DNA from: Cellulomonas sp. URHE0023 | Lineage (GTDB): Bacteria > Actinomycetota > Actinomycetes > Actinomycetales > Cellulomonadaceae | NCBI RefSeq assembly: GCF_000688475.1 | Contig: NZ_JIAN01000007.1 | Span: 372,001 to 436,000, forward strand | DNA length: 64,000 nt | Direction of reading: 5' to 3' | Part shown: positions 1 through 64,000 of the stretch, piece after piece | Layout of the letters: every line of letters starts with the position of its first letter | How positions within the stretch are numbered: position 1 is the stretch's first letter | Position numbers and translations under genes: made by a program | Notes under the pieces: generated by a model | Databases searched by the model: none | What the model saw: only the letters and a program-made list of their open reading frames with translations | Told to the model about the DNA's origin: nothing

Positions 1-2
1 CA

Positions 3-644
3 GGCGCGTGCGTCCTCGACGGCGGCCGGGTCCGGGCGGTCAACTCCGGCTCGTGTACGGTCACCGCGGAATCCGCAGGCGACGCGCACACGCTCGCGGC
101 ACACGCCTCCGCCACCGTCCAGGTGCCGGCCTCGGCGGTCTCCGCCACCGTGACCATCGGCGCCGAGCTCGGGACAGCAGCCGCGGGCGCGGGGTTCACG
201 GCCAAGGGCACCGGCCTTCGGCCGGGCAGTGACGCCGTCGTGGTCGTCCACTCGGCACCGGTCGAGCTCGCTCGCGCTGTCGTCCTCGCGGACGGCACGG
301 TGGCCGTGACCGGCGCTCTTCCGTCGGGCCTGGAGGCGACCGACCACGCGCTGACCTTCACGGGCACGGCGTTGGACGGGTCGGCGGTCTCCGGGGAGGA
401 GACCTTCGCGGTCGGCCCGTCGGGCACCCTCGTGCGCATCGGATCGCGCGCCCTGCCGGCGCCCGTGCCCGCGCCGACGCCCACGTCAGCGACCACGCAG
501 AGCCCTTCGCCAGGCACGGCGCCGGCGTCGCTGGCGACCACCGGCTCCGGGGACGTCCGGGGCCTGACCGCTCTGGGTGCGCTGGCGCTCCTCGTAGGAT
601 CAGCCGCTCGCGCGTCGGTGCGACGTCGGGCGACCCGGAGCTGA
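3..644 (+). CDS. C-terminal part of a sortase-anchored surface protein (5' end outside the window)
   Basis: The frame is open from the first bases of the window, so the start lies upstream. The visible ~213 residues are rich in Ala, Val, Thr and Gly, as in beta-sandwich (Ig-like or adhesin) repeats. They are followed by a Pro/Thr-rich stretch, then LATTG, a hydrophobic segment (LTALGALALLVGSAA) and an Arg-rich tail. LAxTG is the sorting signal known for class E sortases of high-GC Gram-positives, so the protein is probably cell-wall linked. Its binding function cannot be told. It is followed by a convergent two-component system with no clear functional link. Confidence 0.75.
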   Translation, partial: GACVLDGGRVRAVNSGSCTVTAESAGDAHTLAAHASATVQVPASAVSATVTIGAELGTAAAGAGFTAKGTGLRPGSDAVVVVHSAPVELARAVVLADGTVAVTGALPSGLEATDHALTFTGTALDGSAVSGEETFAVGPSGTLVRIGSRALPAPVPAPTPTSATTQSPSPGTAPASLATTGSGDVRGLTALGALALLVGSAARASVRRRATRS

Positions 645-675
645 CCCGCAGACGCGTCGTTGGTGAGGGCCGACC

Positions 676-1329
676 TCAGCCCTTCATCCGCCCCGTCTCG
701 TAGGCCCACATCGCCAGCTCGACCCGGTTCCGCACCCCGAGCTTCCCCATGAGGCTCGCCAGGTGGGTCTTCACGGTGCTCATGCTGATGTGCAGCTCGT
801 CGGCGATCTCCGCGTTGGTGCGACCCCGCGCAACCGTGACCAGCACGTCCTCCTCGCGAGTCGTCAACGGCGCCAGCGGCTGAGCCGGCGGACCACCTCG
901 CGCCTCGGAGAACACGGCGAGCAGGCGGCGCGTGATGCTGGGCGCGATCAGGGCGTCGCCGTCGGCAGCCGCATGGATCGCCTGCACGAGCAGCTCCGGG
1001 CCCGCGTCCTTGAGCAGGAAGCCACGGGCCCCTGCCTGCAGCGCCCCGTGCACGTACTCGTCGAGGTCGAAGGTCGTGATCACGACGACCGCCATCGGGT
1101 CGGCGACGGCGGGACCGGCCAGCTGTCTGGTCGCCTCGATGCCGTCGAGCCCGGGCATCCGGATGTCGAACAGGCACACGTCGGGTCGCAGGCGGCGGGC
1201 CATCGAGACGGCCGACCGCCCGTCGGCGGCCTGGCCGACCACCTCGATGCCCTCCTGGGCGTCCAGGATCATCGTGAGACCCGTACGCACGAGCTCCTGG
1301 TCGTCGGCCACGAGCACGGTGGTCGTCAT
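676..1329 (-). CDS. NarL/LuxR-type response regulator
   Basis: A 217-residue DNA-binding response regulator. The receiver domain (about residues 4-120) carries the acidic pair VADDQE, the phospho-acceptor Asp in LFDIRMPGLDG and the Lys in FLLKDAGPE. The C-terminal LuxR helix-turn-helix (about 150-210) reads LTTREEDVLVTVARGRT and STVKTHLASLMGKLGV. Its start overlaps the stop of the upstream kinase gene by four bases, so the two are translationally coupled. It should be phosphorylated by that kinase and regulate transcription. The target genes are not evident from the neighbourhood. Confidence 0.93.
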   Translation of the reverse strand: MTTTVLVADDQELVRTGLTMILDAQEGIEVVGQAADGRSAVSMARRLRPDVCLFDIRMPGLDGIEATRQLAGPAVADPMAVVVITTFDLDEYVHGALQAGARGFLLKDAGPELLVQAIHAAADGDALIAPSITRRLLAVFSEARGGPPAQPLAPLTTREEDVLVTVARGRTNAEIADELHISMSTVKTHLASLMGKLGVRNRVELAMWAYETGRMKG

Positions 1330-2462
1330 CGGGACGCTCCTGACTTGGGCAGGACGGCGTCGACCGTCCAGCCACGTTCGGCGCCCGGCCCGGCCGCGAG
1401 GGTTCCGCCGAGCAGGGCGGCCCGCTCGGTCATGCCGATCAGCCCGTAGCCGGTCCAGCCGCGCCCGGTCACGTGCGGCTCGCCGTCGTCGACGACCATG
1501 AGGTGGACGGCGTCGTCCGAGCCCGTGACCTGCACGGTGATGCGCGTCGCGTGGCGCGAGTGACGCACGGCGTTGGTGATCGACTCCTGCGCGAGGCGGT
1601 AGACGGCGGCCCCGACGGTCGGCCGCAGGTCGTCGAGCGGCCCACGCAGGGACACGTCCACGGGTGGGACGGTGCCGAACGCCAGGCGCTCGATGTCGTC
1701 GACACCGCGCTGGGGTGCGAGGTCGACCTCGTCCCCCTCGCGGAGCGTGCGCACCATGAGACGCATCTCGCTCAGGGCGCGGGTCGCCTCACCCTCGATC
1801 ACGGCGAGGGCGTCGACCGCGGCCGACGGGTCCGCCGCCGCGACGACCCGTCCGGCCTGCGCGCGGATGGCGATCGCCGACACGTGGTGCGCCACGGTGT
1901 CGTGGAGCTCGCGCGCCAGCATCTCGCGCTCCCGCAGCTTGACCTGGTCGGTCTCGCGCAGACGTGCGGTGGAGGCGAGTCGCACGACACCGCCGAGCAC
2001 GCACGGTGAGAGGAAGAACACCGCCTCACCGATCGTCTCCGCGACGGTGGTGTAGTGCCCGGCGATCCCCGCCACGCCGGTGGACACGATCAGCACCATG
2101 CCGAGCGCGACCTCCCGACCGCTCCCCCACCGGCACAGCGCGTACGACAGGACGAGGATGGAGGCGGTGGTGTACAGCCCGACCGACTCGTCGTACCGGG
2201 AGATGCTGGCGAGGTCCACGGCGAGGACGGCACCGTAGGCCACCGCGACCGCGAGCAGCGGACGGGTCCGGCGGATCAGCAACGCGCCGATGGCCGCGAG
2301 CGCCATGGGGATCGAGACGGGCAGCCAGTGGATGGTGCGGGCCACCACCTCGACGACCGAGAGCCACAGCAGGACGCCGACGAGCACCCAGTCGCGCCAG
2401 ACCCGCTCGGGCGCGCCCGGGCTGCGGGGTGCGGCCCAGAGGCGACGGAGTGCGGCGATCAC
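1326..2462 (-). CDS. NarL-family sensor histidine kinase (HisKA_3)
   Basis: A 378-residue membrane kinase. Five or six hydrophobic segments fill the first ~170 residues (for example WVLVGVLLWLSVVEVV and VALGMVLIVSTGVAGI). A HisKA_3 dimerisation helix follows, with the phospho-accepting His in ELHDTVAHHVSAI, then an HATPase domain with the N-box QESITNAVRHS and G-box residues in GWTGYGLIGM. There is no large extracellular domain, so the signal is probably sensed within or near the membrane, as in DesK-like kinases. Start is GTG. It forms an operon with the response regulator at 676-1329. Confidence 0.92.
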   Translation of the reverse strand: MIAALRRLWAAPRSPGAPERVWRDWVLVGVLLWLSVVEVVARTIHWLPVSIPMALAAIGALLIRRTRPLLAVAVAYGAVLAVDLASISRYDESVGLYTTASILVLSYALCRWGSGREVALGMVLIVSTGVAGIAGHYTTVAETIGEAVFFLSPCVLGGVVRLASTARLRETDQVKLREREMLARELHDTVAHHVSAIAIRAQAGRVVAAADPSAAVDALAVIEGEATRALSEMRLMVRTLREGDEVDLAPQRGVDDIERLAFGTVPPVDVSLRGPLDDLRPTVGAAVYRLAQESITNAVRHSRHATRITVQVTGSDDAVHLMVVDDGEPHVTGRGWTGYGLIGMTERAALLGGTLAAGPGAERGWTVDAVLPKSGASR

Positions 2463-2550
2463 GAGTGCAGCCTAGGCATCCCCAGCTGGCGCGCGGATCG
2501 GCCGCCCGAGCACGAGCGGGTCGGCCGTTCGGACGAGGCGGGGCCGGAGG

Positions 2551-3417
2551 TCAGCGGGTGAGCCAACCGCGCGCTCCGGGGTGACGGACGGACTCGGACG
2601 CGTGTCGCACGCCGCCGCGGATGGCGTCGCCGATCTCGACGCCACGGGCCAGCGCAGCCCCGATGGCACCGTGCAGCACGTCGCCTGCACCCAGGGTGTC
2701 GACCACGTCGGCGAGCGGGACCTCAGGCGGCGACACCTCGATCAGCTCGACGGGCGGACCGCTGAACCGGATCCGGACCGGGCCGGCACCAGCCGTGCGA
2801 GCGACCGTCGCAGGGCCATGGGCTGCGACGGCGGCCAGGAGGTCCGCCTGGGCGACCCCGGGCATCGCGAAGTCCGCGGACAGGACCGCGTGGTCGACGT
2901 GCGCGAGCAGCCGTCCCAGACCGGGCTTCCAGCTGCCTCCGTCGAGCACGACGGGCGCGCGCACCGCGCCGGCAAGCACCTCCACCGCGGTGAGATGGTG
3001 CCCGTCGACGAGCATCGCGGTCGCGGCCATGGCTGCGTCGAGGGCCGACGGGTTCGGCGTCAGGTCCGCCGCACCGGTGGCGTTCACGGACACGACGGCC
3101 CGTTCACCCGTCGAGCGCGTCACCAGGACCGTCGACACGGCGGGCGACCCGACGACACCGTCGAGCAGGTCGACGACCTCGACGCCGGCGGCCTGCAGCC
3201 CTTCCCGCACGAGGTCGGCGACCGGACCCACGCCGAGCGCGGTGACCAGGACCGTGGGCACCCCGAGCGCTACGGCCGTGGCCGCCGCGTTCGCGGCCGG
3301 ACCGCCGAACATCACCGTCAGGTCCTGGGCGACGAGCTTCTCGTTCGCACCCGGGACGTGGTCGACCACCTGGACGACGTCGAGCGTCGCGAGCCCGCAG
3401 CAGACCAGGAGGGTCAT
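2551..3417 (-). CDS. PfkB-family carbohydrate kinase
   Basis: A 288-residue ribokinase-fold kinase that transfers phosphate from ATP to a small sugar or nucleoside. The N-terminus has the family Gly-rich segment [18 protein letters not shown]. The C-terminal PfkB signature [17 protein letters not shown] contains the catalytic Asp and anion-hole glycines. The exact substrate (ribose, fructose, adenosine or other) cannot be set from sequence. It lies 28 bp downstream of a small membrane-protein gene on the same strand, so the two may be co-transcribed. Confidence 0.88.
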
Positions 3418-3445
3418 CGGGACATCCTGGCCGGCGCCCGAAGGC

Positions 3446-3766
3446 TCAGACCGCCGCTGCCGGTGTGCGGGTCCGTGCGTCCACCAGCACGTACGTCACC
3501 ACCCCGAGCAGCAGCGCGACGAGCACGACCGATGGCCAGGCACCGAGACGGGGCGCGAGGAGGTGGGACGCGACGAAGCAGACAGCGCCGGTCAGCACCA
3601 CGAGGGCCACCCGCCACCAGCCCGCGGACCGAGCACGGACGGCGCACCAGGCCACGCCCGCGAGCAGCACCGCGCCGCCGAGGGCGCGGACGCCGGTCGC
3701 CTGTGCGACGGCGAACCCGACCACGAGGGTCAGCCCCGCGAGGACAGCGGTGGGGACGCGCGACAT
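3446..3766 (-). CDS. small conserved-type integral membrane protein
   Basis: About 106 residues. The ATG at 3766 was chosen because the protein then begins [18 protein letters not shown], directly with a transmembrane helix; an open frame continues upstream but without hydrophobic or coding character. Four hydrophobic helices are visible: [46 protein letters not shown] and [17 protein letters not shown]. No catalytic motif is seen. It sits between pgi (divergent) and the PfkB kinase gene (same strand). Function unknown. Confidence 0.65.
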
Positions 3767-3941
3767 GCCGCACACCCTAGACGGCCCGGACCGGGTGCGG
3801 GCCGATCCGGGTCGGACGTCCCGTGCGGCACCACCGGCGCGCGCAATAGGTTGGACCTCGACCCCGGCACCGCGTCGGGCCGTTCGCCGGCCCGCCCGCA
3901 CACACGAGCCGGAGAACGCCCGCAGAGAGGGAACCACCACC

Positions 3942-5612
3942 GTGCCCACGCCCCCCGTCGACGCCACTGCCACGACCGCCTGGCAGGAGCTCAGCGCACA
4001 CGAGTCGACGCTGACGCCCGACCTGCGCGCGTGGTTCGCAGACGATCCCGAGCGCGCCACGCGACTCACGCTCCCGCTGGCCGACCTCACCGTCGACCTG
4101 TCGAAGAACCTGGTCACCGACGGGACCGTCGCGCTCCTGCTGCAGCTCGCCGAGGAGGTCGGCCTCGCGGACCGCCTGCAGGCCCAGCTCCGCGGCGACC
4201 ACATCAACGTGACCGAGGACCGTGCGGTCCTGCACACGGCACTGCGCCGTCCGGCAGGTGCGACGCCCCCGCTCGTCGTCGACGGTCAGCAGATCGACAC
4301 CGACGTGCAGGCCGAGCTGGACAAGATGTACGCGTTCGCGGACAAGGTGCGCTCGGGCGCGTGGACCGGTGTGACCGGGGAGCGCGTGAAGACGGTCGTG
4401 AACATCGGCATCGGCGGCTCCGACCTGGGTCCTGTCATGGCGTACGAGGCGCTCAAGCCGTACGTGCAGGACGGTCTCGAGGTGCGGTTCGTCTCCAACA
4501 TCGACCCGACCGACCTCGCCGAGAAGGTCAAGGGCCTCGACCCGACCACGACGCTGTTCATCGTCGCGTCCAAGACGTTCGGCACCCTCGAGACGCTCAC
4601 CAACGCCCGCCTGGCGCGCACCTGGCTGTGGGAGCAGCTGGGCACCGCCGATGACGACGCATCGCGCAACGCGGCCGTCGCCAAGCACTTCGTCGCCGTC
4701 TCGACCGCCCTGGACAAGGTCGCCGCGTTCGGCATCGACCCGACCAACGCGTTCGGTTTCTGGGACTGGGTCGGCGGACGCTACTCGGTGGACTCCACGA
4801 TCGGCACGTCGCTCGCGATCGCCATCGGCCCGGACGGGTTCCGTGACTTCCTCGCGGGCTTCCACGCGGTCGACGAGCACGTGGCGAGCACGCCGTTCGC
4901 GCAGAACGTGCCCGTCCTCATGGGCCTGCTCAACATCTGGTACGTCAACTTCCTCGGCGCCCACACGCACGCGGTCCTGCCGTACGCGCAGTACCTGCAC
5001 CGCTTCCCGGCCTACCTGCAGCAGCTGACCATGGAGTCCAACGGCAAGTCGGTGCGCTGGGACGGCACCCCCGTCACGACGGCGACGGGTGAGGTGTTCT
5101 GGGGCGAGCCCGGCACCAACGGCCAGCACGCGTTCTACCAGCTGATCCACCAGGGCACCCGGCTCATCCCGGCCGACTTCATCGCGGTCGCCAACCCGGC
5201 GCACCCGCTCGCCGACGACGGCGTCGACGTGCACAGCCTGTTCTTGGCCAACTACTTCGCGCAGACGAAGGCCCTCGCGTTCGGCAAGACCGCCGACGAG
5301 GTGCGCGCCGAGGGCACGGCCGAGGAGATCGTCCCCGCCCGGGTGTTCTCCGGGAACCGCCCGACGACGTCGATCCTCGCGGGCTCGCTCACGCCGTCCG
5401 TGCTCGGTCAGCTGATCGCGCTCTACGAGCACATCACGTTCGTCCAGGGCGTGGTCTGGGGCATCGACTCGTTCGACCAGTGGGGTGTCGAGCTGGGCAA
5501 GAAGCTCGCGCTCGAGGTCGCACCCGCGGTCCAGGGCGACGCGGCGGCACTGGCCGCACAGGACCCGTCGACGCAGGCGCTCATCACGAAGTACCTGTCG
5601 CTGCGGGACTGA
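3942..5612 (+). CDS. pgi: glucose-6-phosphate isomerase
   Basis: A 556-residue cytosolic enzyme interconverting glucose 6-phosphate and fructose 6-phosphate. The sugar-phosphate binding segment [11 protein letters not shown] is followed by SKTFGTLET, by [20 protein letters not shown] and by the family signature [18 protein letters not shown]. The C-terminal Lys/Gln region is complete. GTG at 3942 follows GAGAGG at 3925-3930 and gives a normal family length; upstream residues in the open frame do not look coding. It stands alone on its strand and is divergent from the small membrane protein. Confidence 0.97.
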
Positions 5613-5649
5613 CCGCAGGGCGCCCACCCGCGCATGAGAGGCTCGCTCG

Positions 5650-6018
5650 GTGAGCGAGGTGACGCGTGCGCGGGTGGACGCCTGGACCTGGGCGGTCCGC
5701 CTCTTCCCGACGAGGTCGGCGGCGGGCGCCGCGTGCAAGGCCGGTCACGTCCGCGTCAACGGGGAGCGCGCCAAGCCGGCGACGATGGTCGTCCCGGGCG
5801 ACGAGGTGCACGTGCGGGGCGGTGAACGCGAACGGATCGTCGTCGTGCAGCGGACGGTCGTGAAGCGCGTCGGCGCACCCGTCGCGGTGACGTGCTACCT
5901 CGACCGCTCCCCCGCACCCCCGCCGAAGGAGCACATCGCCGCCGGCACGCGTGACCGCGGAGCTGGCCGGCCGACCAAGCGGGACCGCCGCCTGATCGAG
6001 CGCCTCCGGGGGCACTGA
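5650..6018 (+). CDS. S4-domain RNA-binding protein (Hsp15-like)
   Basis: A 122-residue basic protein. An S4 RNA-binding domain occupies roughly residues 8-70 (RVDAWTWAVRLFPTRSAA, HVRVNGERAKPATMV, PGDEVHV), followed by a basic tail. Proteins of this type bind structured rRNA. E. coli Hsp15 recycles nascent-chain-blocked 50S subunits, but equivalence here is an inference from the domain alone. GTG at 5650 lies 37 bp after pgi, so read-through from pgi is possible. Confidence 0.85.
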   Translation: MSEVTRARVDAWTWAVRLFPTRSAAGAACKAGHVRVNGERAKPATMVVPGDEVHVRGGERERIVVVQRTVVKRVGAPVAVTCYLDRSPAPPPKEHIAAGTRDRGAGRPTKRDRRLIERLRGH

Positions 6019-6027
6019 CCACCCGTC

Positions 6028-6906
6028 TCAGCGGTCCGTCGGTCCGATCCCCAGCCGGGCGGCGAGCGCCATGGCGTCGTACGGCGCTCGGACCTTGATG
6101 TCGTTGTCGAAGTACACGAAGACGTCGCGGCCGGCGGCCGGCGGGGCCGCAGCCGCGAGCCGACGGACGTCCGCGGGCTCGCCGCCGTCGGCCCAGGCCC
6201 GCACGCGGGACGCCCAGCGGTCGAGGCTCTCGTCGTCGTAGCCGCTGGCGTACAGCTCCTTGTCGCCGTGCAGCCGCAGGTACACCAGGTCGGAGGTGAC
6301 GTCCTCGATGACCGGCCACCGGCCGTCGGCGTCGGAGACGACCGTCCCGATGTCGTGCTCGCGCAGGAGCTCGATGAACGACGGGACCTCGAACGTGGTG
6401 TGCCGGACCTCGAGCACGTGGCGCAGCGGGCGGTCGGCGTCGGTCGTGGTCCACGCGCGGTCGTCGAGGCGCTCGTCGTGCGCGGCCGCCAGCTCGGCCG
6501 CCGCGGCGGTGCTCCGCGGCAGGAGCTCGAAGAACGCCGCCAGCCGGTCAGGGTGGTACCCCAGGTTCGGCGGCAGCTGCCAGAGCATCGGCCCGAGCTT
6601 CGGGCCGAGCGCCAGCACACCGCTGGCCAGGAAGTTGGCGACCGGGGTGCGGACGTCGGCCAGCTTCTTCATATGGGTGATGAACCGCGGCGCCTTGACC
6701 GAGAAGAGGAAGTCGTCGGGCGTCTGTGCCGACCACGCCAGGAAGCTCTCCGGCCTCTGGAGCGCGTAGAACGAGCCGTTGATCTCGATCGACGTCAGGC
6801 GGCTGGACGCGAACTCCAGCTCGCTGCGCTGCGGGAGGCCCTGCGGATAGAACACACCGCGCCACGGCGCGTAGCGCCAGCCCGAGATCCCGGTGCGGAT
6901 GGTCAT
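6028..6906 (-). CDS. DUF72 family protein
   Basis: A 292-residue protein with a TIM-barrel-like DUF72 fold. It starts TGISGWRYAPWRGVFYP and contains SIEINGSFYALQ, FSVKAPRFITH, VLEVRHTTF and the C-terminal VYFDNDIKVRAPYDA. All are characteristic of this widespread family (E. coli YecE relatives), whose biochemical role is not established. ATG at 6906 was chosen because family conservation begins there; the longer open frame upstream is low-complexity. Its tail faces the S4 gene. Confidence 0.88.
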   Translation of the reverse strand: MTIRTGISGWRYAPWRGVFYPQGLPQRSELEFASSRLTSIEINGSFYALQRPESFLAWSAQTPDDFLFSVKAPRFITHMKKLADVRTPVANFLASGVLALGPKLGPMLWQLPPNLGYHPDRLAAFFELLPRSTAAAAELAAAHDERLDDRAWTTTDADRPLRHVLEVRHTTFEVPSFIELLREHDIGTVVSDADGRWPVIEDVTSDLVYLRLHGDKELYASGYDDESLDRWASRVRAWADGGEPADVRRLAAAAPPAAGRDVFVYFDNDIKVRAPYDAMALAARLGIGPTDR

Positions 6907-7015
6907 GCGGGCATCCTTTCGTGCACGAGCGCCCGGTGCCTGCGCGGCGAGGGTGCAGGACGCGGATCTCGACCGGAGTCCGCGATCGCGCCGGCTGCGG
7001 CGCATAGTGGAGGGC

Positions 7016-8008
7016 GTGTCCCACACCGTCCCCGTCGCCGACCCGGCGGAGCCGCGGACGCCCGGCGCTCCCGGCCCTCCCGACGACGACCCGGCCGCGC
7101 CGCCGCTCACGAGCGTCTACCGGCCGGCCGCTCCGCTCGACGTGCGGCTCACGCTGCGCACCCTGCGCCGTGGCGGCGGCGACCCGGCCTGGTCGTTCGC
7201 CCCGGACGGGGGCGTCTGGCAGGCCACCCGCACGACCGACGGACCCGCCACCCGGCACCTGCGTCCGCGCGCCGACGGTGTCCACGTCACGACCTGGGGT
7301 CCGGGTGCCGAGCGGGCCCTGGCCGAGACACCGGACCTGCTCGGTGCGCGCGACTCCGGGGACGGGTTCGACTCCCGCCTGCACCGGGTGGTCCACGACG
7401 CGCACCGGCGACTGCCCGGCCTGCGCATCACGCGTTCGGGCAACGTGCTCGAGGCCCTCGTGCCCGCGATCCTCGAGCAGAAGGTGGTCGGCCTGGACGC
7501 CCAGGCCTCGTGGCGCAGGCTGGTCCGGCAGCACGGGTCCCCGGCACCGGGGCCAGGCCCGAGCACCTTGCGCGTGCCGCCCGACGCCGCCACCTGGCTC
7601 GCCGTTCCGGTGTGGGACTGGCGGCGGGCGGGCGTCGACGAGCAGCGGGCGGGGACGGTCCAGCGTGCCGCGGCGGTCGCGCCCCGGCTGCAGGAGACGG
7701 TCGGTCTGCCCACCGCCGAGGCCTACCGACGGCTGCTCACCGTGCGTGGGATCGGCCCGTGGACGGTTGCCGAGGTCTCGTCACGGGCGCTGGGCGACGC
7801 CGATGCCGTCTCGGTCGGGGACTTCCACCTCGCCCACCTGGTCGGCTGGGCGCTCACGGGTCGCCGGACCGACGACGCCGGGATGCTGGAGCTGCTCGCC
7901 CCGTGGGCCGGTCAGCGCCACCGGGTCATCAGGCTGATCGAGCTCACGCAGGCGTCGTCGGCACCGCGGTTCGGCCACCGCGCGGCGCGGGCACGACCGA
8001 TGCGTTGA
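7016..8008 (+). CDS. AlkA-like DNA-3-methyladenine glycosylase (HhH-GPD)
   Basis: A 330-residue base-excision repair enzyme. An N-terminal AlkA_N-like part is followed by a HhH-GPD module. The pieces [19 protein letters not shown] and the hairpin [13 protein letters not shown] are followed by the catalytic Asp in [15 protein letters not shown]. It would remove alkylated bases such as 3-methyladenine from DNA. GTG at 7016 is the first plausible start after the divergent DUF72 gene. The 3' end overlaps the convergent chemoreceptor gene by 65 bp, so the last ~20 residues of both proteins share DNA. Confidence 0.87.
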
Positions 8009-9635
8009 CAGGCCGCGACGATCGCTCCGGCCGAGCCAGCGTGAACCGTTCGACCAGGTCGCTGAGCTCTCGGCTGGTTCCCGCGAGCTGGTCGGCGGCC
8101 TGAAGGCCACGCTCACCGGCGGCAGCGGTCGTCGAGCCGGCCTCGGTGACGGTCACGATCCCGTCGGTGATCTGCGACGACCCGGCCGCGGCACCGGCCA
8201 CGGAGCGGGCGATCTCGTTGGTGGTCGAGGTCTGCTCCTCCACGGCGGCAGCGATCATCGCGGTGTGGTCGTTGACCCGGCCGATCACGGCGCCGACGTC
8301 GGCGATCGCGGCGGCGGCGCCGGCGCTGTCGGACTGGATCGCGTCGACCTGACGTGCGATCACCTCGGTGGCCTTGGCGGTCTCGTGCGCCAGCTCCTTG
8401 ACCTCGCCCGCGACGACCGCGAAGCCCTTGCCGGCCTCGCCTGCGCGCGCCGCCTCGATGGTCGCGTTGAGCGCCAGGAGGTTCGTCTGCTCGGCGATCG
8501 AGGTGATCATCTTCACCACGTCCCCGATCTGGGTCGAGGAGTCCCCGAGCCGGGCCACGGTGACGTTGGTACGGCCGGCCGCTTCGACCGCCTCGGCGGC
8601 GACGCCGGCGGCGTCCGTGGCACCCTGCGCGATCTCGCGGATCGACGAGCCCATCTGGGTAGCGCCTGCGGTCACCTGGGCGATGCTCGCGCTGATCTCC
8701 TGCGCCGCACCGGACATCGCGTCGGAGCGGACGCTGACCTCGTCGGCGGCCTGCTGGATCTCCCGGGAGACGGTGGTCACCTGGTCGCTGTACCGCGCGA
8801 CCGAGCCGGCGCTGCGCGCGAGTCGCTCGACGGTGTCGCGCAGGGTGGCGATCGCGGCGTTGAGCGAGGTCGCCATCCGACCGACCTCGTCCTGCGAGCT
8901 CACCTCGACGTGGCCGGTGAGGTCACCGTGCCCGAGACGGTCGAGGACGGTCGCGACCTCACGCACCGTCCGCGAGATGTTCCGCGCGACGAGCCAGCCG
9001 AGGGTCGTCGCCAGCAGGGCGCCGACCGCGAGCAGCCCGACGAGCACGGCACGCGCGTGCTGCCGCGTGGAGGTCGCCTCCTGCTGCATCGCTGCGTCGG
9101 CCTCGTCCTCCAGCTCGAGCAGCTGGTCCATCGGCTCGCCCATCGCCTCGTCGGCGGCGTTGAACGGTCCGAGCAGCTCGGTGGCCCCGGCGCCGTCGCC
9201 CTGGTCGACCGCTGGGATCAGCTGGCTGTCGCGCACCGTGCGCAGGTCTGCGAGGCGGTCCTGGAACGATGCCATCAGGTCGGCGCGGGCGCCCAGACTG
9301 TCACCGCCGATGCGCAGGTACTCCTCCACGTCCGCGTCGAGCTGTGCATCGGTCTCGGCGATCTCCTGCGCCAGCTCCTTGCGCTTCTCGGCGTCGGAGG
9401 CGAGCACGTAGTCGCGGATCAGGAAGCGGGTGTCGCCCTCCATGTCCCGCAGGTCCGCGAGGGTCTCGTACGAGCGCACGCCCTGCGCGTACAGCTTCGA
9501 CGCATCGTCGCTCACCGATCCCAGCGAAACCACGGCGTACGCGCCGACCGCCCCGAGGGCGGCCAGTCCCATGGCGACCGCGGCCAGGATCTTCGTGGCA
9601 ACGGATCGATCACGCGCCCAAGCGGTTCCGGACAT
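7944..9635 (-). CDS. methyl-accepting chemotaxis protein
   Basis: A 563-residue chemoreceptor. TM1 is near residues 15-37 ([20 protein letters not shown]). A ~150-residue extracellular four-helix-bundle sensor follows, then TM2 near 193-213 ([20 protein letters not shown]) and a HAMP linker. The long cytoplasmic coiled coil carries the hallmark hairpin tip [19 protein letters not shown]. It would pass ligand signals to CheA/CheW, none of which is in this window. The ATG is preceded by AAGGAG about 8 bases upstream. Its presence implies a motile ancestor or organism. Confidence 0.95.
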
Positions 9636-9808
9636 TGCTCTGACTCCTTGGGAAGCAGCCAGGCGGCCCCATGCAGTCGGCTACGTGTACTCGTCGGCAG
9701 GTCGCGTCGAGGTCTGAGGGATTTCCCGGTGCGGAGTGTCGATTTCCGCCGCGCGCCCACGTCGTGGCGGTGAAGGATGTGAGCGACGACCCCCAAACGG
9801 AGGACACC

Positions 9809-10144
9809 ATGCAGTTCCTTGTGCTCGTGTGGAACGACCCGACAGCGGATCCCTACGTACCCGCCGAGGACAACATCGAGGCCTGGGTCGCGGAGCACGA
9901 CGCCGCAGGCCGACGACGTGAGGGCGACCGGCTGCAGGCGCCGCAGGACGGGCGGACCGTCCGGGTCCGCTCGGGCAAGCTCCTGGTGACCGAGGGACCG
10001 TTCGTGGAGACGCAGGAGCAGATCGCGGGGTTCGACCTGCTCGAGTGCGCCGACCTGGACGAGGCCGTCAAGGTCGCCGCCGACCACCCCATGGCACGGT
10101 TCGGCACGCTCGAGGTGCGCCCGTTCTGGAACTGGGAGTCCTGA
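9809..10144 (+). CDS. YCII-related domain protein
   Basis: A 111-residue protein of the YCII (DGPF) family: MQFLVLVWNDP at the start, VTEGPFVETQEQIAGF in the middle and ARFGTLEVRPFWNW at the end. Family members are small ferredoxin-like-fold proteins often found with ECF sigma factors; their reaction is mostly unknown. The ATG is preceded by GGAGG at 9799-9803, a good ribosome binding site. A strong hairpin follows the stop, so the gene is probably monocistronic. Confidence 0.85.
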   Translation: MQFLVLVWNDPTADPYVPAEDNIEAWVAEHDAAGRRREGDRLQAPQDGRTVRVRSGKLLVTEGPFVETQEQIAGFDLLECADLDEAVKVAADHPMARFGTLEVRPFWNWES

Positions 10145-10149
10145 GACCG

Positions 10150-10186
10150 GGGGTCCCCGCGTCGTGGCGCGGGCACCGCGGACCCC
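10150..10186 (+). terminator. hairpin terminator after the YCII gene
   Basis: Six bases after the stop, GGGGTCC (10150-10156) pairs with GGACCCC (10180-10186). An inner stem, CCCGCG (10156-10161) with CGCGGG (10168-10173), shares one base with it. No U-tract follows, which is common in actinobacteria. It is read here as a terminator or mRNA 3' end for the YCII gene. Confidence 0.5.
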
Positions 10187-10254
10187 TCAGGCCTGGCTAG
10201 GCTGGCTCCAGTCGCAGAGCAGTCGAGCGTGCCGACGAACCCGGAGGACCACCC

Positions 10255-10479
10255 ATGAGCCAGCCCCTCATCACGCACCGCGAGGACGAGAACAAGTCGC
10301 CGGGACGCGCGATCTCGTTCGTCTTCCCCGCGATCCTGTTCCTGGGTGGGATGGCGCTGTTCACCATCGCGTTCAACTACGACTGGGGCGCCTGGCTGTT
10401 CGTCGGTGGCATCGCCCTCATCGGCCTGGCGTTCGCCATCCCGACGACGATCCTGCCGGCGCTCGAGGACCGCGAGTAG
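10255..10479 (+). CDS. small two-helix membrane protein
   Basis: A 74-residue protein with a polar N-terminus (MSQPLITHREDENKSPG) and two transmembrane helices, AISFVFPAILFLGGMALFTI and AWLFVGGIALIGLAFAIP. It ends in an acidic tail. No family was recognised. GGAGGACCACCC lies just before the ATG and supports the start. It is convergent with the DUF1992 gene, whose stop is three bases away. Confidence 0.65.
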   Translation: MSQPLITHREDENKSPGRAISFVFPAILFLGGMALFTIAFNYDWGAWLFVGGIALIGLAFAIPTTILPALEDRE

Positions 10480-10482
10480 GCC

Positions 10483-11073
10483 TCACCGCCACCAGGACCG
10501 TCTCCGGGGCTCGACGACGGGTCCGGGCTGCGGCTCGGCACGCCGTGCACGCCACGCCGAGACCTCCCGCTCGACGTCCCGCAGCGGGGTCACCACCGGT
10601 GGCCCGCCCATCAGCTGGCGTCGCGCCGCGACGATCCGGGCGTTGAACTCGTCGAGCACCTCACGCACCCGCGCCTCGTCGCGCAGACCGTCGAGCCGCT
10701 CGTCGAGGACCGCGTCATCCTTGCGGAGCTGGATCGCCTCCGGCAGCACGCCGGAGATCTGCTCGCGCTCGATGAGCGCCTTGAGCCACCAGTCCGGGTC
10801 GTGACGTGCGCCGATCCCCGGGATCGGCTTGCCCGCCAGGGGGAGGTTGTCGAACTCCCCGCGCGCGATCGCCTGGTCGACGACGCGGTCCACCCAGGCG
10901 GCCCGGAACTGCATCCGGCCCGCCATCGGGGCCGGACCTGCGGGACGCTCCTCGCCGTCGCCCTCCGCACGGTCGCGTTCCGCGTCCCGGTCGGCCACGT
11001 ACCGCGCGACGTCGAGCGAGACGTCGCGCACGGGTGCACCGTCGGGGTCTGAGGTCGGATCTATCTCTCGCAT
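10483..11073 (-). CDS. DUF1992 (DnaJ-C28-like) domain protein
   Basis: A 196-residue hydrophilic protein. The central DUF1992 domain (about residues 55-125) is recognised from WVDRVVDQAIARGEFDNLP, LAGKPIPG and DPDWWLKALIERE. The same domain occurs in animal DNAJC28, but no J-domain is present here and the function is not known. The long charged C-terminal part is likely helical (LDERLDGLRDEARVREVLDE). It is separated from the kinase gene upstream by 91 bp that contain no gene. Confidence 0.82.
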   Translation of the reverse strand: MREIDPTSDPDGAPVRDVSLDVARYVADRDAERDRAEGDGEERPAGPAPMAGRMQFRAAWVDRVVDQAIARGEFDNLPLAGKPIPGIGARHDPDWWLKALIEREQISGVLPEAIQLRKDDAVLDERLDGLRDEARVREVLDEFNARIVAARRQLMGGPPVVTPLRDVEREVSAWRARRAEPQPGPVVEPRRRSWWR

Positions 11074-11164
11074 CGGTCACCTCCGGCGGGTCCTGGTTCC
11101 AGGGTGCCACGAGGACCGCGGCCTGGTGCGACCACCCGAAACGTCGGTGCGACGACCCCGACCG

Positions 11165-12502
11165 TCAGCCGAGCGGCAGCCGCAGATCCGCGCGCAGACC
11201 GCCGAGCGGCGAACGCGACAGCAGGATGTCACCGCCCAGCTCGCGGGCCACCTCCCGGGCGATCGCAAGCCCCAGGCCGCTGCCGCCCGCGTCGCGTTCG
11301 CGTGCCTCGTCGAGGCGCACGAACCGCTCGAACACGCGCTCGAAGTCGGCTTCGTCCAGCCCGGCACCGTCGTCGTCGACGCGCACGAGCCCGTCGGCGA
11401 CCGTGACGGTCACCTGCGCGGACGCATGCCGCACCGCGTTGTCGACCAGGTTGCGCACGACCCGGCCGGCGGACGCCTCCGCGGCGAACGCGCGTCCTGA
11501 GCCCTGCACGATCACGGTTGCCGTCGTCATGGGGAGAACGCCGCGCACGACGGCCGCAAGGTCCACGTCCGACCGCTCCGAGGACCCGGACCCCACGCGC
11601 GCCAGCACCAGCAGGTCGTCGACCAGTGCCTGCAGGCGCAGCACCTCGGCCTCGAGGTCGACGGCCAGCTCGGCGGTGTCGTAGGCCTCGGGGTGCAGAC
11701 GCGCGACCTCGATGCTGGCACGCAGCGTGGCGAGGGGTGAGCGCAGCTCATGAGCCGCGTCCGCGACGAAGGTCCGCTGTCGGGCGGCACCGGCCTCGAG
11801 CCGGTCGAGCATCGAGTTGAGGGTCCTGGCCAGGGCACCCAGCTCGTCGTCACGCCTCGGCACCGGAAGCGAGCCCGGCCCGCCGGTCGAGGCCACCAGC
11901 GCGGCGCCTCGGCGGAGCTCCTCGACGGGACGCAGCGCGCGCCCGAGGATCAACCAGACGACCAGCCCGAGCAGCAGCGTGAGCACCGGGACCACCATGA
12001 CCAGCGCGAGCCGCAGCGCGTCGAGCACGCTGCGCACCTCCGCGATGGGCACGGTCGCCACCACCGTCACCGGCTGGCCACCGTACGTGGCCGACCGGAC
12101 CGCGATCCGGGCCTCGTCGTCGTACGCGCTCGACGTGGTGCGGCCCACGGTCGTCCCCCGGCCGACGTGCAGCGTGCCGAGCGGCACGACCGGCAGCGTG
12201 CGGCTCGCGTTGGGCGACGTCGCCAGCACGCCGCCCCGGGCGTCGAGCAGCTGCACGATCTCCCCGGGCTCGGCCACCGGTAGCGCCTCGGGCAGGCGGT
12301 CGTCCTCGGTGAGAGCAGCGACCGTCGCGACGCGATCCGTGACGACCGTGTCCAGCGCGTCGATCCGGGTGCGGCTCAGCACGGTGGTCAGCGCGAACGC
12401 GCCCACCACGAGCGCGACGAAAAGCGCGCCCGACGCGATCAGCGTCAGGCGCATCCGCAACGACGGGCCGTGCCACGGGTGCTCGTGCCGGCGGCTACCC
12501 AT
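11165..12502 (-). CDS. sensor histidine kinase (EnvZ/OmpR class)
   Basis: A 445-residue kinase with TM1 near the N-terminus (LTLIASGALFVALVVGAFAL), an ~130-residue extracellular loop, TM2 (LALVMVVPVLTLLLGLVVWL), HAMP and HisKA. The phospho-His is in FVADAAHELRSPLATL. The ATPase domain has RNLVDNAVRHA, VDDDGAGLD and GGSGLGLAIAREVA. ATG at 12502 was preferred over an in-frame GTG at 12514; neither has a strong ribosome site. It is downstream of its response regulator and divergent from the exported-protein/ABC operon, which is a plausible target. Confidence 0.93.
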   Translation of the reverse strand: MGSRRHEHPWHGPSLRMRLTLIASGALFVALVVGAFALTTVLSRTRIDALDTVVTDRVATVAALTEDDRLPEALPVAEPGEIVQLLDARGGVLATSPNASRTLPVVPLGTLHVGRGTTVGRTTSSAYDDEARIAVRSATYGGQPVTVVATVPIAEVRSVLDALRLALVMVVPVLTLLLGLVVWLILGRALRPVEELRRGAALVASTGGPGSLPVPRRDDELGALARTLNSMLDRLEAGAARQRTFVADAAHELRSPLATLRASIEVARLHPEAYDTAELAVDLEAEVLRLQALVDDLLVLARVGSGSSERSDVDLAAVVRGVLPMTTATVIVQGSGRAFAAEASAGRVVRNLVDNAVRHASAQVTVTVADGLVRVDDDGAGLDEADFERVFERFVRLDEARERDAGGSGLGLAIAREVARELGGDILLSRSPLGGLRADLRLPLG

Positions 12503-12528
12503 CCCCGGACGCACCCGCCCTAGACCGG

Positions 12529-13182
12529 CTACCCGGCAACGCGGTACCCGGCGCCGCGGACCGTCTCGACGGACGCCCGGCCGAGCTTGCGGCGCAGGTA
12601 CGACACGTAGACCTCGACCACGTTCACGTCGTCACCGTCGCCGTCCCACACGTGGTCGCGCAGCTCGACCTTGCCGACCACACGGTCCGCGTGGTGCATC
12701 AGGTACTCGAGCAGGGCGACCTCGCGGGTGGTCATCGGCACCACCTCGCCCGCACGGGTCACGCGGCGCGTGGAGGGGTCGAGCGTGAGCTCGCCGACCG
12801 TCAGGACCGGTGGGCGCACCTGCGACTGACGCCGGAGGAGGGCACGCAACCGGCTCACCAGGACGACGAACGCGAACGGCTTGGTCAGGTAGTCGTCGGC
12901 CCCGACATCGAGCCCGTCCGCGACGTCGTACTCGCCGTCCTTGGCGCTCAGCATGAGCACGGGAGTCCACACGTCCCGTTCGCGCAGGGCCGTCACCACG
13001 TCGTATCCGTTGCGGCGCGGCAGCATGACGTCGAGCACGATCGCGTCGTACTCGTTCCCGGACGCGAGCTCGAGGCCCGTGTCCCCGTCGAGCGCGACGT
13101 CCACGGCGAAACCCTCCGCCGTGAGCCCGCGCTTGAGCGCACGCACCAGCCCGCGCTCGTCGTCCACCACGAGAACCCGCAT
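12529..13182 (-). CDS. OmpR-type response regulator
   Basis: A 217-residue regulator. The receiver domain starts MRVLVVDDERGLVRALKRGL with the phospho-Asp in IVLDVMLPRRNGYD and the Lys in YLTKPF. A winged-helix Trans_reg_C domain follows (RVTRAGEVVPMTTREVALL, VVEVYVSYLRRKLG). ATG at 13182 begins exactly at the domain edge; 13 extra codons are open upstream but carry no conservation. It heads the operon with the kinase at 11165-12502 and lies 83 bp from the divergent exported-protein gene. Confidence 0.95.
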   Translation of the reverse strand: MRVLVVDDERGLVRALKRGLTAEGFAVDVALDGDTGLELASGNEYDAIVLDVMLPRRNGYDVVTALRERDVWTPVLMLSAKDGEYDVADGLDVGADDYLTKPFAFVVLVSRLRALLRRQSQVRPPVLTVGELTLDPSTRRVTRAGEVVPMTTREVALLEYLMHHADRVVGKVELRDHVWDGDGDDVNVVEVYVSYLRRKLGRASVETVRGAGYRVAG

Positions 13183-13265
13183 GTCGCGAGCATGCCACCA
13201 GGCACCGACGTGTGGGCTCACCCGCTCTCAGGGTCCGCTCAGCGAGCGTGCCGCACAGTGGTGCC

Positions 13266-14528
13266 ATGACCGAACAGCCGACACCTCAGACGAGCAGCAC
13301 GCCGTCTCGCCGCACCCTGTCGACCCGGGCCCGCTGGAGCGTCCCCGTGGTCGTCGCCGTCGCCGTCGGGATCGGCTTCGCCGCTCCCCCTCTGCTGGCC
13401 ACCGCCGGCAGCGACGGGCTGCCGACGATCACGCCCGAGCAGCTGGCCGAGCAGGTCGCCGCCGCCGAGCAGCAGCCGCTGTCCGGGACGGTCGTCTACA
13501 CCGCCCGCCTCGGACTGCCCGAGCTCCCGTTCAGCAAGGTCACCGGAGCCAACCCGGTGTCGCTCCTCGGTGGCAGCTCGACCATGCGGGTCTGGACGGA
13601 CGGCGCCGAGCGCTCCCGCGCTGCGCTCCTGGGCGACGTGTCCGAGTACTCGGTCGTGCAGGACGGGCCGCAGGCCTGGACCTACTCGAGCACCGACAAC
13701 GCGGTCGTCCACTACACCCTGGACGACGCTGACACCGCGCGCTACGACGACCTGGCCGCCAAGGCGGAGGCCGGCGACCTTCCCGTCGAGGGGGATCTGC
13801 CGACGCCCGCCGAGGCCGCCCGGCAGGCCGTCACCATGGCGAAGGCCTTCTCGACGGTCACGCTCGACGCGCAGACCGAGGTCGCCGGGCGCGACGCGTA
13901 CCAGCTCGTCGTGACGCCGACGAGCCAGACCACCCTGATCGGGAGGATCGTCGTCGCCGTGGACGCCGCGACGAGCACACCGCTGCGACTGCAGGTGTGG
14001 AGCCGTGCGGACGCCCAGACGCCGGCGCTCGAGCTCGGGTTCACTGACGTGACGTTCGGGACGCCCGCCGACTCCGTCCTCAGCTTCTCGACGCCGCCAG
14101 GTGCCAGCACCAAGGACGTCGTCGTGGCGCTGCCCGAGCATGACGCGACCACCGCGACCGTCCCGGGCGCCCTGCCCGAGGGTGTGACCGTGTCCGGCCT
14201 CGGCTGGGACAGCGTCGTGCAGGTCGCGGGCGTCGACGTGGCGGGTCTGCTCGCCGGGGACCCGGCCGCTGCGAGCGCACTGCCCGGCGCCGACCGGCAG
14301 TTCGACTCGAAGGGCGCCCAGCAGCTCTACGACCAGTTCGCTCCGGAGAAGGACGCCGGGTCGCCGCTCGGCACGCTGGACACGTCCGCGCTGTACGACC
14401 AGCTGACCACCGCCGTCCCAGAGGGTCGACTGCTGAGCTCGGCGCTGCTGTCCGTGCTCGTGACCGACGACGGGCGGGTCCTGGTCGGCGCGGTCCCGGG
14501 CGAGACGCTGCAGGCCCTGGCCCGATGA
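13266..14528 (+). CDS. exported LolA/RseB-like protein
   Basis: A 420-residue protein with an N-terminal membrane anchor or signal segment (WSVPVVVAVAVGIGFAAPPL). An extracytoplasmic LolA-like beta-sheet region follows (about residues 45-285: GTVVYTARLGLP, RVWTDGAERSRAALLGD, LTPTSQ-type beta strands). The last ~135 residues are less conserved. Actinobacterial proteins of this type are attached to ABC exporters and may bind lipids, but the substrate is unknown. Its stop overlaps the ABC ATPase start by four bases, giving a three-gene operon. Confidence 0.72.
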   Translation: MTEQPTPQTSSTPSRRTLSTRARWSVPVVVAVAVGIGFAAPPLLATAGSDGLPTITPEQLAEQVAAAEQQPLSGTVVYTARLGLPELPFSKVTGANPVSLLGGSSTMRVWTDGAERSRAALLGDVSEYSVVQDGPQAWTYSSTDNAVVHYTLDDADTARYDDLAAKAEAGDLPVEGDLPTPAEAARQAVTMAKAFSTVTLDAQTEVAGRDAYQLVVTPTSQTTLIGRIVVAVDAATSTPLRLQVWSRADAQTPALELGFTDVTFGTPADSVLSFSTPPGASTKDVVVALPEHDATTATVPGALPEGVTVSGLGWDSVVQVAGVDVAGLLAGDPAAASALPGADRQFDSKGAQQLYDQFAPEKDAGSPLGTLDTSALYDQLTTAVPEGRLLSSALLSVLVTDDGRVLVGAVPGETLQALAR

Positions 14529-15514
14529 CCGAACCGCTTCCCGTGCCCGCATCCTCGACCGGGGGTGCGGGCACGGGCGACCTCGCGATCCGCACCGAGC
14601 GTCTGACGAAGCAGTTCCGCTCGGGTCAGGTGGCGGTCGACGGCATCGACCTGCACGTCCCGCGCGGCGCCGTCTACGGGTTCCTCGGGCCGAACGGGTC
14701 GGGCAAGACGACGACGATCCGCATGCTGCTGGGCCTCGTCCGGCCGACGAGCGGGCACGCCGAGCTGCTGGGCGGACGGATGCCCGAGGCCGGACTGGAC
14801 GTGCTCCCCCGGGTCGGTGCCCTGGTCGAGGGACCGGCGTTCCACCCGTACCTGACCGGCCGCGCCAACCTCGCCCGGCTGGACGCGAGCGACGCGACCG
14901 CGAACCCGCGCACGTCACGCAGGCGCAGCGACGAGGCCCTCGAGCGCGTGGGGCTCTCCGCTGCCGCATCGAAGCCGTACCGCCAGTACTCGCTCGGCAT
15001 GAAGCAGCGCCTCGGCCTGGCTGCGGCCCTGCTGCGTCCGCGCGAGCTCCTGGTCCTCGACGAGCCGACCAACGGCCTCGACCCGCAGGGCACGCGCGAG
15101 GTCCGCCACCTCGTCCGCGAGCTCGCCGACGGCGGGTCGACCGTGCTGGTCTCCTCACACCTGCTGGCAGAGATCGAGCAGGTGTGCTCGCACATCGGGA
15201 TCATGGGCCGCGGCAGGCTCTTGCTGCAGGGCGACCGCGGCGAGCTCACCGCCCGGGGTGCTGCCCGGGTCCTCGTCCAGACGTCGAGCGACCACGTCGC
15301 CGCCGTCGCCGAGGTGCTCGCCGCTCTGGGGATGGCGGAGGTGTCCGTGGAGGGGACGACGGTCACCGCGCTCCTCGACGACACGCCGCCCGAGAAGGTC
15401 TCGGCAGCGATCGTGCACGCAGGGGTCGACCTTCTCGGCCTCGAGGTCCGCCGCCCGAACCTCGAGCAGATCTTCGTGGAGCTCACCGGGGAGGGCTTCG
15501 ATGTCGCTCGTTGA
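14525..15514 (+). CDS. ABC transporter ATP-binding protein
   Basis: A 329-residue ATPase of the DrrA/CcmA exporter type. Walker A is GPNGSGKTTTIRML, the signature motif is YSLGMKQRLGLAAALL and Walker B is ELLVLDEPTNGLDPQG, with the H-loop in VLVSSHLLAEIEQV. An ~80-residue C-terminal domain resembles that of other ABC-2 exporters. It energises the permease encoded immediately downstream. The start overlaps the upstream LolA-like gene, implying coupled translation. Confidence 0.95.
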   Translation: MTEPLPVPASSTGGAGTGDLAIRTERLTKQFRSGQVAVDGIDLHVPRGAVYGFLGPNGSGKTTTIRMLLGLVRPTSGHAELLGGRMPEAGLDVLPRVGALVEGPAFHPYLTGRANLARLDASDATANPRTSRRRSDEALERVGLSAAASKPYRQYSLGMKQRLGLAAALLRPRELLVLDEPTNGLDPQGTREVRHLVRELADGGSTVLVSSHLLAEIEQVCSHIGIMGRGRLLLQGDRGELTARGAARVLVQTSSDHVAAVAEVLAALGMAEVSVEGTTVTALLDDTPPEKVSAAIVHAGVDLLGLEVRRPNLEQIFVELTGEGFDVAR

Positions 15515-16358
15515 CCTGCCGGAGGCGCCGTCGACGCGCGGCGCACTGGGACGCCTGGCTCGCAGCGAGCTGCGACTCGTCTTCGGGCGTCGACGCAACA
15601 TCGTTCTGCTCATCGGTCTCGCGCTGGTCCCGCTGGTGCTGGGACTCGTGCTCTTCCTGACGCAGGACAGCGCGCTCGGCGGCCAGGGTCCCGGTTTCAT
15701 CGGCAACGTCACCGGCAACGGCCTGTTCCTCGTGGTCGCCGCGCTGTTCATCTGCCTTCCGTTCCTCCTGCCGCTGACGATCGGGATCGCGTCCGGCGAC
15801 TCCGTGGCAGGTGAGGCCTCCGCCGGGACGTTGCGCTACCTGCTGGTCGTGCCCGTGTCCCGCACGCGGCTGCTCGGCGTCAAGGCGCTCGGTGCGCTCC
15901 TGTTCGCGGGTGCGGCCGTGCTCTCCATCGCCGTCGTCGGGCTCGTCGCAGGTGCCGTGTTCTTCGGCCTGCGCGACATCACCCTGCTGTCCGGGACGAC
16001 CGTTCCGCTGCTGGACGGCGTCGTGCGGGTCGCGGGGATCGTCGCCTACGTCGGGCTGTCCATGACCGGCCTCGTCGCGGTCGGGCTCTTCTTCTCGACG
16101 CTCACCGAGGTGCCCGTCGGCGCGATGGCCGCGACGGTCGTCGTCGCGATCGTCTCGGGCGTGCTCGACCAGCTGCCGGCCCTGCACGTCATCGCACCCG
16201 CGCTGCTCACGCACCACTGGCTCGGGTTCGCCGAGTTCCTGCGCCTGGAGCCCGACTGGGGCGTGCTCGGCCAGGGGCTCACGCTGCAGGCGGCGTGGGT
16301 GGCCATCTTCGGCGCGCTGGCGTGGAGCCGGTTCACGACCGCGGACGTCTCGTCCTGA
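15501..16358 (+). CDS. ABC-2 type permease
   Basis: A 285-residue integral membrane protein with about six helices, including NIVLLIGLALVPLVLGLVLF, LFLVVAALFICLPFLLPLTI and GALLFAGAAVLSIAVVGLVA. The stretch SVAGEASAGTLRYLLVVPVSRTRLLGVK between helices is typical of ABC-2 permeases. It overlaps the ATPase gene by 14 bases. With the LolA-like protein and the ATPase it would form an exporter for an unknown lipid or drug-like compound, possibly under the divergent two-component system. Confidence 0.88.
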   Translation: MSLVDLPEAPSTRGALGRLARSELRLVFGRRRNIVLLIGLALVPLVLGLVLFLTQDSALGGQGPGFIGNVTGNGLFLVVAALFICLPFLLPLTIGIASGDSVAGEASAGTLRYLLVVPVSRTRLLGVKALGALLFAGAAVLSIAVVGLVAGAVFFGLRDITLLSGTTVPLLDGVVRVAGIVAYVGLSMTGLVAVGLFFSTLTEVPVGAMAATVVVAIVSGVLDQLPALHVIAPALLTHHWLGFAEFLRLEPDWGVLGQGLTLQAAWVAIFGALAWSRFTTADVSS

Positions 16359-16466
16359 CCGGTTCCTCGACGAGGCCGTCCGCTCACGGCAGAAGGGCCC
16401 GGCCCCGATCGAGCGGGTTCGCGGGCTAGCGTGACGAAGGACCCGTTCCCTGCAGGGAGGCCCCCG

Positions 16467-16964
16467 ATGTCGCGTCCGACCAGCACGCTGCTCCCCGTGG
16501 GACCGTCGCGTCCTGCCCCCGGACGCACGCGGCCGCCCGAGCCGCTCCTGCGGCACCTCGTCGGCGCGATCCTGCGCGCACGGCGGGAGGACCAGGGCCG
16601 CACGTTGCGGGACGTCGCCGAGAGCGCACGCGTCTCGGTGGCGTACCTGTCGGAGGTGGAGCGTGGTCGCAAGGAGCCGTCGTCGGAGGTGCTCGTCGCG
16701 GTCTGCCGCGCGCTCGGGCTCCGGCTCGTCGACCTCGTGGGCACAGCGCACGCCGAGCTCGCGCGAGCCGAGGGCCGCGTCGTCGTCGACCTGACGGCGC
16801 CGGCGGACACGGAACTCGTCGCGACGCCCACCGACCCCGTCGCGCTCGGCGGTCGGCACGAGCCGGCCACGGTGACCCGGCTCTCCGGGCGGGCGCCGAC
16901 GACGATGCCGGAGGCCACGCTCGTGACCGCCGGCACCGTCGGCGCGGTGCTGCTCGCCGCCTGA
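16467..16964 (+). CDS. ClgR/PopR-like XRE regulator with Leu-Ala-Ala C-terminus
   Basis: A 165-residue regulator. The helix-turn-helix spans about residues 46-74 (TLRDVAESARVSVAYLSE, VERGRKEPSSEVL), very close in pattern to ClgR and PopR, activators of clp genes in actinobacteria. The protein ends VLLAA, an ssrA-like degron; S. lividans PopR is degraded by ClpP through its terminal Ala-Ala. GGGAGG at 16455-16460 supports ATG at 16467. It is convergent with, and directly abuts, the clpP pair, so control of that operon is likely. Distinguishing ClgR from PopR needs phylogeny. Confidence 0.85.
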   Translation: MSRPTSTLLPVGPSRPAPGRTRPPEPLLRHLVGAILRARREDQGRTLRDVAESARVSVAYLSEVERGRKEPSSEVLVAVCRALGLRLVDLVGTAHAELARAEGRVVVDLTAPADTELVATPTDPVALGGRHEPATVTRLSGRAPTTMPEATLVTAGTVGAVLLAA

Positions 16965-17579
16965 CTACCCCGCGACGGCTGCCGGCACCTCCTTGAGCGT
17001 CCTGACCACCCGGTCCGCCAGGCCGTAGTCGACCGCCTGCTGCGCCGTCAGGATCAGGTCCCGGTCGGTGTCGAGCCGGAGCTTGTCGAGCGGCTGGCTC
17101 GTGTGGCGGTGCAGGATCTGCTCGACCTCCTCGCGGAGCCGCAGCACCTCCCGCGCCTGGATCTCCAGGTCGGCAGCCGTTCCCTCCCCACCGCCGGAGG
17201 GCTGGTGCAGCAGCACGCGGGCGTGCTCCAGCACGTGCCGGCTGCCCGGCGCCCCGGCGGCCAGGAGGACCGCCGCGGCGGACGCCGCCTGACCGAGGCA
17301 GAACGTCGCGACGGTCGGCTTGATGTACTGGATGGTGTCGTAGACGGCCAGCAGTGCCGTGATCGATCCGCCGGGCGAGTTGATGTAGAGGTGGATCGGC
17401 GAGTCCTGGCTCTCGGACTGCAGGTGCAGGAGCTGCGCGATGACCACGTTGGCGACGCCGTCGTCGATCTCGGTCCCCAGGAAGATGATCCGGTCGCCGA
17501 GCAGCCGCGAGTACACGTCGGACGCCCGCTCGCCGTTGGGCCGCTGCTCGACCACGACGGGGATCGTGTAGCCCGCCAT
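16965..17579 (-). CDS. clpP: ATP-dependent Clp protease proteolytic subunit (second of pair)
   Basis: A 204-residue serine peptidase that forms the ClpP barrel. The catalytic residues are Ser100 in [14 protein letters not shown], His125 in LLHQPSGGG and the Asp near 173 in DTDRDLIL. The motif [22 protein letters not shown] is intact. Its ATG shares one base with the stop of the upstream clpP (TGATG), so the two are co-translated and probably form a mixed ClpP tetradecamer. No clpX follows; instead a ClgR/PopR-like gene abuts its 3' end, as in the Streptomyces clpP3-clpP4 locus. Confidence 0.95.
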
Positions 17580-18199
17580 CACAGACCGACCTTCCGGGGG
17601 CTGTCGGGTCGGACGTCGTCGAGCTGTTCGACCACCTTGTCGACGAACCCGTACGCGAGGGCCTCCGCGGCCGTGAACCAGCGGTCGCGGTCGGCGTCGC
17701 GCTCGATCGTCTCGACCGACTGCCCGGTGTGCTCCGCCGTGAGCGACTGCATGGTGCGCTTCACGTGCGCCATGTTCTGCGCCTGGATCGCGATGTCGAC
17801 CGCGGTCCCACCGATGCCGCCCGACGGCTGGTGCATGAGGACGCGGGCGTGCCGCATGGCGTACCGCTTGCCGGGCGTGCCCGCGCTCAGCAGGAACTGG
17901 CCGGCGCTCGCGGCGAGCCCCATCGCGAGCGTCGACACGTCGTTGGGGATGAGCCGCATGGTGTCGTACATGGCCAGCGCCGCGCTGATCGAGCCACCCG
18001 GCGAGTTGATGTAGAGCGCGATGTCGCGGCGCGGATCCTCTGCCGAGAGCAGCAGCAGCTGCGCGCAGACGCGGTTGGCGACCGGGTCGTCGACCTCCTG
18101 GCCGAGCACGACGATCCGCTGGTGCAGCAGGCGCGTGGCCAGGTCGTCGTCGAAGGGTCGAAGGGTGGGCGGTGCGGCGGTGCGGGCTGTGGGGTGCAT
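17579..18199 (-). CDS. clpP: ATP-dependent Clp protease proteolytic subunit (first of pair)
   Basis: A 206-residue ClpP with Ser98 in [14 protein letters not shown], His123 in [11 protein letters not shown] and an Asp near 172 in [16 protein letters not shown]. Strand motifs [22 protein letters not shown] are conserved. ATG at 18199 gives a short N-terminal extension typical of processed ClpP propeptides. It is the promoter-proximal gene of the clpP pair. A 30-bp imperfect palindrome about 87-116 bp upstream is a candidate operator for the neighbouring XRE regulator. Confidence 0.95.
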
Positions 18200-18285
18200 G
18201 CGGGCCTCCGTGCGTGGTGACCGAGCTGGGTCGACGGTGCGGACCATCCGAACGTGGCACGGCTCGAACGTCGCAGGCCCCTGGA

Positions 18286-18315
18286 TCTGCCGTCGGCGGA
18301 TCCGCCACGGGCAGA
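18286..18315. promoter_or_regulatory. 30-bp nested palindrome between clpP and the pentapeptide gene
   Basis: The core GGCGGATCCGCC (18295-18306) is a perfect 12-bp palindrome. Outer arms TCTGCC (18286-18291) and GGCAGA (18310-18315) are symmetric about the same centre (18300/18301), giving 12 of 15 matched pairs. It lies between two divergent genes, so it is not a terminator. An operator for the PopR/ClgR-like regulator, or another factor acting on clpP and/or the pentapeptide gene, is the simplest reading. Confidence 0.45.
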
Positions 18316-18363
18316 CACCGGGACCGCTGGCTCCGGGCGTCGCGCGGGGCGCAGACTGCTGCC

Positions 18364-19188
18364 GTGACGACCGACGCGGGCAACCCGAGCGACACAGGCA
18401 GCCGGACCCGCCTCGACCTGCGCTCGGACTGCGCACGGTGCGTGGGGCTCTGCTGCGTCGCGCCCGGGTTCACCCGGTCGTCCGCGTTCGCCTTCGACAA
18501 GCCCCCGGGCACGCCCTGCCAGAACCTGCACGGCGACTACCGGTGCGGCATCCACACGGTGCTTCGGGAGCGCGGGATGAGCGGGTGCACGGTGTACGAG
18601 TGCTTCGGTGCCGGACAGCAGGTCACCCAGCACCTCTATGAGGGCCGCAGCTGGCGAGATGAGCCGGCGGCGGCGAGAGGGATGTTCGCGGACTTCTGGA
18701 CCGTGCAGACCCTGCACGAGATGCTCTGGTACCTCACGGAGGTCCTGACCGTGCGTGCAGCGGCACCCGTCCACGCCGAGGTCGCCGCTCTCGTCGACGA
18801 GCTGTCGGGCCGGACGGACGACCTCGATGCCCTGCACACGGTCGACCACCTGGCGGTCCCGGGGATCGTCGGTCCGCTGCTCGAGCGAGCGGTGGCGCTG
18901 GCGCGGCCGACCGGGCCTGCCCACCGTCGCGCCGACCTGGCGTCTCGGCGCCTCACGGACCTGCGCGCTGCCGACCTACGCGGGGCGAGCCTGCTGAGCG
19001 CGGACCTGCGGGGCGCCGACCTGCGCGAGGCCGACCTGCTGGGTGCGGACCTGCGCGGGGCGGACCTGCGCGGGGCCGACCTGTCGACGGCGTACTTCGT
19101 CACGCCGAGCCAGGTCGCCTCGGCTCTCGGCGACCCGACGACGCGCCTACCGCACCGGCTGGGCGCGGCACCGGCCCACTGGACCTAG
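18364..19188 (+). CDS. Cys-cluster plus pentapeptide-repeat protein
   Basis: About 274 residues with two parts. The N-terminal ~90 residues hold a Cys-rich cluster ([40 protein letters not shown]), resembling metal-binding YkgJ-type domains. Residues ~190-255 form a right-handed beta-helix of pentapeptide repeats, A(D/N)LxG-like ([20 protein letters not shown]). Pentapeptide proteins can mimic DNA and protect gyrase, but no target is evident. GTG at 18364 was chosen because Cys-domain conservation starts right after it. Its stop shares CTAG with the convergent LLM gene. Confidence 0.8.
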
Positions 19189-20060
19189 CCGAGGTCGGCG
19201 AGCGGCCGGACGGCCGGGGCCACGTGGTCCCGGACCCACGCGGACAGGCTCGTGGCGGGCGGACGCAGGATGACCGTCTCGACCCCGAGGTCTCGGTAGG
19301 GCGTGATCTCCTTGACGAACGCGTCGACGTCCCCCGACAGCAGGTCCGTGCCGCCGTGCAGCATGGTGATGCGGATCTCGGCCGGGTCGCGCCCGACGTC
19401 CGCGCAGTGCCCACGCAGCACCTCGAGCTTGTGCGCGATCTCCTGCGGGGTGGTGGCGAACAGGTTGCAGGCGTCGCCGTACTGCGCGACCAGGCGCAAC
19501 GTCTTCTTCTCTCCCCCGCCGCCGACCATGATCTCGGGTGCGTGCAGAGGCTGCGGCGAGCAGAGGGTCTGGGCCAGCTGGTAGTGCGTGCCCTCGTACG
19601 GCCCGTCGTTCGCCGGGTCGAACATCTGCCGGCAGATCTGCAGCGTCTCCTCGAGCCGCTCGAAGCGCTCCGCGAGCGCCGGGTACGGGACGCCGAGCGC
19701 ACGGTGCTCCTCCTCGTACCAGGCGGCGCCGATCCCCAGGGTCGCCCGGCCCCCGCTGAGCACGTCGAGCGTGGCGACGATCTTGGCCAGCAGGCCGGGG
19801 TGCCGGTAGGTCACGCCGGTCACCAGCACGCCGAGCTGCACGCGTGACGTGACACCTGCGAGGTAGCCCAGCGTCGTGTACGCCTCGAGCATGGGGTCCT
19901 CGCGGGGGAACCCTGCGGCGATCATCTGGAAGTAGTGGTCCATCACCGAGACCCACGCGACGTCCGCGTCCTCCGCGGCGGACACGGTGTCCGCCAGCTC
20001 CTGGCGCAGCGCGGACGCCGGTACCGAGTCGTACCGCATGAGGTGGATGCCGAGCTGCAC
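19185..20060 (-). CDS. LLM-class F420-dependent oxidoreductase
   Basis: A 291-residue luciferase-like TIM-barrel protein. Recognisable pieces are MQLGIHLMRYD, SVMDHYFQM, LGYLAGVTSRVQLGVLVTGV, GLLAKIVATLDVLSGGRATLGIGAAWYEEE and MVGGGGEKKTLRLVAQYGDACN, which match the probable F420-dependent group. The substrate is unknown. It follows the UbiA gene on the same strand after 86 bp containing an 18-bp palindrome. It may be an accessory reductase for the neighbouring phenolic-lipid cluster, but that is inference only. Confidence 0.88.
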   Translation of the reverse strand: MQLGIHLMRYDSVPASALRQELADTVSAAEDADVAWVSVMDHYFQMIAAGFPREDPMLEAYTTLGYLAGVTSRVQLGVLVTGVTYRHPGLLAKIVATLDVLSGGRATLGIGAAWYEEEHRALGVPYPALAERFERLEETLQICRQMFDPANDGPYEGTHYQLAQTLCSPQPLHAPEIMVGGGGEKKTLRLVAQYGDACNLFATTPQEIAHKLEVLRGHCADVGRDPAEIRITMLHGGTDLLSGDVDAFVKEITPYRDLGVETVILRPPATSLSAWVRDHVAPAVRPLADLG

Positions 20061-20102
20061 GAGAGACTCCTTCGACGGGACCGTGACGCCGTCAGCGTGC
20101 CG

Positions 20103-20120
20103 CTTCGAGCGCGCTCGAAG
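20103..20120. promoter_or_regulatory. 18-bp perfect palindrome upstream of the LLM oxidoreductase
   Basis: CTTCGAGCG immediately followed by CGCTCGAAG, a perfect 9+9 palindrome, lies 43-60 bp upstream of the LLM start and 27-44 bp after the ubiA-like stop. It could be an operator for a dimeric regulator of the LLM gene. As RNA it could also fold to a 7-bp stem with a CGCG loop and end the ubiA transcript, though no T-run follows. Confidence 0.4.
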
Positions 20121-20146
20121 TCAAGCGCTCACGGTGGTGGCACGCC

Positions 20147-21001
20147 TCAGCGCTGCACCACCCAGTCCGAGAGCACGAGCAGCACGACGTCGACTCCGGC
20201 GACCGCGATCGCCGCGGTGAACGGCAAGCGGCTACGCCCTCCGTTGAGCGCGATCGTGGTGCCCAGGATGGTGAGGCCGAGGGCGAGGACGAGCGCCCCA
20301 GCGGTACCGATCGACGGGCTGCCCTGCGGCGCGAGCACCACGAGCATCGTGGCCGCGACGAGCGCGAGGGCGGACCCGATGCTCGTGACCGTCCCGCCGA
20401 GCCGGTGCGGCAGGCCTCGCACACCCGTCTCCTGGTCGTCCTGCAGGTCCGGGATCACGTTGGCACCGTGCGCACCGACCCCGAGCAGCGCACCCCCGAG
20501 GACCGCCCACCACGCAGCCACCGGGCTGCCCGGCAGGGCGAGCGCGATGGCCAGCGGCAGGAAGCCGAACGAGAACGCGTAGGGCGCCCACGACCAGGCG
20601 GTGCTCTTGAGCCGGACGTTGTACGACCACGCCGACGCCACGGTCGCCAGATGCACGAGACCCGCCCGCCAGCCGAGCGAGAACGACAGCACGACGCAGG
20701 CTGCGAGCGCCACGAAGGCGGCCAGGCGCACCGTCGAGACCGTCAGCCGGCCGTCGCCGACGGGCTTGTCGGTGCGGCCGACCGCGGCGTCGCGGCCCGC
20801 GTCGATCCAGTCGTTCGACCAGCCGACGGACAGCTGCCCGGTGAGGACCGCGGCGCCGACCAGGACGGCCGTACGAGCCGGCGCGGCCGCTCCCGCCGCC
20901 ATCGCGAACGCGAAGGCGGTGACGGCGACGGTCGGACCGGGGTGGCACGCCAGAGCGAGGTCGATCGCACGGCGCGTGGGCGCCTGCCGCAGATCCGCCA
21001 T
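20147..21001 (-). CDS. UbiA-family aromatic prenyltransferase
   Basis: A 284-residue integral membrane enzyme with eight or nine helices. Both Mg-diphosphate motifs are visible: NDWIDAGRDAAVGRTDKP (NDxxDxxxD) and DLQDDQETGVR. ATG at 21001 was chosen over 21028 because AAGGGAG precedes it at good spacing. It lies divergently, 93 bp from a type III PKS operon with a methyltransferase and FAD hydroxylase. A UbiA enzyme is part of the reported agq cluster of Actinoplanes for prenylated alkyl-methoxyhydroquinones. A role in prenylating the PKS product is therefore likely, though menaquinone-type activity cannot be excluded. Confidence 0.88.
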   Translation of the reverse strand: MADLRQAPTRRAIDLALACHPGPTVAVTAFAFAMAAGAAAPARTAVLVGAAVLTGQLSVGWSNDWIDAGRDAAVGRTDKPVGDGRLTVSTVRLAAFVALAACVVLSFSLGWRAGLVHLATVASAWSYNVRLKSTAWSWAPYAFSFGFLPLAIALALPGSPVAAWWAVLGGALLGVGAHGANVIPDLQDDQETGVRGLPHRLGGTVTSIGSALALVAATMLVVLAPQGSPSIGTAGALVLALGLTILGTTIALNGGRSRLPFTAAIAVAGVDVVLLVLSDWVVQR

Positions 21002-21094
21002 CCGGTACTCCCTTGCTCGGTCCGCCATCGTCGCAGCCCGCGGCGACCAGCACCCCACCCAGCGGGCGGCACCACCCTCTGGCACGATGCGCGG

Positions 21095-22174
21095 ATGGTC
21101 CGAATCGCCTCGGTCGCCGCCGTCCTGCCGGAGCACGTGCATGCCCAGGCGGAGCTCTCGGACATGCTCGCGCCCCTGCTGTCGGACGACTCGCGCCTCT
21201 GGCCGACCATCCGCCGGGTGCACGCCGCCGAGGGCATCCAGACGCGGCACCACGCGCTCGCGCTGGAGGAGTACGCGGAGCTGACGACCTTCGAGCGGAC
21301 GAACGACGCGTTCCTGCGGGTCGGCACCGACCTGGCAGCGGTGGCGACGCGACGTGCGCTCGCGGACGCCGGCCTGAGCGCGACCGACGTCGACTACCTG
21401 TTCTTCACCTCGGTGACCGGGATCGGCGCCCCCTCCATCGACGTGCTGCTCGCGGACCGGCTCGGCATGCGCTCCGACGTCAAGCACGTCCCCGTGTTCG
21501 GCCTGGGCTGCGTGGGCGGCGCGGCGGGGATCGCGCGCGTGCGCGACTACCTGCAGGGGCACCCGCACGACGTCGCGCTGCTGGTCTCGGTCGAGCTCTG
21601 CTCGCTGACCCTGCAGCACGGTGACGCCTCGATGCCCAACATCGTGTCCAGCGGGCTGTTCGGGGACGGCGCCTCCGCCGTCGTCATGGTCGGTGCGGGT
21701 CGGGCCGAGGGCGGCGTCGAGGTCGTCGACGCGCGCAGTGCGCTGTACCCCGACACGCTCGACCAGCTCGGCTGGGACATCGGCGGGAGCGGCTTCCGGA
21801 TCGTCCTGTCGCCGAGCATGGCGGACATCGTCGAGGAGCACCTCGGGACGGACGTGGTGAACCTGCTCAGCGCGCATCACCTGAAGGTCAGCGACGTCGG
21901 CACGTGGATCGCCCACACCGGTGGCCCGCGGATCCTCGAGTCCGCGGCCCGGACGCTGGGGCTTCCCGACGAGGCCCTGGCCGCGAGCTGGGCGTCGTTG
22001 GCGCGCGCCGGGAACCTGTCGTCGTCGGGTGTGCTGCACGTCCTCGCGGACGAGCTCTCGACGGGTGGTCAGCTGCCCGGCTCGGTCGGCGTCATGTTCG
22101 CGTTCGGGCCGGGCGTCTGCGCCGAGCTGGTGCTGCTGCGCTGGCCCGAGAGCACCCCGGCGGACGCACGATGA
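21095..22174 (+). CDS. type III polyketide synthase (alkylresorcinol/alkylpyrone type)
   Basis: A 359-residue chalcone-synthase-fold homodimer subunit. The catalytic Cys lies in VFGLGCVGGAAGI, the His in WIAHTGGPRILE and the Asn in ARAGNLSSSGVLHVL, so the Cys-His-Asn triad is complete. Such enzymes extend fatty acyl starters with malonyl-CoA and cyclise them. The order PKS - ICMT-like methyltransferase - FAD hydroxylase matches the srsABC phenolic-lipid operon of Streptomyces griseus. ATG at 21095 begins MVRIASVAAVLPEH at the domain edge. It is followed by a gene overlapping by four bases. Confidence 0.93.
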   Translation: MVRIASVAAVLPEHVHAQAELSDMLAPLLSDDSRLWPTIRRVHAAEGIQTRHHALALEEYAELTTFERTNDAFLRVGTDLAAVATRRALADAGLSATDVDYLFFTSVTGIGAPSIDVLLADRLGMRSDVKHVPVFGLGCVGGAAGIARVRDYLQGHPHDVALLVSVELCSLTLQHGDASMPNIVSSGLFGDGASAVVMVGAGRAEGGVEVVDARSALYPDTLDQLGWDIGGSGFRIVLSPSMADIVEEHLGTDVVNLLSAHHLKVSDVGTWIAHTGGPRILESAARTLGLPDEALAASWASLARAGNLSSSGVLHVLADELSTGGQLPGSVGVMFAFGPGVCAELVLLRWPESTPADAR

Positions 22175-22692
22175 GCTGGTACACCGTCCTGGTTCTCGCG
22201 GTCGGAGTCGAGCGCCTCGCGGAGCTCGTGGTCGCCCAGCGGCACGCCGCGTGGGCGTTCGCGCACGGCGGGACCGAGAGCGGCCGACGCCACTACCCGC
22301 CGATGGTGGCGCTGCACACCGGCCTCCTGGTCGCCTGCCTGGTCGAGGTGCAGCTGGCCGACCGACCGTTCCTGCCCGTCCTCGGCTGGACCGCCTTCGC
22401 CCTGGTCCTCGCGTCGCAGGCGCTGCGCTGGTGGTGCATCGCGACGCTGGGCAACCTGTGGAACACGCGCATCATCGTGGTCCCGGGCGTCGCACTCGTG
22501 CACCGCGGTCCCTACGCGCGGCTGCGGCACCCCAACTACGTCGCGGTCGCGGTCGAGGGGGCCGCGCTGCCCCTCGTCCACACGGCCTGGGTCACGGCGC
22601 TCGCGTTCACGGTGCTCAACGCGATCCTGCTCCTGCGCTTCCGCATCCCCGCCGAGGAGCGCGCGCTGCGTTCCGTGGCGGCGCCCGCATGA
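22171..22692 (+). CDS. isoprenylcysteine carboxyl methyltransferase-family (SrsB-like) methyltransferase
   Basis: A 173-residue membrane methyltransferase with four or five helices. The ICMT core is seen in LGNLWNTRIIV, VHRGPYARLRHPNYVAV and IPAEERALR, which bind S-adenosylmethionine. In phenolic-lipid clusters (SrsB) this family O-methylates the alkylresorcinol ring rather than isoprenylcysteine. The start overlaps the PKS stop (ATGA) and its own stop overlaps the downstream FAD gene, so the three are translationally coupled. Confidence 0.9.
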   Translation: MSWYTVLVLAVGVERLAELVVAQRHAAWAFAHGGTESGRRHYPPMVALHTGLLVACLVEVQLADRPFLPVLGWTAFALVLASQALRWWCIATLGNLWNTRIIVVPGVALVHRGPYARLRHPNYVAVAVEGAALPLVHTAWVTALAFTVLNAILLLRFRIPAEERALRSVAAPA

Positions 22693-23729
22693 GACCCGAC
22701 GTCGACGTCCTGGTCGCAGGCGGCGGCCCCGTCGGCCTCGCGGTGGCGATCGAGGCGCGCCTCGCGGGACTGCGGGCGATGGTCGTGGAGCCTCGGGCCA
22801 CCCCGATCGACAAGGCGTGCGGCGAAGGCCTGATGCCCGGGGCGGTGGCCGCCCTGGCCCGCCTCGACGTGCACCCCACGGGGCATCCGCTCACCGGGAT
22901 CCGGTACGTCCGCGGCGACCGCAGGGCCGACCACCTGTTCACGAGCTCGTCCGGTCTCGGGGTCCGGCGCACGGCGCTGCACCTCGCGCTCGCGCTCCGC
23001 GCCGAGGAGCTCGGCGTCGAGGTCGTCCCCGGGAAGGTCGAGACCATCGAGCAGGACGCGGGTTCCGTGACCGCCGCGGGGATCCGCGCGAGCTGGCTCA
23101 TGGCGTGCGACGGCCTCCACTCGACCGTGCGACGGCAGGTCGGGCTCGACCGCCCGGCTGCAAGGGCGGGCGGCCGCCGCTACGGCATCCGGCGGCACTA
23201 CCGCATCGCGCCGTGGAGCGACCTCGTCGAGGTGCACTGGGGACGGCATGTCGAGGCGTACGTGACCCCGGTGGGACCGGACACGGTCGGCGTCGCGATG
23301 CTGGGACCGCAGCACCACGACTTCGACCGCAGCCTCGACGGCTTCCCGGACCTTCGCCGGCACCTGGGCTCGACGCCGACACTCGGACCGCCGCGCGGCG
23401 CCGGGCCGCTCCTGCAGAGGACGCGGGCCCGTACCGCCGGCCGGGTACGCCTTGTCGGCGACGCCTCCGGTTACGTCGACGCGCTCACCGGCGAGGGTGT
23501 CCGCGTCGGGCTCGCCCAGGCCGCCGCCGCGGTGCGCACGCTCGGACCCGACGTCGAGACGTCGTCCGCGGCCTACGAGAAGGCGTGGACCGCAGCCACC
23601 CGCGACTACCGGATGATCACGAGCGGCCTGCTCGCGGCTGCCGGGTCACCGCTGAGGCGGAGCATCGTCCCGCTCGCGTCGGCCGTACCCACCGTGTACG
23701 GCGGGATCGTGGAGCGGCTCGCGCGGTAG
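22689..23729 (+). CDS. FAD-dependent aromatic hydroxylase (SrsC-like)
   Basis: A 346-residue flavoprotein. The N-terminal Rossmann motif is VLVAGGGPVGLAVAIEARLAG. The middle motif MACDGLHSTVRRQVG corresponds to the DG motif of group A monooxygenases, and GRVRLVGDASGYVDALTGEGV is the GD motif binding FAD. Related sequences include geranylgeranyl reductases (CGEGL element). Following the SrsC precedent, it would hydroxylate the methylated alkylresorcinol to a hydroquinone or quinone; reduction of a prenyl chain is the alternative. Last gene of the PKS operon. Confidence 0.87.
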   Translation: MRPDVDVLVAGGGPVGLAVAIEARLAGLRAMVVEPRATPIDKACGEGLMPGAVAALARLDVHPTGHPLTGIRYVRGDRRADHLFTSSSGLGVRRTALHLALALRAEELGVEVVPGKVETIEQDAGSVTAAGIRASWLMACDGLHSTVRRQVGLDRPAARAGGRRYGIRRHYRIAPWSDLVEVHWGRHVEAYVTPVGPDTVGVAMLGPQHHDFDRSLDGFPDLRRHLGSTPTLGPPRGAGPLLQRTRARTAGRVRLVGDASGYVDALTGEGVRVGLAQAAAAVRTLGPDVETSSAAYEKAWTAATRDYRMITSGLLAAAGSPLRRSIVPLASAVPTVYGGIVERLAR

Positions 23730-23765
23730 CTGCCACGGTCGGCTGCTGGTCCCCGCCTCGCCCGG

Positions 23766-24494
23766 TCACCACGGCAGCACGCCCGCGGCGTCCGTGAACG
23801 TGCCCGACGGTGCACCAGGCTCGAGGGTGGCTGCGCGGACGGTCGACTCGGCGCCCTGCTCCACGGACTGGGGGCCGCTGAACCCGTTGAGCCCGGTGGA
23901 CGTGTAGCCGGGGTCGACCGCGTTGACCTGGTAGCCAGGGAGCGCCTTGGCGTACTGGGTGGTGATCATGTTCAGAGCCGACTTGGAGGACGGGTACGTC
24001 AGCGAGTGCAGCGTGGACTCGAACCGGTCGGGGTCGGTGGTGATCGCCAACGAGCCCAACCCGCTCGAGACCATCACGATCCGCGGCTGCGACGAGCGGT
24101 CGAGCAGCGGCAGGAACGCGTGCGTGGTGCGCACCGGCCCGAGGACGTTCACGCCGTAGACCGGCAGGAAGTGCGCCGCGACCGTGTCCCTCGGCGTGAC
24201 CTCGGAGCCACCCGCGACGCCCGCGTTGTTGACGAGCACGTCGAGGCGGCCGCTCACCTGCTCGACCGTGGCGGCGGCAGCCGCCACCGACGCGTCGTCC
24301 AGGACGTCGAGCTCGACGACGCGGACGTCGCCCTCGGTGGCCGCGGCGATCTCCGCGCCCTTCTGGAGGTCTCGTGCACCCAGCCAGACGGTCCAGCCGA
24401 GCGCGGCCAGCCGCCGGACGGTCTCGCGGCCGATGCCCTGGGTGGCGCCCGTGACGAGCGCGATGGTGGTGGTGTCGGTCAGTGGTGTTGTCAT
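23766..24494 (-). CDS. short-chain dehydrogenase/reductase
   Basis: A 242-residue classical SDR. The NAD(P) motif is VTGATQGIGRETVRRLA, followed by NNAGVAGGS, the Ser in IVMVSSGLGS and the catalytic YPSSK. Gly-Ala-Arg-Asp after the second strand (LGARDLQKG) suggests NADP(H). ATG at 24494 sits at the domain start. It is divergent from an XRE/MmyB regulator, a pairing common in actinobacteria in which the regulator controls the SDR. The substrate is unknown. Confidence 0.92.
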   Translation of the reverse strand: MTTPLTDTTTIALVTGATQGIGRETVRRLAALGWTVWLGARDLQKGAEIAAATEGDVRVVELDVLDDASVAAAAATVEQVSGRLDVLVNNAGVAGGSEVTPRDTVAAHFLPVYGVNVLGPVRTTHAFLPLLDRSSQPRIVMVSSGLGSLAITTDPDRFESTLHSLTYPSSKSALNMITTQYAKALPGYQVNAVDPGYTSTGLNGFSGPQSVEQGAESTVRAATLEPGAPSGTFTDAAGVLPW

Positions 24495-24526
24495 GTGCTC
24501 ACCGTGCGCCGCGCGCCGCCTCACAT

Positions 24527-24607
24527 CCAGGACGGGCGCAGCCTAGGACCGACGATCCCAGGCTCCGGGGCCGGGTACCGGACCCGGGACACGGCATCCT
24601 GGACCCA
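24527..24607. promoter_or_regulatory. repeated CC(T/A)GGAC-like sites in the SDR/regulator intergenic region
   Basis: The 112-bp divergent region holds four similar short elements: CCAGGAC and CCTAGGAC in direct orientation, then TCCCAGGC and TCCTGGAC inverted. GCCTAGGA (24541-24548) and TCCCAGGC (24556-24563) form an 8-bp inverted repeat with one mismatch. This is a plausible operator set for the MmyB-type regulator acting on the SDR gene and on itself. Confidence 0.35.
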
Positions 24608-25515
24608 TGGACCGACCCCAGCTGGCCCGCGTGCTCGTCCGTGCTCGGAGCGTCCTCACCCCGCGGGACGTGGGCCTGCCCGCGGGAGACCGCAGACGCG
24701 TCCCCGGTCTGCGTCGTGAGGAGGTGGCGCAGCTGGCCGGCGTGAGCGTCGACTACGTGGTCCGCCTCGAGCAGGGCCGCGGTCCGCAGCCGTCCACACA
24801 GGTCCTCGCGGCGCTCGCACGGGCGCTGCGCCTGGACGACGACGCACGCGACGAGCTCTTCCACCTGGCGGGCAGCGCTCCCCCGCGGCCGGGACGCGTG
24901 GACGAGCACGTGCGCCCCAGCGTCCAGCGGCTCCTCGACCGGTTCGCCGACCTTCCGACGATGGTGCTCAGCGCGCGCGCAGATATCCTGGCCTGGAACC
25001 CGATGGCCTCCGCCCTGCTCGGCGACTGGTCCGAGGTCCCGCGCCGACAGCGGAACATGACGTGGCAGCGGTTCCTGGGCAGTCCGGACCCGCGTCGCAG
25101 CCGTGTCGCGATGACCGAGGAGGAGCACGCGGAGACGGCCGCCCAGTCGGTGGCCAGCCTGCGTGCGACCGCGGCCCGCTACCCGGACGACCCAGGTGTG
25201 CGTGACCTCGTGGCCGAGCTGCGCCGCGGCAGCCCGTCGTTCGACGAGCTGTGGCGCACCGGCGGGGCGGGCACGTGGCGGATGACCCGCAAGACGATCG
25301 AGCACCCCAGCCTCGGACTCATCACGCTCGACTGCGACTCGCTGCACGTCCTGGCCGGAGACCAGACCGTGATCGTCTACTCGGCCGAACCCGGTACCCC
25401 CGAGGCCGAGGCGCTCGCGCTGCTGCGCGTGGTGGGCACGCAGTGGATGACCTCGGTCGACCCGAGGAGCCCGGAACCGTCAGAACTCGAAGTCGGCGGG
25501 TCCTTCCGGGCGTAG
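24607..25515 (+). CDS. XRE-family regulator with MmyB-like ligand domain
   Basis: A 302-residue regulator. The N-terminal HTH (about residues 10-80) includes VPGLRREEVAQLAGVSVDYVVRLEQGRG. A MmyB-like domain follows (ILAWNPMASALLGDW, RNMTWQRFLG, YPDDPGVRDLVAELRRGSPSFDELW, KTIEHPSLGLITLDCD). This domain is thought to bind a small ligand, reportedly a fatty acid in some members. It is divergent from the SDR gene and likely represses it. The 3' end overlaps the convergent NUDIX gene by 36 bp. Confidence 0.93.
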   Translation: MDRPQLARVLVRARSVLTPRDVGLPAGDRRRVPGLRREEVAQLAGVSVDYVVRLEQGRGPQPSTQVLAALARALRLDDDARDELFHLAGSAPPRPGRVDEHVRPSVQRLLDRFADLPTMVLSARADILAWNPMASALLGDWSEVPRRQRNMTWQRFLGSPDPRRSRVAMTEEEHAETAAQSVASLRATAARYPDDPGVRDLVAELRRGSPSFDELWRTGGAGTWRMTRKTIEHPSLGLITLDCDSLHVLAGDQTVIVYSAEPGTPEAEALALLRVVGTQWMTSVDPRSPEPSELEVGGSFRA

Positions 25516-25959
25516 CGCTCGCTCGATCCGCGTGCGCATCTCCGAGGAGATCGGCGGCAGCGCGTCGAGCCGGAAGAACGCGGCCTCGGTGTTCTCGTCG
25601 TCGCCCGGCGTCGGCTCCCCCGACACCCAGCGGAACCGGAACGTGTGGTCGAGGTACTGCGCCTGGTCGCCGTTCGCGTACCGCATCGGAGGCAGGGTGT
25701 TGACCCACGCCAGCCGCTCGGGCACCGCGACGACCGACGCCTCCTCCAGCACCTCCCGAGCGGCGGCGACCGCGGGTTGCTCTCCCGGGTCGATGATCCC
25801 GGTCACCGGGGTCCATGCGCCGGTGTCCGCACGCCTCACGAGCAGCACTTCCGGCACGCCGTCGGACTCCCGCAGCACCACCGCGGTGACGCCCGACAGC
25901 CAGAGCGGGTGGTGCCCGACGGAAGCGCGCAGGTCGACGACGAACGACGGGATGGCCAT
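25480..25959 (-). CDS. NUDIX hydrolase
   Basis: A 159-residue pyrophosphohydrolase. The Nudix box is visible as GIIDPGEQPAVAAAREVLEEASV, consistent with Gx5Ex7REUxEExGU except that Ala replaces the final Gly. The N-terminal part FVVDLRASVGHHPLWLSGVTAVVLRE is typical of actinobacterial NUDIX proteins of unknown substrate. ATG at 25959 is the only good start. It is convergent with the XRE regulator. Confidence 0.9.
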   Translation of the reverse strand: MAIPSFVVDLRASVGHHPLWLSGVTAVVLRESDGVPEVLLVRRADTGAWTPVTGIIDPGEQPAVAAAREVLEEASVVAVPERLAWVNTLPPMRYANGDQAQYLDHTFRFRWVSGEPTPGDDENTEAAFFRLDALPPISSEMRTRIERALRPEGPADFEF

Positions 25960-25997
25960 GCGCCGATCCTAGGCAGCCGGACGGTCCGCGCCGCTGC

Positions 25998-26147
25998 TCA
26001 CGTCGACAGGACGACGTCGGTGATGACGACGACGGCCTTGAGCCCGCACCAGTCGCACGTGAACCAGTGCACGGTCTGCAACCTGGTGGCGAGCTGAAGG
26101 GGCTGCGGGTCCCACGCAACCGTGAGGTGCGAGCAGTCGGACACCAT
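25998..26147 (-). CDS. small CxxC protein (49 residues)
   Basis: A short open frame in the 301-bp gap before luxS. Third codon positions are G or C in nearly all of its 49 codons, as in real genes here. It contains a CDWC pair inside [18 protein letters not shown], a zinc-ribbon-like knuckle, plus an early Cys and His. AGGAGG lies directly before the ATG (26147), and the next codon, GTG, has better spacing, so initiation may be at GTG. No family was recognised. Confidence 0.45.
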
Positions 26148-26260
26148 GCCTCCTGGGGTCTGGGGTGCTCACCTCACCACGGCATCCCACCGGGCGCGGC
26201 GCAACACGCTCGCAGAGAGGGGACAATGGACGTTCCGCCGAGCACCGAAGGACGTCAGCC

Positions 26261-26740
26261 GTGAACCAGCCCCGCATGAACGTCGAGTCGTTCAACCTCG
26301 ACCACCGCACCGTCGTCGCGCCGTACGTCCGGCTCGCGGACACCAAGCGCCTGCCTGCCGGCGACGAGCTGAGCAAGTACGACATCCGGTTCACGCAGCC
26401 GAACGTCGCGCACCTCGAGATGGCGACCGTGCACTCGCTCGAGCACCTGTTCGCGGAGCACTCGCGCAACCATTCGGACCGCGTGGTCGACTTCTCGCCG
26501 ATGGGCTGCCAGACCGGCTTCTACCTGATCCTGCAGGGCGTGTGGACGTACGACGAGGTCCTCGACCTCGTGCAGTCGACGCTCGAGGACATCCTGACGG
26601 CCACCGAGGTGCCCGCAGCCAACGAGGTCCAGTGCGGCTGGGGCGCCAACCACACGCTCGAAGGCGCCCAGGACGCCGCGCGGACGTTCCTCGCCGCACG
26701 GGACGAGTGGGCGCACGTGGAAGGCCCTGTGACGGCATGA
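26261..26740 (+). CDS. luxS: S-ribosylhomocysteine lyase
   Basis: A 159-residue Fe/Zn enzyme that cleaves S-ribosylhomocysteine to homocysteine and DPD, the precursor of AI-2. The metal site is complete: His58 and His62 in TVHSLEHLF and Cys125 in [12 protein letters not shown]. The catalytic Cys83 lies in MGCQTGFYL and the base Glu61 is present. GTG at 26261 follows GAAGG; ATG at 26276 is a possible alternative. It overlaps the mtnN-like gene by four bases, so the two-step recycling of S-adenosylhomocysteine is encoded as a unit. Confidence 0.96.
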
Positions 26741-27456
26741 TCGCCGTCGACGCGGTCGTCATCACCGCGATGGCCGACGAGTCCGCACCGTTCATGGCGC
26801 GGGCCGACGTGGTCGGCGACCCCACGCAGATGGGCCACGCCGAGCACCGGCTCCTCACCATCGGCGGACGCCAGGTCCTGCTGGTGCAGTGCGGGATCGG
26901 GCTGGTCAACTCCGCCACCGCCGCCGCCGTCGCCATCCAGGGCACGCACCCGCGAGCCGTGATCAGCGCCGGCAGCGCGGGAGGGGTCGGTCTCGAGGTC
27001 CGGGTGGGCGATGTCGTCGTCGGCTCCGAGTACCTGTACTCCGGCGCCGACGCGCGCGCCTTCGGGTACGAGCTCGGCCAGGTGCCGGGCATGCCCGAGG
27101 TGTACGAGGCGGAGAAGGTGCTGCACGACGCCGCGGTCGGCGCCGCGGTCGACCTTCGCGTGCTCACCGGCACCGTCCTGTCGGGCGACGCGTTCATCGA
27201 CGCCACTCGCGTCGAGCGGATCCGCGCCGCGTTCCCGACGGCCGTCGCGATCGACATGGAGTCTGCCGCGCTCGCCCACACGGCCCACCTGTACGGGGTG
27301 CCGTTCCTGTCCGTGCGCGGGATCTCGGACCTGTGCGGCCCCGTGGCCGGCAACGACTTCCTCACGCACGTGGACGACGCCGCCGACCGCTCGGCCGCCG
27401 TGGTCCTGGAGGTCCTCCGGCGGCTCGCGGTCGGCGACATGGCCCACGCGCGCTGA
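26737..27456 (+). CDS. mtnN: 5'-methylthioadenosine/S-adenosylhomocysteine nucleosidase
   Basis: A 239-residue purine nucleoside phosphorylase-fold enzyme that removes adenine from SAH and MTA. Typical pieces are [36 protein letters not shown], the substrate-binding Glu pair in [13 protein letters not shown] and [11 protein letters not shown], with the Asp that protonates N7. The start overlaps luxS (ATGA). Its product, S-ribosylhomocysteine, is the LuxS substrate. Confidence 0.94.
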
Positions 27457-27458
27457 GG

Positions 27459-28874
27459 TCAGAGGGTCGTCGTGACGCCGTTGGTGACCGGGACGACCAC
27501 GTGGGTCTCCGGCTCCTTGGTGGTGAGCTGGCTGATGATCTGGGTCAGGTCGAGGCCGGTGGTCGACTTGACCAGCTCCTGGAGCTGGACGAAGTTGCCC
27601 GCGACGGCCTTGGGCAGCGCTGACGCACCGTCGGTCGAGACGACCGTCAGCGTGTCGATGCTCGCCATCGGTGCGGCGAGCTGCCGCGCGATCTCCGGCA
27701 GCGTGTCCAGCAGCCGGTCGAACACGGCCGCCTGGTTGAACTCCTTGTACGCCTCGGCACGCTTCTGGAGCGCCTCGGCCTCCGCCTTGCCGCGCGCGAG
27801 CACTGCGGCAGCCTGAGCCTCGCCCTCGAGCGTGGTCGCCGTCGCCTGCGCCGACCGCAGCGCCAGCTCACCGGCGCCACGCAGCTCGTTCTCGGCCCGC
27901 GCCGCCTCGGCCGCCTTGACCGCGGTGACGCGCTGCGCCTCGGCCTGCTGCTCGAGCCGGTAGCGCTCGGCGTCGGCGGGGCGTCGCACCGTGGTGTCGA
28001 GCTGACGCTCGGTGAGGGCGGCCTGCCGCTGGGCGACGAGCTCCTCCTGCGCCAGGATCTCCTGCTGCCTGGCCGCCGCCTCGAGGGGGCCGGCCGACGC
28101 CGACAGCGCCTTGGCGCGGTCGGTCTCCGCGAGGATCTCCGCCTGGCGCAGGTCGAGCGCACGCTGGTAGTTGGCCACCTGCGTCTCGGAGTCGATCCGC
28201 TTCTCCTCGGACAGGCGACGCGCCTCGGCCTCGGCGATCTCCGCCTCGCGACGGATCGCGGCGGCGGAGGCACGGCCCATGTCCAGGATGTACGTGCCGC
28301 CACCGTGGTCGGTGACCTCCTGGATCGTGAACGCGTCGAGGCTCAGGCCCTGGGCGCTCAGCGAACCGGTGACGGACTCGAGCACCTGCTGGCTGAACGA
28401 CTCCCGGTCCCGGATCACCTGCTCCACGGTGAGGTTGCCGACGATGGCGCGAAGGGCACCGGAGAGCTGGTTCGTCGTGAAGTTGTCCACCTCTTCCTGC
28501 TGGCTGCCGAAGCGCTGCGCGGCCGCCCGGATCGAGACGTCCTCGTTGTGCACCTTGACGATCGCGACGCCCGAGACGTTCAGTGCGATGCCCTGCGAGG
28601 ACGGCGCACCGTTGACTTCGACCGTGATACGCCGCGACGACATGTCCAGCACCGAGAGCTGCTGGACGAACGGCAGGACGAACACGCCGCCACCCGTGAC
28701 GACCTTCTGCCCGGACAGGTCGCCCGATCCCCTGCCCTTGCGTCCCGTGACGATGAACGCCTCGTTCGGCTTGGCGACGCGGTACCTGTTCGCGATGCCG
28801 ATCCCGACCATGATCAAGACCACGACGAGCGCGACCACCCCGAGGATGGCCATCCAGTCAGCGTTCTCCAGCAC
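27459..28874 (-). CDS. flotillin-like SPFH-domain protein
   Basis: A ~471-residue membrane-scaffold protein. An N-terminal hydrophobic helix (MAILGVVALVVVLIMVGIGI) precedes an SPFH/Band-7 domain (about 30-190). A long Ala/Glu/Arg-rich coiled coil (about 195-400) and an SPFH tail with LPEIARQLAAPMASIDTLTVVS follow. Flotillins organise membrane microdomains. The in-frame GTG at 28874 is preceded by AGGAGA at 6-base spacing; the GTG at 28880 abuts that site and is less likely. It follows an NfeD-like gene, the usual flotillin partner. Confidence 0.93.
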   Translation of the reverse strand: MLENADWMAILGVVALVVVLIMVGIGIANRYRVAKPNEAFIVTGRKGRGSGDLSGQKVVTGGGVFVLPFVQQLSVLDMSSRRITVEVNGAPSSQGIALNVSGVAIVKVHNEDVSIRAAAQRFGSQQEEVDNFTTNQLSGALRAIVGNLTVEQVIRDRESFSQQVLESVTGSLSAQGLSLDAFTIQEVTDHGGGTYILDMGRASAAAIRREAEIAEAEARRLSEEKRIDSETQVANYQRALDLRQAEILAETDRAKALSASAGPLEAAARQQEILAQEELVAQRQAALTERQLDTTVRRPADAERYRLEQQAEAQRVTAVKAAEAARAENELRGAGELALRSAQATATTLEGEAQAAAVLARGKAEAEALQKRAEAYKEFNQAAVFDRLLDTLPEIARQLAAPMASIDTLTVVSTDGASALPKAVAGNFVQLQELVKSTTGLDLTQIISQLTTKEPETHVVVPVTNGVTTTL

Positions 28875-28921
28875 GTGCACTCTCCTGTGTTCGATGTAGC
28901 GGTGGTGGACGAGGTGGTCGA

Positions 28922-29422
28922 CTACTCGGGTGCGGCGACCTTCACCACGCCCGGTCCGACGTTGGAGACGATGGTGACCACGGACCCGGTCGGTACCGGG
29001 ACGTCCGCCCGAGCCGCCAGGGCGGCGCTCTGGCCGGCGACGGTCAGCGCGACCTGACCGAGCCCGCCGGCCGGGATGGAGGTGGTCACGGTCGCCGCGA
29101 GCCCGACGTAGTCGCTGCTCGTGATCTGGTGCGCCGTCGGCCCGTGGGTCAGCGCCCGCGTGGCGTAGCCGGCCACGACCGCGACCACGAGACCGGCAAC
29201 GAGCCCGAGTCCCGCAGCTGCGAGCGCACCAACGTCGGTCACGGTGGTGACGATGCCGCCGACGATGCCGAACGTGGCGACGAACGCGAGCACGACGGCG
29301 GACGACAGGTACCCGCCGGTGAAGTCGACCGCATCGACCACGCCGTCGAGGAGGTCGCCGGACACGACGGTGAGCACGAGCAGGAGCAGGGCGACAGCGG
29401 CGATCACCCAGAAGATCAGCAT
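28922..29422 (-). CDS. NfeD-like membrane protein, partner of the flotillin
   Basis: A 166-residue protein. Three hydrophobic segments are visible: VIAAVALLLLVLTVVSG, AVVLAFVATFGIVGGIV and AAAGLGLVAGLVVAVVAGY. They precede a C-terminal beta-rich, OB-fold-like domain (SSDYVGLAATVTTSIPAGG, VPTGSVVTIVSNVGPGVVKV). NfeD/YuaF proteins accompany flotillins and influence their localisation. It is 47 bp upstream of the flotillin gene on the same strand. Confidence 0.75.
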   Translation of the reverse strand: MLIFWVIAAVALLLLVLTVVSGDLLDGVVDAVDFTGGYLSSAVVLAFVATFGIVGGIVTTVTDVGALAAAGLGLVAGLVVAVVAGYATRALTHGPTAHQITSSDYVGLAATVTTSIPAGGLGQVALTVAGQSAALAARADVPVPTGSVVTIVSNVGPGVVKVAAPE

Positions 29423-29461
29423 GCGGTGGGTCGTCCTTCAGTCGTGGGAGCCGAACATTCG

Positions 29462-29467
29462 GTTATA
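29462..29467 (-). promoter_or_regulatory. possible -10 element for the NfeD-flotillin operon
   Basis: TATAAC on the minus strand stands in the only A/T-rich patch of this intergenic region, 40-45 bp upstream of the NfeD-like start. The palindrome CCGAA-CA-TTCGG lies beside it on its downstream side. No convincing -35 was found at 17 bp. It could serve an alternative sigma factor. Confidence 0.25.
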
Positions 29468-29576
29468 CAGGTTCGGCACACCCTGGCGGGCCCGGTTGCG
29501 CACACGAGTTCTGGCTCGGCGAGCCGCTGACCTGGGACCACGCGCAATGTCAGTGGTGCGTGGCAGCGTGGACACC

Positions 29577-29978
29577 GTGGAGATCACCCGTTTGCAACCG
29601 GCCGGTCTCGTCGTGAGCCCGGCGTTCAGCCATGTCGCCGTCGTGCCCGCGGGCGCGACGACCCTCTACGTCGGCGGCCAGAACGGCGTCGACGACACGG
29701 GCGCGGTCGTGTCGCAGGACGCCGCCGCGCAGTCGGTGCGGGCCGTCGAGAACGTCCGGACCGCACTGGAGGCCGCCGGCGCGACGCTGGCGGACGTCGT
29801 GCAGTGGACCGTCTTCATCCACCAGGACGCAGATCTGCGCGCGGCCTACGGCGCGATCGCTCCGCTGCTCTCCGGACCGGGGGCGCCACCTCTGGTCACC
29901 GCCGCGGTGGTCGCCGGGCTCGGCGTGCCGGGCGCACTGATCGAGGTGAGCGTCATCGCCGCCGTCGCGGCGGACTGA
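29577..29978 (+). CDS. RidA-family protein
   Basis: A ~133-residue trimeric-type RidA/YjgF protein (SHVAVVPAGATTLYVGGQNGVD, ENVRTALEAAGATLADVVQWTVF, PPLVTAAVVAGLGVPGALIEVSVIA). Classic RidA enzymes deaminate reactive enamines and imines. Here the strictly conserved Arg of the IPxxxRxx motif seems replaced (TAAVVAGL), so it is probably a RidA-like subgroup without deaminase activity. GTG at 29577 sits at the domain edge; ATG at 29547 would add ten residues. Confidence 0.82.
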   Translation: MEITRLQPAGLVVSPAFSHVAVVPAGATTLYVGGQNGVDDTGAVVSQDAAAQSVRAVENVRTALEAAGATLADVVQWTVFIHQDADLRAAYGAIAPLLSGPGAPPLVTAAVVAGLGVPGALIEVSVIAAVAAD

Positions 29979-30299
29979 GCACCGTGCGCGAGTCGATCCG
30001 CTACCGGCCGACCGCCGACGACCGTGCGCTGGAGCTGGTCGCTCGCCGCGAAAGACGCCAGCTGGTCGAGGATCTCGCCGGGCATCAGGGCGAGCCTGAG
30101 CCCGGCGCTCGCAACGATGAGCGCGTCATGGTCGGCGAGCAGAGTACGGAGCCCGGCCCAGCACCCGACGGCAGCCGCGTGCACCGGCTCGTCCCGGCCG
30201 CGCCGGCACGTGGTCCAGCGGCCCCTCCTTCGCAGGCATCTTCCGCGCGAGATCAGGCTCTAGCGTCAACCGCAGGTTGACGCTAGGTGCGGGGACTGA
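29979..30299. other. 321-bp gene-free stretch with a possible decayed reading frame
   Basis: No intact gene is seen. On the minus strand, about 30018-30184, a frame with fairly high third-position GC reads HAAAVGCWAGLRTLLADH, then SAGLRLALMPGEIL and DQLASFAAS. This looks protein-like, but it has no good ribosome site and runs into the RidA gene. It may be a remnant of a deleted gene. The right end holds a perfect 27-bp palindrome, listed separately. Confidence 0.35.
30260..30286. promoter_or_regulatory. perfect 27-bp palindrome (12-bp arms, 3-bp centre)
   Basis: CTAGCGTCAACC (30260-30271), then GCA, then GGTTGACGCTAG (30275-30286). It starts 14 bp after the stop of the convergent cupin gene, so it can act as a hairpin terminator for that transcript. 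The half-site TCAACC/GGTTGA resembles MerR-family operators, and a regulator site left from a deleted gene is the alternative. No T-tract is present on either strand. Confidence 0.5.
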
Positions 30300-30632
30300 T
30301 CACCCGGAGGCGTTGGAGTGCTCTGTGGTGGCGTGCTCTGCGGGCGCGAACACCACGACGATGTGCAGCTCCTCGACAACGTCGACGAAACGGTGCTCCT
30401 CCAGCGCGGGTACGAACGCAACCGACCCAGGTCCCACGTCGACCGTGAGGCCTGGCGTCCACAACGACGCCCGGCCTCGCAGCACGACGTAGATCTCGTC
30501 CTCGGTGTGCGGTTGCTGACCGTCGACGGCGCCGACACCGAGCACGGCGGTTCCGACGCTCATCGACGGAACACGCAGGACCTCGGCGTACGACCTCGAG
30601 CCGTCGGTGGCGGCGGTGTTCAGCAGATGCAC
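30300..30632 (-). CDS. cupin-domain protein
   Basis: A ~110-residue single-domain cupin. It has SVGTAVLGVGAVDGQQPHTEDEIYVVLRG (motif 1, with His and Glu ligands in HTEDE) and VAFVPALEEHRFVDV (motif 2, with His). GTG at 30632 gives a compact domain, and the frame extends upstream without conservation. The metal and substrate are unknown. It is convergent with the RidA gene across the palindrome region. Confidence 0.8.
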   Translation of the reverse strand: MHLLNTAATDGSRSYAEVLRVPSMSVGTAVLGVGAVDGQQPHTEDEIYVVLRGRASLWTPGLTVDVGPGSVAFVPALEEHRFVDVVEELHIVVVFAPAEHATTEHSNASG

Positions 30633-30724
30633 GGACTCATCATCACCGAACCCGTCACACGTCGCGTGGCGTCCTTGCGAGCGTCGTGCGGACGGCTGGC
30701 TGCCCGACCGGGGATGATGTCGGG

Positions 30725-32053
30725 GTGAGCACATCGAGCACGACCTCCGCCGACCGCACCGAGACCGGTCGCCGGTTCCGCACCGCCCTGTTCGTCGACT
30801 TCGACAACGTCTACATCGGCCTGCAGCGGCTCGACCCGGTGGCGGCCGAGGCGTTCGCCACGGACCCGGCGCACTGGCTGAGTGAGCTCGAGACCGGCAC
30901 CGACTCCGAGGGCGACTTCACGCGGAAGTTCCTGGTCCGCGCGTGCTACCTCAACCCGTCCCGGTTCGCGCAGTTCCGACCCAACTTCACGCGTGCCGGG
31001 TTCCAGGTGGTCGACTGCCCGTCGCTGACCCAGCAGGGCAAGAGCAGCGCCGACATCAACCTCGTGCTGGATGCCGTGGACGCGCTCGCCGCGCCGACGC
31101 GGTACGAAGAGTTCGTCATCGTGTCTGCCGACGCGGACTTCACTCCCCTGGCTCAGCGCTGCCGCGCCGCCGACCGTCGCGTGACCATCATGACTGCGAG
31201 CCCGGCCGCGGCCGCCTACCGGGCCGTCGCCGACCACGTGATCACCGCCGACGACCTGGCCGAGCTGGTGACCAGCACCGCGTCAACCCTCAACGTCGAG
31301 GCGCCGCGCGCTGCCGTGGTCGTTCCGCCGGCGAGAGGTCGCACCAAGACTGCGGGGAAGGCCGAGCAGCCCGAGAAGGCCATCGAGACGCCTCCTGCGA
31401 CCCCCGTGGTCCCCGCGAGCGAGGCCGCCCGCAAGGCGATCCTGCAGCGGGTTCGCACCGCGGACCGGCCGGTCACGCTCGGCGCAGTCGCTGGCGCCGC
31501 CCAGAAGGCCGACCCCGCGTTGACCGGTTCCAGCTGGGGAGGCGCCGGCGGTTTCCTCCAGTGGCTCGCCCGGAACGTGCCCGAGGTCGCCTCGTCGCCG
31601 CGCCCGCCTGGCTACGTCTGGGACCCGAAGCGGTTCGGCGAGGCCGACCTGCCGGGAGCAGTCGCCGAGGCCGACACCGACCCGAGCGCGCTGCAGCGCC
31701 AGGTCACGGCCGTCACGGACACTCCCGGTCTGAGCAGGTCGAACTACCGGGTCCTGCTGACCGCGCTCGCTGCCGACATCGCCGCGCACCCGTTCGACCG
31801 GGCGGAGACCTCCCGACGCGTGCGCAACGCGTGCCAGGAGGCGGGCGCTGCGGTCGGCCGGTCGACCGTCAACTTCGTCATCTCCGGTGCGCTGTACGGG
31901 GGCGAGCAGCTGACGTCCAAGACCACGGCAAAGGACGTCGCGGCCGCGTGGGCCGACAACGTGGTGGGCCTGTGCCGGGGCGCCCGGATGGAGCTGAGCA
32001 ACGGCGATGTCGCGGCCATCCGCGACTGGGTCGGCGGAGGCCTGCTGAAGTAG
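30725..32053 (+). CDS. NYN-domain putative ribonuclease with OST-HTH/LOTUS domains
   Basis: A 442-residue protein. The NYN (PIN-like) domain covers about residues 15-165. Its acidic residues are in LFVDFDNVYIG, KSSADINLVLDAVDAL and FVIVSADADFTPLA, which would bind catalytic metal. A basic linker is followed by a first OST-HTH/LOTUS domain (about 235-315, AARKAILQRVRTADRPVTLG to PGYVWDPKRFG). A second related domain (about 330-410) follows. LOTUS domains bind RNA, so an RNA-processing nuclease is likely. GTG at 30725 is used. A large hairpin structure follows the stop. Confidence 0.9.
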   Translation: MSTSSTTSADRTETGRRFRTALFVDFDNVYIGLQRLDPVAAEAFATDPAHWLSELETGTDSEGDFTRKFLVRACYLNPSRFAQFRPNFTRAGFQVVDCPSLTQQGKSSADINLVLDAVDALAAPTRYEEFVIVSADADFTPLAQRCRAADRRVTIMTASPAAAAYRAVADHVITADDLAELVTSTASTLNVEAPRAAVVVPPARGRTKTAGKAEQPEKAIETPPATPVVPASEAARKAILQRVRTADRPVTLGAVAGAAQKADPALTGSSWGGAGGFLQWLARNVPEVASSPRPPGYVWDPKRFGEADLPGAVAEADTDPSALQRQVTAVTDTPGLSRSNYRVLLTALAADIAAHPFDRAETSRRVRNACQEAGAAVGRSTVNFVISGALYGGEQLTSKTTAKDVAAAWADNVVGLCRGARMELSNGDVAAIRDWVGGGLLK

Positions 32054-32090
32054 CAGCCTCGCGACGAGGCAGGTGCGCCGCTGACGCCGT

Positions 32091-32140
32091 GGCCCTTCCT
32101 CCCCTCGGCGGGAGGGTCACCCTTCCGGGTGGGAAGGGCC
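32091..32140 (+). terminator. multi-stem RNA structure / terminator after the NYN gene
   Basis: GGCCCTTCC (32091-32099) pairs with GGAAGGGCC (32132-32140). Inside are two further hairpins: CCTCCC/GGGAGG (32098-32103 with 32110-32115) and CACCC/GGGTG (32118-32122 with 32127-32131). With a 7-bp outer stem all three can form together as a three-way junction. It lies 38 bases after the stop, so a terminator is the simplest role; a small structured RNA is possible. Confidence 0.5.
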
Positions 32141-32210
32141 GCGGGCGACGTTTCCCTTACCGGTACACCTTGCGCGCCGATGTCCGGTTCGCCATGCTCG
32201 TGGAGACGCG

Positions 32211-32224
32211 TGGGAGCGCTCCCC
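32211..32224. promoter_or_regulatory. CebR/CelR operator upstream of the GH6 gene
   Basis: TGGGAGCGCTCCCC matches 13 of 14 positions of the known CebR/CelR operator TGGGAGCGCTCCCA, where LacI-type repressors release DNA on binding cellobiose. It ends 47 bp before the GH6 start codon. A second, 12-of-14 match lies inside the signal-peptide coding sequence at 32324-32337. Confidence 0.8.
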
Positions 32225-32271
32225 GCGTCAGTCACGAGAACGGTCATCCGACAACGACGTAGGAGACTTCC

Positions 32272-33573
32272 GTGCCCCATCCCCCGGTAAGAACACGCCC
32301 GAGAGCACTAGCGGCCGGCGCCGTGGTAGCGCTCTCACTCGGTCTCGCACTCGGCACTGCCGCCCCCGCCAGCGCCCACGACCACCACCAGCCCGGCCCC
32401 GCGACCCGCCTGTTCACCCCGCCACCCGACTCGGGCGCGGTCCAGCAGATCGCCGAGCTGGCCAAGAGCCACCAGTGGTCCGACGCGCTCGCGATCACCA
32501 AGATGGTGGCGACACCTCAGGCGGTGTGGTTCACGCAGGGCACGCCCGCCGAGGTCAAGAAGTCGGTCCAGAAGACCATGCGCCAGGCCCGGCTCACGCA
32601 CACGATCCCCGTGCTCGTCGCGTACAACCTGCCGTTCCGGGACTGCGCCCAGTACTCCGCGGGCGGTGCTGCGGACACCGCGAGCTACCTCGCCTGGATT
32701 GACGGGTTCACGGCCGGGATCGGCGACGGTCAGGCGATCGTCCTGGTCGAGCCCGACGGCCTCGGCATCATCCCCTGGAACATCCCGATCACGGACCCCG
32801 AACGGAAGTTCGAGTGGTGCCAACCGGCCGAGCTCGACCCGGCAACGGCTGCCCCCGACCGGTTCACGCAGCTCAACGGCGCGGTGGACCGCCTCACCGC
32901 TCTGCCGAACACGACGGTCTACCTCGACGGCACGCACAGCGGCTGGCTCGGCGCGGGTGACATCGCCGACCGCCTGCACCAGGCCGGCGTCGATAAGGCC
33001 GACGGGTTCTTCCTCAACGTGTCCAACTACGAGCTCACGGAACGCCAGGCCAAGTACGCGTCGTGGATCTCGCAGTGCCTCTGGTACGGCACCAACCCGG
33101 CCGAGGGCGGCTGGCGCGTCGGGCACTTCGACTACTGCGGGAGCCAGTACTACCCGGCGTCGCCCGGCGACTTCAGCACCTGGGGACTGACCGACCAGTG
33201 GTACGTCGACAACGTCACCAACGCCGCCAACCCGCCCAGCGGACCGGACGTGCTGGCGCACGCGGTGATCGACACGAGCCGTAACGGCCAGGGTCCCTGG
33301 ACCGCCCCGGCGGGCAGCCCGTCCGGCGACCCGCAGGTGTGGTGCAACCCGCCTGACCGCCGGCTCGGTCCGAAGCCGACGCTCACCACCGGCAACCCGT
33401 ACGTGGACGCGTACCTGTGGGTCAAGATCCCCGGCGAGTCCGACGGCGAGTGCACGCGGTGGGCGCCCGCCGGGGGCATCGACCCGGTCCGCGGGTACGC
33501 CGACCCGGCGGCGGGTGCCTGGTTCCCGCAGATGGCGCTCGAGCTCGTGCACAACGCGAACCCTGCTCAGTAG
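32272..33573 (+). CDS. secreted GH6 cellulase (endoglucanase or cellobiohydrolase)
   Basis: A 433-residue glycoside hydrolase. The signal peptide ends ASA-HDH near residue 36. The GH6 domain fills the rest, with no carbohydrate-binding module or linker. Signatures are VAYNLPFRDCAQYSAGG and VLVEPDGLG with the catalytic acid Asp; QVWCNPPDRRLGPKPT and IPGESDGEC hold the base-region Asp. It cleaves beta-1,4-glucan with inversion. AGGAG before GTG at 32272 supports the start. A CebR-type operator just upstream indicates cellobiose induction. The first codons are rich in rare ones (GTA, AGA, ACA, AGA, CTA). Confidence 0.95.
   Translation: MPHPPVRTRPRALAAGAVVALSLGLALGTAAPASAHDHHQPGPATRLFTPPPDSGAVQQIAELAKSHQWSDALAITKMVATPQAVWFTQGTPAEVKKSVQKTMRQARLTHTIPVLVAYNLPFRDCAQYSAGGAADTASYLAWIDGFTAGIGDGQAIVLVEPDGLGIIPWNIPITDPERKFEWCQPAELDPATAAPDRFTQLNGAVDRLTALPNTTVYLDGTHSGWLGAGDIADRLHQAGVDKADGFFLNVSNYELTERQAKYASWISQCLWYGTNPAEGGWRVGHFDYCGSQYYPASPGDFSTWGLTDQWYVDNVTNAANPPSGPDVLAHAVIDTSRNGQGPWTAPAGSPSGDPQVWCNPPDRRLGPKPTLTTGNPYVDAYLWVKIPGESDGECTRWAPAGGIDPVRGYADPAAGAWFPQMALELVHNANPAQ
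32324..32337. promoter_or_regulatory. second, degenerate CebR-like site inside the GH6 coding start
   Basis: TGGTAGCGCTCTCA matches 12 of 14 positions of the CebR consensus and lies 113 bp downstream of the main site. It uses GTA and TCA codons, unusual in this genome, within the signal-peptide region. It may act as an auxiliary operator. Confidence 0.4.
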
Positions 33574-33581
33574 CAGGCCTC

Positions 33582-33615
33582 CGGACCGGGGCGGCACATC
33601 GGCCGCCCCGGTCCG
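33582..33615. terminator. bidirectional hairpin terminator between GH6 and the membrane-protein gene
   Basis: GGACCGGGGCGGC (33583-33595) and GCCGCCCCGGTCC (33602-33614) form a perfect 13-bp stem, 14 bp with the flanking C-G pair, with loop ACATCG. It lies between two convergent genes, nine bases after the GH6 stop and 13 before the other stop, so it can end both transcripts. Confidence 0.75.
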
Positions 33616-33627
33616 CGCACCCCGGCC

Positions 33628-34314
33628 TCACGCCTCGGCGGTCTGGGCGGTCTCGAGCTTCGCGCTCGAAGCGGTCGCCTGCCTGGCCAGTGAACGCGTC
33701 GCGAGGGCGAAGGCCCACACCACCGGGAGCACAGCCGCACCGAGCGCGACGACCGTACTGAGCACGACGAGGCTCACCAGCCAGGTCGCGAGCAGCAGGC
33801 CCGTCGCGATCGGCCGGAACCGGCGGTACAGGAGGACGATCCCCAGCCAGGTCGAGCCGACGAGACCGATGACGATTCCGGGGAACGAGAGCAGGTTCGC
33901 CGAGGCATCGACGGCGGTCGGGGTGACCAGGGAGACGTAGTACGACCCGAACCCGCCGAGGGTCCCCAGAACGAGGCCGATGAGGAAGACGCGCCAGGCC
34001 CATCGCTCTGCCCGACCCGGAGTGCGAGCAGCGCGGACCACGAGTGCTGCGAGCACAGCGATGGCCATGATCGGGAACCACAGCTTGCCGTAGGTGACGT
34101 AGACCGTCTCCGGCGACGCCCAGTCGAGCAGCGGCGCCAGCACATCGGCTGCCGGGACGGCCCACGCACGGGTGATAGCGGTCTCGAGATCCGCCGCGCC
34201 GTCGACCGTCGCGAAACGGGCCAGCGCATGCAGGGGTGCAAGGACGACACCGGACCACGCCGCGACCCAGGAGGCGAATGCGGTCCGGCGGACCGTTGAC
34301 GGGCTGGTGAACAT
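33628..34314 (-). CDS. six-helix integral membrane protein of unknown function
   Basis: A 228-residue membrane protein. Helices include FASWVAAWSGVVLAPLHAL, LWFPIMAIAVLAALVV, VFLIGLVLGTLGGFGSYYV, FPGIVIGLVGSTWLGIVLLY and LLLATWLVSLVVLSTVVAL. ATG at 34314 is preceded by GGGAG at 6-base spacing. It is divergent from a two-component system and is a natural candidate for its target or for an accessory sensor. No catalytic motif was recognised. Confidence 0.72.
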   Translation of the reverse strand: MFTSPSTVRRTAFASWVAAWSGVVLAPLHALARFATVDGAADLETAITRAWAVPAADVLAPLLDWASPETVYVTYGKLWFPIMAIAVLAALVVRAARTPGRAERWAWRVFLIGLVLGTLGGFGSYYVSLVTPTAVDASANLLSFPGIVIGLVGSTWLGIVLLYRRFRPIATGLLLATWLVSLVVLSTVVALGAAVLPVVWAFALATRSLARQATASSAKLETAQTAEA

Positions 34315-34448
34315 GGCAGCTCCCGAGGTGAGGCACACGTGTAGCGGACCCTTCGGACGCTAGGGAGCGCCCCTCGCCGCGTCATCAACCGAAGGCTGGA
34401 ACGTCCATCTCAACCCTCGGGTGGACGCGTCGCGCGAAAAGCAAGGCC

Positions 34449-34454
34449 TACGTT
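34449..34454 (+). promoter_or_regulatory. possible -10 (TACGTT) for a leaderless kinase mRNA
   Basis: TACGTT fits TAnnnT and ends six bases before ATG 34461. The bases before the ATG (TCTTTCC) contain no ribosome binding site. Together these suggest transcription starting at or next to the start codon. A clear -35 was not seen at 17-18 bp. Confidence 0.35.
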
Positions 34455-34460
34455 CTTTCC

Positions 34461-35603
34461 ATGGGTCGCCACGCCCCGCCCCGGCCTCCACGGTGGGACA
34501 TCGCTCTCGCCGGCGGGATCACGGTTCTCGCGGTCGGCGAGGTCGTGTTCAACCCGGCCATGGCTCCTTGGCCGGCCGCACTGGTCTGCGGGGTCGGGAT
34601 GGCCGCCACCGTGGCCTACCGACGGATCGCACCGCTCGCCGCGGCCGTCGTCGCCACACTGCTCGGGATCCTGGTGGTGGCGGCGGGCGTGCCGCTCGAC
34701 GAGCCGATCGTCGAGCTCCTCGTGGTGGTCGTGCTCGCATACTCCCTCGCGTCGTACGCGCCGCCTCGGCACGCCGTGGCCGGCCTGGTCACACTGGCCT
34801 GCGGCGGCGTGCTGCAGACCGTGGTGAGCGGAGAGGAGCTCGGGAACTTCCTGTTCGGGTTCATCTTCTTTGCGGCGATGGGCCTCATGGGCAACCAAGT
34901 GCGGCGCCGCACGGCCCGTGCCGTGGGGCTCGAGCGGCAGGCGATGCTCGCCGCACAGGAGCTCGACGAGTCCGACCGCCGGAGCCGGGCCGACGAACGC
35001 CTCCGGATCGCGCGCGAGGTCCACGACGTCGTCTCACACTCGATCAGCGTCATGGTCGTCCAGGCCGGTGCGGCCGAGCAGGTCGCCCCCACTGATCCGG
35101 AGCGCTCGGTCGAGGCGATGCGCACGATCCAGCGCACAGGACGCGAGGCGATGGCGGAGATGAGTCGGATGCTCGGCGTCCTGCGCGGGGGTGGTGAGGA
35201 CCTGGGACTCGCGCCGCAGCCCGGCATCCGCGACCTGCCTGCCCTCCTCGACACCGGTCGCACCGTCGGCCTCGACGTCGCGCTCGAGGTCGGCGGCGAG
35301 CCTCGGACCATGGCTGCCGGGGTCGAGCTCGCGGTCTACCGGATCGTCCAGGAAGCTCTCACCAACACGCTCAAGCACAGCGGACCGGTGCACGTGACCG
35401 TCCGTCTGATCTACACCGCGACCGACCTGGAGGTCACCGTCGTCGACGACGGCACAGGTGGGCTCGCCGACGAGCTCTCGGGTGGACACGGACTGGTCGG
35501 CCTCTCCGAGCGGGTTGCCCTGTACACCGGAAGCCTGACCGCTGGCGCCTCCCCCGGCGGCGGCTACGGACTGCGTGCGACGTTCCCGCTGGTAGACCCG
35601 TGA
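34461..35603 (+). CDS. NarL-family sensor histidine kinase
   Basis: A 380-residue kinase. The first ~150 residues hold about five hydrophobic helices (ALAGGITVLAVGEVVF, AAAVVATLLGILVVAAG, ELLVVVVLAYSLASYA). HisKA_3 follows with the phospho-His in REVHDVVSHSISVMVV, then HATPase with QEALTNTLKHS, VVDDGTGGL and GGHGLVGLSERVAL. It overlaps the response regulator start (GTGA). The divergent membrane protein at 33628-34314 shares its promoter region. The stimulus is unknown. Confidence 0.93.
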   Translation: MGRHAPPRPPRWDIALAGGITVLAVGEVVFNPAMAPWPAALVCGVGMAATVAYRRIAPLAAAVVATLLGILVVAAGVPLDEPIVELLVVVVLAYSLASYAPPRHAVAGLVTLACGGVLQTVVSGEELGNFLFGFIFFAAMGLMGNQVRRRTARAVGLERQAMLAAQELDESDRRSRADERLRIAREVHDVVSHSISVMVVQAGAAEQVAPTDPERSVEAMRTIQRTGREAMAEMSRMLGVLRGGGEDLGLAPQPGIRDLPALLDTGRTVGLDVALEVGGEPRTMAAGVELAVYRIVQEALTNTLKHSGPVHVTVRLIYTATDLEVTVVDDGTGGLADELSGGHGLVGLSERVALYTGSLTAGASPGGGYGLRATFPLVDP

Positions 35604-36256
35604 TTCGCGTGCTCCTCGCGGACGACCAGGACCTCGTCCGGGCGGGGCTGCGGATGATCCTCGAGAGCCAGGACGACCTCGAGGTGGTCGGTGAGGCGGG
35701 TACAGGCGAGGACGCGGTCCGACTCAGCGCGTCGGAACGACCCGATGTGGTCGTGATGGACATCCGGATGCCGGGGCTCGACGGCCTCGAAGCAACCCGG
35801 CGCATCCTGGCCGCCCCTGGGCCGTGGCCGCACGTCCTGATGCTCACGACCTTCGACAGCGACGAGTACCTGCGCGCTGCCCTGAGCGCCGGCGCTGCAG
35901 GCTTCCTGCTCAAGACAGCTCCGCCGAACCGCCTCATCGACGGCGTCCGGGTGGTAGCCGCAGGTGAGGCTCTGCTCGCTCCGGCCCTCACGCGTCGACT
36001 GATCGCTGACTACCTGGGCTACCCTGCGACGAACCACGCGGGTCGCCTCGCCGCACTGACGCCGCGGGAGGTCGAGGTCCTCGAGCTCATGGCCCGAGGG
36101 CTGTCCAACACGCAGATCGCGGCAGCGCTGCACGTCGGGGACGCGACCGTGAAGACGCACGTCAACCGGCTGTTCCAGAAGCTCGCGGTGCGCGACCGCG
36201 TGCAGGCGGTGATCGTCGCTTACGAATGCGGGCTAGCCGTTCGTCCGACCGCCTGA
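35600..36256 (+). CDS. NarL/LuxR-type response regulator
   Basis: A 218-residue regulator. The receiver domain has LLADDQDLVRAGL, the phospho-Asp in VVVMDIRMPGLDGLE and the Lys in FLLKTAPPN. The LuxR HTH is LTPREVEVLELMARGLSNTQ with ATVKTHVNRLFQKLAVRDR. It is encoded with the kinase upstream through a four-base overlap. A degraded DHFR-family gene follows. Confidence 0.94.
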   Translation: MIRVLLADDQDLVRAGLRMILESQDDLEVVGEAGTGEDAVRLSASERPDVVVMDIRMPGLDGLEATRRILAAPGPWPHVLMLTTFDSDEYLRAALSAGAAGFLLKTAPPNRLIDGVRVVAAGEALLAPALTRRLIADYLGYPATNHAGRLAALTPREVEVLELMARGLSNTQIAAALHVGDATVKTHVNRLFQKLAVRDRVQAVIVAYECGLAVRPTA

Positions 36257-36395
36257 GATCCGGTCGACGACGAGCTCGGGGACCCCACCCGTGAGCAGGT
36301 CCGCGACCTGGGCGATGGCACTCGGGATCGCGGACGTCCGCACTTTCGCGAAACCGAGCACCAGCTGCGTCCATCGTCGCCCGATCGGCTGCGGT
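36257..36395. other. gene-free stretch between the response regulator and the DHFR remnant
   Basis: No intact gene is seen. On the minus strand, a frame ending at 36233 inside the response regulator gene reads TQLVLGFAKVRTSAIPSAIA and ADLLTGGVPELVVDRI, which looks protein-like but has no start or recognisable family. It may be another remnant of the deletion that truncated the DHFR-family gene. Confidence 0.3.
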
Positions 36396-36689
36396 AGGAG
36401 TCGAGTTCGTGCAGCCCGATCCCTCGCCGAGCGGCGGCGATCGACCAGGCGCGGGGCCGCCGGAGACCGGGACGTCCCGGTGATGGGGGGCGCCTCGGTC
36501 CAGCAGCAGTACCTCGCCGCGGGTCTGGTGGACGAGGTCGTGCTCAACCTGGTCCCGGTGCTCCTGCACCGTGGGGTCCGCCTGTTCGACCACACGGATC
36601 CCGGCACGACCGAGCTGGTGCGCACGGGCCTCGTCGCCACCGACGAGGCCACGCACCTCACCTTCCAGGTCAGGAACGGCGCCTCGTGA
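36396..36689 (+). pseudogene. dihydrofolate-reductase-family (RibD C-terminal) pseudogene
   Basis: Only the C-terminal third of a DHFR/RibD_C protein remains: GDRDVPVMGGASVQQQYLAA, GLVDEVVLNLVPVLLHRG, RLFDHTDPG and EATHLTFQVRNG. Just before it, ATCGACCAGGCGCGG reads IDQAR, the expected upstream residues, in a different frame, so a one-base loss near 36440-36450 is likely. The N-terminal ~100 residues are missing. The last 20 bp overlap the convergent oxidoreductase gene. The intact family reduces folate or pyrimidine-like substrates with NADPH. Confidence 0.7.
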
Positions 36690-37779
36690 TGGCGCGCGCG
36701 ATCTTGCGGGCGTCCAGACGAAGCTCGCGGAACATGCCGCTGATCGGGTTGGTGAACCCTGTGAAGTAGAGGCCGGGCAGCGAGCGCTCAGGGACGCCGC
36801 GGTCGTCGAGCACGCCCAGGTCCCCCACCAGCGGCTCGAGACCGCGCCGGTAGCCGGTTGCCAGCAGGACGACGTCGGGGGCCACGCGGGAGCCGTCGGC
36901 AAGCACGACGTCCTTGCCGTCGAACGACGTCACGGCCGCGACCGGCTCGATGCGCCCGGACTGCACGCCCGCGATGAGTCCCACGTCCTGGAGCGGCACC
37001 GAGCCCTCGCTGACGCGCGAGAGGAGACCCGTGGTGGGCCGGGGCAGCCCGTACGACGACAGGTCGGGAACCTCGACACGCGCGATCAGTGTGGCGACGG
37101 CGTCGATCGTCCGCACGGGCATCCGGCGGATCAGGATCCCGGTCGCCTGCGCGGGCCAGCCGAAGTTGGACCGACGGACGATGTGCGGCGCCGTCCGCAC
37201 CGCGAGCCGCACGCGCGAGGCGCCACCCTCGGTCAGGTCGACCGCGATCTCGGCACCGGTGTTCCCGACACCGACCACCAGCACGTCCCGGCCCTCGTAC
37301 GGCTCGGCGTTGCGGTAGGTCGACGCGTGCACCACCTCGCCGTCGAACCGGCCCGGCCAGGCGGGCGGGACGGGAGTGTGGTTGTACCCGGTGGCGACGA
37401 CGACCTGGGGCGCGCTCATGGGGCCTGCACTCGTGTCGAGGTGCCACCGGCCGTCGTCGCCCTGGGAGATCCGGGTGACCTCGACGCCCGTCTGCACGCG
37501 CAGGTGGTGGTGCTCGGCGTACTGCTCGAGGTACTCCACCACGTCGGCACGCGCGACCCAGCGGCCGTAGCGCCGCGGGAACGGCATGCCACCGAGCCGC
37601 GAGAGGTGGCGCGTGGTGTGCAGGTGGAGCCGGTCGTAGTGCCGGCGCCACGAGGCGCCCACGGCGTCGGACTTCTCGAGCACCAGCGCAGGAACGCCAC
37701 GGCGGTGCAGTGCGGCGGCGGCGGCCAGACCAGCCGGGCCGCCACCGACGACGAGGACAGGGTCGATGGCCATGCGCAT
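36670..37779 (-). CDS. flavin-containing monooxygenase-like NAD(P)/FAD oxidoreductase
   Basis: A 369-residue flavoprotein. The FAD motif is VLVVGGGPAGLAAAAAL and the NADPH motif VLVVGVGNTGAEIAVDL. Between them is the FMO fingerprint FDGEVVHASTY (FxGxxxHxxxY) and VVVATGYNHTP. It probably oxygenates a nucleophilic N or S atom or acts as a reductase; the substrate is unknown. ATG at 37779 or 37773 may start it, and neither has a clear ribosome site. Its 3' end overlaps the DHFR pseudogene. Confidence 0.88.
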   Translation of the reverse strand: MRMAIDPVLVVGGGPAGLAAAAALHRRGVPALVLEKSDAVGASWRRHYDRLHLHTTRHLSRLGGMPFPRRYGRWVARADVVEYLEQYAEHHHLRVQTGVEVTRISQGDDGRWHLDTSAGPMSAPQVVVATGYNHTPVPPAWPGRFDGEVVHASTYRNAEPYEGRDVLVVGVGNTGAEIAVDLTEGGASRVRLAVRTAPHIVRRSNFGWPAQATGILIRRMPVRTIDAVATLIARVEVPDLSSYGLPRPTTGLLSRVSEGSVPLQDVGLIAGVQSGRIEPVAAVTSFDGKDVVLADGSRVAPDVVLLATGYRRGLEPLVGDLGVLDDRGVPERSLPGLYFTGFTNPISGMFRELRLDARKIARAITRRRS

Positions 37780-37821
37780 TGATACCGCACGGGGCCACGG
37801 CGATCGAGGACGCCGCGCTCG

Positions 37822-38937
37822 CTACACCCGTTCGAGCAACGTGAGCACCTCGTAGTGCGTGGTCTGCGGGAACATGTCGAGCAGCTGCGCGTGGACAGGT
37901 CGCAGCGACGGCATGGCGTCGAGGTCCCGGGCGAGCGACTCGGCGTTGCAGCTGGAGTAGACGACGTGGTTCGCCGGGGACGCGTCGAGGTACCCCGCGA
38001 GCCGCGCACCGATCCCACGACGCGGCGGGTTCACGATGACGAGGTCGGGTGCGCCGTGCGCGAGCGCGAACGCGGTGGCGTCCCCCGCCTCGAAGCGGAC
38101 GTGGTCCGCGTGGCGTTCCGCAGCACTGAGCTGCGCGCTCGCGATCGCCTCGACGCTGGTCTCGATCCCGACGACGTCGCGGTCGGGAGCGGCGACGTGC
38201 AGGGCGAACCCCCCGACCCCGCAGTACAGGTCCCACACGCTCGACGGCGCGACCCCGGACACCCACTGCGTCGCCTGCCGGTACAGCGCGGCGGCGACCG
38301 GCGTGTTCGTCTGGAAGAAGCTCTGCGGCCGCAGGTGCAGGTCGATGTCGTTGACCCGCATGCGCAGGGTCTCTGCGGGGGTCAGGAGGATCTCGCGCTC
38401 GCCCTCGAGCACGGCCTTGTGGTCGGGCAGCAGGTTCACCGACACCACGCGCAGCGACGGGAGCGCGTCGAGCAGGGCCGGCAGGTGCTTGCGGATCCGG
38501 GTCACCGGCTCCTGCGACCGCAGCACGAACCGCACCATGAGCTCGCCGTCCGGCGACTGCGTGACCAGCAGGTTCTTGAGCTCACCCGTGCGTGCGGCGA
38601 TGTCGTAGGGCGCGATGTTCGCGTGAGCCACGAACGCCGCGAGCACCGGGAACGCGGCCTGGAGCGACGGCGGGTACAGCCCGCACTCACGCAGGTCCAC
38701 CCCGTGCCCGGCGGCGTCGAGGATGCCCAGCATCGGCTCGGCGGCGGTCCCGGTGACCACCATCTTGGCCTTGTTCCGGTATCCCGACTCGGGACTCTCG
38801 AACGGCTCCAGCCACTGGGGTCCGGCACCGAGCAGCGCCTCGACGTGCGCCTGCTTGTCCGCCAGCTGGTCGCCGTACGGCCGCCCCATCCACGTGCACG
38901 AGCGGCACCGCTCGGCATCGAAGTAGGCGCAGCGCAT
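37822..38937 (-). CDS. rlmC: 23S rRNA (uracil-C5)-methyltransferase RlmC
   Basis: A 371-residue TrmA/RumB-type enzyme that methylates uracil 747-type positions in 23S rRNA. Cys3, Cys11 and Cys14 (MRCAYFDAERCRSC) plus the Cys in LRECGLYPP ligate a 4Fe-4S cluster. SAM-binding DLYCGVGGFALHVA, SFFQTNTPVAAALY and the catalytic Cys in VVYSSCNAESLARDL are intact. The short form without a TRAM domain fits RlmC rather than RlmD. ATG at 38937. Confidence 0.92.
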   Translation of the reverse strand: MRCAYFDAERCRSCTWMGRPYGDQLADKQAHVEALLGAGPQWLEPFESPESGYRNKAKMVVTGTAAEPMLGILDAAGHGVDLRECGLYPPSLQAAFPVLAAFVAHANIAPYDIAARTGELKNLLVTQSPDGELMVRFVLRSQEPVTRIRKHLPALLDALPSLRVVSVNLLPDHKAVLEGEREILLTPAETLRMRVNDIDLHLRPQSFFQTNTPVAAALYRQATQWVSGVAPSSVWDLYCGVGGFALHVAAPDRDVVGIETSVEAIASAQLSAAERHADHVRFEAGDATAFALAHGAPDLVIVNPPRRGIGARLAGYLDASPANHVVYSSCNAESLARDLDAMPSLRPVHAQLLDMFPQTTHYEVLTLLERV

Positions 38938-38947
38938 GCGGCCGAGC

Positions 38948-39457
38948 CTACGTCGCGCGCTCCATCAGCCCTCGCACGTAGGACGCCTGCCCGGCGTGCT
39001 GGAGGCTGTCGTCGATGATGCTCACGAGCCGGACGCCGAGCGTGACGGGCGGGTCCCAGCCCTCGTCCACGACACGGTCGAGGTCGTCTGCGCGCAGCCC
39101 GCCGAGGAAGGCCTTGGTGGCCTCCGCGGTGGCGTCGTAGTAGCCGAGCAGCAGCTCCGCGGACACCCGGACCTGCCCCACCTCGTCGGAGCTCTGCCCG
39201 TACCCCGAGGCATGGTCGTCGAACGGCAGCGCGAACCGACCGGCCCAGCCGAGCGTCGTCCAGACCTGCTCCCGACCGGCGACGTCGGCGACCTGGGCGT
39301 CCTCGCCCCGCGCCGCATGCCACGCCAGCCACGCGATCGTGTTCGCGTCCGGGTCCGCACGCCACGTCAGCTGGGCGACGTCCAGGCCGCCGACGGCTCG
39401 GTGCAGCACGCCGCCGACGCGGCCGTGCGACTCGATCAGGAGCTCCGCGATGTCCAC
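38948..39457 (-). CDS. DinB-like (DUF664) protein
   Basis: A 169-residue four-helix-bundle protein of the DinB superfamily. Candidate metal ligands are His10 (ESHGRVG), His47 (LAWHAARGED) and a His in DDSLQHAGQASYVRGL. Members include mycothiol-dependent transferases of actinobacteria, but the reaction here is unknown. It lies 10 bp upstream of rlmC and 9 bp downstream of the fusion gene on the same strand, so it may be co-transcribed. Confidence 0.85.
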   Translation of the reverse strand: MDIAELLIESHGRVGGVLHRAVGGLDVAQLTWRADPDANTIAWLAWHAARGEDAQVADVAGREQVWTTLGWAGRFALPFDDHASGYGQSSDEVGQVRVSAELLLGYYDATAEATKAFLGGLRADDLDRVVDEGWDPPVTLGVRLVSIIDDSLQHAGQASYVRGLMERAT

Positions 39458-39466
39458 CTTCCGTTT

Positions 39467-41641
39467 TTACAGGAGGTCGGCCAGCATCGCTCCCGCTCGC
39501 GCCGCCCCGTCGGTCGCCACCGGGCGGTACCGCACGTCGCGGCCGGCCTCCTTGACGATCGCCTCCGCGAGGGCGTCCCGGTCGAGGGCCTCCTCGTACG
39601 CCAGGTGCCGGCCCGCCTCGTAGCGGTCGAGCCGATGCCGCACGTGGACGTTCTGCTCGAAGTGGTGCCGCAGCGGGACGTACACGAACGGCTTGTTCAG
39701 CGCGGTGAGCTCCATGGTCGTCGTGAGCCCGCCCTGCACGACCGCCACGTCGCACGCCGCGAGGTGACGGAACAGGTCGGGGACGTACCCGAGCACGGTG
39801 GAGCCGTCGTGGGCGGGCAGCGAGGACGGGTCGATCCGGGGCCCCGTGACGAACGCGAAGCGCAGCTCGGGCGCGACACGGCGGACCAGTGGCACGACGT
39901 CCATGACCCTCCGCAGGAGCGACGTCCCTACACCGGAACCGCCCACCGTGACCAGGCAGAGCTTCTCGTCCGGCCCGACACCGAGCGACGTGCGCACCCG
40001 CTCGGTGTCGTCGACCGCGGCAGGGTCGAAGCCCGTCACGTAACCGGCGAAGTCGAAGTTCTGCTCGGTCCAGCTGCGGACGCTCGGGAGCCCCGGACCG
40101 AAGTCGTCCTCGACCACGTCGTCCGGGTCGCCGACGAACACCGACCGGTCCCGGACGCGCGCGAACCGGGCGCGGTGCTCGATCATCTCCGCGTTGTAGT
40201 CCGCGGTCAGCGCGGCCTCGCGCGGGCCGCCATCCGGCATGGGGAGCCACCCGACGAAGTCGGTCATCCAGGCGAACGCGAACCGTTTGAGCTCAGGGTT
40301 CTCGTGCAGGAAGTAGTCGACGTCCCACGCCTCGTCGCCGACCACCAGGTCGTAGTCGCCGTCGGCCACCACCTCGTCGAAGACCATGAAGTTGTGCACC
40401 AGGATCTCGTCCATCCGGCGGATCGTCTGGAAGGCGTGCAGGTCGTGCTCGCCCGCCTCGTGCTCGATGTGGCCCGACTCGTTGCGCAGCCACGCGGACG
40501 CGGGATGCACCCGCTCACCGTGCTGGTCGAGCACGCGCGTCACCGGGTGCTGCGCGAGCCAGTCGATCTGCAGGTCGGGCCGTCGGGCTCTCAGCTCAGC
40601 CGCGATCGCGACGTCCCGCTGGGCGTGCCCCAGCCCGATCGGGGACGAGAGGTACAGCGCCCGCTTCGGGCGGGCCGCGGCACGTGCCCACGCTGTGCGC
40701 GGCGGTCGGGGATGGATCCTGTCGACGAACTGAGCGATCAGGTGGTTGACCTTCACGGGATCGCGCGCAGACGGCGCGTGGCCGGCGTCCCGCAGGAGAA
40801 CGAGGTCACCACCCGTGAGCTCGGCCAGGCGCTCGCCGAACGCCTGGGGGCGGATCCGGTCGTCGGTGCCGTGCACGACGAGCACCGGGCAGGTCACCCG
40901 GCGGGCCAGCGGGACGAGCGGCTCGCACACGGCTCCGTCGCAGCCGAGCCGGCCGGACGTGCTGTCCGCGAGCGTCTGCGGGCTGAGCTGGTGCGCCCAG
41001 CCGATGCAGTCCTCGACCTGCTTGGTCGAGTGCGGCTCGGGGAACATGCGCCCGAAGAAGAAGTCGACGAAGTCGTCGTACCCACCGCCGAGCCAGTAGT
41101 GCTTGTTGTACTTGGCCCAGCCACGGGTCGAGTCCACCGCCTCGTCGAACGGGACGTGGTCCCGGCCGGGCGTCGGCACGTCCAGACCGCACGACGGTGC
41201 GATCGCGAGGAGGCCCGCGACGCGCTCCGGGTGCTTGACCGCGACGTGCAGCGCCCACGACGCCCCGCACGACTCGGTGACGAGCACGGCCCTGTCGGTA
41301 CCCGTCGCGTCGAGCACCGCCACGATGTCGTCTCCGTACTCGACGTCCGTGTAGGCGGCCGCGCCAAGAGGCCGCCCGGACAGGCCGCTGCCGCGGCCGT
41401 CGAAGGTGACCACGCGGTAGTGGCGGGCCAGGAAGCCGATCTGCGCCTTCCAGAACCGCGAGGGGACGATCGCCCAGGTCGGCACGAGCATGACCGTCGG
41501 CGCGCCCGGCGCGGCGTCGTAGACCTCGTACGCGAGCTCCACCCCGCCGCGCACCGTGACACCGGCGACGGTGGGATCCGCGGACCTGCTCGGGTGCGTA
41601 CGCACCCGAGCAGTGTCCGCCTGCACGCCGCTCACAGTCAC
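39467..41641 (-). CDS. alpha/beta-hydrolase fused to a GT-B glycosyltransferase
   Basis: A 724-residue two-domain protein. Residues ~25-310 form an alpha/beta hydrolase: VTFDGRGSGLSGRP, nucleophile Ser in VTESCGASWALH (Thr replaces the first Gly of GxSxG), PVLVVHGTDDR and the His in RDAGHAPSARDP. Residues ~325-724 resemble GT1/MGT-like transferases: YLSSPIGLGHAQRDVAIAAEL, LVTVGGSGVGTSLLRR, VLGYVPDLFRHLAACDVAV and VQGGLTTTMELTALNKP with the NDP-sugar site. The stop-start overlap with the upstream methyltransferase gene implies a joint pathway. The substrate is unknown; a tailored metabolite or detoxification step is possible. Confidence 0.85.
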   Translation of the reverse strand: MTVSGVQADTARVRTHPSRSADPTVAGVTVRGGVELAYEVYDAAPGAPTVMLVPTWAIVPSRFWKAQIGFLARHYRVVTFDGRGSGLSGRPLGAAAYTDVEYGDDIVAVLDATGTDRAVLVTESCGASWALHVAVKHPERVAGLLAIAPSCGLDVPTPGRDHVPFDEAVDSTRGWAKYNKHYWLGGGYDDFVDFFFGRMFPEPHSTKQVEDCIGWAHQLSPQTLADSTSGRLGCDGAVCEPLVPLARRVTCPVLVVHGTDDRIRPQAFGERLAELTGGDLVLLRDAGHAPSARDPVKVNHLIAQFVDRIHPRPPRTAWARAAARPKRALYLSSPIGLGHAQRDVAIAAELRARRPDLQIDWLAQHPVTRVLDQHGERVHPASAWLRNESGHIEHEAGEHDLHAFQTIRRMDEILVHNFMVFDEVVADGDYDLVVGDEAWDVDYFLHENPELKRFAFAWMTDFVGWLPMPDGGPREAALTADYNAEMIEHRARFARVRDRSVFVGDPDDVVEDDFGPGLPSVRSWTEQNFDFAGYVTGFDPAAVDDTERVRTSLGVGPDEKLCLVTVGGSGVGTSLLRRVMDVVPLVRRVAPELRFAFVTGPRIDPSSLPAHDGSTVLGYVPDLFRHLAACDVAVVQGGLTTTMELTALNKPFVYVPLRHHFEQNVHVRHRLDRYEAGRHLAYEEALDRDALAEAIVKEAGRDVRYRPVATDGAARAGAMLADLL

Positions 41642-42717
41642 GGACGGATCTCGAACACGTTGTTGAACGGGGTCGTGGCTGCCGTGCGGAAGGCGGTGAA
41701 CCCGGCGGCGGTGGAGACGTCACGGATCTTGGCCGGTCCCGCCTGCGTCCCGAGCGCGAGGCCCACGTCCTGACTCAAGGACGCCGGCGTGCACAGGAGC
41801 GTCGAGAACCCGTAGAAGGCGCGTCCGACCGTGTTGAGGTTGTCCTCGACGTGGTCACCGGCCATCGGCTCGACCACCATCCACGTGCCGTCGTCCGCGA
41901 TCGCGCCGCGCACCTGGCGTGCAGCACCCACGGGGTCCCCCATGTCGTGCAGGCAGTCGAACATCGCGACCAGGTCGTAGTCCGTACCCGAGAAGTCGCT
42001 CGCGGCGGCGACCTCGAACGTCACGCGGTCGTCCACGCCCGCAGCCGCGGCCCGCTCGCGCGCCACCTCGATCGACTCGGCGTGGTAGTCCGAGCCGACG
42101 AACGTCGCGTTCGGGAACGCCTGCGCGAGCAGGATCGTCGACGCACCGTGCCCGCAGCCCACGTCGGCCACGCGGCCGCCGGCCTGCAGCTTGGCGGCGA
42201 CGCCCTCGAGCGCCGGGATCCACTCGGTGAGCAGGTGGGCGTTGTACATCGTCCGGAAGAACCGCTCCGTGCCGTGGTGCACGTCGCCGTTGTGGGCGTG
42301 CCACCCGATCCCGTCGCCGTCGCGAGCCGCGGCGAAGATCTCCGGGGCGTCGCGGACGGTGCCCAGCGCGATCTGGAAGAAGCCCGGCAGGTAGGCGGGA
42401 CTCGTGGGGTCGGTGAGCGCAGCCGCCTGCTCGGCGGGCAGCGTGTACCGGCGCGTCTGCGGGTCGTAGGTGACGTAGCCGCCTGCGGCCTGGTTGTTCA
42501 GCCACTCACGGGCGTAGTGCTCGCTGGTCCGGGTCTGCTCGGCCAGCTCCGCCGGTGTGGTCGGCCGCCCGTCCGCCATCGCCGTGTAGTAGCCCAGCTT
42601 GTCGCCCATCACGACGAGTGCGGTGTTCAGGGTCGCGCCCACCTCGTCGACCGCCCTGAACACGAACGACATGAGCGCGTCGGGGTCGATGGTCCGCTGG
42701 GGAAGGGTCTCGGTCAT
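41638..42717 (-). CDS. class I SAM-dependent methyltransferase with N-terminal winged helix
   Basis: A 359-residue methyltransferase resembling mycobacterial Rv2258c-type proteins. The N-terminal ~100 residues form a winged-helix dimerisation part (TPAELAEQTRTSEHYAREWL, GYVTYDPQTRRYTLP). The SAM site is GGRVADVGCGHGASTILLA, with FVGSDYHAESIEVA and YDLVAMFDCLHDMGDP. It overlaps the hydrolase-glycosyltransferase gene by four bases and is divergent from the LAL regulator, its probable controller. AAGGAG precedes the ATG. Confidence 0.92.
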   Translation of the reverse strand: MTETLPQRTIDPDALMSFVFRAVDEVGATLNTALVVMGDKLGYYTAMADGRPTTPAELAEQTRTSEHYAREWLNNQAAGGYVTYDPQTRRYTLPAEQAAALTDPTSPAYLPGFFQIALGTVRDAPEIFAAARDGDGIGWHAHNGDVHHGTERFFRTMYNAHLLTEWIPALEGVAAKLQAGGRVADVGCGHGASTILLAQAFPNATFVGSDYHAESIEVARERAAAAGVDDRVTFEVAAASDFSGTDYDLVAMFDCLHDMGDPVGAARQVRGAIADDGTWMVVEPMAGDHVEDNLNTVGRAFYGFSTLLCTPASLSQDVGLALGTQAGPAKIRDVSTAAGFTAFRTAATTPFNNVFEIRP

Positions 42718-42821
42718 GATCGTGCAGCTCCTTGTGTCGGGGTTGTCGTCTTCGACCTTCGTGGAGCAGGTGCACGCCTCACATCAGGGGACCCCCCTGG
42801 TCCGCTCCCTAGACTCGGGAG

Positions 42822-45542
42822 GTGCTGGTCGGCCGCGAGCGCGAGCGCCAGGTCATCGCGACGCTGGTGGCTGCCGCACGTGTGGGCGAGAGCGGCACGC
42901 TGGTGCTCGCGGGCGAGGCGGGGATCGGCAAGAGCGCGCTGCTCGAGGACGCGGCGGCGGCGGTTGCCGGCGCCGGGATGCGCGTTCTGCGCGCCACCGG
43001 CGTCGAGGCCGAGCAGGAGGTGCCGTTCGGCGGTCTGCTGCAGCTGCTGCGCCCCGTGCTCGAGCACCTCGACGCGATCCCCGCTCCTCAGGCCGACGCG
43101 CTCGGGTCGGCGCTCGCCCTGACGCCCGGGTCCGCCGGTGAGCGGTTCGCCGTGGGCGCCGCGGTGCTCAGCCTGCTGAGCCGGGCGGCCGAGGACGGCC
43201 CGGTGGCGGTGCTCGTCGACGACGCCCACCTCCTCGACCCGCCGTCCGCCCAGGCGCTGTGCTTCGCCGCGCGCCGGCTCACGGCCGACCCCGTGGTCGT
43301 CCTGCTGGCGGTCCGCGACGAGGCACCGTCGGTCGTCGGCTCCGCCGGCCTGCCGACGCTCGTGATCGCAGGACTGGGTGCCGCCGACGCGGCCGCGCTC
43401 GCGGCGCCGCGCAGCAGCCGGCTCTCCGACGACGCGCGGGCACGCCTGCTCGCGGCCACGGGGGGCAACCCGCTCGCACTGCTCGAGCTCACCGACGAGG
43501 GGGTCGAGGCCCTGCCGCCCGACGCGCCGGTGCCCGTGCCGGCGTCGCTCGCCCGCACCTTCGCCCGCCGCGCCGACGTGCTCTCCCCGCGGGCGCGGAC
43601 CGCGGTGGTGGTCGCCGCAGCGGCCGGAGGTGACCTCGCGGTGATCGACCGGGCCTGCGCCTTGCTGGAGGTCAGCGTGGCCGACCTCGACGAGGCGGTG
43701 CAGGCCCAGCTGCTGACCATCGACGCGACGCAGGTGCGGTTCCGGCACGACCTGGTGCGGTCGGGCATCTACGCGGAGACGTGGCCCGCCACCAGACGGG
43801 CGGTCCACGCGGCGCTCGCGGCGGCCGTGCCGGAGCAGGACGTGGATCGGCGCGCCTGGCACCTCGGCGAGGCCACCGCGACACCCGATGCGGCGGTCGC
43901 GGCGGTGCTGGACGAGGCCGCGACGCGAGCTCGGGCCCGTGGAGCGCACGCCGTCGCGGCCGCACGGTTCGAGCGCGCCGCGCGCCTGTCGCCCGATCCG
44001 GCCGACCAGGCCGCACGGCTGGTGTCGGCCGCGGAGAGCTCGTGGCGCGCCGGCGCCCCCGACTCGACGACCGACCTGCTGCGCCGAGCCAGGGGACTAT
44101 CGCAGGCGGCCGACCTGCGGGTCCGGTCCGCGGCGCTGGACGGTGCGGTCACGCTGCGCACCGGGTCCGTCGAGCGGGCGCGCGACGTGCTGGTGGCCGC
44201 GGGCACCGCCGTCGCCCACGAGGACCCCGATGCAGCAGTCCGGCTCCTCGCCGACAGCGTGCAGGCCAGCCTGTTCGCCGGGGACATCGCCACGACGGTC
44301 CGGGCGGCCGACCTGATCGAGCGGCTCGACCCGCAGACCGCGCGTGCACGGTGGGTGGGAACGATGGCGGTCGCCGTCGCCAGGATCCTCGCCGGCCGCA
44401 GCGGTGGGCCCGACCTCCTGCGCACGGCGATGACGGAGGCTGACGCCTACCTCACCGACCCGCAGCTGGCTCCCTGGCTGGTCTTCGGTCCCCTGTTCCT
44501 TCGCGAGAGCACGGCAGGGCGCGACGTCATTCCCGCGGTCGTCGCCCACACCCGAAGCAGGGCAGACATCGGCGGTCTGCCGCTGCTGCTGTTCTACGTG
44601 TCCCGCGACCAGTCCACCACCGACGCCCGGTGGGACGACGCCGTCGCCGGCTACACCGAGGGGGTCGCCCTCGCGCGCGAGGTGGGCCAGTCCACGGACG
44701 TCGCCGCCTGCCTCGCCGGGCTGGCCTGGGTCGAGGCTCGGCAGGGAGCCGCCGACGCGTGCGTCACGCACGCCACGGAGTGCCTCCAGATCGCCCGTGC
44801 CCACCACCTCGGCTTCTTCCAGGCGTGGGCGACGACCGCGCTCGCCGAGCTCGATCTCGGTCTCGGGCGCACCGAGAAGGCGCTGGAACGGCTACGGGAG
44901 CTCGACGCGCTCCTGGTCGATCTCGGGCTCCAGGACGTCGACGTGTCCGCGGCGCCGGAGACGGTGGAGGCGCTCGTCCAGCTGGGTCAGGTCGACGAGG
45001 CGGCGGAGCTGGCGGCGGCCGCGATGCAGCGTGCGGAGGTGAAGGGTCAGCCGTGGTCGCTCGCCCGGGCCGCCCGGGCCGCCGGCCTGACCTGCCCGGA
45101 CGCCGACGTCGACGTCTGCTTCTCGGTCGCGCTCGCCTACCACGAGCACACCCCGGACCTGTTCGAGACGGCACGGACCCAGCTCGCGTACGGCTCCCGG
45201 CTGCGGCGGCTCAAGAAGCGGACCGACGCCCGTGCGCCCTTGCGCTCGGCGTTCACCACGTTCGAACGCCTCGGTGCCGTGCCCTGGGCGGACCGAGCCG
45301 CCGCCGAGCTCCGGGCGACGGGCGAGACGGCGCAGCGGCGCAGCACGACCGGCATCGACCACCTGACGCCGCAGGAGCTGCAGGTCGCCCGCATGCTCGG
45401 CGCAGGGCGCACGACCAGAGAGGCCGCCGCGGCGCTCTTCCTGAGCCCGAAGACCATCGAGTACCACCTGCGCAACGTCTACCTGAAGCTGGGCGTGCGG
45501 TCGCGCACCGAGCTCGCGGACGCTGTCGGCGGGCGCCTCTAG
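42822..45542 (+). CDS. LAL-family (large ATP-binding LuxR) regulator
   Basis: A 906-residue regulator. An N-terminal STAND-type ATPase begins LVGRERERQVIATLV. Walker A is GEAGIGKSALLEDA and Walker B VAVLVDDAHLLD. A long helical TPR-like middle part (about 350-830) follows, then a C-terminal LuxR HTH (LTPQELQVARMLGAGRTTRE and TIEYHLRNVYLKLGVRSR). LAL proteins are usually pathway-specific activators. Start is GTG, with GGGAG very close to it. It is divergent from the methyltransferase/fusion operon across ~104 bp. Confidence 0.93.
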   Translation: MLVGRERERQVIATLVAAARVGESGTLVLAGEAGIGKSALLEDAAAAVAGAGMRVLRATGVEAEQEVPFGGLLQLLRPVLEHLDAIPAPQADALGSALALTPGSAGERFAVGAAVLSLLSRAAEDGPVAVLVDDAHLLDPPSAQALCFAARRLTADPVVVLLAVRDEAPSVVGSAGLPTLVIAGLGAADAAALAAPRSSRLSDDARARLLAATGGNPLALLELTDEGVEALPPDAPVPVPASLARTFARRADVLSPRARTAVVVAAAAGGDLAVIDRACALLEVSVADLDEAVQAQLLTIDATQVRFRHDLVRSGIYAETWPATRRAVHAALAAAVPEQDVDRRAWHLGEATATPDAAVAAVLDEAATRARARGAHAVAAARFERAARLSPDPADQAARLVSAAESSWRAGAPDSTTDLLRRARGLSQAADLRVRSAALDGAVTLRTGSVERARDVLVAAGTAVAHEDPDAAVRLLADSVQASLFAGDIATTVRAADLIERLDPQTARARWVGTMAVAVARILAGRSGGPDLLRTAMTEADAYLTDPQLAPWLVFGPLFLRESTAGRDVIPAVVAHTRSRADIGGLPLLLFYVSRDQSTTDARWDDAVAGYTEGVALAREVGQSTDVAACLAGLAWVEARQGAADACVTHATECLQIARAHHLGFFQAWATTALAELDLGLGRTEKALERLRELDALLVDLGLQDVDVSAAPETVEALVQLGQVDEAAELAAAAMQRAEVKGQPWSLARAARAAGLTCPDADVDVCFSVALAYHEHTPDLFETARTQLAYGSRLRRLKKRTDARAPLRSAFTTFERLGAVPWADRAAAELRATGETAQRRSTTGIDHLTPQELQVARMLGAGRTTREAAAALFLSPKTIEYHLRNVYLKLGVRSRTELADAVGGRL

Positions 45543-45543
45543 G

Positions 45544-45846
45544 GTGGCGCACGTGACGTACGAGTTCGACGCCCCGCTGTGGCGCTGGTCCGCGCGCACC
45601 GACGCATGGTTCTTCGTGAGCGTCCCGCCGGAGATCTCCGACGAGATCCTTGACGTGGCCGGTCCGGTGGCGCGGGGCTTCGGCTCCTTGCGGGTCGAGG
45701 TCGAGGTGGGTCCGACCGTCTGGCGCACGTCGATCTTCCCCGGCGACTCCGGGTACGCGCTCCCGGTGAAGAAGGCGGTCCGGACCGCGAACGACGCTGA
45801 GGTCGACGACGTGCTGCACGTCCGACTCACGGTGCTGGACGCCTGA
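45544..45846 (+). CDS. DUF1905 domain protein
   Basis: A 100-residue single-domain protein matching DUF1905: YEFDAPLWRWSARTDAWFFV, VPPEISDEI, GFGSLRVEVEVGPTVWRTSIFP and YALPVKKAVRTANDAEVDDVL. The family has a double-psi-beta-barrel-like fold of unknown function, often fused to YdeI-type domains. GTG at 45544 is one base after the LAL stop, so it may be read from the same transcript. Confidence 0.85.
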   Translation: MAHVTYEFDAPLWRWSARTDAWFFVSVPPEISDEILDVAGPVARGFGSLRVEVEVGPTVWRTSIFPGDSGYALPVKKAVRTANDAEVDDVLHVRLTVLDA

Positions 45847-45878
45847 AGGTTCGGTCCCGCGAGGCCGATGCACCTGAG

Positions 45879-46532
45879 GTGTTCCTCACCCTGGTGCTGA
45901 TCGGGTTCCTCGTCGTCGCGGCGGGCACGTCCGTGCGCTGGGTGCTGACCCGGGTCGATGCGCTGGGACGCATCGCGCCCTTCCCGAAGATCAGCGTCGG
46001 CCTGTGCGTCGCCGTCGCCGTCGGGTGCGCCGTCCCGCTCGTGCTGCACGCTCGGCTCGAGGGGACGCTCGAGGACGCCGCGTCGCGCGTCGCCGGCGGA
46101 CCCGTGGGCGTGCACTGCCAGACCGCAGGCGAGACCTGGACCGATGCGGGTGCGGAGCTGGGCTTCGTCCGCTGGGGAGCGGACGGCGTGCCCGAGCGCA
46201 CGACCCTGATCAAGTACGGCGCCTGCGCCGACCTGCGCTCCTGGCTGTCGTCGGACAAGCAGGACCCGCGCGAGGACCAGGTCGTCGCCGTCCACGTCCT
46301 GACCCACGAGACCATGCACATGGTGGGCCTCACCAACGAGGCCCAGGCCGAGTGCGCAGCCGTGCAGCGCGACGCCCGCATGGCCGAGGCCCTCGGGGCG
46401 ACGCCCGAGCAGGCGCAGGCACTGGCCCACAGGTACTGGCTCGACGTCTACCCCAGGATGCCCGAGGGCTACGTCGGAGGCTGCGGACCGGGCGCGCAGT
46501 GGGACGAGCACCTGGCCCTGGCCCCCTGGTAG
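45879..46532 (+). CDS. membrane-anchored HExxH (metallopeptidase-like) protein
   Basis: A ~217-residue protein. Two N-terminal hydrophobic segments (FLTLVLIGFLVVAAGT and VGLCVAVAVGCAVPLVL) place the rest outside the membrane. The sequence VLTHETMHMVGLTNEAQAEC holds an HETMH zinc motif with a downstream Glu as likely third ligand, a gluzincin-like arrangement. Four Cys (HCQTAGE, GACADL, AECAAV, GGCGPG) could make two disulfides. It is not a recognised family. GTG at 45879 starts directly in the first helix. Confidence 0.6.
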   Translation: MFLTLVLIGFLVVAAGTSVRWVLTRVDALGRIAPFPKISVGLCVAVAVGCAVPLVLHARLEGTLEDAASRVAGGPVGVHCQTAGETWTDAGAELGFVRWGADGVPERTTLIKYGACADLRSWLSSDKQDPREDQVVAVHVLTHETMHMVGLTNEAQAECAAVQRDARMAEALGATPEQAQALAHRYWLDVYPRMPEGYVGGCGPGAQWDEHLALAPW

Positions 46533-46545
46533 GCACTCCCCTACC

Positions 46546-47226
46546 GTGGACGACGTGCGCGACGCCATCGCCCTGATTCCCGGCGCAGGCGGCCAGGCCT
46601 GGCTCTGGCACCTGGTCGTGGCGGACCTGCGCGCCCGCGGGTTCGACGCCTTCGCGATGGACCTGCCTGCGGCTGACCCGTCCTGCGGCCTGCCCGCGTA
46701 CGCGGACACGGTCGTCGCGGCCATCGGCGACCGGACCGACGTCACGCTCGTCGCACAGTCGATGGGCGGGTTCACGGCACCACTGGTCTGGCAGCGCGTA
46801 CCCACCCGCGCCGTGGTGCTCGTGAACGCGATGATCCCCGTGCCCGGCGAGACCGCCGGCGAATGGTGGGACGCCGTGGGCTCGCACGAGGCCCTGCTGA
46901 AGGCGGCCCGCGAGGGTGGCTACAGCACCGAGTTCGACGACGACGTGTACTTCAACCACGACGTCCCGGCCGACCTCGTCGCGTTCATGAACGAGCACCC
47001 GTCACCCCAGACCGACACGATCTTCGGCGACGCGTGCACGTTCGACGTGTGGCCCTCCGCGCTCACCGTGATCGCCGGCCGCGACGACCGGCTCTTCCCG
47101 CTCGAGCTGCAGCGCCGGGTCGCGCGCGAGCGCGTGGGGCGCGAGCCGGTCGTGGTCCCGGGTGGCCACCTCGCAGCCCTCAGCTACCCGAGGGAGCTCG
47201 CCGACGCGATCGCCGCCACGCTCTGA
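46546..47226 (+). CDS. alpha/beta hydrolase
   Basis: A 226-residue hydrolase. The oxyanion region is ALIPGAGGQAWLWHLV, the nucleophile Ser lies in LVAQSMGGFTAPL, the Asp is in TVIAGRDDRLFPLE and the His is in VVPGGHLAALSYP, so the triad is complete. The small size resembles methylesterase/hydroxynitrile-lyase-like proteins. The substrate is unknown. It lies 13 bp after the metallopeptidase-like gene and 48 bp before the molybdenum hydroxylase genes. Confidence 0.85.
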   Translation: MDDVRDAIALIPGAGGQAWLWHLVVADLRARGFDAFAMDLPAADPSCGLPAYADTVVAAIGDRTDVTLVAQSMGGFTAPLVWQRVPTRAVVLVNAMIPVPGETAGEWWDAVGSHEALLKAAREGGYSTEFDDDVYFNHDVPADLVAFMNEHPSPQTDTIFGDACTFDVWPSALTVIAGRDDRLFPLELQRRVARERVGREPVVVPGGHLAALSYPRELADAIAATL

Positions 47227-47274
47227 GGGCACGTAACGTCCGCGCAATCGAGGTAGGCAACACTCGGGAGCCAC

Positions 47275-48069
47275 ATGGACCTGACCTCACTCGACCACAT
47301 CCGCACCCCGCGCACCCGCTCCGACCTGGTGCTCGGACCTCGCAGCGCGCCCCTCGCCGGAGGCACGTGGCTGTTCTCGGAGGCGCAGCCCGACCTGACG
47401 GAGCTGGTCGACCTCACGGGTCTGGGCTGGGCGCCGTTCGAGGTGGGCGACGGGCTCACGATCGGCGCCACGTGCACGCTGCGCCAGCTGGCGGACCTCC
47501 CGACCGCGCCCGGGCGGCGCTCGCAGGACCTCGTCCTGCAGTGCCTGCGGTCGCTCGTGATGTCGGAGAAGATCTGGGACCTCGCGACCGTGGGCGGCAA
47601 CATCTGCCTCGCGCTCCCCGCGGGCGCGCTGATCACCCTGGCGGTCGCGCTCGATGCGACGGCCGTGGTCTGGACGCCGTCCGGCGGCTCCCGTGAGCTG
47701 CCCGTGCTCGACCTGGTGACCGGTGTCCGATCCACCGCGCTGGCGCCCGGGGAGGTCCTGCGCTCGATCGTCGTCGAGCCCGACGTGCTGGCCTCGCCGG
47801 CCGCGTTCGCACGCGTCGCCCTCACGCGGCACGGGCGGACCGGGGCGATCGTCGTCGGTCGTCGTGCAGGCGACGGGCTCGTCGCGACGGTCACCGGTGG
47901 CGTACCGCGGCCGCGCAGGTTCGCGTTCTCGTCGTACCCGTCGTCCGGTGCGCTGGCGGCGGCGATCGACACGGTCGACGACTGGTACGACGACCCGCAC
48001 GGCGCGCCCGACTGGCGTCGGGCCCAGACGTTGCGCCTGGCCGAGCAGGTCCGGGTGGAGCTCGCATGA
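47275..48069 (+). CDS. FAD-binding subunit of a molybdenum hydroxylase
   Basis: A 264-residue CoxM/XdhB-type subunit with a PCMH FAD-binding fold: [22 protein letters not shown] (FAD pyrophosphate loop), [16 protein letters not shown], and [18 protein letters not shown] (the second FAD motif). It passes electrons from the Fe-S centres to NAD or another acceptor. CGGGAG precedes the ATG. It overlaps the next gene by four bases; the pair encodes a complete xanthine-dehydrogenase-like enzyme. Confidence 0.92.
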
Positions 48070-50780
48070 AGATCGAGGTGAACGGCGAGACGCTGGACGT
48101 CGAACCTGCTCCGGGACAGGTGCTGCGGACGCTGCTGCGCGAGCACGGGCACACCGAGGTCAAGAAGGGCTGCGACGCCGGCGACTGCGGCGCGTGCACG
48201 GTGCTGCTCGACGGGCGGCCGACGCACTCGTGCCTGGTGCCTGCGGTCCGCGCCGAGGGCCGCTCGGTCACCACCGCGTCCGGGCTCGGAACGGTGGAGG
48301 AGCCGCACCCGGTCCAGCAGGCGTTCGTCGACGCGGCCGCCTTCCAGTGCGGGTTCTGCACCGCGGGGTACGTGACCACGGTCGCGGGTCTCGGGGTCTC
48401 GGGCGAGGTCACCGAGGAGACCGCCCGCGCGCTCAAGGGGAACCTGTGCCGGTGCACCGGGTACCGGTCCATCTGCGACGCGATCCGCGGTGTCAGCAAC
48501 ACGGTCGACCCCGTGGCCGGGCAGGACGCAGGGCGCTCGGTGCGGGCGCCCGCTGCGCGACGGGTCGTCACCGGCAACGAGCGGTTCACGCTCGACGAGC
48601 CGGCAGCAGACCTCGCGCACCTCGCGGTGCTCGGCAGCCCGCACCCGCACGCGCGGATCGTGTCCATCTCCACTGAGGCCGCCTCGCAGGCGCCTGGCGT
48701 GCTCGCCGTCCTGACGTACCTGGACTCCCCCGTCCACAGGTTCTCGACCGCCCGGCACGAGAGCCGGCTCGACGACCCCGACGACACCCTCGTCCTGGAC
48801 CGTGTGCTCCGTTTCCGCGGCCAGCGGGTGGCCGCCGTCGTCGCGTCGTCGCTGCGCGAGGCCGAGCGGGCTCTGGCGTTGATCCGGGTCGAGTACGAGG
48901 TGCTGCCCGCGGTCGTCGACCCTGAAGCGGCACGCCGACCCGGCGCTCCCCTGGTCCACGGCGACAAGGGCCCCGAGGCGCGCATCTCCGATCCGCTCCG
49001 CAACGTGGTCGCACAGCTGCACGACGAGATGGGATCCGTCTCCGCCGGCCTCGACGGTGCCGCGCACCGCGTGCACGGCACCTGGCGCACCAGCCGCGTC
49101 GCGCACGCCTCCCTGGAGACCCATGCCACGCGCGGCTGGCTGGATGAGGATGGCCGCCTGGTTCTGCGATCGAGCACCCAGGTGCCGTACCTGACCCGCA
49201 AGGAGATCGCGCACCTGTTCGACCTCGAGGAGTCCCGCGTCCGGGTGCTCACGGGGCGTGTGGGCGGCGGGTTCGGCGGCAAGCAGGAGCTGCTCACCGA
49301 GGACCTGGTCGCGCTCGCGGTGCTGCGGACCGGACGTCCCGTGCAGTACGAGATGACGCGGACCGACGAGTTCACGATCGTGCCCGGCCGGCACCCGTTC
49401 CGCGTGACGGTGGACCTGGGCGCGGACGAGGACGGCGTCCTCACCGCCCTGAAGATCGACGTCCTGGCGAACACCGGCGCGTACGGCAACCACGGGCCCG
49501 GCGTGATGTTCCACGGGGTGTCCGAGTCGGTCGCGGTGTACCGGTGCGCCAACAAGCGCGTCGACGCCGAGTCCGTCTACACGCACACCGTGCCGTCGGG
49601 GGCGTTCCGCGGGTACGGGCTGGGGCAGGTCCAGTTCGCGATCGAGTCCGCCATGGACGAGCTCGCGCGTCGCGTCGGGATCGACGCGTTCGAGCTGCGG
49701 CGGCGCAACGTCGTCGTGCCCGGGGACCACCTCCTGGTGACGGACCCCGACGAGGTCGGCGACCTCGACATGCACTCCTACGGGCTCGACCAGTGCCTCG
49801 ACCTCACGCAGTCCGCGCTGGCCGACCGGTCGCTCGACCTGCCGGCCCCGCCCGGCTCGGTCGTCGGCTCGGGGATGGCGATCGCGATGATCGCGACGAT
49901 CGCGCCGCGCGGACACTTCGCCGAGGCCTCGGTCCGGCTCCTCGAGGACGGCCGGTACGAGGCGCGGGTCGGCACCACCGAGTTCGGCAACGGCACGACG
50001 ACCGTGCACGGGCAGCTCGTCGCGCAGGCACTCGGCACGACGGTCGACCGGGTGGTCGTCCGGCAGTCCGACACCGACGTCACCGGCTACGACACCGGCG
50101 CGTTCGCCTCCGCCGGAACGGTCGTCGCGGGTCTCGCGCTGCACCGCGCCGCCCTCCAGCTGCGCGGCAAGATCCTGTCCGCGGCTGCGGCCCTGCGCGA
50201 CCACCCGTCCGACGAGCCGCGCACCTGGGACGGGTCGATGCTCGGCGTCGACTCCGCCGACGGCGTCCGCCTGGTCGACATCGCCGCCGCGGCACCCGGC
50301 CTCACCGGGCAAGGCACCCACGACGGCACGCCCAGGTCGGTCGCCTTCAACGTGCACGCGTTCCGGGTCGCGGTCTCACCGGACACGGGCGAGGTCACGA
50401 TCCTGCGCTCGATCCAGGCCGTCGACGCCGGCACGGTGCTGCACCCCGAGCAGCTGCGCGGGCAGGTCGAGGGTGGGGTGGGTCAGGCGATCGGCACGGC
50501 ACTGTTCGAGGAGGTCCGGCTCGACGACGAGGGCCGGGTCACCACAACCGCATTCCGGGCCTACCACGTGCCCCAGATGATCGACCTGCCGCGCACGGAG
50601 GTCCTGTTCGCGCAGACCACCGACGCGCTCGGTCCCCTGGGCGCCAAGTCCATGAGCGAGGCCCCGTACAACCCGGTGGCCCCCGCCCTGGCCAACGCGG
50701 TCCGCGACGCTCTCGACGTCCGTCCCTACGACCTGCCCATGAGCGCCGACCGCGTCTGGCGGCTCACCCAGGAGCGCTGA
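48066..50780 (+). CDS. fused 2Fe-2S / molybdopterin subunit of a xanthine dehydrogenase-family enzyme
   Basis: A 904-residue fusion. Residues ~1-150 are the iron-sulfur subunit: plant-type cluster [18 protein letters not shown] with Cys in HSCLVPA, and the second cluster CGFCTAGY with CRCTGYRSI. Residues ~165-900 are the Mo subunit: [31 protein letters not shown] and the catalytic Glu in [15 protein letters not shown]. Substrates are probably hypoxanthine/xanthine, given the uricase pathway nearby, but other heterocycles are possible. In most bacteria these two parts are separate proteins. Confidence 0.92.
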
Positions 50781-51780
50781 GCTCCTCCTCGAGCCTGGAG
50801 CGGTGGATGGGACCGGGCGTCGTGCTCAGCGGCCGACCGGAGGCGCCGGTGCGAGCCGCCAGAACCTCCGCGAGGACGGACACGGCGGTCTCGGCGGGGG
50901 TCGACGCGCCGAGGTCGAGACCGATCGGGGCGTGCAACGCGGCGAGCTCCTCGACGGAGGCACCGCGCCCGAGCAGCTCCTCGGTCCGGCGGTCCTGGGT
51001 CCTCCTCGACCCCATCGCCCCGACGTAGCCGGCGCCGCTGCGCAGGGCGGCCAGCACCAGCTCGGCGTCGTACCGGTCGTCGTGCGACATCACCGCGACG
51101 ACGTCACGTGCTCCCAGGGACAGCGAGGCCAGGTGGCGGACGGGCCAGTCGACGACCACCTCGTCCGCCCCGGGGTGCCGACGGGGGGTGGCGAGCACGG
51201 CCCGCGCGTCGCACACGATGACGCGGTACCCGACGGCCCGAGCGGCTGACGCGAGGGCGGCGGAGAACTCGAGCGCGCCGTAGATCACCATGCGGGCCGG
51301 TGCGGCGGCGACCTCGACGAACACCTCGACACCTCCGTGCGGACCGGTGAACCGCACGATGCCGGTGCGGTCGGGCAGCTCGCGACCGGGGGCGAGCGTG
51401 CCGGTGAGCGCGGTCACCACCTGAGCGGGCTCGCCGCGCGCCGCAGCAGCGAGCGCGCGGACGTCCGGGGCCCCGAGCTCGCGCGCGTGCACCCGCAGCA
51501 CACCACCGCAGGTCAGGCCGACCGCGAACGCGTCCTCGTCGGTGACGCCGTACTCCTGGATCCCCGGATCCGAACCCGCCAGGACCGACTCGCAGAGCTC
51601 GTACAGCGCACCCTCGACGCACCCGCCGGCGATGCTCCCGATGGCCGCCCCGGTGTCGTCGACGGCCATGGAGGTGCCGATGACCGTCGGTCCGCTGCCC
51701 GCCATGGAGACGACCGTCGCGACGGCGACGCGGTGCCCGTCGGTCAGCCGGGCCAGCAGCCGGTCAGCGAGCTCCAGCAC
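50764..51780 (-). CDS. xdhC: XdhC-family molybdenum cofactor insertion protein
   Basis: A ~338-residue chaperone that delivers and sulfurates Mo cofactor for xanthine dehydrogenase. The N-terminal XdhC domain has [16 protein letters not shown] and [12 protein letters not shown]. The C-terminal Rossmann domain has [23 protein letters not shown] and [17 protein letters not shown] at 51780 is preceded by GGGGAGG at 8-base spacing; an ATG at 51825 would overlap the divergent gene's ATG and has no such site. Its stop overlaps the convergent Mo-subunit gene by 17 bp. Confidence 0.92.
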
Positions 51781-51823
51781 CTCCGTCACCTCCCCGACAC
51801 GTGCAGGTGCTAGCAAGTCCCCC

Positions 51824-53092
51824 ATGCTGACACTGACGGGCGCCCGAGCGATCGTGATCGACGAACGGACCGAGACGTCGGGCGACCTCCAGGTCGTCGA
51901 CGGCGTGGTGAGCGAGGTGCCCGCACCGGGAGCCGAACGCCTCGACGTCGACGGCTGCGTCGTCACCCCCGGTCTGGTGAACGCGCACCACCACCTGCTG
52001 CAGACGGCGTTCCGCACTCTGCCAGGCACCCGCGCGGTCCCCATGGCGACCTGGCTGCCCACGATGGCCGCCGCCTATGCGCAGGCAGGTGTGGACGGTG
52101 AGCTCAGCAGCGTCGCCGCGGCCGCCGGTCTCGCCGAGGCCCTCCTGTGCGGGGTCACCACGGTGGCTGACCACCACCTGACGTGGCCCTCGGACGCCGA
52201 ACGGTCGCTCGACATCGCGCTCGGCACGGTGCGGGCCGCCGAGCTGCTGGGCGCGCGGCTCGTCTTCGTCCGGGGCAGCGCTCGCGACGACCCCCAGGTG
52301 GCGGCGACCTCCGCGGCCCTGCTCGCCGAGTCGATCGAGCAGAGCGCCATGCTCCAGCTCGCCGTCGGCCCAGCGGGGGTCCACAGCGACGGACCCGAGA
52401 CGTTCCGGCTGCTCGGCGAGGTCGCGCAGCGGTACGGCCTGCGGCGCCGCACGCAGGCGAACGAGCAGGTCGACGTGGCCATCGCGCAGGAGCGTTACGG
52501 CCGGCGTCCGCTCGACCTGCTCGACGACTGGGGCTGGCTCGCCCCGGACGTGACGCTCGCGCACCTGTGCGGGGTCACCGACGACGAGATCGCCCGCATC
52601 GCGGCGTCGGGCGCGAGCGCGACCCACGCGCCCGGCTGCGACCTGCCGATGGGCTGGGGCGTCGCACCGGTCGCCCGGCTGCTCGACAGCGGTGTGCGCG
52701 TCGGTCTGGGGACCAGCGGCGGTGGCAGCAACGACGCAGGGCACCTGCTCGCGGACGCTCGTCTCGCGCTGCAGGTCGCCCCGCTGGTCGGGCGGCCGGT
52801 GAGCGCACGGGAGGCGCTGGCCCTGGCGACGAGCGGGTCCGCAGCCGGGCTCGGCCGGCCCGAGCTCGGGCACCTGCGGCCCGGGGCGTCCGCCGACCTG
52901 TGCGTGTGGGACGTGTCGGGCGTCGCCGATGCGGGTGTCGCAGACCCCGTCGCCGGCCTGCTGTGGGCATCGCCGGGACGCCGGCCACGGCACGTCGTCG
53001 TGGCCGGTCGCGTGGTGGTCCGCGACTATGTGCTGCAGACGGCCGACGAGTCGGCGGTCGTGCAGGACCTGCGACGCCGCGTCGGGCGCTGA
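51824..53092 (+). CDS. amidohydrolase, 8-oxoguanine deaminase-like
   Basis: A 422-residue TRZ/ATZ-type amidohydrolase. Metal ligands are in VTPGLVNAHHHLLQT (HxH), with the catalytic His/Glu region in RRRTQANEQVDVA, His in LAHLCGVTDDE and Asp-equivalent residues in VGLGTSGGGSNDAGHLL. The ANEQ where HxxE is common and GGGSND where DGxxSND is common are atypical, so activity needs testing. Family and context (urate pathway, XDH) suggest 8-oxoguanine to urate; s-triazine-like substrates are alternatives. Confidence 0.75.
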   Translation: MLTLTGARAIVIDERTETSGDLQVVDGVVSEVPAPGAERLDVDGCVVTPGLVNAHHHLLQTAFRTLPGTRAVPMATWLPTMAAAYAQAGVDGELSSVAAAAGLAEALLCGVTTVADHHLTWPSDAERSLDIALGTVRAAELLGARLVFVRGSARDDPQVAATSAALLAESIEQSAMLQLAVGPAGVHSDGPETFRLLGEVAQRYGLRRRTQANEQVDVAIAQERYGRRPLDLLDDWGWLAPDVTLAHLCGVTDDEIARIAASGASATHAPGCDLPMGWGVAPVARLLDSGVRVGLGTSGGGSNDAGHLLADARLALQVAPLVGRPVSAREALALATSGSAAGLGRPELGHLRPGASADLCVWDVSGVADAGVADPVAGLLWASPGRRPRHVVVAGRVVVRDYVLQTADESAVVQDLRRRVGR

Positions 53093-53100
53093 GCCCGCTC

Positions 53101-54048
53101 TCACAGCTCGAGCACCAGGCCCGGTCCGGCGGCCCGGGAGACGCAGATCATCATGGTCTGGCTCGCGCCGCCCGGGCCGATGACCGAGTCCCGGTGCTCG
53201 ACGGACCCCTGCAGCACGGGCGTCTCGCAGCTCCCGCACGTGCCCACCCGGCACGACGACACCACGACCGCCCCGCTCGCCTCCACCACGTCGAGGATGC
53301 TCTGGCCGGGGTCCACGGTCAGGGTCGTCCCGCTGAGCGCGAGCTCCACCTCGAACGGGTCAGGCCACACGGGCGGCCCGAACTCGCGCGCCTCGAACCG
53401 CTCGGTGTGCACGGACCACCCGTCGGTCCCGGCCTCCTCGACCGCGTCGAGCAGCCGGCGCGGCCCGCAGCAGAACACCCGCCCCGCCGGGCCGTCGGTG
53501 AGCGCGGAGACCGCGAGCCTCTCGCCTTCGTCCGCCGCGTACACGCGCACGCGCGACGGGTGGTCGGCGACGAGCTCCTCGACGAAGGCCATGGTCGCCC
53601 GCGAGCGCCCGGCGTAGTGCAGCGACCAGTCCGTCCCGGCGGCGTCTGCGGCGGCGATCATCGACAGCATCGGGGTGATCCCGATGCCACCGGCGACGAA
53701 CACCGTGGACCGGTCCGCCGCCGGGGTGAACGCGAAGTGGTTGCGCGGCCCACGCAGGCGGAGCGTGTCGCCCACCGCGAGCGTGTCGTGCACGACCGCA
53801 GATCCCCCTGCGCCGTCCTGCGACAGGAGCACCGCCACGCGGTAGGTCATCCGGTCGGCGGGGTCACCGCACAGCGAGTACTGCCGCTCCCACCCGCCCG
53901 GCAACAGCAGGTCGACGTGTGATCCCGGCGTCCAGGCAGGCAGGGGACGGCCGTTGGTCGGGGCCAGGTCGAGGGCCAGGACACCGTCGGCGACGACCGT
54001 CCGGGCCTGCACCACGACCGGTCGCTGCATGTCGCTGAAGACGCTCAC
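53101..54048 (-). CDS. phthalate-dioxygenase-reductase-type flavoprotein with C-terminal 2Fe-2S
   Basis: A ~315-residue electron-transfer protein. Flavin domain: WERQYSLCGDP. NAD domain: VFVAGGIGITPMLSMI and RVFCCGPRRLL. The C-terminal plant-type ferredoxin has SSCRVGTCGSCETPVLQG and MMICVS for its four Cys. Such reductases serve Rieske oxygenases, but none is in the window. GGGAGG precedes GTG at 54048; ATG at 54030 would be shorter. It is divergent from the catabolic operon at 54257 and may supply electrons to it or to an oxygenase elsewhere. Confidence 0.9.
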   Translation of the reverse strand: MSVFSDMQRPVVVQARTVVADGVLALDLAPTNGRPLPAWTPGSHVDLLLPGGWERQYSLCGDPADRMTYRVAVLLSQDGAGGSAVVHDTLAVGDTLRLRGPRNHFAFTPAADRSTVFVAGGIGITPMLSMIAAADAAGTDWSLHYAGRSRATMAFVEELVADHPSRVRVYAADEGERLAVSALTDGPAGRVFCCGPRRLLDAVEEAGTDGWSVHTERFEAREFGPPVWPDPFEVELALSGTTLTVDPGQSILDVVEASGAVVVSSCRVGTCGSCETPVLQGSVEHRDSVIGPGGASQTMMICVSRAAGPGLVLEL

Positions 54049-54190
54049 AAGACCTCCCGGGCCGACGACCAGAACTCGTTGCCGACACCGTACGAGGCTC
54101 GTGTTAACAGCAGCGCAAACACCGTGACGTGGAAGGACCACGCTCGTTACACACGGGAAACGGCGGCTGCCTAGCGTGCTTACCCAGCAG

Positions 54191-54200
54191 TAGATATAGA
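54191..54200 (+). promoter_or_regulatory. possible promoter of the 54.3-60.6 kb catabolic operon
   Basis: TAGATATAGA is the only A/T-rich patch in the 208-bp divergent region and offers a -10 (TAGATA or TATAGA). CTGCCT at 54167-54172, 18 bp upstream of TAGATA, is a weak -35. It lies 57-66 bp before the presumed start of the deaminase gene. Confidence 0.3.
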
Positions 54201-54256
54201 CCCCGCGACGGCGCACCCGCCCGGGTGAGCCATGCGCTCCCCGGAGGAGGTCCACG

Positions 54257-55504
54257 ATCGCCGCCCTGCCCCGCCCCATCGAGCGTCTGCTGCACGCGCG
54301 GCTCGCCGACGGCCACGTGGTCGACGTCCGGCTCGACAAGGGCAGGGTCGCCGAGGTGGTCCCGGGAGGAACCCTCGGCCTGGGTGACCCGGACACGACC
54401 CTCGAGCTCGACGACTTCCTGCTGCTGACCGCGCCCGCCGACCCGCACGCGCACCTGGACAAGGCGCTCTCCTGGGACGCGATCCGGCCTCCCATGGGCG
54501 ACCTGCGGCTCGCGATCGAGTCGTGGCACGCCTACTCGGACCAGATGACCGTCGACGAGATCGCGGACCGCGCCCGGACCCAGGCCCTGACGATGCTCGC
54601 CCACGGCACCACCGCGATCCGCAGCCACGTCGACCTGCTTCCCGGCCCCGACCCGCTGCGCGGTGTGCACGCCCTCATCCGGGTCAGGCAGGAGCTGCGT
54701 GGCCTGCTCGACCTCCAGCTCGTGACTCTCGGCGGCTACCTGACCCCGACCGAGGACCACGAAGCGGCCCTGGCAGCAGGCGTCGACCTGGTCGGCGGCG
54801 CACCTCACCTTGCGCCCGACGCCCTCATCGAGCTCGCGCGGCTGCTCGAGACCGCTCGGACGCACGGCGTCGGTGTCGACGTCCACACCGACGAGAGCCT
54901 CGACTGCGAGGTGACGCTCGACGTGCTCGCCCGAGCGGTCGTCGGCTGGACCGCACCGGTCAGCGCCGGGCACTGCGTCCGGCTCGGGACCCTCGACGGA
55001 CCGCGTCGAGACGAGGTCATCGCCGACGTGCTGGCGGCGGACCTCGGGGTCATCGCGAACCCGATCACCAACCTCTACCTGCAGGGCTGGGAGTCGGACG
55101 TGGCGACGCCCCGCGGCCTGACGGCGGTCCGCGCGCTCGTCGACGCCGGAGTCCGGTTCGCCGCGGGCGCCGACAACGTCCGCGACCCGTTCAACCCGCT
55201 GGGCCGCAGCGACGCGCTGGAGACCGCGATGCTCCTGGTCGTCGCCGGGCACCTCTCGGTCGACGAGGCCTACGCCGCGGTCAGCACCGGTGCACGTGAC
55301 GTCATGGGCCTTGCACCGGCGGGCGTCGTGCCGGGAGCCCGTGCAGAGCTGCTGGCGGTGCGCGGCACCGACCTCGTCGGCGTCGTGGCCACCTCCTCGC
55401 TGGACCGCTACGTGATCCACGCAGGACGGCTCGTCGCGTTCAGCGAGACGCACACCCAGGTCGCCTCCCCGGTGCTCCTGCCCACCTACCCCGAAGCCAG
55501 GTGA
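54257..55504 (+). CDS. CodA-like amidohydrolase (cytosine/isoguanine deaminase family), possible ATC start
   Basis: About 415 residues. Metal and catalytic motifs of cytosine deaminases are complete: DPHAHLDKALSWD, VDVHTDESLDCE, SAGHCVRLG and FAAGADNVRDPFNPLG. CodA relatives deaminate cytosine, isoguanine or creatinine. GGAGGAGG at 54243-54250 is followed at 6 bases by an in-frame ATC (54257). The first in-frame GTG (54317) would lose the strand ERLLHARLADGH, so ATC initiation, CTG at 54266, or a base error should be considered. First gene of the ABC transporter operon. Confidence 0.82.
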   Translation: MAALPRPIERLLHARLADGHVVDVRLDKGRVAEVVPGGTLGLGDPDTTLELDDFLLLTAPADPHAHLDKALSWDAIRPPMGDLRLAIESWHAYSDQMTVDEIADRARTQALTMLAHGTTAIRSHVDLLPGPDPLRGVHALIRVRQELRGLLDLQLVTLGGYLTPTEDHEAALAAGVDLVGGAPHLAPDALIELARLLETARTHGVGVDVHTDESLDCEVTLDVLARAVVGWTAPVSAGHCVRLGTLDGPRRDEVIADVLAADLGVIANPITNLYLQGWESDVATPRGLTAVRALVDAGVRFAAGADNVRDPFNPLGRSDALETAMLLVVAGHLSVDEAYAAVSTGARDVMGLAPAGVVPGARAELLAVRGTDLVGVVATSSLDRYVIHAGRLVAFSETHTQVASPVLLPTYPEAR

Positions 55505-56289
55505 CCGTGTCCACGACGACCCCCACCCCCACCGTCGGCAGGCCGCACACCGAGGCCCTCCCCCTGCTCGGGTTCGAGGACGTCGCGATGACATTCCCCG
55601 GCGGCACGGTCGCCCTGTCCGGCGTGGACCTGACCGTCGGACGCGGCGAGTTCGTCTCGGTCGTCGGCCCGTCAGGCTGCGGCAAGTCCACGCTGCTGCG
55701 CATCGCCTCCGGTCTCGAGACGGCCTCCACGGGCACCGTCACGCTCGCGACCGACCACATCGCCTACGTGTTCCAGGACGCGACGCTCCTGCCGTGGCGC
55801 AACGTGCTCGGCAACGTCGAGCTGCTTGCGGAGCTCAAGGGCCGTGGACCCAAGATCCGCCGGGAGAAGGCACGCGAGGCGATCCGGCTCGTCGGTCTGG
55901 AGGGCTTCGAGAAGCACCTGCCCAAGCAGCTGTCCGGTGGCATGAAGATGCGCGCCTCGCTCGCGCGCTCGTTCACGCTCGACCCCGAGCTGTTCCTGTT
56001 CGACGAGCCCTTCGGCGCGCTCGACGAGATCACGCGCGGCCGCCTGCAGGACGAGCTGCTCAAGCTCTTCAGCGAGCAGCACTTCGCCGGTCTGTTCATC
56101 ACGCACTCGGTGGCCGAGGCCGTGTACCTGTCCACCAAGGTCGTCGTCATGTCGGGCCGTCCCGGTCGGCTGGTCGAGTCCTTCGACATCCCGTTCCCGA
56201 TGCCCCGAGACCCCGACATCCGGTACTCCCCCGAGTTCACCGAGGTCGTCGGCCAGGTCTCCCACGCCCTGAAGGAGGCGCACAGCTGA
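55501..56289 (+). CDS. NitT/TauT-type ABC transporter ATP-binding protein
   Basis: A 262-residue importer ATPase. Walker A is VVGPSGCGKSTLLRIASG, Q-loop YVFQDATLLPWRNV, signature QLSGGMKMRASLARSF and Walker B LFLFDEPFGALDE, with H-loop FITHSVAEAVYLS. This subgroup imports sulfonates, nitrate, thiamine pyrimidine or riboflavin. GTG at 55501 overlaps the deaminase stop, and its own stop overlaps the permease ATG. The deaminase and importer are therefore coupled, suggesting an imported heterocycle is deaminated. Confidence 0.94.
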   Translation: MTVSTTTPTPTVGRPHTEALPLLGFEDVAMTFPGGTVALSGVDLTVGRGEFVSVVGPSGCGKSTLLRIASGLETASTGTVTLATDHIAYVFQDATLLPWRNVLGNVELLAELKGRGPKIRREKAREAIRLVGLEGFEKHLPKQLSGGMKMRASLARSFTLDPELFLFDEPFGALDEITRGRLQDELLKLFSEQHFAGLFITHSVAEAVYLSTKVVVMSGRPGRLVESFDIPFPMPRDPDIRYSPEFTEVVGQVSHALKEAHS

Positions 56290-57134
56290 TGGCTGCCACC
56301 ACGATCGAGGGCGTCACGGCCGAGGCGCGCGCCGTCACGCCGGTCGCACCGCGCCGCCGCAAGCGCTCGACCATCTCCTGGCTGGGGCCGGTGGTCGTCT
56401 TCTTCCTGATGGTCGGCCTCTGGTACGCCCTCGCGTACTACTACGCGCAGCGCGGGCTGCCCTACTTCGTGCCGTACCCGCACCAGGTCGTCGAGGCCAT
56501 GTTCTCCGAGGGCGAGTTCCAGGTCCTCATGACGGCGTTGCTGCACAGCACCGAGGTGGCGATGACCGGTCTGGCGATCGCGATCGTCATCGGGGTGACG
56601 TGGGCGGTCCTCATGGCGCAGGCGACCTGGATCGAGCGCTCGCTGTTCCCGTACGCGGTGGTCCTGCAGTGCATCCCGATCCTCGCGCTCGTGCCCCTGA
56701 TCGGGATCCTGTTCGGCTACAACTTCCAGGCCCGCGTGATCGTGACGGTGCTCATCGCGCTCTTCCCCCTGGTCGCCATGACGTTGTTCGGCCTCCAGTC
56801 GGTGGCCAAGCAGCAGCGTGAGCTCTTCCAGCTCCAGGGCGTGTCCCGCGCGACGATGCTCGTCAAGCTCCAGTTCCCCGCCGCGCTGCCCTCGATCTTC
56901 GTCGGCCTGCGGACCTCGGCCGGGCTGGCCGTGGTCGGTGCCGTGGTCGGCGACCAGTTCTTCCAGCGCGGCAACCCGGGCCTCGGTGTCCTGATCCAGC
57001 TGTACGCCAACCGGCTGCAGGGGCCCGACCTCTACGCCGCGATCATCGTCGCGTCGCTGCTCGGCGTGACCGTGTTCGTGGTCTTCGGCCAGCTCGGCAA
57101 GCTCGCCGTGGGCCGTTGGTACGACTTCTCCTGA
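56289..57134 (+). CDS. ABC transporter permease (BPD type)
   Basis: A 281-residue inner-membrane permease with six helices (VVVFFLMVGLWYALAYYY, AMTGLAIAIVIGVTWAVL, AVVLQCIPILALVPLIGILF, AIIVASLLGVTVFVVFG). The cytoplasmic EAA-like loop reads FQLQGVSRATMLVKLQFPAA and ALPSIFVGLRTSAGLAVVG. It pairs with the ATPase upstream (TGATG overlap) and the lipoprotein binding protein downstream. Confidence 0.93.
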   Translation: MAATTIEGVTAEARAVTPVAPRRRKRSTISWLGPVVVFFLMVGLWYALAYYYAQRGLPYFVPYPHQVVEAMFSEGEFQVLMTALLHSTEVAMTGLAIAIVIGVTWAVLMAQATWIERSLFPYAVVLQCIPILALVPLIGILFGYNFQARVIVTVLIALFPLVAMTLFGLQSVAKQQRELFQLQGVSRATMLVKLQFPAALPSIFVGLRTSAGLAVVGAVVGDQFFQRGNPGLGVLIQLYANRLQGPDLYAAIIVASLLGVTVFVVFGQLGKLAVGRWYDFS

Positions 57135-57204
57135 CGCACCTGTCCACAAGGCTCACGGCCACCCCCGCGGCCGTCGGGATGACCCACCAACGAAAGAGAG
57201 CACC

Positions 57205-58386
57205 ATGCGCACACGCAACCGCACCGTCGTCGCCGCAGCCGCTGGGATCGTCCTGACCGCCTTCGGGCTGTCGGCCTGCGCCGACGGTTCCGGCGACAGC
57301 GACGCCACCACCGCCGCCACCGCGGCTGCCGGCGGCGTCGACCTGTCCGACGTCTGTCCGGCCACGGTCGTGGTGCAGACCGACTGGAACCCCGAGGCGG
57401 ACCACGGTCACCTGTACGAGCTGGTCGGGCCCGGCTACACGGTCGACGCGAACCAGAAGACGGTGACCGGGGACCTCGTGGCGGGCGGCAAGCCGACGGG
57501 CGTCAAGATCGAGGTCCGCGCGGGCGGCCCCGCGATCGGCTTCACGCAGGCCTCCGCCCAGCTCTACACGGACAAGGACATCACCCTCGGCTACGTGTCC
57601 ACCGACGAGGCCGTCCAGCTCTCCGACAAGTTCCCGACGACGGCCGTGTTCGCGGAGAACGACAAGTCCCCGATGATGGTCATGTGGGACCCGGCCACGT
57701 ACCCGGACGTGACCGACATCAAGAGCCTCGGCGCGGCGCTCAAGGACTCGGGCGGCGTCATCCGGTACTTCAACGGTGCCGCCTACATGAGCTACCTCAT
57801 CGGGTCCGGCATCCTCGACGAGTCCGTCACGGACGGCAGCTACGACGGCACCCCGGCCAACTTCGTCGCCGCGGGGGGCAAGGACGCGCAGCAGGGCTTC
57901 GCGACCGCCGAGCCGTTCATCTACGAGAACGAGGTCCCGGCCTGGGGCAAGCCGGTCGAGCTCGAGACCATCCACGACACGGGGTTCCCGCTCTACCCCG
58001 AGGCCATGTCGGTGCGTTCGGGTGACCTGGAGACGCTGACGCCCTGCCTCAAGAAGCTCGTGCCCGTCATGCAGCAGGCGGACGTCGACTACATCACCGA
58101 CCCGTCCACCACGAACGCCCTGATCCTCGACCTGGTCGACAAGTACAACAACGGCTGGGTCTACTCGCAGGGCGTCGCGGACTTCGCGGTCACGCAGATG
58201 AAGGATCTGGAGATCGCGTCCAACGGTGACAACGCCTACGTCGGCGACATGGACGAGGCTCGCATCCAGACGATCATCGACACGATGACGCCGATCTACA
58301 CGGAGGCCGGCGCGCCCCCGAAGTCGGGCCTCGTCGCCACGGACCTGTTCACGAACGAGTTCCTGGACCAGTCGATCGGCTTCTGA
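57205..58386 (+). CDS. ABC transporter substrate-binding lipoprotein (NMT1/SsuA-like)
   Basis: A 393-residue lipoprotein. The signal peptide ends in the lipobox LSAC (Cys21). The mature part starts CPATVVVQTDWNPEADHGHL, a type-2 periplasmic-binding fold seen in pyrimidine and riboflavin-type importers (TQASAQLYTDKDITLGYVST, MVMWDPATYPDVTDIKSLG, ATAEPFIYENE, GFPLYPEAMSVR). Tyr, Trp and Asp near the pocket suggest an aromatic or heterocyclic ligand, but this is inference. AAAGAGAGC precedes the ATG. A very strong hairpin follows the stop. Confidence 0.9.
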   Translation: MRTRNRTVVAAAAGIVLTAFGLSACADGSGDSDATTAATAAAGGVDLSDVCPATVVVQTDWNPEADHGHLYELVGPGYTVDANQKTVTGDLVAGGKPTGVKIEVRAGGPAIGFTQASAQLYTDKDITLGYVSTDEAVQLSDKFPTTAVFAENDKSPMMVMWDPATYPDVTDIKSLGAALKDSGGVIRYFNGAAYMSYLIGSGILDESVTDGSYDGTPANFVAAGGKDAQQGFATAEPFIYENEVPAWGKPVELETIHDTGFPLYPEAMSVRSGDLETLTPCLKKLVPVMQQADVDYITDPSTTNALILDLVDKYNNGWVYSQGVADFAVTQMKDLEIASNGDNAYVGDMDEARIQTIIDTMTPIYTEAGAPPKSGLVATDLFTNEFLDQSIGF

Positions 58387-58391
58387 CCCCT

Positions 58392-58431
58392 CGGCCGCGG
58401 CACGCCGGCCTTGACCGGCGTGCCGCGGCCG
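58392..58431 (+). terminator. 17-bp perfect hairpin between the binding-protein and FAD-oxidase genes
   Basis: CGGCCGCGGCACGCCGG (58392-58408), loop CCTTGA, CCGGCGTGCCGCGGCCG (58415-58431). It begins six bases after the stop. Because the operon seems to continue, it may be a partial terminator or an mRNA-stabilising end that raises binding-protein output over downstream genes. Confidence 0.6.
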
Positions 58432-58461
58432 CACATCGTCCCGCTGACTCGGAGGCACCCC

Positions 58462-59787
58462 ATGCAGACCACGACCGCCCTGGACGCGCTGCTCGCCGAC
58501 CTGCGGAGCATCCTGGGCGACGACGGGGTGAGCACCGACCTCCGCGTCCGGGAACGCGCGAGCGTCGACGGCGCCAAGATGTCTCCCGTCATCCTCGAGC
58601 TGCTCCCGCTGGGCCTCGCGGACGTCGTGGCCTTCCCGACGAACGCCGCACAGATCGCCGAGTGCGTCGCTGCCGCGGTGGCGCGCGGCGTGCCGGTCAC
58701 CCCCCGCGGCAAGGGCACCGGCAACTACGGCCAGGCGATCCCGATGCCGGGCGGCCTGGTGCTGGACCTGACGCGCGCCCGCGCGGTCGTCGAGATCGGT
58801 GACGGATGGGTCACCGCCGAGGCCGGCGCCACGATGGTCGCCATCGAGGCCGCGGCCCGGGAGACCGGGCAAGAGCTGTGGATGTACCCCTCGACCGCGC
58901 AGTCGACGATCGGCGGCTTCCTGTCAGGCGGTTCCGGTGGGACCGGGACGATCGTCCACGGTGCCAACCACCAGGGGTTCGTCGTGGCACTGGACGTGGT
59001 GCACGCGCAGCCTGATGCGGCCGTGGTCCATGTCGAGGGCGAGGAGGCGCAGGCCTACGTCCACAACTACGGGACCGCCGGGATCCTCGCGCGCGCCACC
59101 GTGCGCCTCGAGCCGCTGCAGGACTGGCACGGGCTCTATGCGTCCTTCGCCGACCAGCACACGGCGTTCCGCGTGCTGCGCGAGATCGGCCGGCTCTCGC
59201 CCGCCCCGCGCCTCGTCTCCGCGGACCCCGCGTCGATCGCTGAGGCGTTGCCACCGGACGACGCCCTCCCGCCGGGCCGCGCGAGCCTGCGAGCGATCCT
59301 GGACCCCGCCGCGGTGCCGGCCGCTACCGCGCTGGTCGTCGGTGCCGGGGGCACCGTCGAGGACCTTCGCGACGGACCCCAGGCGTCGCTCAAGCTGTCC
59401 GTGCTCTCCTACAACCACCCCATCGAGTGGCTGCAGAAGTCCGACCCGGGGACGTACGTGCATCTCGAGGTGGGCGGAGACGCGCTCGTCGACCGGCTCG
59501 AGGAGGTCCAGGCCACGATCCCCGGAGGTCTGCTGCACCTCGAGGCAGGGCACACCGTTCCGATCGGAATGCTCGCGGGCGTCTACGAGGGACCCGAACG
59601 GCTGGCGGACGTGATCTCCGCTCTTGCGGACCTCGGCGTGGGCGTCCACAACCCGCACCAGTGGAACGTCGACTTCGAGGTCGAGCGCACGATCGCCCTC
59701 GCCGCGGTCACGGACCCGTCGGGGCTCCTCAACCCCGGGAAGCTGAACCCGGACTACGCCGGCCCGCGCAAGGGCGCGATCCGATGA
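58462..59787 (+). CDS. FAD-linked oxidase (PCMH/GlcD type)
   Basis: A 441-residue flavoenzyme. The FAD-binding domain has VTPRGKGTGNYGQAIPMPGGL, VTAEAGATMVAIEAAARE, STIGGFLSGGSGGTGTIVHG and NYGTAGILARATVRLEP. The C-terminal cap ends LLNPGKLNPDY, typical of GlcD-like oxidases of 2-hydroxyacids and related compounds. The substrate is unknown and is presumably a product of the imported compound. GGAGG precedes the ATG at 58462. It overlaps the creatininase-family gene by four bases. Confidence 0.9.
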   Translation: MQTTTALDALLADLRSILGDDGVSTDLRVRERASVDGAKMSPVILELLPLGLADVVAFPTNAAQIAECVAAAVARGVPVTPRGKGTGNYGQAIPMPGGLVLDLTRARAVVEIGDGWVTAEAGATMVAIEAAARETGQELWMYPSTAQSTIGGFLSGGSGGTGTIVHGANHQGFVVALDVVHAQPDAAVVHVEGEEAQAYVHNYGTAGILARATVRLEPLQDWHGLYASFADQHTAFRVLREIGRLSPAPRLVSADPASIAEALPPDDALPPGRASLRAILDPAAVPAATALVVGAGGTVEDLRDGPQASLKLSVLSYNHPIEWLQKSDPGTYVHLEVGGDALVDRLEEVQATIPGGLLHLEAGHTVPIGMLAGVYEGPERLADVISALADLGVGVHNPHQWNVDFEVERTIALAAVTDPSGLLNPGKLNPDYAGPRKGAIR

Positions 59788-60566
59788 GCCGCCTGCTCGC
59801 CGAGCTGTCCGGCCCTGCGACCGCCCGAGCCCTGGGCCCGGACTCCGTGCTGGTGGTCCCGACCGGTGCCATGGAGCACCACGGGCCACACCTTCCCCTG
59901 GTCACCGACTCCCTGATCGCGGAGAGCGTCGCAACCGCAGCCATCGAGCGGGCCGCGGCAGCAGGCCTCGACGTCTGGCAGCTCCCCACGCTCACCTACA
60001 CCAAGTCCGACGAGCACTCGTGGGCGTCCGGGACCATGTGGGTCAGCGCGAGCACCCTCCTGGCCACGCTCGTGGACCTCGGCCGGTCCGTGGCCACGAC
60101 CCCCGCCCGACGGCTCGTGTTCCTCAACGGGCACGGCGGCAACACCGCGCTCCTCGGGGTCGCGCTGCGCGAGATCCGTCGGCTCCACGGCCTCATGACC
60201 TTCTCGATGCCGGCCGGGGTGCAGATCGCCGGTGCGGGGCACGAGGACGAGCCCGACGAGCACGGTCTGGGCATTCACGCCGGGTACGGCGAGACCTCGC
60301 TCGTGATGCACCTGCGCCCGGACCTCGTCGACATGACCCGGGCCCGCCGGACCGTCCCCGAGCACATCGCAGCCATGACCCACCTCGGCTTCAACGGCAC
60401 GACCGCCCAGTTCGGCTGGTTGAGCAACGACTTCGGCCCCGACGGCGTCATCGGCGACCCGACCGGAGCCACGGCCGCCGCCGGGGCGGTCCTCTTCGAC
60501 GCCTCGGTCCGCCGGGCGGTCGACGTCCTCACCGAGATCGCCTCCTTCACCCACAGGACACCGTGA
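59784..60566 (+). CDS. creatininase-family amidohydrolase
   Basis: A 260-residue metal hydrolase. Motifs are PTGAMEHHGPHLPLVTDSLIAE (Glu, His and Asp ligands), TYTKSDEHSWASGT, RLVFLNGHGGNTALLGV, DEHGLGIHAGYGETSLVMHL (Glu/His ligands) and VIGDPTGATAAAG. The family includes creatininase, MftE and ArfB-type formamide hydrolases, so a cyclic amide or formamide bond is the likely target. It is coupled to the FAD oxidase upstream. The exact substrate is unknown. Confidence 0.9.
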   Translation: MSRLLAELSGPATARALGPDSVLVVPTGAMEHHGPHLPLVTDSLIAESVATAAIERAAAAGLDVWQLPTLTYTKSDEHSWASGTMWVSASTLLATLVDLGRSVATTPARRLVFLNGHGGNTALLGVALREIRRLHGLMTFSMPAGVQIAGAGHEDEPDEHGLGIHAGYGETSLVMHLRPDLVDMTRARRTVPEHIAAMTHLGFNGTTAQFGWLSNDFGPDGVIGDPTGATAAAGAVLFDASVRRAVDVLTEIASFTHRTP

Positions 60567-60631
60567 CGGCCGCTCCCTGCGCACTCCTCGAGGTGCGCGC
60601 GCTCCCTCTCCCGAGCAAGGTGGCCGAGTGA
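60563..60631 (+). other. 22-codon micro-ORF overlapping both flanking genes
   Basis: GTG at 60563 overlaps the creatininase-family stop (GTGA), and the micro-ORF stop TGA at 60629-60631 overlaps the next gene's GTG at 60628. It would encode VTAAPCALLEVRALPLPSKV plus two residues. It may serve only to carry ribosomes across the gap. Chance is possible in GC-rich DNA. Confidence 0.3.
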
Positions 60632-61203
60632 CGCAGCAGGTGCCCGACGAGGCGTGGCAGCTCCTCGAGGAGTGGTTGCCCGACAACGACGACCCCGACC
60701 GCCCCGTCATGACGCTCGCGACCGTCGACGAGGCCGGCCTCCCTGACGCCCGCTCCGTGCTGCTCAGCGAGTACGACCGCGACGGCTTCTCCCTCCACAC
60801 CGACGCGACCTCCCGCAAGGTCGGCCAGCTCGACGCGCGTCCGGGCGCCGCACTCGTCCTGCGCTGGCCCGACGCGTTGCGCCAGCTCGTCGTGCGCGGG
60901 ACCGCCGAGCGCGCCCACCGTGCGGAGACGGACCGCGCGTACGCGCTGAGGTCCCCGTACCTGCAACGCCTCGCCTGGGTGAACACCCCTGCCGTCGCGC
61001 AGTTGCCACCGCAGGAGCGGCGAGCGAAGTGGGCCGACTTCGCGGCCATCCACCCCGTGCCCGACCCTCCCGCGAGCTGGGTCGGCTTCCTGGTCCGTCC
61101 CACCAGCCTCACCTTCTGGACGGGTGAGCCGGACTCGGTGAGCCATCGTCGCGAGTACCGGCTCGGGGCGTCCGGGTGGCTGCGGACGGAGCTTCCCGGG
61201 TGA
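60628..61203 (+). CDS. pyridoxamine 5'-phosphate oxidase-like protein
   Basis: A 191-residue FMN-binding split-barrel protein. The PdxH-like segments are VMTLATVDEAGLPDARSVLL, FSLHTDATSRKVGQLDARPG and LRQLVVRGTAERA, with a C-terminal RREYRLGASGWLRTELP like the PdxH end. It probably oxidises pyridoxamine or pyridoxine phosphate, or another FMN-dependent substrate. The context in a catabolic operon is unusual for a vitamin B6 gene. GTG at 60628 abuts the micro-ORF. Confidence 0.8.
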   Translation: MTQQVPDEAWQLLEEWLPDNDDPDRPVMTLATVDEAGLPDARSVLLSEYDRDGFSLHTDATSRKVGQLDARPGAALVLRWPDALRQLVVRGTAERAHRAETDRAYALRSPYLQRLAWVNTPAVAQLPPQERRAKWADFAAIHPVPDPPASWVGFLVRPTSLTFWTGEPDSVSHRREYRLGASGWLRTELPG

Positions 61204-61217
61204 GCGCGCACGCCCGA

Positions 61218-61230
61218 TTTCCTGCGGAAA
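61218..61230. promoter_or_regulatory. TTTCC-TGC-GGAAA palindrome upstream of uricase
   Basis: A perfect 5+3+5 palindrome in the 61-bp gap before the urate oxidase gene, 35-47 bp upstream of its ATG. It stands out as A/T-containing in a GC-rich gap and is followed by alternating CG. A candidate operator for a urate- or allantoin-responsive regulator. Confidence 0.35.
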
Positions 61231-61264
61231 CGCGCGCGTCATCTGGCAGAGGCAGACTGCCCGC

Positions 61265-62158
61265 ATGACGGCCCGACTGCAGTCCCACCAGTACGGCAAG
61301 GCCGAGACGCGCGTCGTCCGGATCGTTCGTGACACGGCTCGGCACGAGATCCGTGACCTCAACGTCACCTCGGCTCTGCGCGGCACCTTCGAGGACGCCT
61401 ACCTGACCGGCGACCAGTCTGCGGTCCTTCCGACGGACACCCAGAAGAACATGGTCTTCGCGTATGCCAAGCAGCACGGGGTCGAGTCGCCCGAGCGGTT
61501 CGGCATCCTGCTCGCGGAGCACTTCGTGGACGACATCGCGCCCGTCACGGGCGCACGCGTCGACGTCCAGGAGTACACGTGGGTGCGCGCTGTCGTCGAC
61601 GGCGCCGAGCACGACCACACCTGGCTCCGCAGCGGCCAAGAGGTCCGGACCGCTTCGGTCACGGTCGACCAGGGCACGACGACCGTCATCGCCGGTCTCA
61701 AGGACCTGACCGTCCTGAAGTCGACCGGATCGGAGTTCACGGGCTTCCTCAAGGACGAGTACACGACCCTGCAGGAGACCGACGACCGAGTCCTCGCGAC
61801 GTCGCTGATCGCCCAGTGGCGCTACGCCGGGACCGACGTCGACTTCGACGCCACGTACGCCACGGTCCGCGAGACCCTCATCTCCACGTTCGCGACGCTG
61901 CACTCCCTCGCCCTGCAGCAGACCCTCTGGCACATGGGCGCGCAGGTCATCGAGCGGGTCCCCGAGGTGGTCGAGATCAGGTTCGCCGCACCCAACAAGC
62001 ACCACTTCCTCTCGGACCTCAGCCCGTTCGGCCTCGAGAACCCCGGCGAGGTGTTCTGGGCTGCCGACCGGCCCTACGGCCTCATCGAGGCGGTGATCGT
62101 CCGCGAGGGCGCTGCCCCGGTGGACGCCGCCTGGACTCGATCGGTCGGTGCGCCATGA
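61265..62158 (+). CDS. factor-independent urate oxidase
   Basis: A 297-residue T-fold enzyme that oxidises urate with O2 to 5-hydroxyisourate and H2O2. The catalytic Lys12 is in QYGKAETRV, Thr57 in AVLPTDTQKNMVFA and His in APNKHHFLSDLSPFG. The Phe/Arg substrate pocket (SEFTGFLKDEYTTL) is present. Upstream genes make urate and downstream genes process its products. The next gene (guanine deaminase) follows after 70 bp on the same strand. Confidence 0.96.
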   Translation: MTARLQSHQYGKAETRVVRIVRDTARHEIRDLNVTSALRGTFEDAYLTGDQSAVLPTDTQKNMVFAYAKQHGVESPERFGILLAEHFVDDIAPVTGARVDVQEYTWVRAVVDGAEHDHTWLRSGQEVRTASVTVDQGTTTVIAGLKDLTVLKSTGSEFTGFLKDEYTTLQETDDRVLATSLIAQWRYAGTDVDFDATYATVRETLISTFATLHSLALQQTLWHMGAQVIERVPEVVEIRFAAPNKHHFLSDLSPFGLENPGEVFWAADRPYGLIEAVIVREGAAPVDAAWTRSVGAP

Positions 62159-62228
62159 GCCCCGTCCCGACGCCGCCACGACCCGACCGGGTGGCTCACC
62201 CACCCGCCACGTCCATCAGGGAGCCTCG

Positions 62229-62729
62229 ATGACCCGGTCCGACGGCGCGCACCGGCTCGACGACGACGACGAGCGCTGGCTCACCGAGGCGGTCGCCCTT
62301 GCCACGTCCAACGTCGCCGAAGGCGGTGGGCCGTTCGGGGCCGTCGTCGTCCTCGACGGCGTCGTCATCGGCACCGGCCAGAACCGCGTCACGCGTGACA
62401 ACGACCCCACAGCCCACGCCGAGGTGCAGGCGATCCGCGCCGCGTGCCGGGCGATCGGCGGCTTCTCGCTCGACCGCGCCACCCTGTACACGTCCTGCGA
62501 GCCGTGCCCGCTGTGCCTCGCCGCGTGCCTGTGGTCCCGGGCGCGCCGGGTCGTCTACGCCGCCAACCGCGACGATGCTGCCCGTGCAGGCTTCGACGAC
62601 TCGCTCTTCTACGACCTGTTCGCGGCCGACCGAGGCACGTGGCCGATGCCTGTCGTCGGGCACCGCGTCCCCGCCACCTCCGAACCGATGGACGCCTGGC
62701 TGGCCCGCCCGACCAAGGTCGAGTACTGA
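62229..62729 (+). CDS. guaD: guanine deaminase (CMP/dCMP-deaminase fold)
   Basis: A 166-residue zinc enzyme converting guanine to xanthine. HAEVQAIRAACRA provides the Zn His and catalytic Glu, and TSCEPCPLCLAACLWSRA provides two Cys ligands. NRDDAARAGFDDSLFYDLF matches the C-terminal signature of Bacillus GuaD. AGGGAG precedes ATG at 62229; an upstream open extension has no conservation. Its product, xanthine, is the substrate for the dehydrogenase encoded at 47-51 kb. Confidence 0.92.
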   Translation: MTRSDGAHRLDDDDERWLTEAVALATSNVAEGGGPFGAVVVLDGVVIGTGQNRVTRDNDPTAHAEVQAIRAACRAIGGFSLDRATLYTSCEPCPLCLAACLWSRARRVVYAANRDDAARAGFDDSLFYDLFAADRGTWPMPVVGHRVPATSEPMDAWLARPTKVEY

Positions 62730-62749
62730 CCGCAGCCCTGAACGGGCCC

Positions 62750-63082
62750 TCAGCTCCCCCGGTACGTCGAGTAGGCGAACGGGCTGAGCAGCACGGGCAC
62801 GTGGTAGTGGCTGGAGTCCACGACGTCGAAGACGACGACCACCTCCGGCAGGAACGATGCCTGCCCGGTCGAGGCGAAGTACGCCGCGGTGTCGAACACG
62901 AACCGGTAGGTCCCCACCGGCACGGACTTCGGCGCGAGGGACCGTGCACGCCCGTCGTCATCGGTGGTCCCGGATCCCACGAGAACCCACTCACCAGCGA
63001 CCCGGGATGACAGGACGACCGGCACGCCGACGGCTGGCCGGCCGTGAGCGACGTCCAGGACGTGAGTGGTCAGCTGGCTCAT
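62750..63082 (-). CDS. uraH: 5-hydroxyisourate hydrolase
   Basis: A 110-residue transthyretin-like protein. The N-terminal TTHVLDVAHGRPAVGVPV, the SSHYHVPVLLSPFAYSTYRGS end and its YRGS tail are diagnostic; His8, Arg and the second His form the active site. It opens 5-hydroxyisourate to OHCU. It overlaps the OHCU decarboxylase gene by four bases and is convergent with the guanine deaminase gene. Confidence 0.96.
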   Translation of the reverse strand: MSQLTTHVLDVAHGRPAVGVPVVLSSRVAGEWVLVGSGTTDDDGRARSLAPKSVPVGTYRFVFDTAAYFASTGQASFLPEVVVVFDVVDSSHYHVPVLLSPFAYSTYRGS

Positions 63083-63639
63083 GAACGCTCCTCGTCGGAC
63101 GACGACGCCGGCGGCGGTACGGAAGGCACCGCCGGTCGCGCAGTCGTCGGCACGGCAGAGAGCGCGGAGACGACGAACAGCGCCTGCAAACGCAGGAGCG
63201 CGATCTCGCGCAGCTGGTCGGCCACCTCCCGCTCCTCCTCGGCCGGCGCCAGGGCCAGCCGACGATTCAGCTCGGCGAGGATCTCGGGCCGCGACCGCCC
63301 GGCGGCCCGGATCAGGAAGATGCGCCCGAAGCGCTCCTCATAGGCGCGGTTTCCGGCAGTCATCGCCGCGACGAGCGCGGGGTCGTCGGTCGAGGACGCC
63401 GCCTGCTCGGAACGGCTGAGCGACGCCGACGACCCGGAACCCGCCGCACCGATGCGCGGGTGCGACGCGAGCGCCTCGTCGATCTCCGCGGAGGACAACG
63501 ACCGTGCGGCCAGGTCCGCGGCACCGAGCAGGTCACCGACAGACGCGTACGGGCAGCCTGACGCGACCTGCGACACCCAGCGCGACACGTGCAGCGCGGT
63601 GTCGAGGAGGGTCCGGGTCTCGGGGGTGTCCTGGATCAT
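63079..63639 (-). CDS. uraD: 2-oxo-4-hydroxy-4-carboxy-5-ureidoimidazoline decarboxylase
   Basis: A 186-residue helical enzyme that decarboxylates OHCU to (S)-allantoin. Family features are GCPYASVGDLLGAAD, the catalytic His and substrate contacts in EALASHPRIGA, and YEERFGRIFLIRAAGRSRPEIL with LNRRLAL. The N-terminus is a little shorter than usual and the Ser/Pro/Ala-rich C-tail is unconserved. ATG at 63639 is preceded by AAGGTGAG. It precedes the hydrolase gene in a two-gene operon. Confidence 0.94.
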   Translation of the reverse strand: MIQDTPETRTLLDTALHVSRWVSQVASGCPYASVGDLLGAADLAARSLSSAEIDEALASHPRIGAAGSGSSASLSRSEQAASSTDDPALVAAMTAGNRAYEERFGRIFLIRAAGRSRPEILAELNRRLALAPAEEEREVADQLREIALLRLQALFVVSALSAVPTTARPAVPSVPPPASSSDEERS

Positions 63640-63668
63640 GAGCTCACCTTCGTGGCACGGTACGGGGC

Positions 63669-64000
63669 GTGCCAATGATCAGCGGGATCGTTCTCGCAGC
63701 CGGCTCGGGTTCCCGTCACGGCGGCCCGAAGGCACTCGTGCCGGGCTGGCTCGACGCCGCCACGCGACTCCTGCTCGACGCGGGCTGCTCGCGTGTGGTC
63801 GTCGTGCTGGGTGCGGGTGCCGACCAGGCGCGTGACCTGCTTGCACCCGACCCACGCATCGTCATCCAGACCGCGAAGGACTGGGCCGACGGCATGGCCG
63901 CCTCGCTGCGCGCAGGACTCGCGAGCGCCACCGGCGACGCGGTGCTGATCACGCTCGTCGACCTCCCGGGCACCCCGGGCACCGTCGCGGCTCGCGTGCT
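63669..64000 (+). CDS. MocA-like molybdenum cofactor cytidylyltransferase (3' end outside the window)
   Basis: The first ~110 residues of a nucleotidyltransferase. ISGIVLAAGSGSRHGGPKAL is the NTP-binding P-loop with the conserved Lys, followed by VVVVLGAGADQARDLL, DGMAASLRAGLASATGDAVL and the metal-binding Asp in LITLVDLPG. MocA attaches CMP to molybdopterin, needed for some Mo hydroxylases, fitting the nearby XDH and XdhC genes. GTG at 63669 or ATG at 63675 starts it, only ~29 bp from the divergent uraD. Confidence 0.8.
   Translation, partial: MPMISGIVLAAGSGSRHGGPKALVPGWLDAATRLLLDAGCSRVVVVLGAGADQARDLLAPDPRIVIQTAKDWADGMAASLRAGLASATGDAVLITLVDLPGTPGTVAARV

Follow-up and report, generated by a model that had tools for sequence, protein, structure and literature searches.

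The Rut pyrimidine pathway comprises, in outline, flavin oxygenation, a flavin reductase and amide hydrolysis. For folate degradation in Variovorax, the available part of the published account names carboxypeptidase G and a pterin deaminase (PMC9513972), and the available part of another paper places NitT/tauA-type binding proteins, PDR reductases and genes resembling 8-hydroxyguanine or guanine deaminases under xanthine (NMT1) riboswitches (PMC7373994). When examining a stretch of 64,000 nucleotides from Cellulomonas sp. URHE0023 (hereafter, the window), we found components reminiscent of the first and the last of these systems within a single conserved gene cluster.

All genes named in an earlier note on this DNA, from a deaminase to a PdxH-like gene, are present as intact frames; the frames and the homologous loci delineate a core module of nine genes (51824-61203), larger than the six-gene set first described (Table 1). 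The extent originally given, 54257..60631, stops 4 bases into the PdxH-like gene, and the conserved unit begins further upstream, at the 8-oxoguanine-deaminase-like gene and the reductase on the opposite strand, because among the 62 full-length actinobacterial loci defined below the reductase accompanies the FAD enzyme in all 62 and the deaminase-like gene in 51. The genes were said to be joined mostly by overlaps of 1-4 bases, which holds for three junctions (deaminase/ATPase, 4 bases; ATPase/permease, 1; FAD enzyme/hydrolase, 4) but not for three others, with gaps of 70 (permease/binding protein), 75 (binding protein/FAD enzyme) and 61 bases (hydrolase/PdxH-like gene). The deaminase starts with an ATC codon preceded by a Shine-Dalgarno sequence; among relatives, ATC occupies the same place in locus L008 and ATG that codon in L009.

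Table 1. Core module of the window and its neighbours (scores in bits, with the curated cut-off where given)
Feature	Position	Strand	Place	Domain, model or signal
XDH-family molybdenum hydroxylase (47275-48069, FAD subunit; 48066-50780, 2Fe-2S and Mo subunits fused)	47275..50780	+	partner outside operon	PF00941, PF02738, PF20256, PF01315, PF01799
8-oxoguanine-deaminase-like amidohydrolase	51824..53092	+	core	NF006055, 268.4 (under cut-off 532)
VanB/PDR-type reductase with 2Fe-2S domain	53101..54048	-	core	PF00111; start GTG behind GGGAGG
Shine-Dalgarno and ATC start codon of the CodA/AtzC-like deaminase	54243..54259	+		GGAGGAGG
CodA/AtzC-like metal-dependent deaminase	54257..55504	+	core	NF005748, 176.9 (cut-off 438)
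ABC ATPase, NitT/TauT type	55501..56289	+	core	PF00005
ABC permease	56289..57134	+	core	PF00528
Substrate-binding protein	57205..58386	+	core	no Pfam match
FAD enzyme of the VAO fold, related to the 6V42 flavin oxygenase	58462..59787	+	core	PF01565
Creatininase-family amidohydrolase	59784..60566	+	core	PF02633, 213.8 (cut-off 31.3)
PdxH-like split-barrel flavoprotein	60628..61203	+	core	PF01243
Uricase	61265..62158	+	neighbour, not core	TIGR03383, 355.9 (cut-off 168.4)

The linkage, for which a comparison of gene order across actinobacterial genomes had been proposed, is borne out by that comparison. The sample consisted of the best 80 of 149 loci from relatives together with L007, 81 in all, of which the 62 of at least 21 kb were counted as full-length and the other 19 excluded; genes were detected by tblastn, with identity cut-offs that we set for each gene. 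All nine core genes occur in 48 of the 62 loci and, in identical order and orientation, in 43, and because this order recurs so often, the gene set represents more than a chance assembly. The PdxH-like gene is found in 59 loci. Some of the absent 8-oxoguanine-deaminase-like genes fall at the end of a locus (L034 starts inside the gene), and L013 retains only the VanB-type, FAD and PdxH-like genes. Among 58 relatives, a set containing only three module genomes, the 8-oxoguanine-deaminase-like gene is present in three, the same three as the FAD enzyme; the protein had no match among plasmids at 1e-60. A MTHFR-like gene accompanies the cluster in 29 and a methenyl-THF-cyclohydrolase-like gene in six of the 62 loci, and tblastn detected neither in the window; an XRE-cupin regulator (representative in L068) is present in 43 loci and does not lie beside the window's operon.

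Related clusters occur in Proteobacteria. We opened 17 plasmid loci (L088-L104), picked by hand from search rows and with incomplete annotation tables; 14 of them have an annotated FAD enzyme, while L089 and L090 were taken via binding-protein matches, with no FAD enzyme seen there, and L091 carries no annotation. All 14 include the deaminase, permease and binding protein, and 13 the creatininase-family gene; in these tables, L104 lists no creatininase-family gene and L094 no ATPase. The conserved ABC ATPase is 65% identical to its Nitratireductor homologue (L088), and the VanB-type reductase 37-38% identical to PDR/VanB-annotated genes of Pantoea and Klebsiella clusters. Within the set or close to it, 13 of the 14 loci carry a gene for electron transfer, its kind varying (NAD(P)H-dependent oxidoreductase in seven, 2Fe-2S protein in six, two loci having both, and PDR/VanB in two), which fits a FAD enzyme that requires reduced flavin. 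The annotation table of L099 lists no such gene.

The nearest structure to the FAD enzyme is 6V42, titled a folate-catabolism flavin oxygenase, at 28% identity; the match is full-length and clearly ahead of other VAO-fold enzymes, suggesting that the protein, previously called a FAD-linked oxidase, is probably an oxygenase. Moreover, two Rhizobium loci among those opened (L100 and L101) place relatives of 6V42, 66% identical to it, in an equivalent gene set, beside creatininase-family, NitT importer and CodA-like genes. The view that no such set had been described is thus not supported, as 6V42 was deposited as a folate-catabolism enzyme and its close relatives lie in the same set. The earlier note had held that a database match to this set of genes, its substrate already established, would count against it, and this is half the case: the PDB title names folate, but none of the publications that we found demonstrates what the substrate is. 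Among the literature matches listed, in which subscription journals are thinly covered, no title or beginning of an abstract dealt with 6V42 or with these genes as a set.

Several enzymes belong to well-known families without being their namesakes: the identities of cytosine deaminase, creatininase and PdxH, taken strictly, all fall short of the curated cut-offs. The CodA/AtzC-like deaminase misses a second cytosine deaminase score as well (176.5 vs 403 bits), although in the PDB it matches cytosine deaminase at 7e-29 and N-isopropylammelide hydrolase at 4e-21. It has the HxH, H, E, H and D that we take to be the metal and catalytic residues of CodA, and its motifs HxHLDK, HxDE, H and DN are nearly invariant across 69 actinobacterial and 14 proteobacterial members. 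By contrast, opposite the FPQEG loop of CodA, where Gln156 presumably binds the pyrimidine, it aligns LGGYLT with a gap, at a position that is variable across the family. The 8-oxoguanine-deaminase-like protein stays below the curated score for 8-oxoguanine deaminase, which is still its best NCBIfam model; its best PDB chains are a triazine hydrolase, by label, followed by 7ww2 and 3hpa. Membership of the hydrolase in the creatininase superfamily is evident from its domain score and conserved acidic and histidine motifs, E31, H33, D42, H117 and E170 being the same in all 54 actinobacterial and 13 proteobacterial members compared. Creatininase sensu stricto (TIGR04448) was rejected at 77.7 vs 235 bits, and where solved creatininases have NGHYEN this protein has NGHGGN; likewise, the pdxH score was 101.2 vs a cut-off of 180 bits.

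Outside the operon, the module has a partner in the xanthine-dehydrogenase (XDH)-family molybdenum hydroxylase, whose larger protein contains the family domains and for which XdhA was the best model listed, although below its cut-off (499.5 vs 780 bits). Among 119 Microbacterium genomes, with kinship ignored, a XDH-family protein is present in all 29 with the FAD enzyme vs 22 of the 90 others, and uricase in two of the 29 vs 32 of the 90, so that, at 1e-30, the window's uricase finds no counterpart in 27 of the 29; the XDH-family cut-off was 1e-60 in some genome searches, including that of module genomes, and 1e-120 in another. The PdxH-like gene adjoins XDH-family genes in all six opened Microbacterium regions, which represent six of 11 close pairs and in which HIU hydrolase and OHCU decarboxylase were also sought. 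PaoABC and XdhC genes lie beside the Rhizobium cluster in L100, and PaoABC genes near an Agrobacterium cluster. The placement of the window's operon in a purine island, previously taken as a clue to the substrate, is a weak guide, since uricase is near the module in only 23 of the 62 loci.

Drawing on these computed results (the gene set, its conservation, the XDH-family partner, the relationship to 6V42 and the conserved catalytic motifs), we infer that the nine core genes act together as a single module for breaking down a small nitrogen heterocycle. The earlier proposal of an importer and breakdown operon, in which deamination, amide cleavage and oxidation act on a heterocycle, is supported as an interpretation, and so is a purine-like compound in preference to creatinine. 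Specifically, the module may import a pterin-like compound and open its ring oxygenolytically, a reading to which we assign a probability of roughly 0.45, the pterin substrate being its least certain part. The order of steps is likewise our reconstruction. A pterin-like compound, most probably derived from folate breakdown, would enter through the ABC importer and be hydroxylated on its ring by the XDH-family enzyme encoded nearby, as in the conversion of pterin to isoxanthopterin. Its exocyclic amine would then be lost through the action of either amidohydrolase or of both. The FAD enzyme, receiving electrons via the VanB-type reductase and/or the PdxH-like flavoprotein, would oxygenate and open the ring; the creatininase-family metallohydrolase would cleave the resulting lactam or amide; and ureide-type products would enter an allantoin-type pathway.

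The pterin route is supported by the gene order in 43 of 62 loci, the 6V42 title and its Rhizobium relatives, the electron-transfer genes, the XDH-family partner in 29 of 29 genomes, the PaoABC/XdhC neighbours, the MTHFR-like and cyclohydrolase-like genes that some loci carry and the ThiY-like fold of the binding protein. It is weakened because folate comes from a PDB title and a 28% match, because inspection of the module's surroundings revealed no folate-specific gene, because the THF riboswitch is absent at gathering score and the MTHFR-like and cyclohydrolase-like genes are absent from the window, because the XDH-family match reaches only 30-36% identity in nine module genomes (Modestobacter, Blastococcus, Klenkia and Trujillonella) and six loci of these genera lack a creatininase-family gene within the stretch, and because one Pantoea locus (L089) points to purines. 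There, a xanthine riboswitch precedes genes for a relative of the NitT binding protein and for an amidohydrolase, by a convergent 8-oxoguanine deaminase gene. Rfam searches at gathering score gave nothing in the window, L027, L007, L044 or L105-L107, and three matches in 12 proteobacterial loci, all to RF03054 (one in L102, two in L089); in the window and 13 cluster loci taken together, xanthine riboswitches were the only RNA family to reach that score, with neither THF nor TPP riboswitches among the matches.

Such riboswitches and purine genes close to relatives would also suit a uricase-independent purine route, a rather unlikely alternative in which the FAD enzyme replaces uricase on an oxidised purine (xanthine, urate or 8-oxoguanine) from the XDH-family enzyme. 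In its favour, module and uricase are nearly exclusive in the 51 XDH-positive Microbacterium genomes (FAD enzyme only, 27; uricase only, 16; both, two; neither, six; Fisher p 1.1e-6, kinship ignored). In addition, region L110 of the uricase-negative genome G160 includes, close to the module, genes for allantoinase (510 bits against a cut-off of 357.85) and allantoate amidohydrolase (496 against 479), and allantoinase is matched in four of the six opened regions. However, the window itself contains uricase alongside the module, as do 39 of 48 module genomes (from 50 loci named), a urate substrate would not need the CodA-like deaminase, and the 6V42 title names folate. Clearly improbable is another cyclic-guanidine or purine-like compound, for instance a methylated form of guanine or a 7-deazapurine, from which tetrahydrofolate would receive a C1 unit. 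The MTHFR-like and cyclohydrolase-like genes would fit this idea, yet 33 of the 62 loci have no MTHFR-like gene. VanB-type reductases usually partner Rieske oxygenases, and the Nitratireductor cluster (L088) has a gene for such an oxygenase nearby, but none, and no demethylase gene, was recognised on inspection of the actinobacterial neighbourhoods. The same idea draws on a 54% identical paralogue of the binding protein encoded in the Cellulomonas sp. URHE0023 genome near a DUF1989 gene.

Very improbable, in our estimate, is an aminopyrimidine such as the thiamin pyrimidine HMP, which would undergo ThiY-like import, 4-deamination, hydroxymethyl oxidation and ring opening: the constant XDH-family co-occurrence and the frequent purine neighbours would be unexpected, the TPP riboswitch is absent as stated above, and the available part of Yu and Breaker indicates that NMT1/THI5-like annotation misled for xanthine-riboswitch genes (PMC7373994). 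Degradation of creatinine or N-methylhydantoin, suggested in the earlier note, would explain why creatininase-family and CodA-like genes share one operon; with the family-level mismatch of the hydrolase and its altered motif, and the XDH-family link left unexplained, we consider it hardly credible.

Conceivably, although this is doubtful, the module is a second, uricase-free path for the bicyclic ring made by XDH-family enzymes, with an O2-using VAO-fold flavin oxygenase and a creatininase-family hydrolase opening a hydroxylated pterin or purine and ureides passing to the allantoin pathway; it would replace uricase in Microbacterium and be an added route in other Actinobacteria and Proteobacteria. 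If so, a widespread bacterial pathway of pterin or purine mineralisation would gain a testable gene definition, nine conserved genes named cytosine deaminase, creatininase, VanB or PdxH from similarity alone would acquire functions, and the XDH-family enzyme kept in uricase-negative Microbacterium genomes would be accounted for.

Among known systems, thiamin-binding proteins including ThiY, an aminopyrimidine binder, provide the best folds for the module's binding protein, yet at 16% and 14% identity and with no match in a profile search of the PDB at E up to 1. Among the closest solved chains of the two amidohydrolases, taken together, are the atrazine enzymes triazine hydrolase, hydroxydechloroatrazine ethylaminohydrolase and N-isopropylammelide hydrolase (presumably TrzN, AtzB and AtzC), but these matches are distant, and the two proteins have matches to guanine- and cytosine-type deaminases too. 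The purine genes under xanthine riboswitches share the NitT-type binding protein, PDR reductase and guanine-deaminase-like genes, and such RNAs occur in L089 and L102; the window has none at gathering score, and the available part of PMC7373994 names no creatininase or FAD_binding_4 gene. From the Rhizobium-type set of the 6V42 relatives, the actinobacterial module differs by its VanB, 8-oxoguanine-deaminase-like and PdxH-like genes, whereas L100 and L101 carry RidA and a NAD(P)H-dependent oxidoreductase, for which three queries and one query, respectively, had no match in the 81 actinobacterial loci. The module resembles the Rut pathway in outline, RidA being present in 12 of the 14 proteobacterial loci that have the FAD enzyme. 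In the one proteobacterial locus examined for the regulator, from Alloyangia, a RutR-like protein scores 146 bits, under the cut-off of 368. By contrast, no RutA model was listed for the nine core proteins, the oxygenase is of the VAO-fold FAD_binding_4 type and the hydrolase of the creatininase family, and the ABC importer and the deaminases are additional components.

The operon genes named in the earlier note are all present, with intact reading frames, in the window, which belongs to a genome of 4.2 Mb; their junctions, described there as mostly overlaps of 1-4 bases, divide into three such overlaps and three spacers of 61-75 bases. The CodA-like deaminase gene starts with ATC, preceded by a strong Shine-Dalgarno motif; its counterpart in Cellulomonas locus L008 has ATC at the same codon and the same upstream motif, and that of Cellulomonas locus L009 has ATG at this codon. 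The ATC start, common to two strains, is probably natural.

Location and occurrence of the operon genes, their neighbours and related features (window coordinates unless a locus is given; identities are to the window proteins)
Feature	Location	Actinobacterial loci of at least 21 kb, tblastn (of 62)	Proteobacterial loci with the FAD enzyme (of 14)	Proteobacterial identity
8-oxoguanine-deaminase-like		51
VanB-type reductase		62
Shine-Dalgarno motif GGAGGAGG and ATC start codon	54243-54259
CodA-like deaminase (start 54257)	54257-55504	61	14	27-33%
ABC ATPase	55501-56289	60	13
ABC permease	56289-57134	60	14
Binding protein	57205-58386	60	14	21-32%
FAD enzyme	58462-59787			28-33%
Creatininase-family hydrolase	59784-60566	56	13	31-39%
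PdxH-like flavoprotein	60628-61203	59
RidA-type			12
XDH-family hydroxylase	47275-50780 (+)
Uricase (less constant)	61265-62158 (+)	23
Nucleoside/guanine-deaminase-like	62148-62729
XRE-cupin regulator (less constant)		43
MTHFR-like (less constant)		29
Allantoinase (less constant)		27
SDR (less constant)		17
Methenyl-THF-cyclohydrolase-like, FTCD_C (less constant)	e.g. L042:6285-6896	6
MTHFR-like, MetV-type motif	L057:11943-13061 (PF12225); L030:6795-9193 (tandem)
Binding-protein paralogue and DUF1989 gene	L105:9057-10220, 10884-11969
Further amidohydrolase	L120:2331-3686
Xanthine (NMT1) riboswitches	L102:1333-1386 (-); L089:11444-11499 (-), 11763-11819 (+)

With the FAD enzyme as query, one scan of the collected genomes identified 149 relatives; the analysis used the 80 best-matching loci, all actinobacterial by title, among which the closest named matches are the two Cellulomonas strains, L008 (90% identity) and L009 (79%). 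The window proteins were compared by tblastn with these loci and locus L007, and genes were counted in those 62 that span 21 kb or more. The complete set of nine core genes was found in 48 of the 62, and 43 share the same order, namely, 8-oxoguanine-deaminase-like (+), VanB-type reductase (-) and then, all (+), CodA-like deaminase, ATPase, permease, binding protein, FAD enzyme, creatininase-family hydrolase and PdxH-like flavoprotein. The operon is real and conserved, and known only in part. Among the less constant neighbours, the MTHFR-like and cyclohydrolase-like genes have no match in the window, nor does RidA, and the XRE-cupin regulator has none near the operon there; the MTHFR-like proteins, such as those of L057 and L030, have a MetV-type motif. 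The nucleoside/guanine-deaminase-like gene, which as called overlaps the end of the uricase gene by 11 bases, accompanies the module in only 10 of the 62 loci, and a further amidohydrolase, encoded just past the right end of the window, is 49% identical to one near the module in 13. A Modestobacter locus (L013) retains, within the stretch, just three of the nine, the VanB-type, FAD and PdxH-like genes, perhaps a minimal redox unit.

Of 58 genomes related to that of the window, three encode the FAD enzyme, and the 8-oxoguanine-deaminase-like and creatininase-family proteins are confined to these three; the binding protein is present in them and, as one diverged copy, in a fourth. Uricase and the XDH-family protein were found in 20 and 21, respectively. 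Elsewhere in the window's genome, a paralogue 54% identical to the binding protein is encoded near a DUF1989 (urea-amidolyase-associated-like) gene, a neighbour suggestive of a ligand resembling guanidine or urea.

The molybdenum enzyme of the window has the XDH-family domains and misses the curated cut-off for xanthine dehydrogenase (499.5 vs 780). An XDH-family protein was found in all 48 module genomes at a cut-off of 1e-60; the match is at least 57% identical in 39 and just 30-36% identical in nine (Modestobacter, Blastococcus, Klenkia and Trujillonella), where it may be another hydroxylase. Uricase is present in 39 of the 48, and the nine without it are all Microbacterium by record title. 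We surveyed 119 genomes of the genus of the environmental strain Microbacterium flavum DSM 18909 (L034), which itself shows no uricase match; they form a sample confined to one genus and not corrected for relatedness, and contain the FAD enzyme in 29, an XDH-family protein in 51 and uricase in 34. The XDH-family protein occurs in 29/29 genomes with the FAD enzyme vs 22/90 others (Fisher p 3.7e-14, uncorrected for relatedness), and uricase in 2/29 vs 32/90 (p 0.002, likewise uncorrected, within the one genus). The 51 XDH-positive genomes comprise two with both, 27 with the FAD enzyme only, 16 with uricase only and six with neither, a near-exclusion of module and uricase (p 1.1e-6, uncorrected for relatedness). 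In 16 genomes the XDH-family and FAD-enzyme genes share a contig, and in 11 of these they lie no more than 40 kb apart. In the six of these 11 regions that were opened (L108-L119), the PdxH-like gene always adjoins the XDH-family genes, an MTHFR-like gene stands next to the PdxH-like gene in five and allantoinase is matched in four; tblastn detected uricase, HIU hydrolase and OHCU decarboxylase in none of the six. In one of them (L110), AtzH-like/amidase and aminotransferase genes separate those for allantoinase (510, cut-off 357.85) and allantoate amidohydrolase (496, cut-off 479).

Proteobacterial plasmid loci were chosen by tblastn with the FAD enzyme, the binding protein and 6V42, a PDB entry for a flavin oxygenase, and 14 of the 17 opened contain the FAD enzyme (L088, L092-L104). 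RidA was undetected with three queries in the 81 actinobacterial loci. The part that differs between the clades is the probable electron donor: PDR/VanB genes 37-38% identical to the window's VanB-type reductase are present in L102 and L103, NAD(P)H-dependent oxidoreductases in seven and 2Fe-2S proteins in six of the 14 loci, with none listed in L099. The Alloyangia cluster includes a RutR-like regulator (PF08362; 146 bits vs a cut-off of 368), and PaoABC adjoins the cluster in Rhizobium (L100, with XdhC) and lies near it in Agrobacterium (L097). A single Nitratireductor plasmid has the cluster twice, in diverged copies (L088, L096), one of them near Rieske oxygenase, ferredoxin and reductase genes. 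A xanthine riboswitch precedes a NitT binding protein and an amidohydrolase in L102; of the two in L089, one precedes binding-protein and amidohydrolase genes, the other an iron/2-oxoglutarate oxygenase gene.

Given the parts list, the differing electron donor and the 6V42-type enzyme, the FAD enzyme is likelier an oxygenase than an oxidase. The constant company of the molybdenum hydroxylase (29/29) suggests that this enzyme would hydroxylate the ring before or during the route; the deaminases and the lactam-type hydrolase would suit a compound such as pterin, guanine or 8-oxoguanine, with its 2-amino-4-oxo-pyrimidine edge. We prefer a pterin substrate, tentatively (probability about 0.45), because of the title of 6V42, 'involved in folate catabolism', and because some of the loci contain folate-type C1 genes. 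Against this count the 28% identity to 6V42, the purine riboswitches near relatives and the near-exclusion of uricase, which fits a purine route, the less likely reading, just as well. Bacterial isoxanthopterin breakdown via xanthine derivatives was reportedly described long ago by McNutt. The only naming of a substrate that we found is the PDB title, no paper establishing it having come up in the open-access library searched, where we likewise found no description of the form seen in Actinobacteria, which includes VanB, 8-oxoguanine-deaminase-like and PdxH-like genes, or of the module's tie to the XDH-family enzyme but not to uricase.
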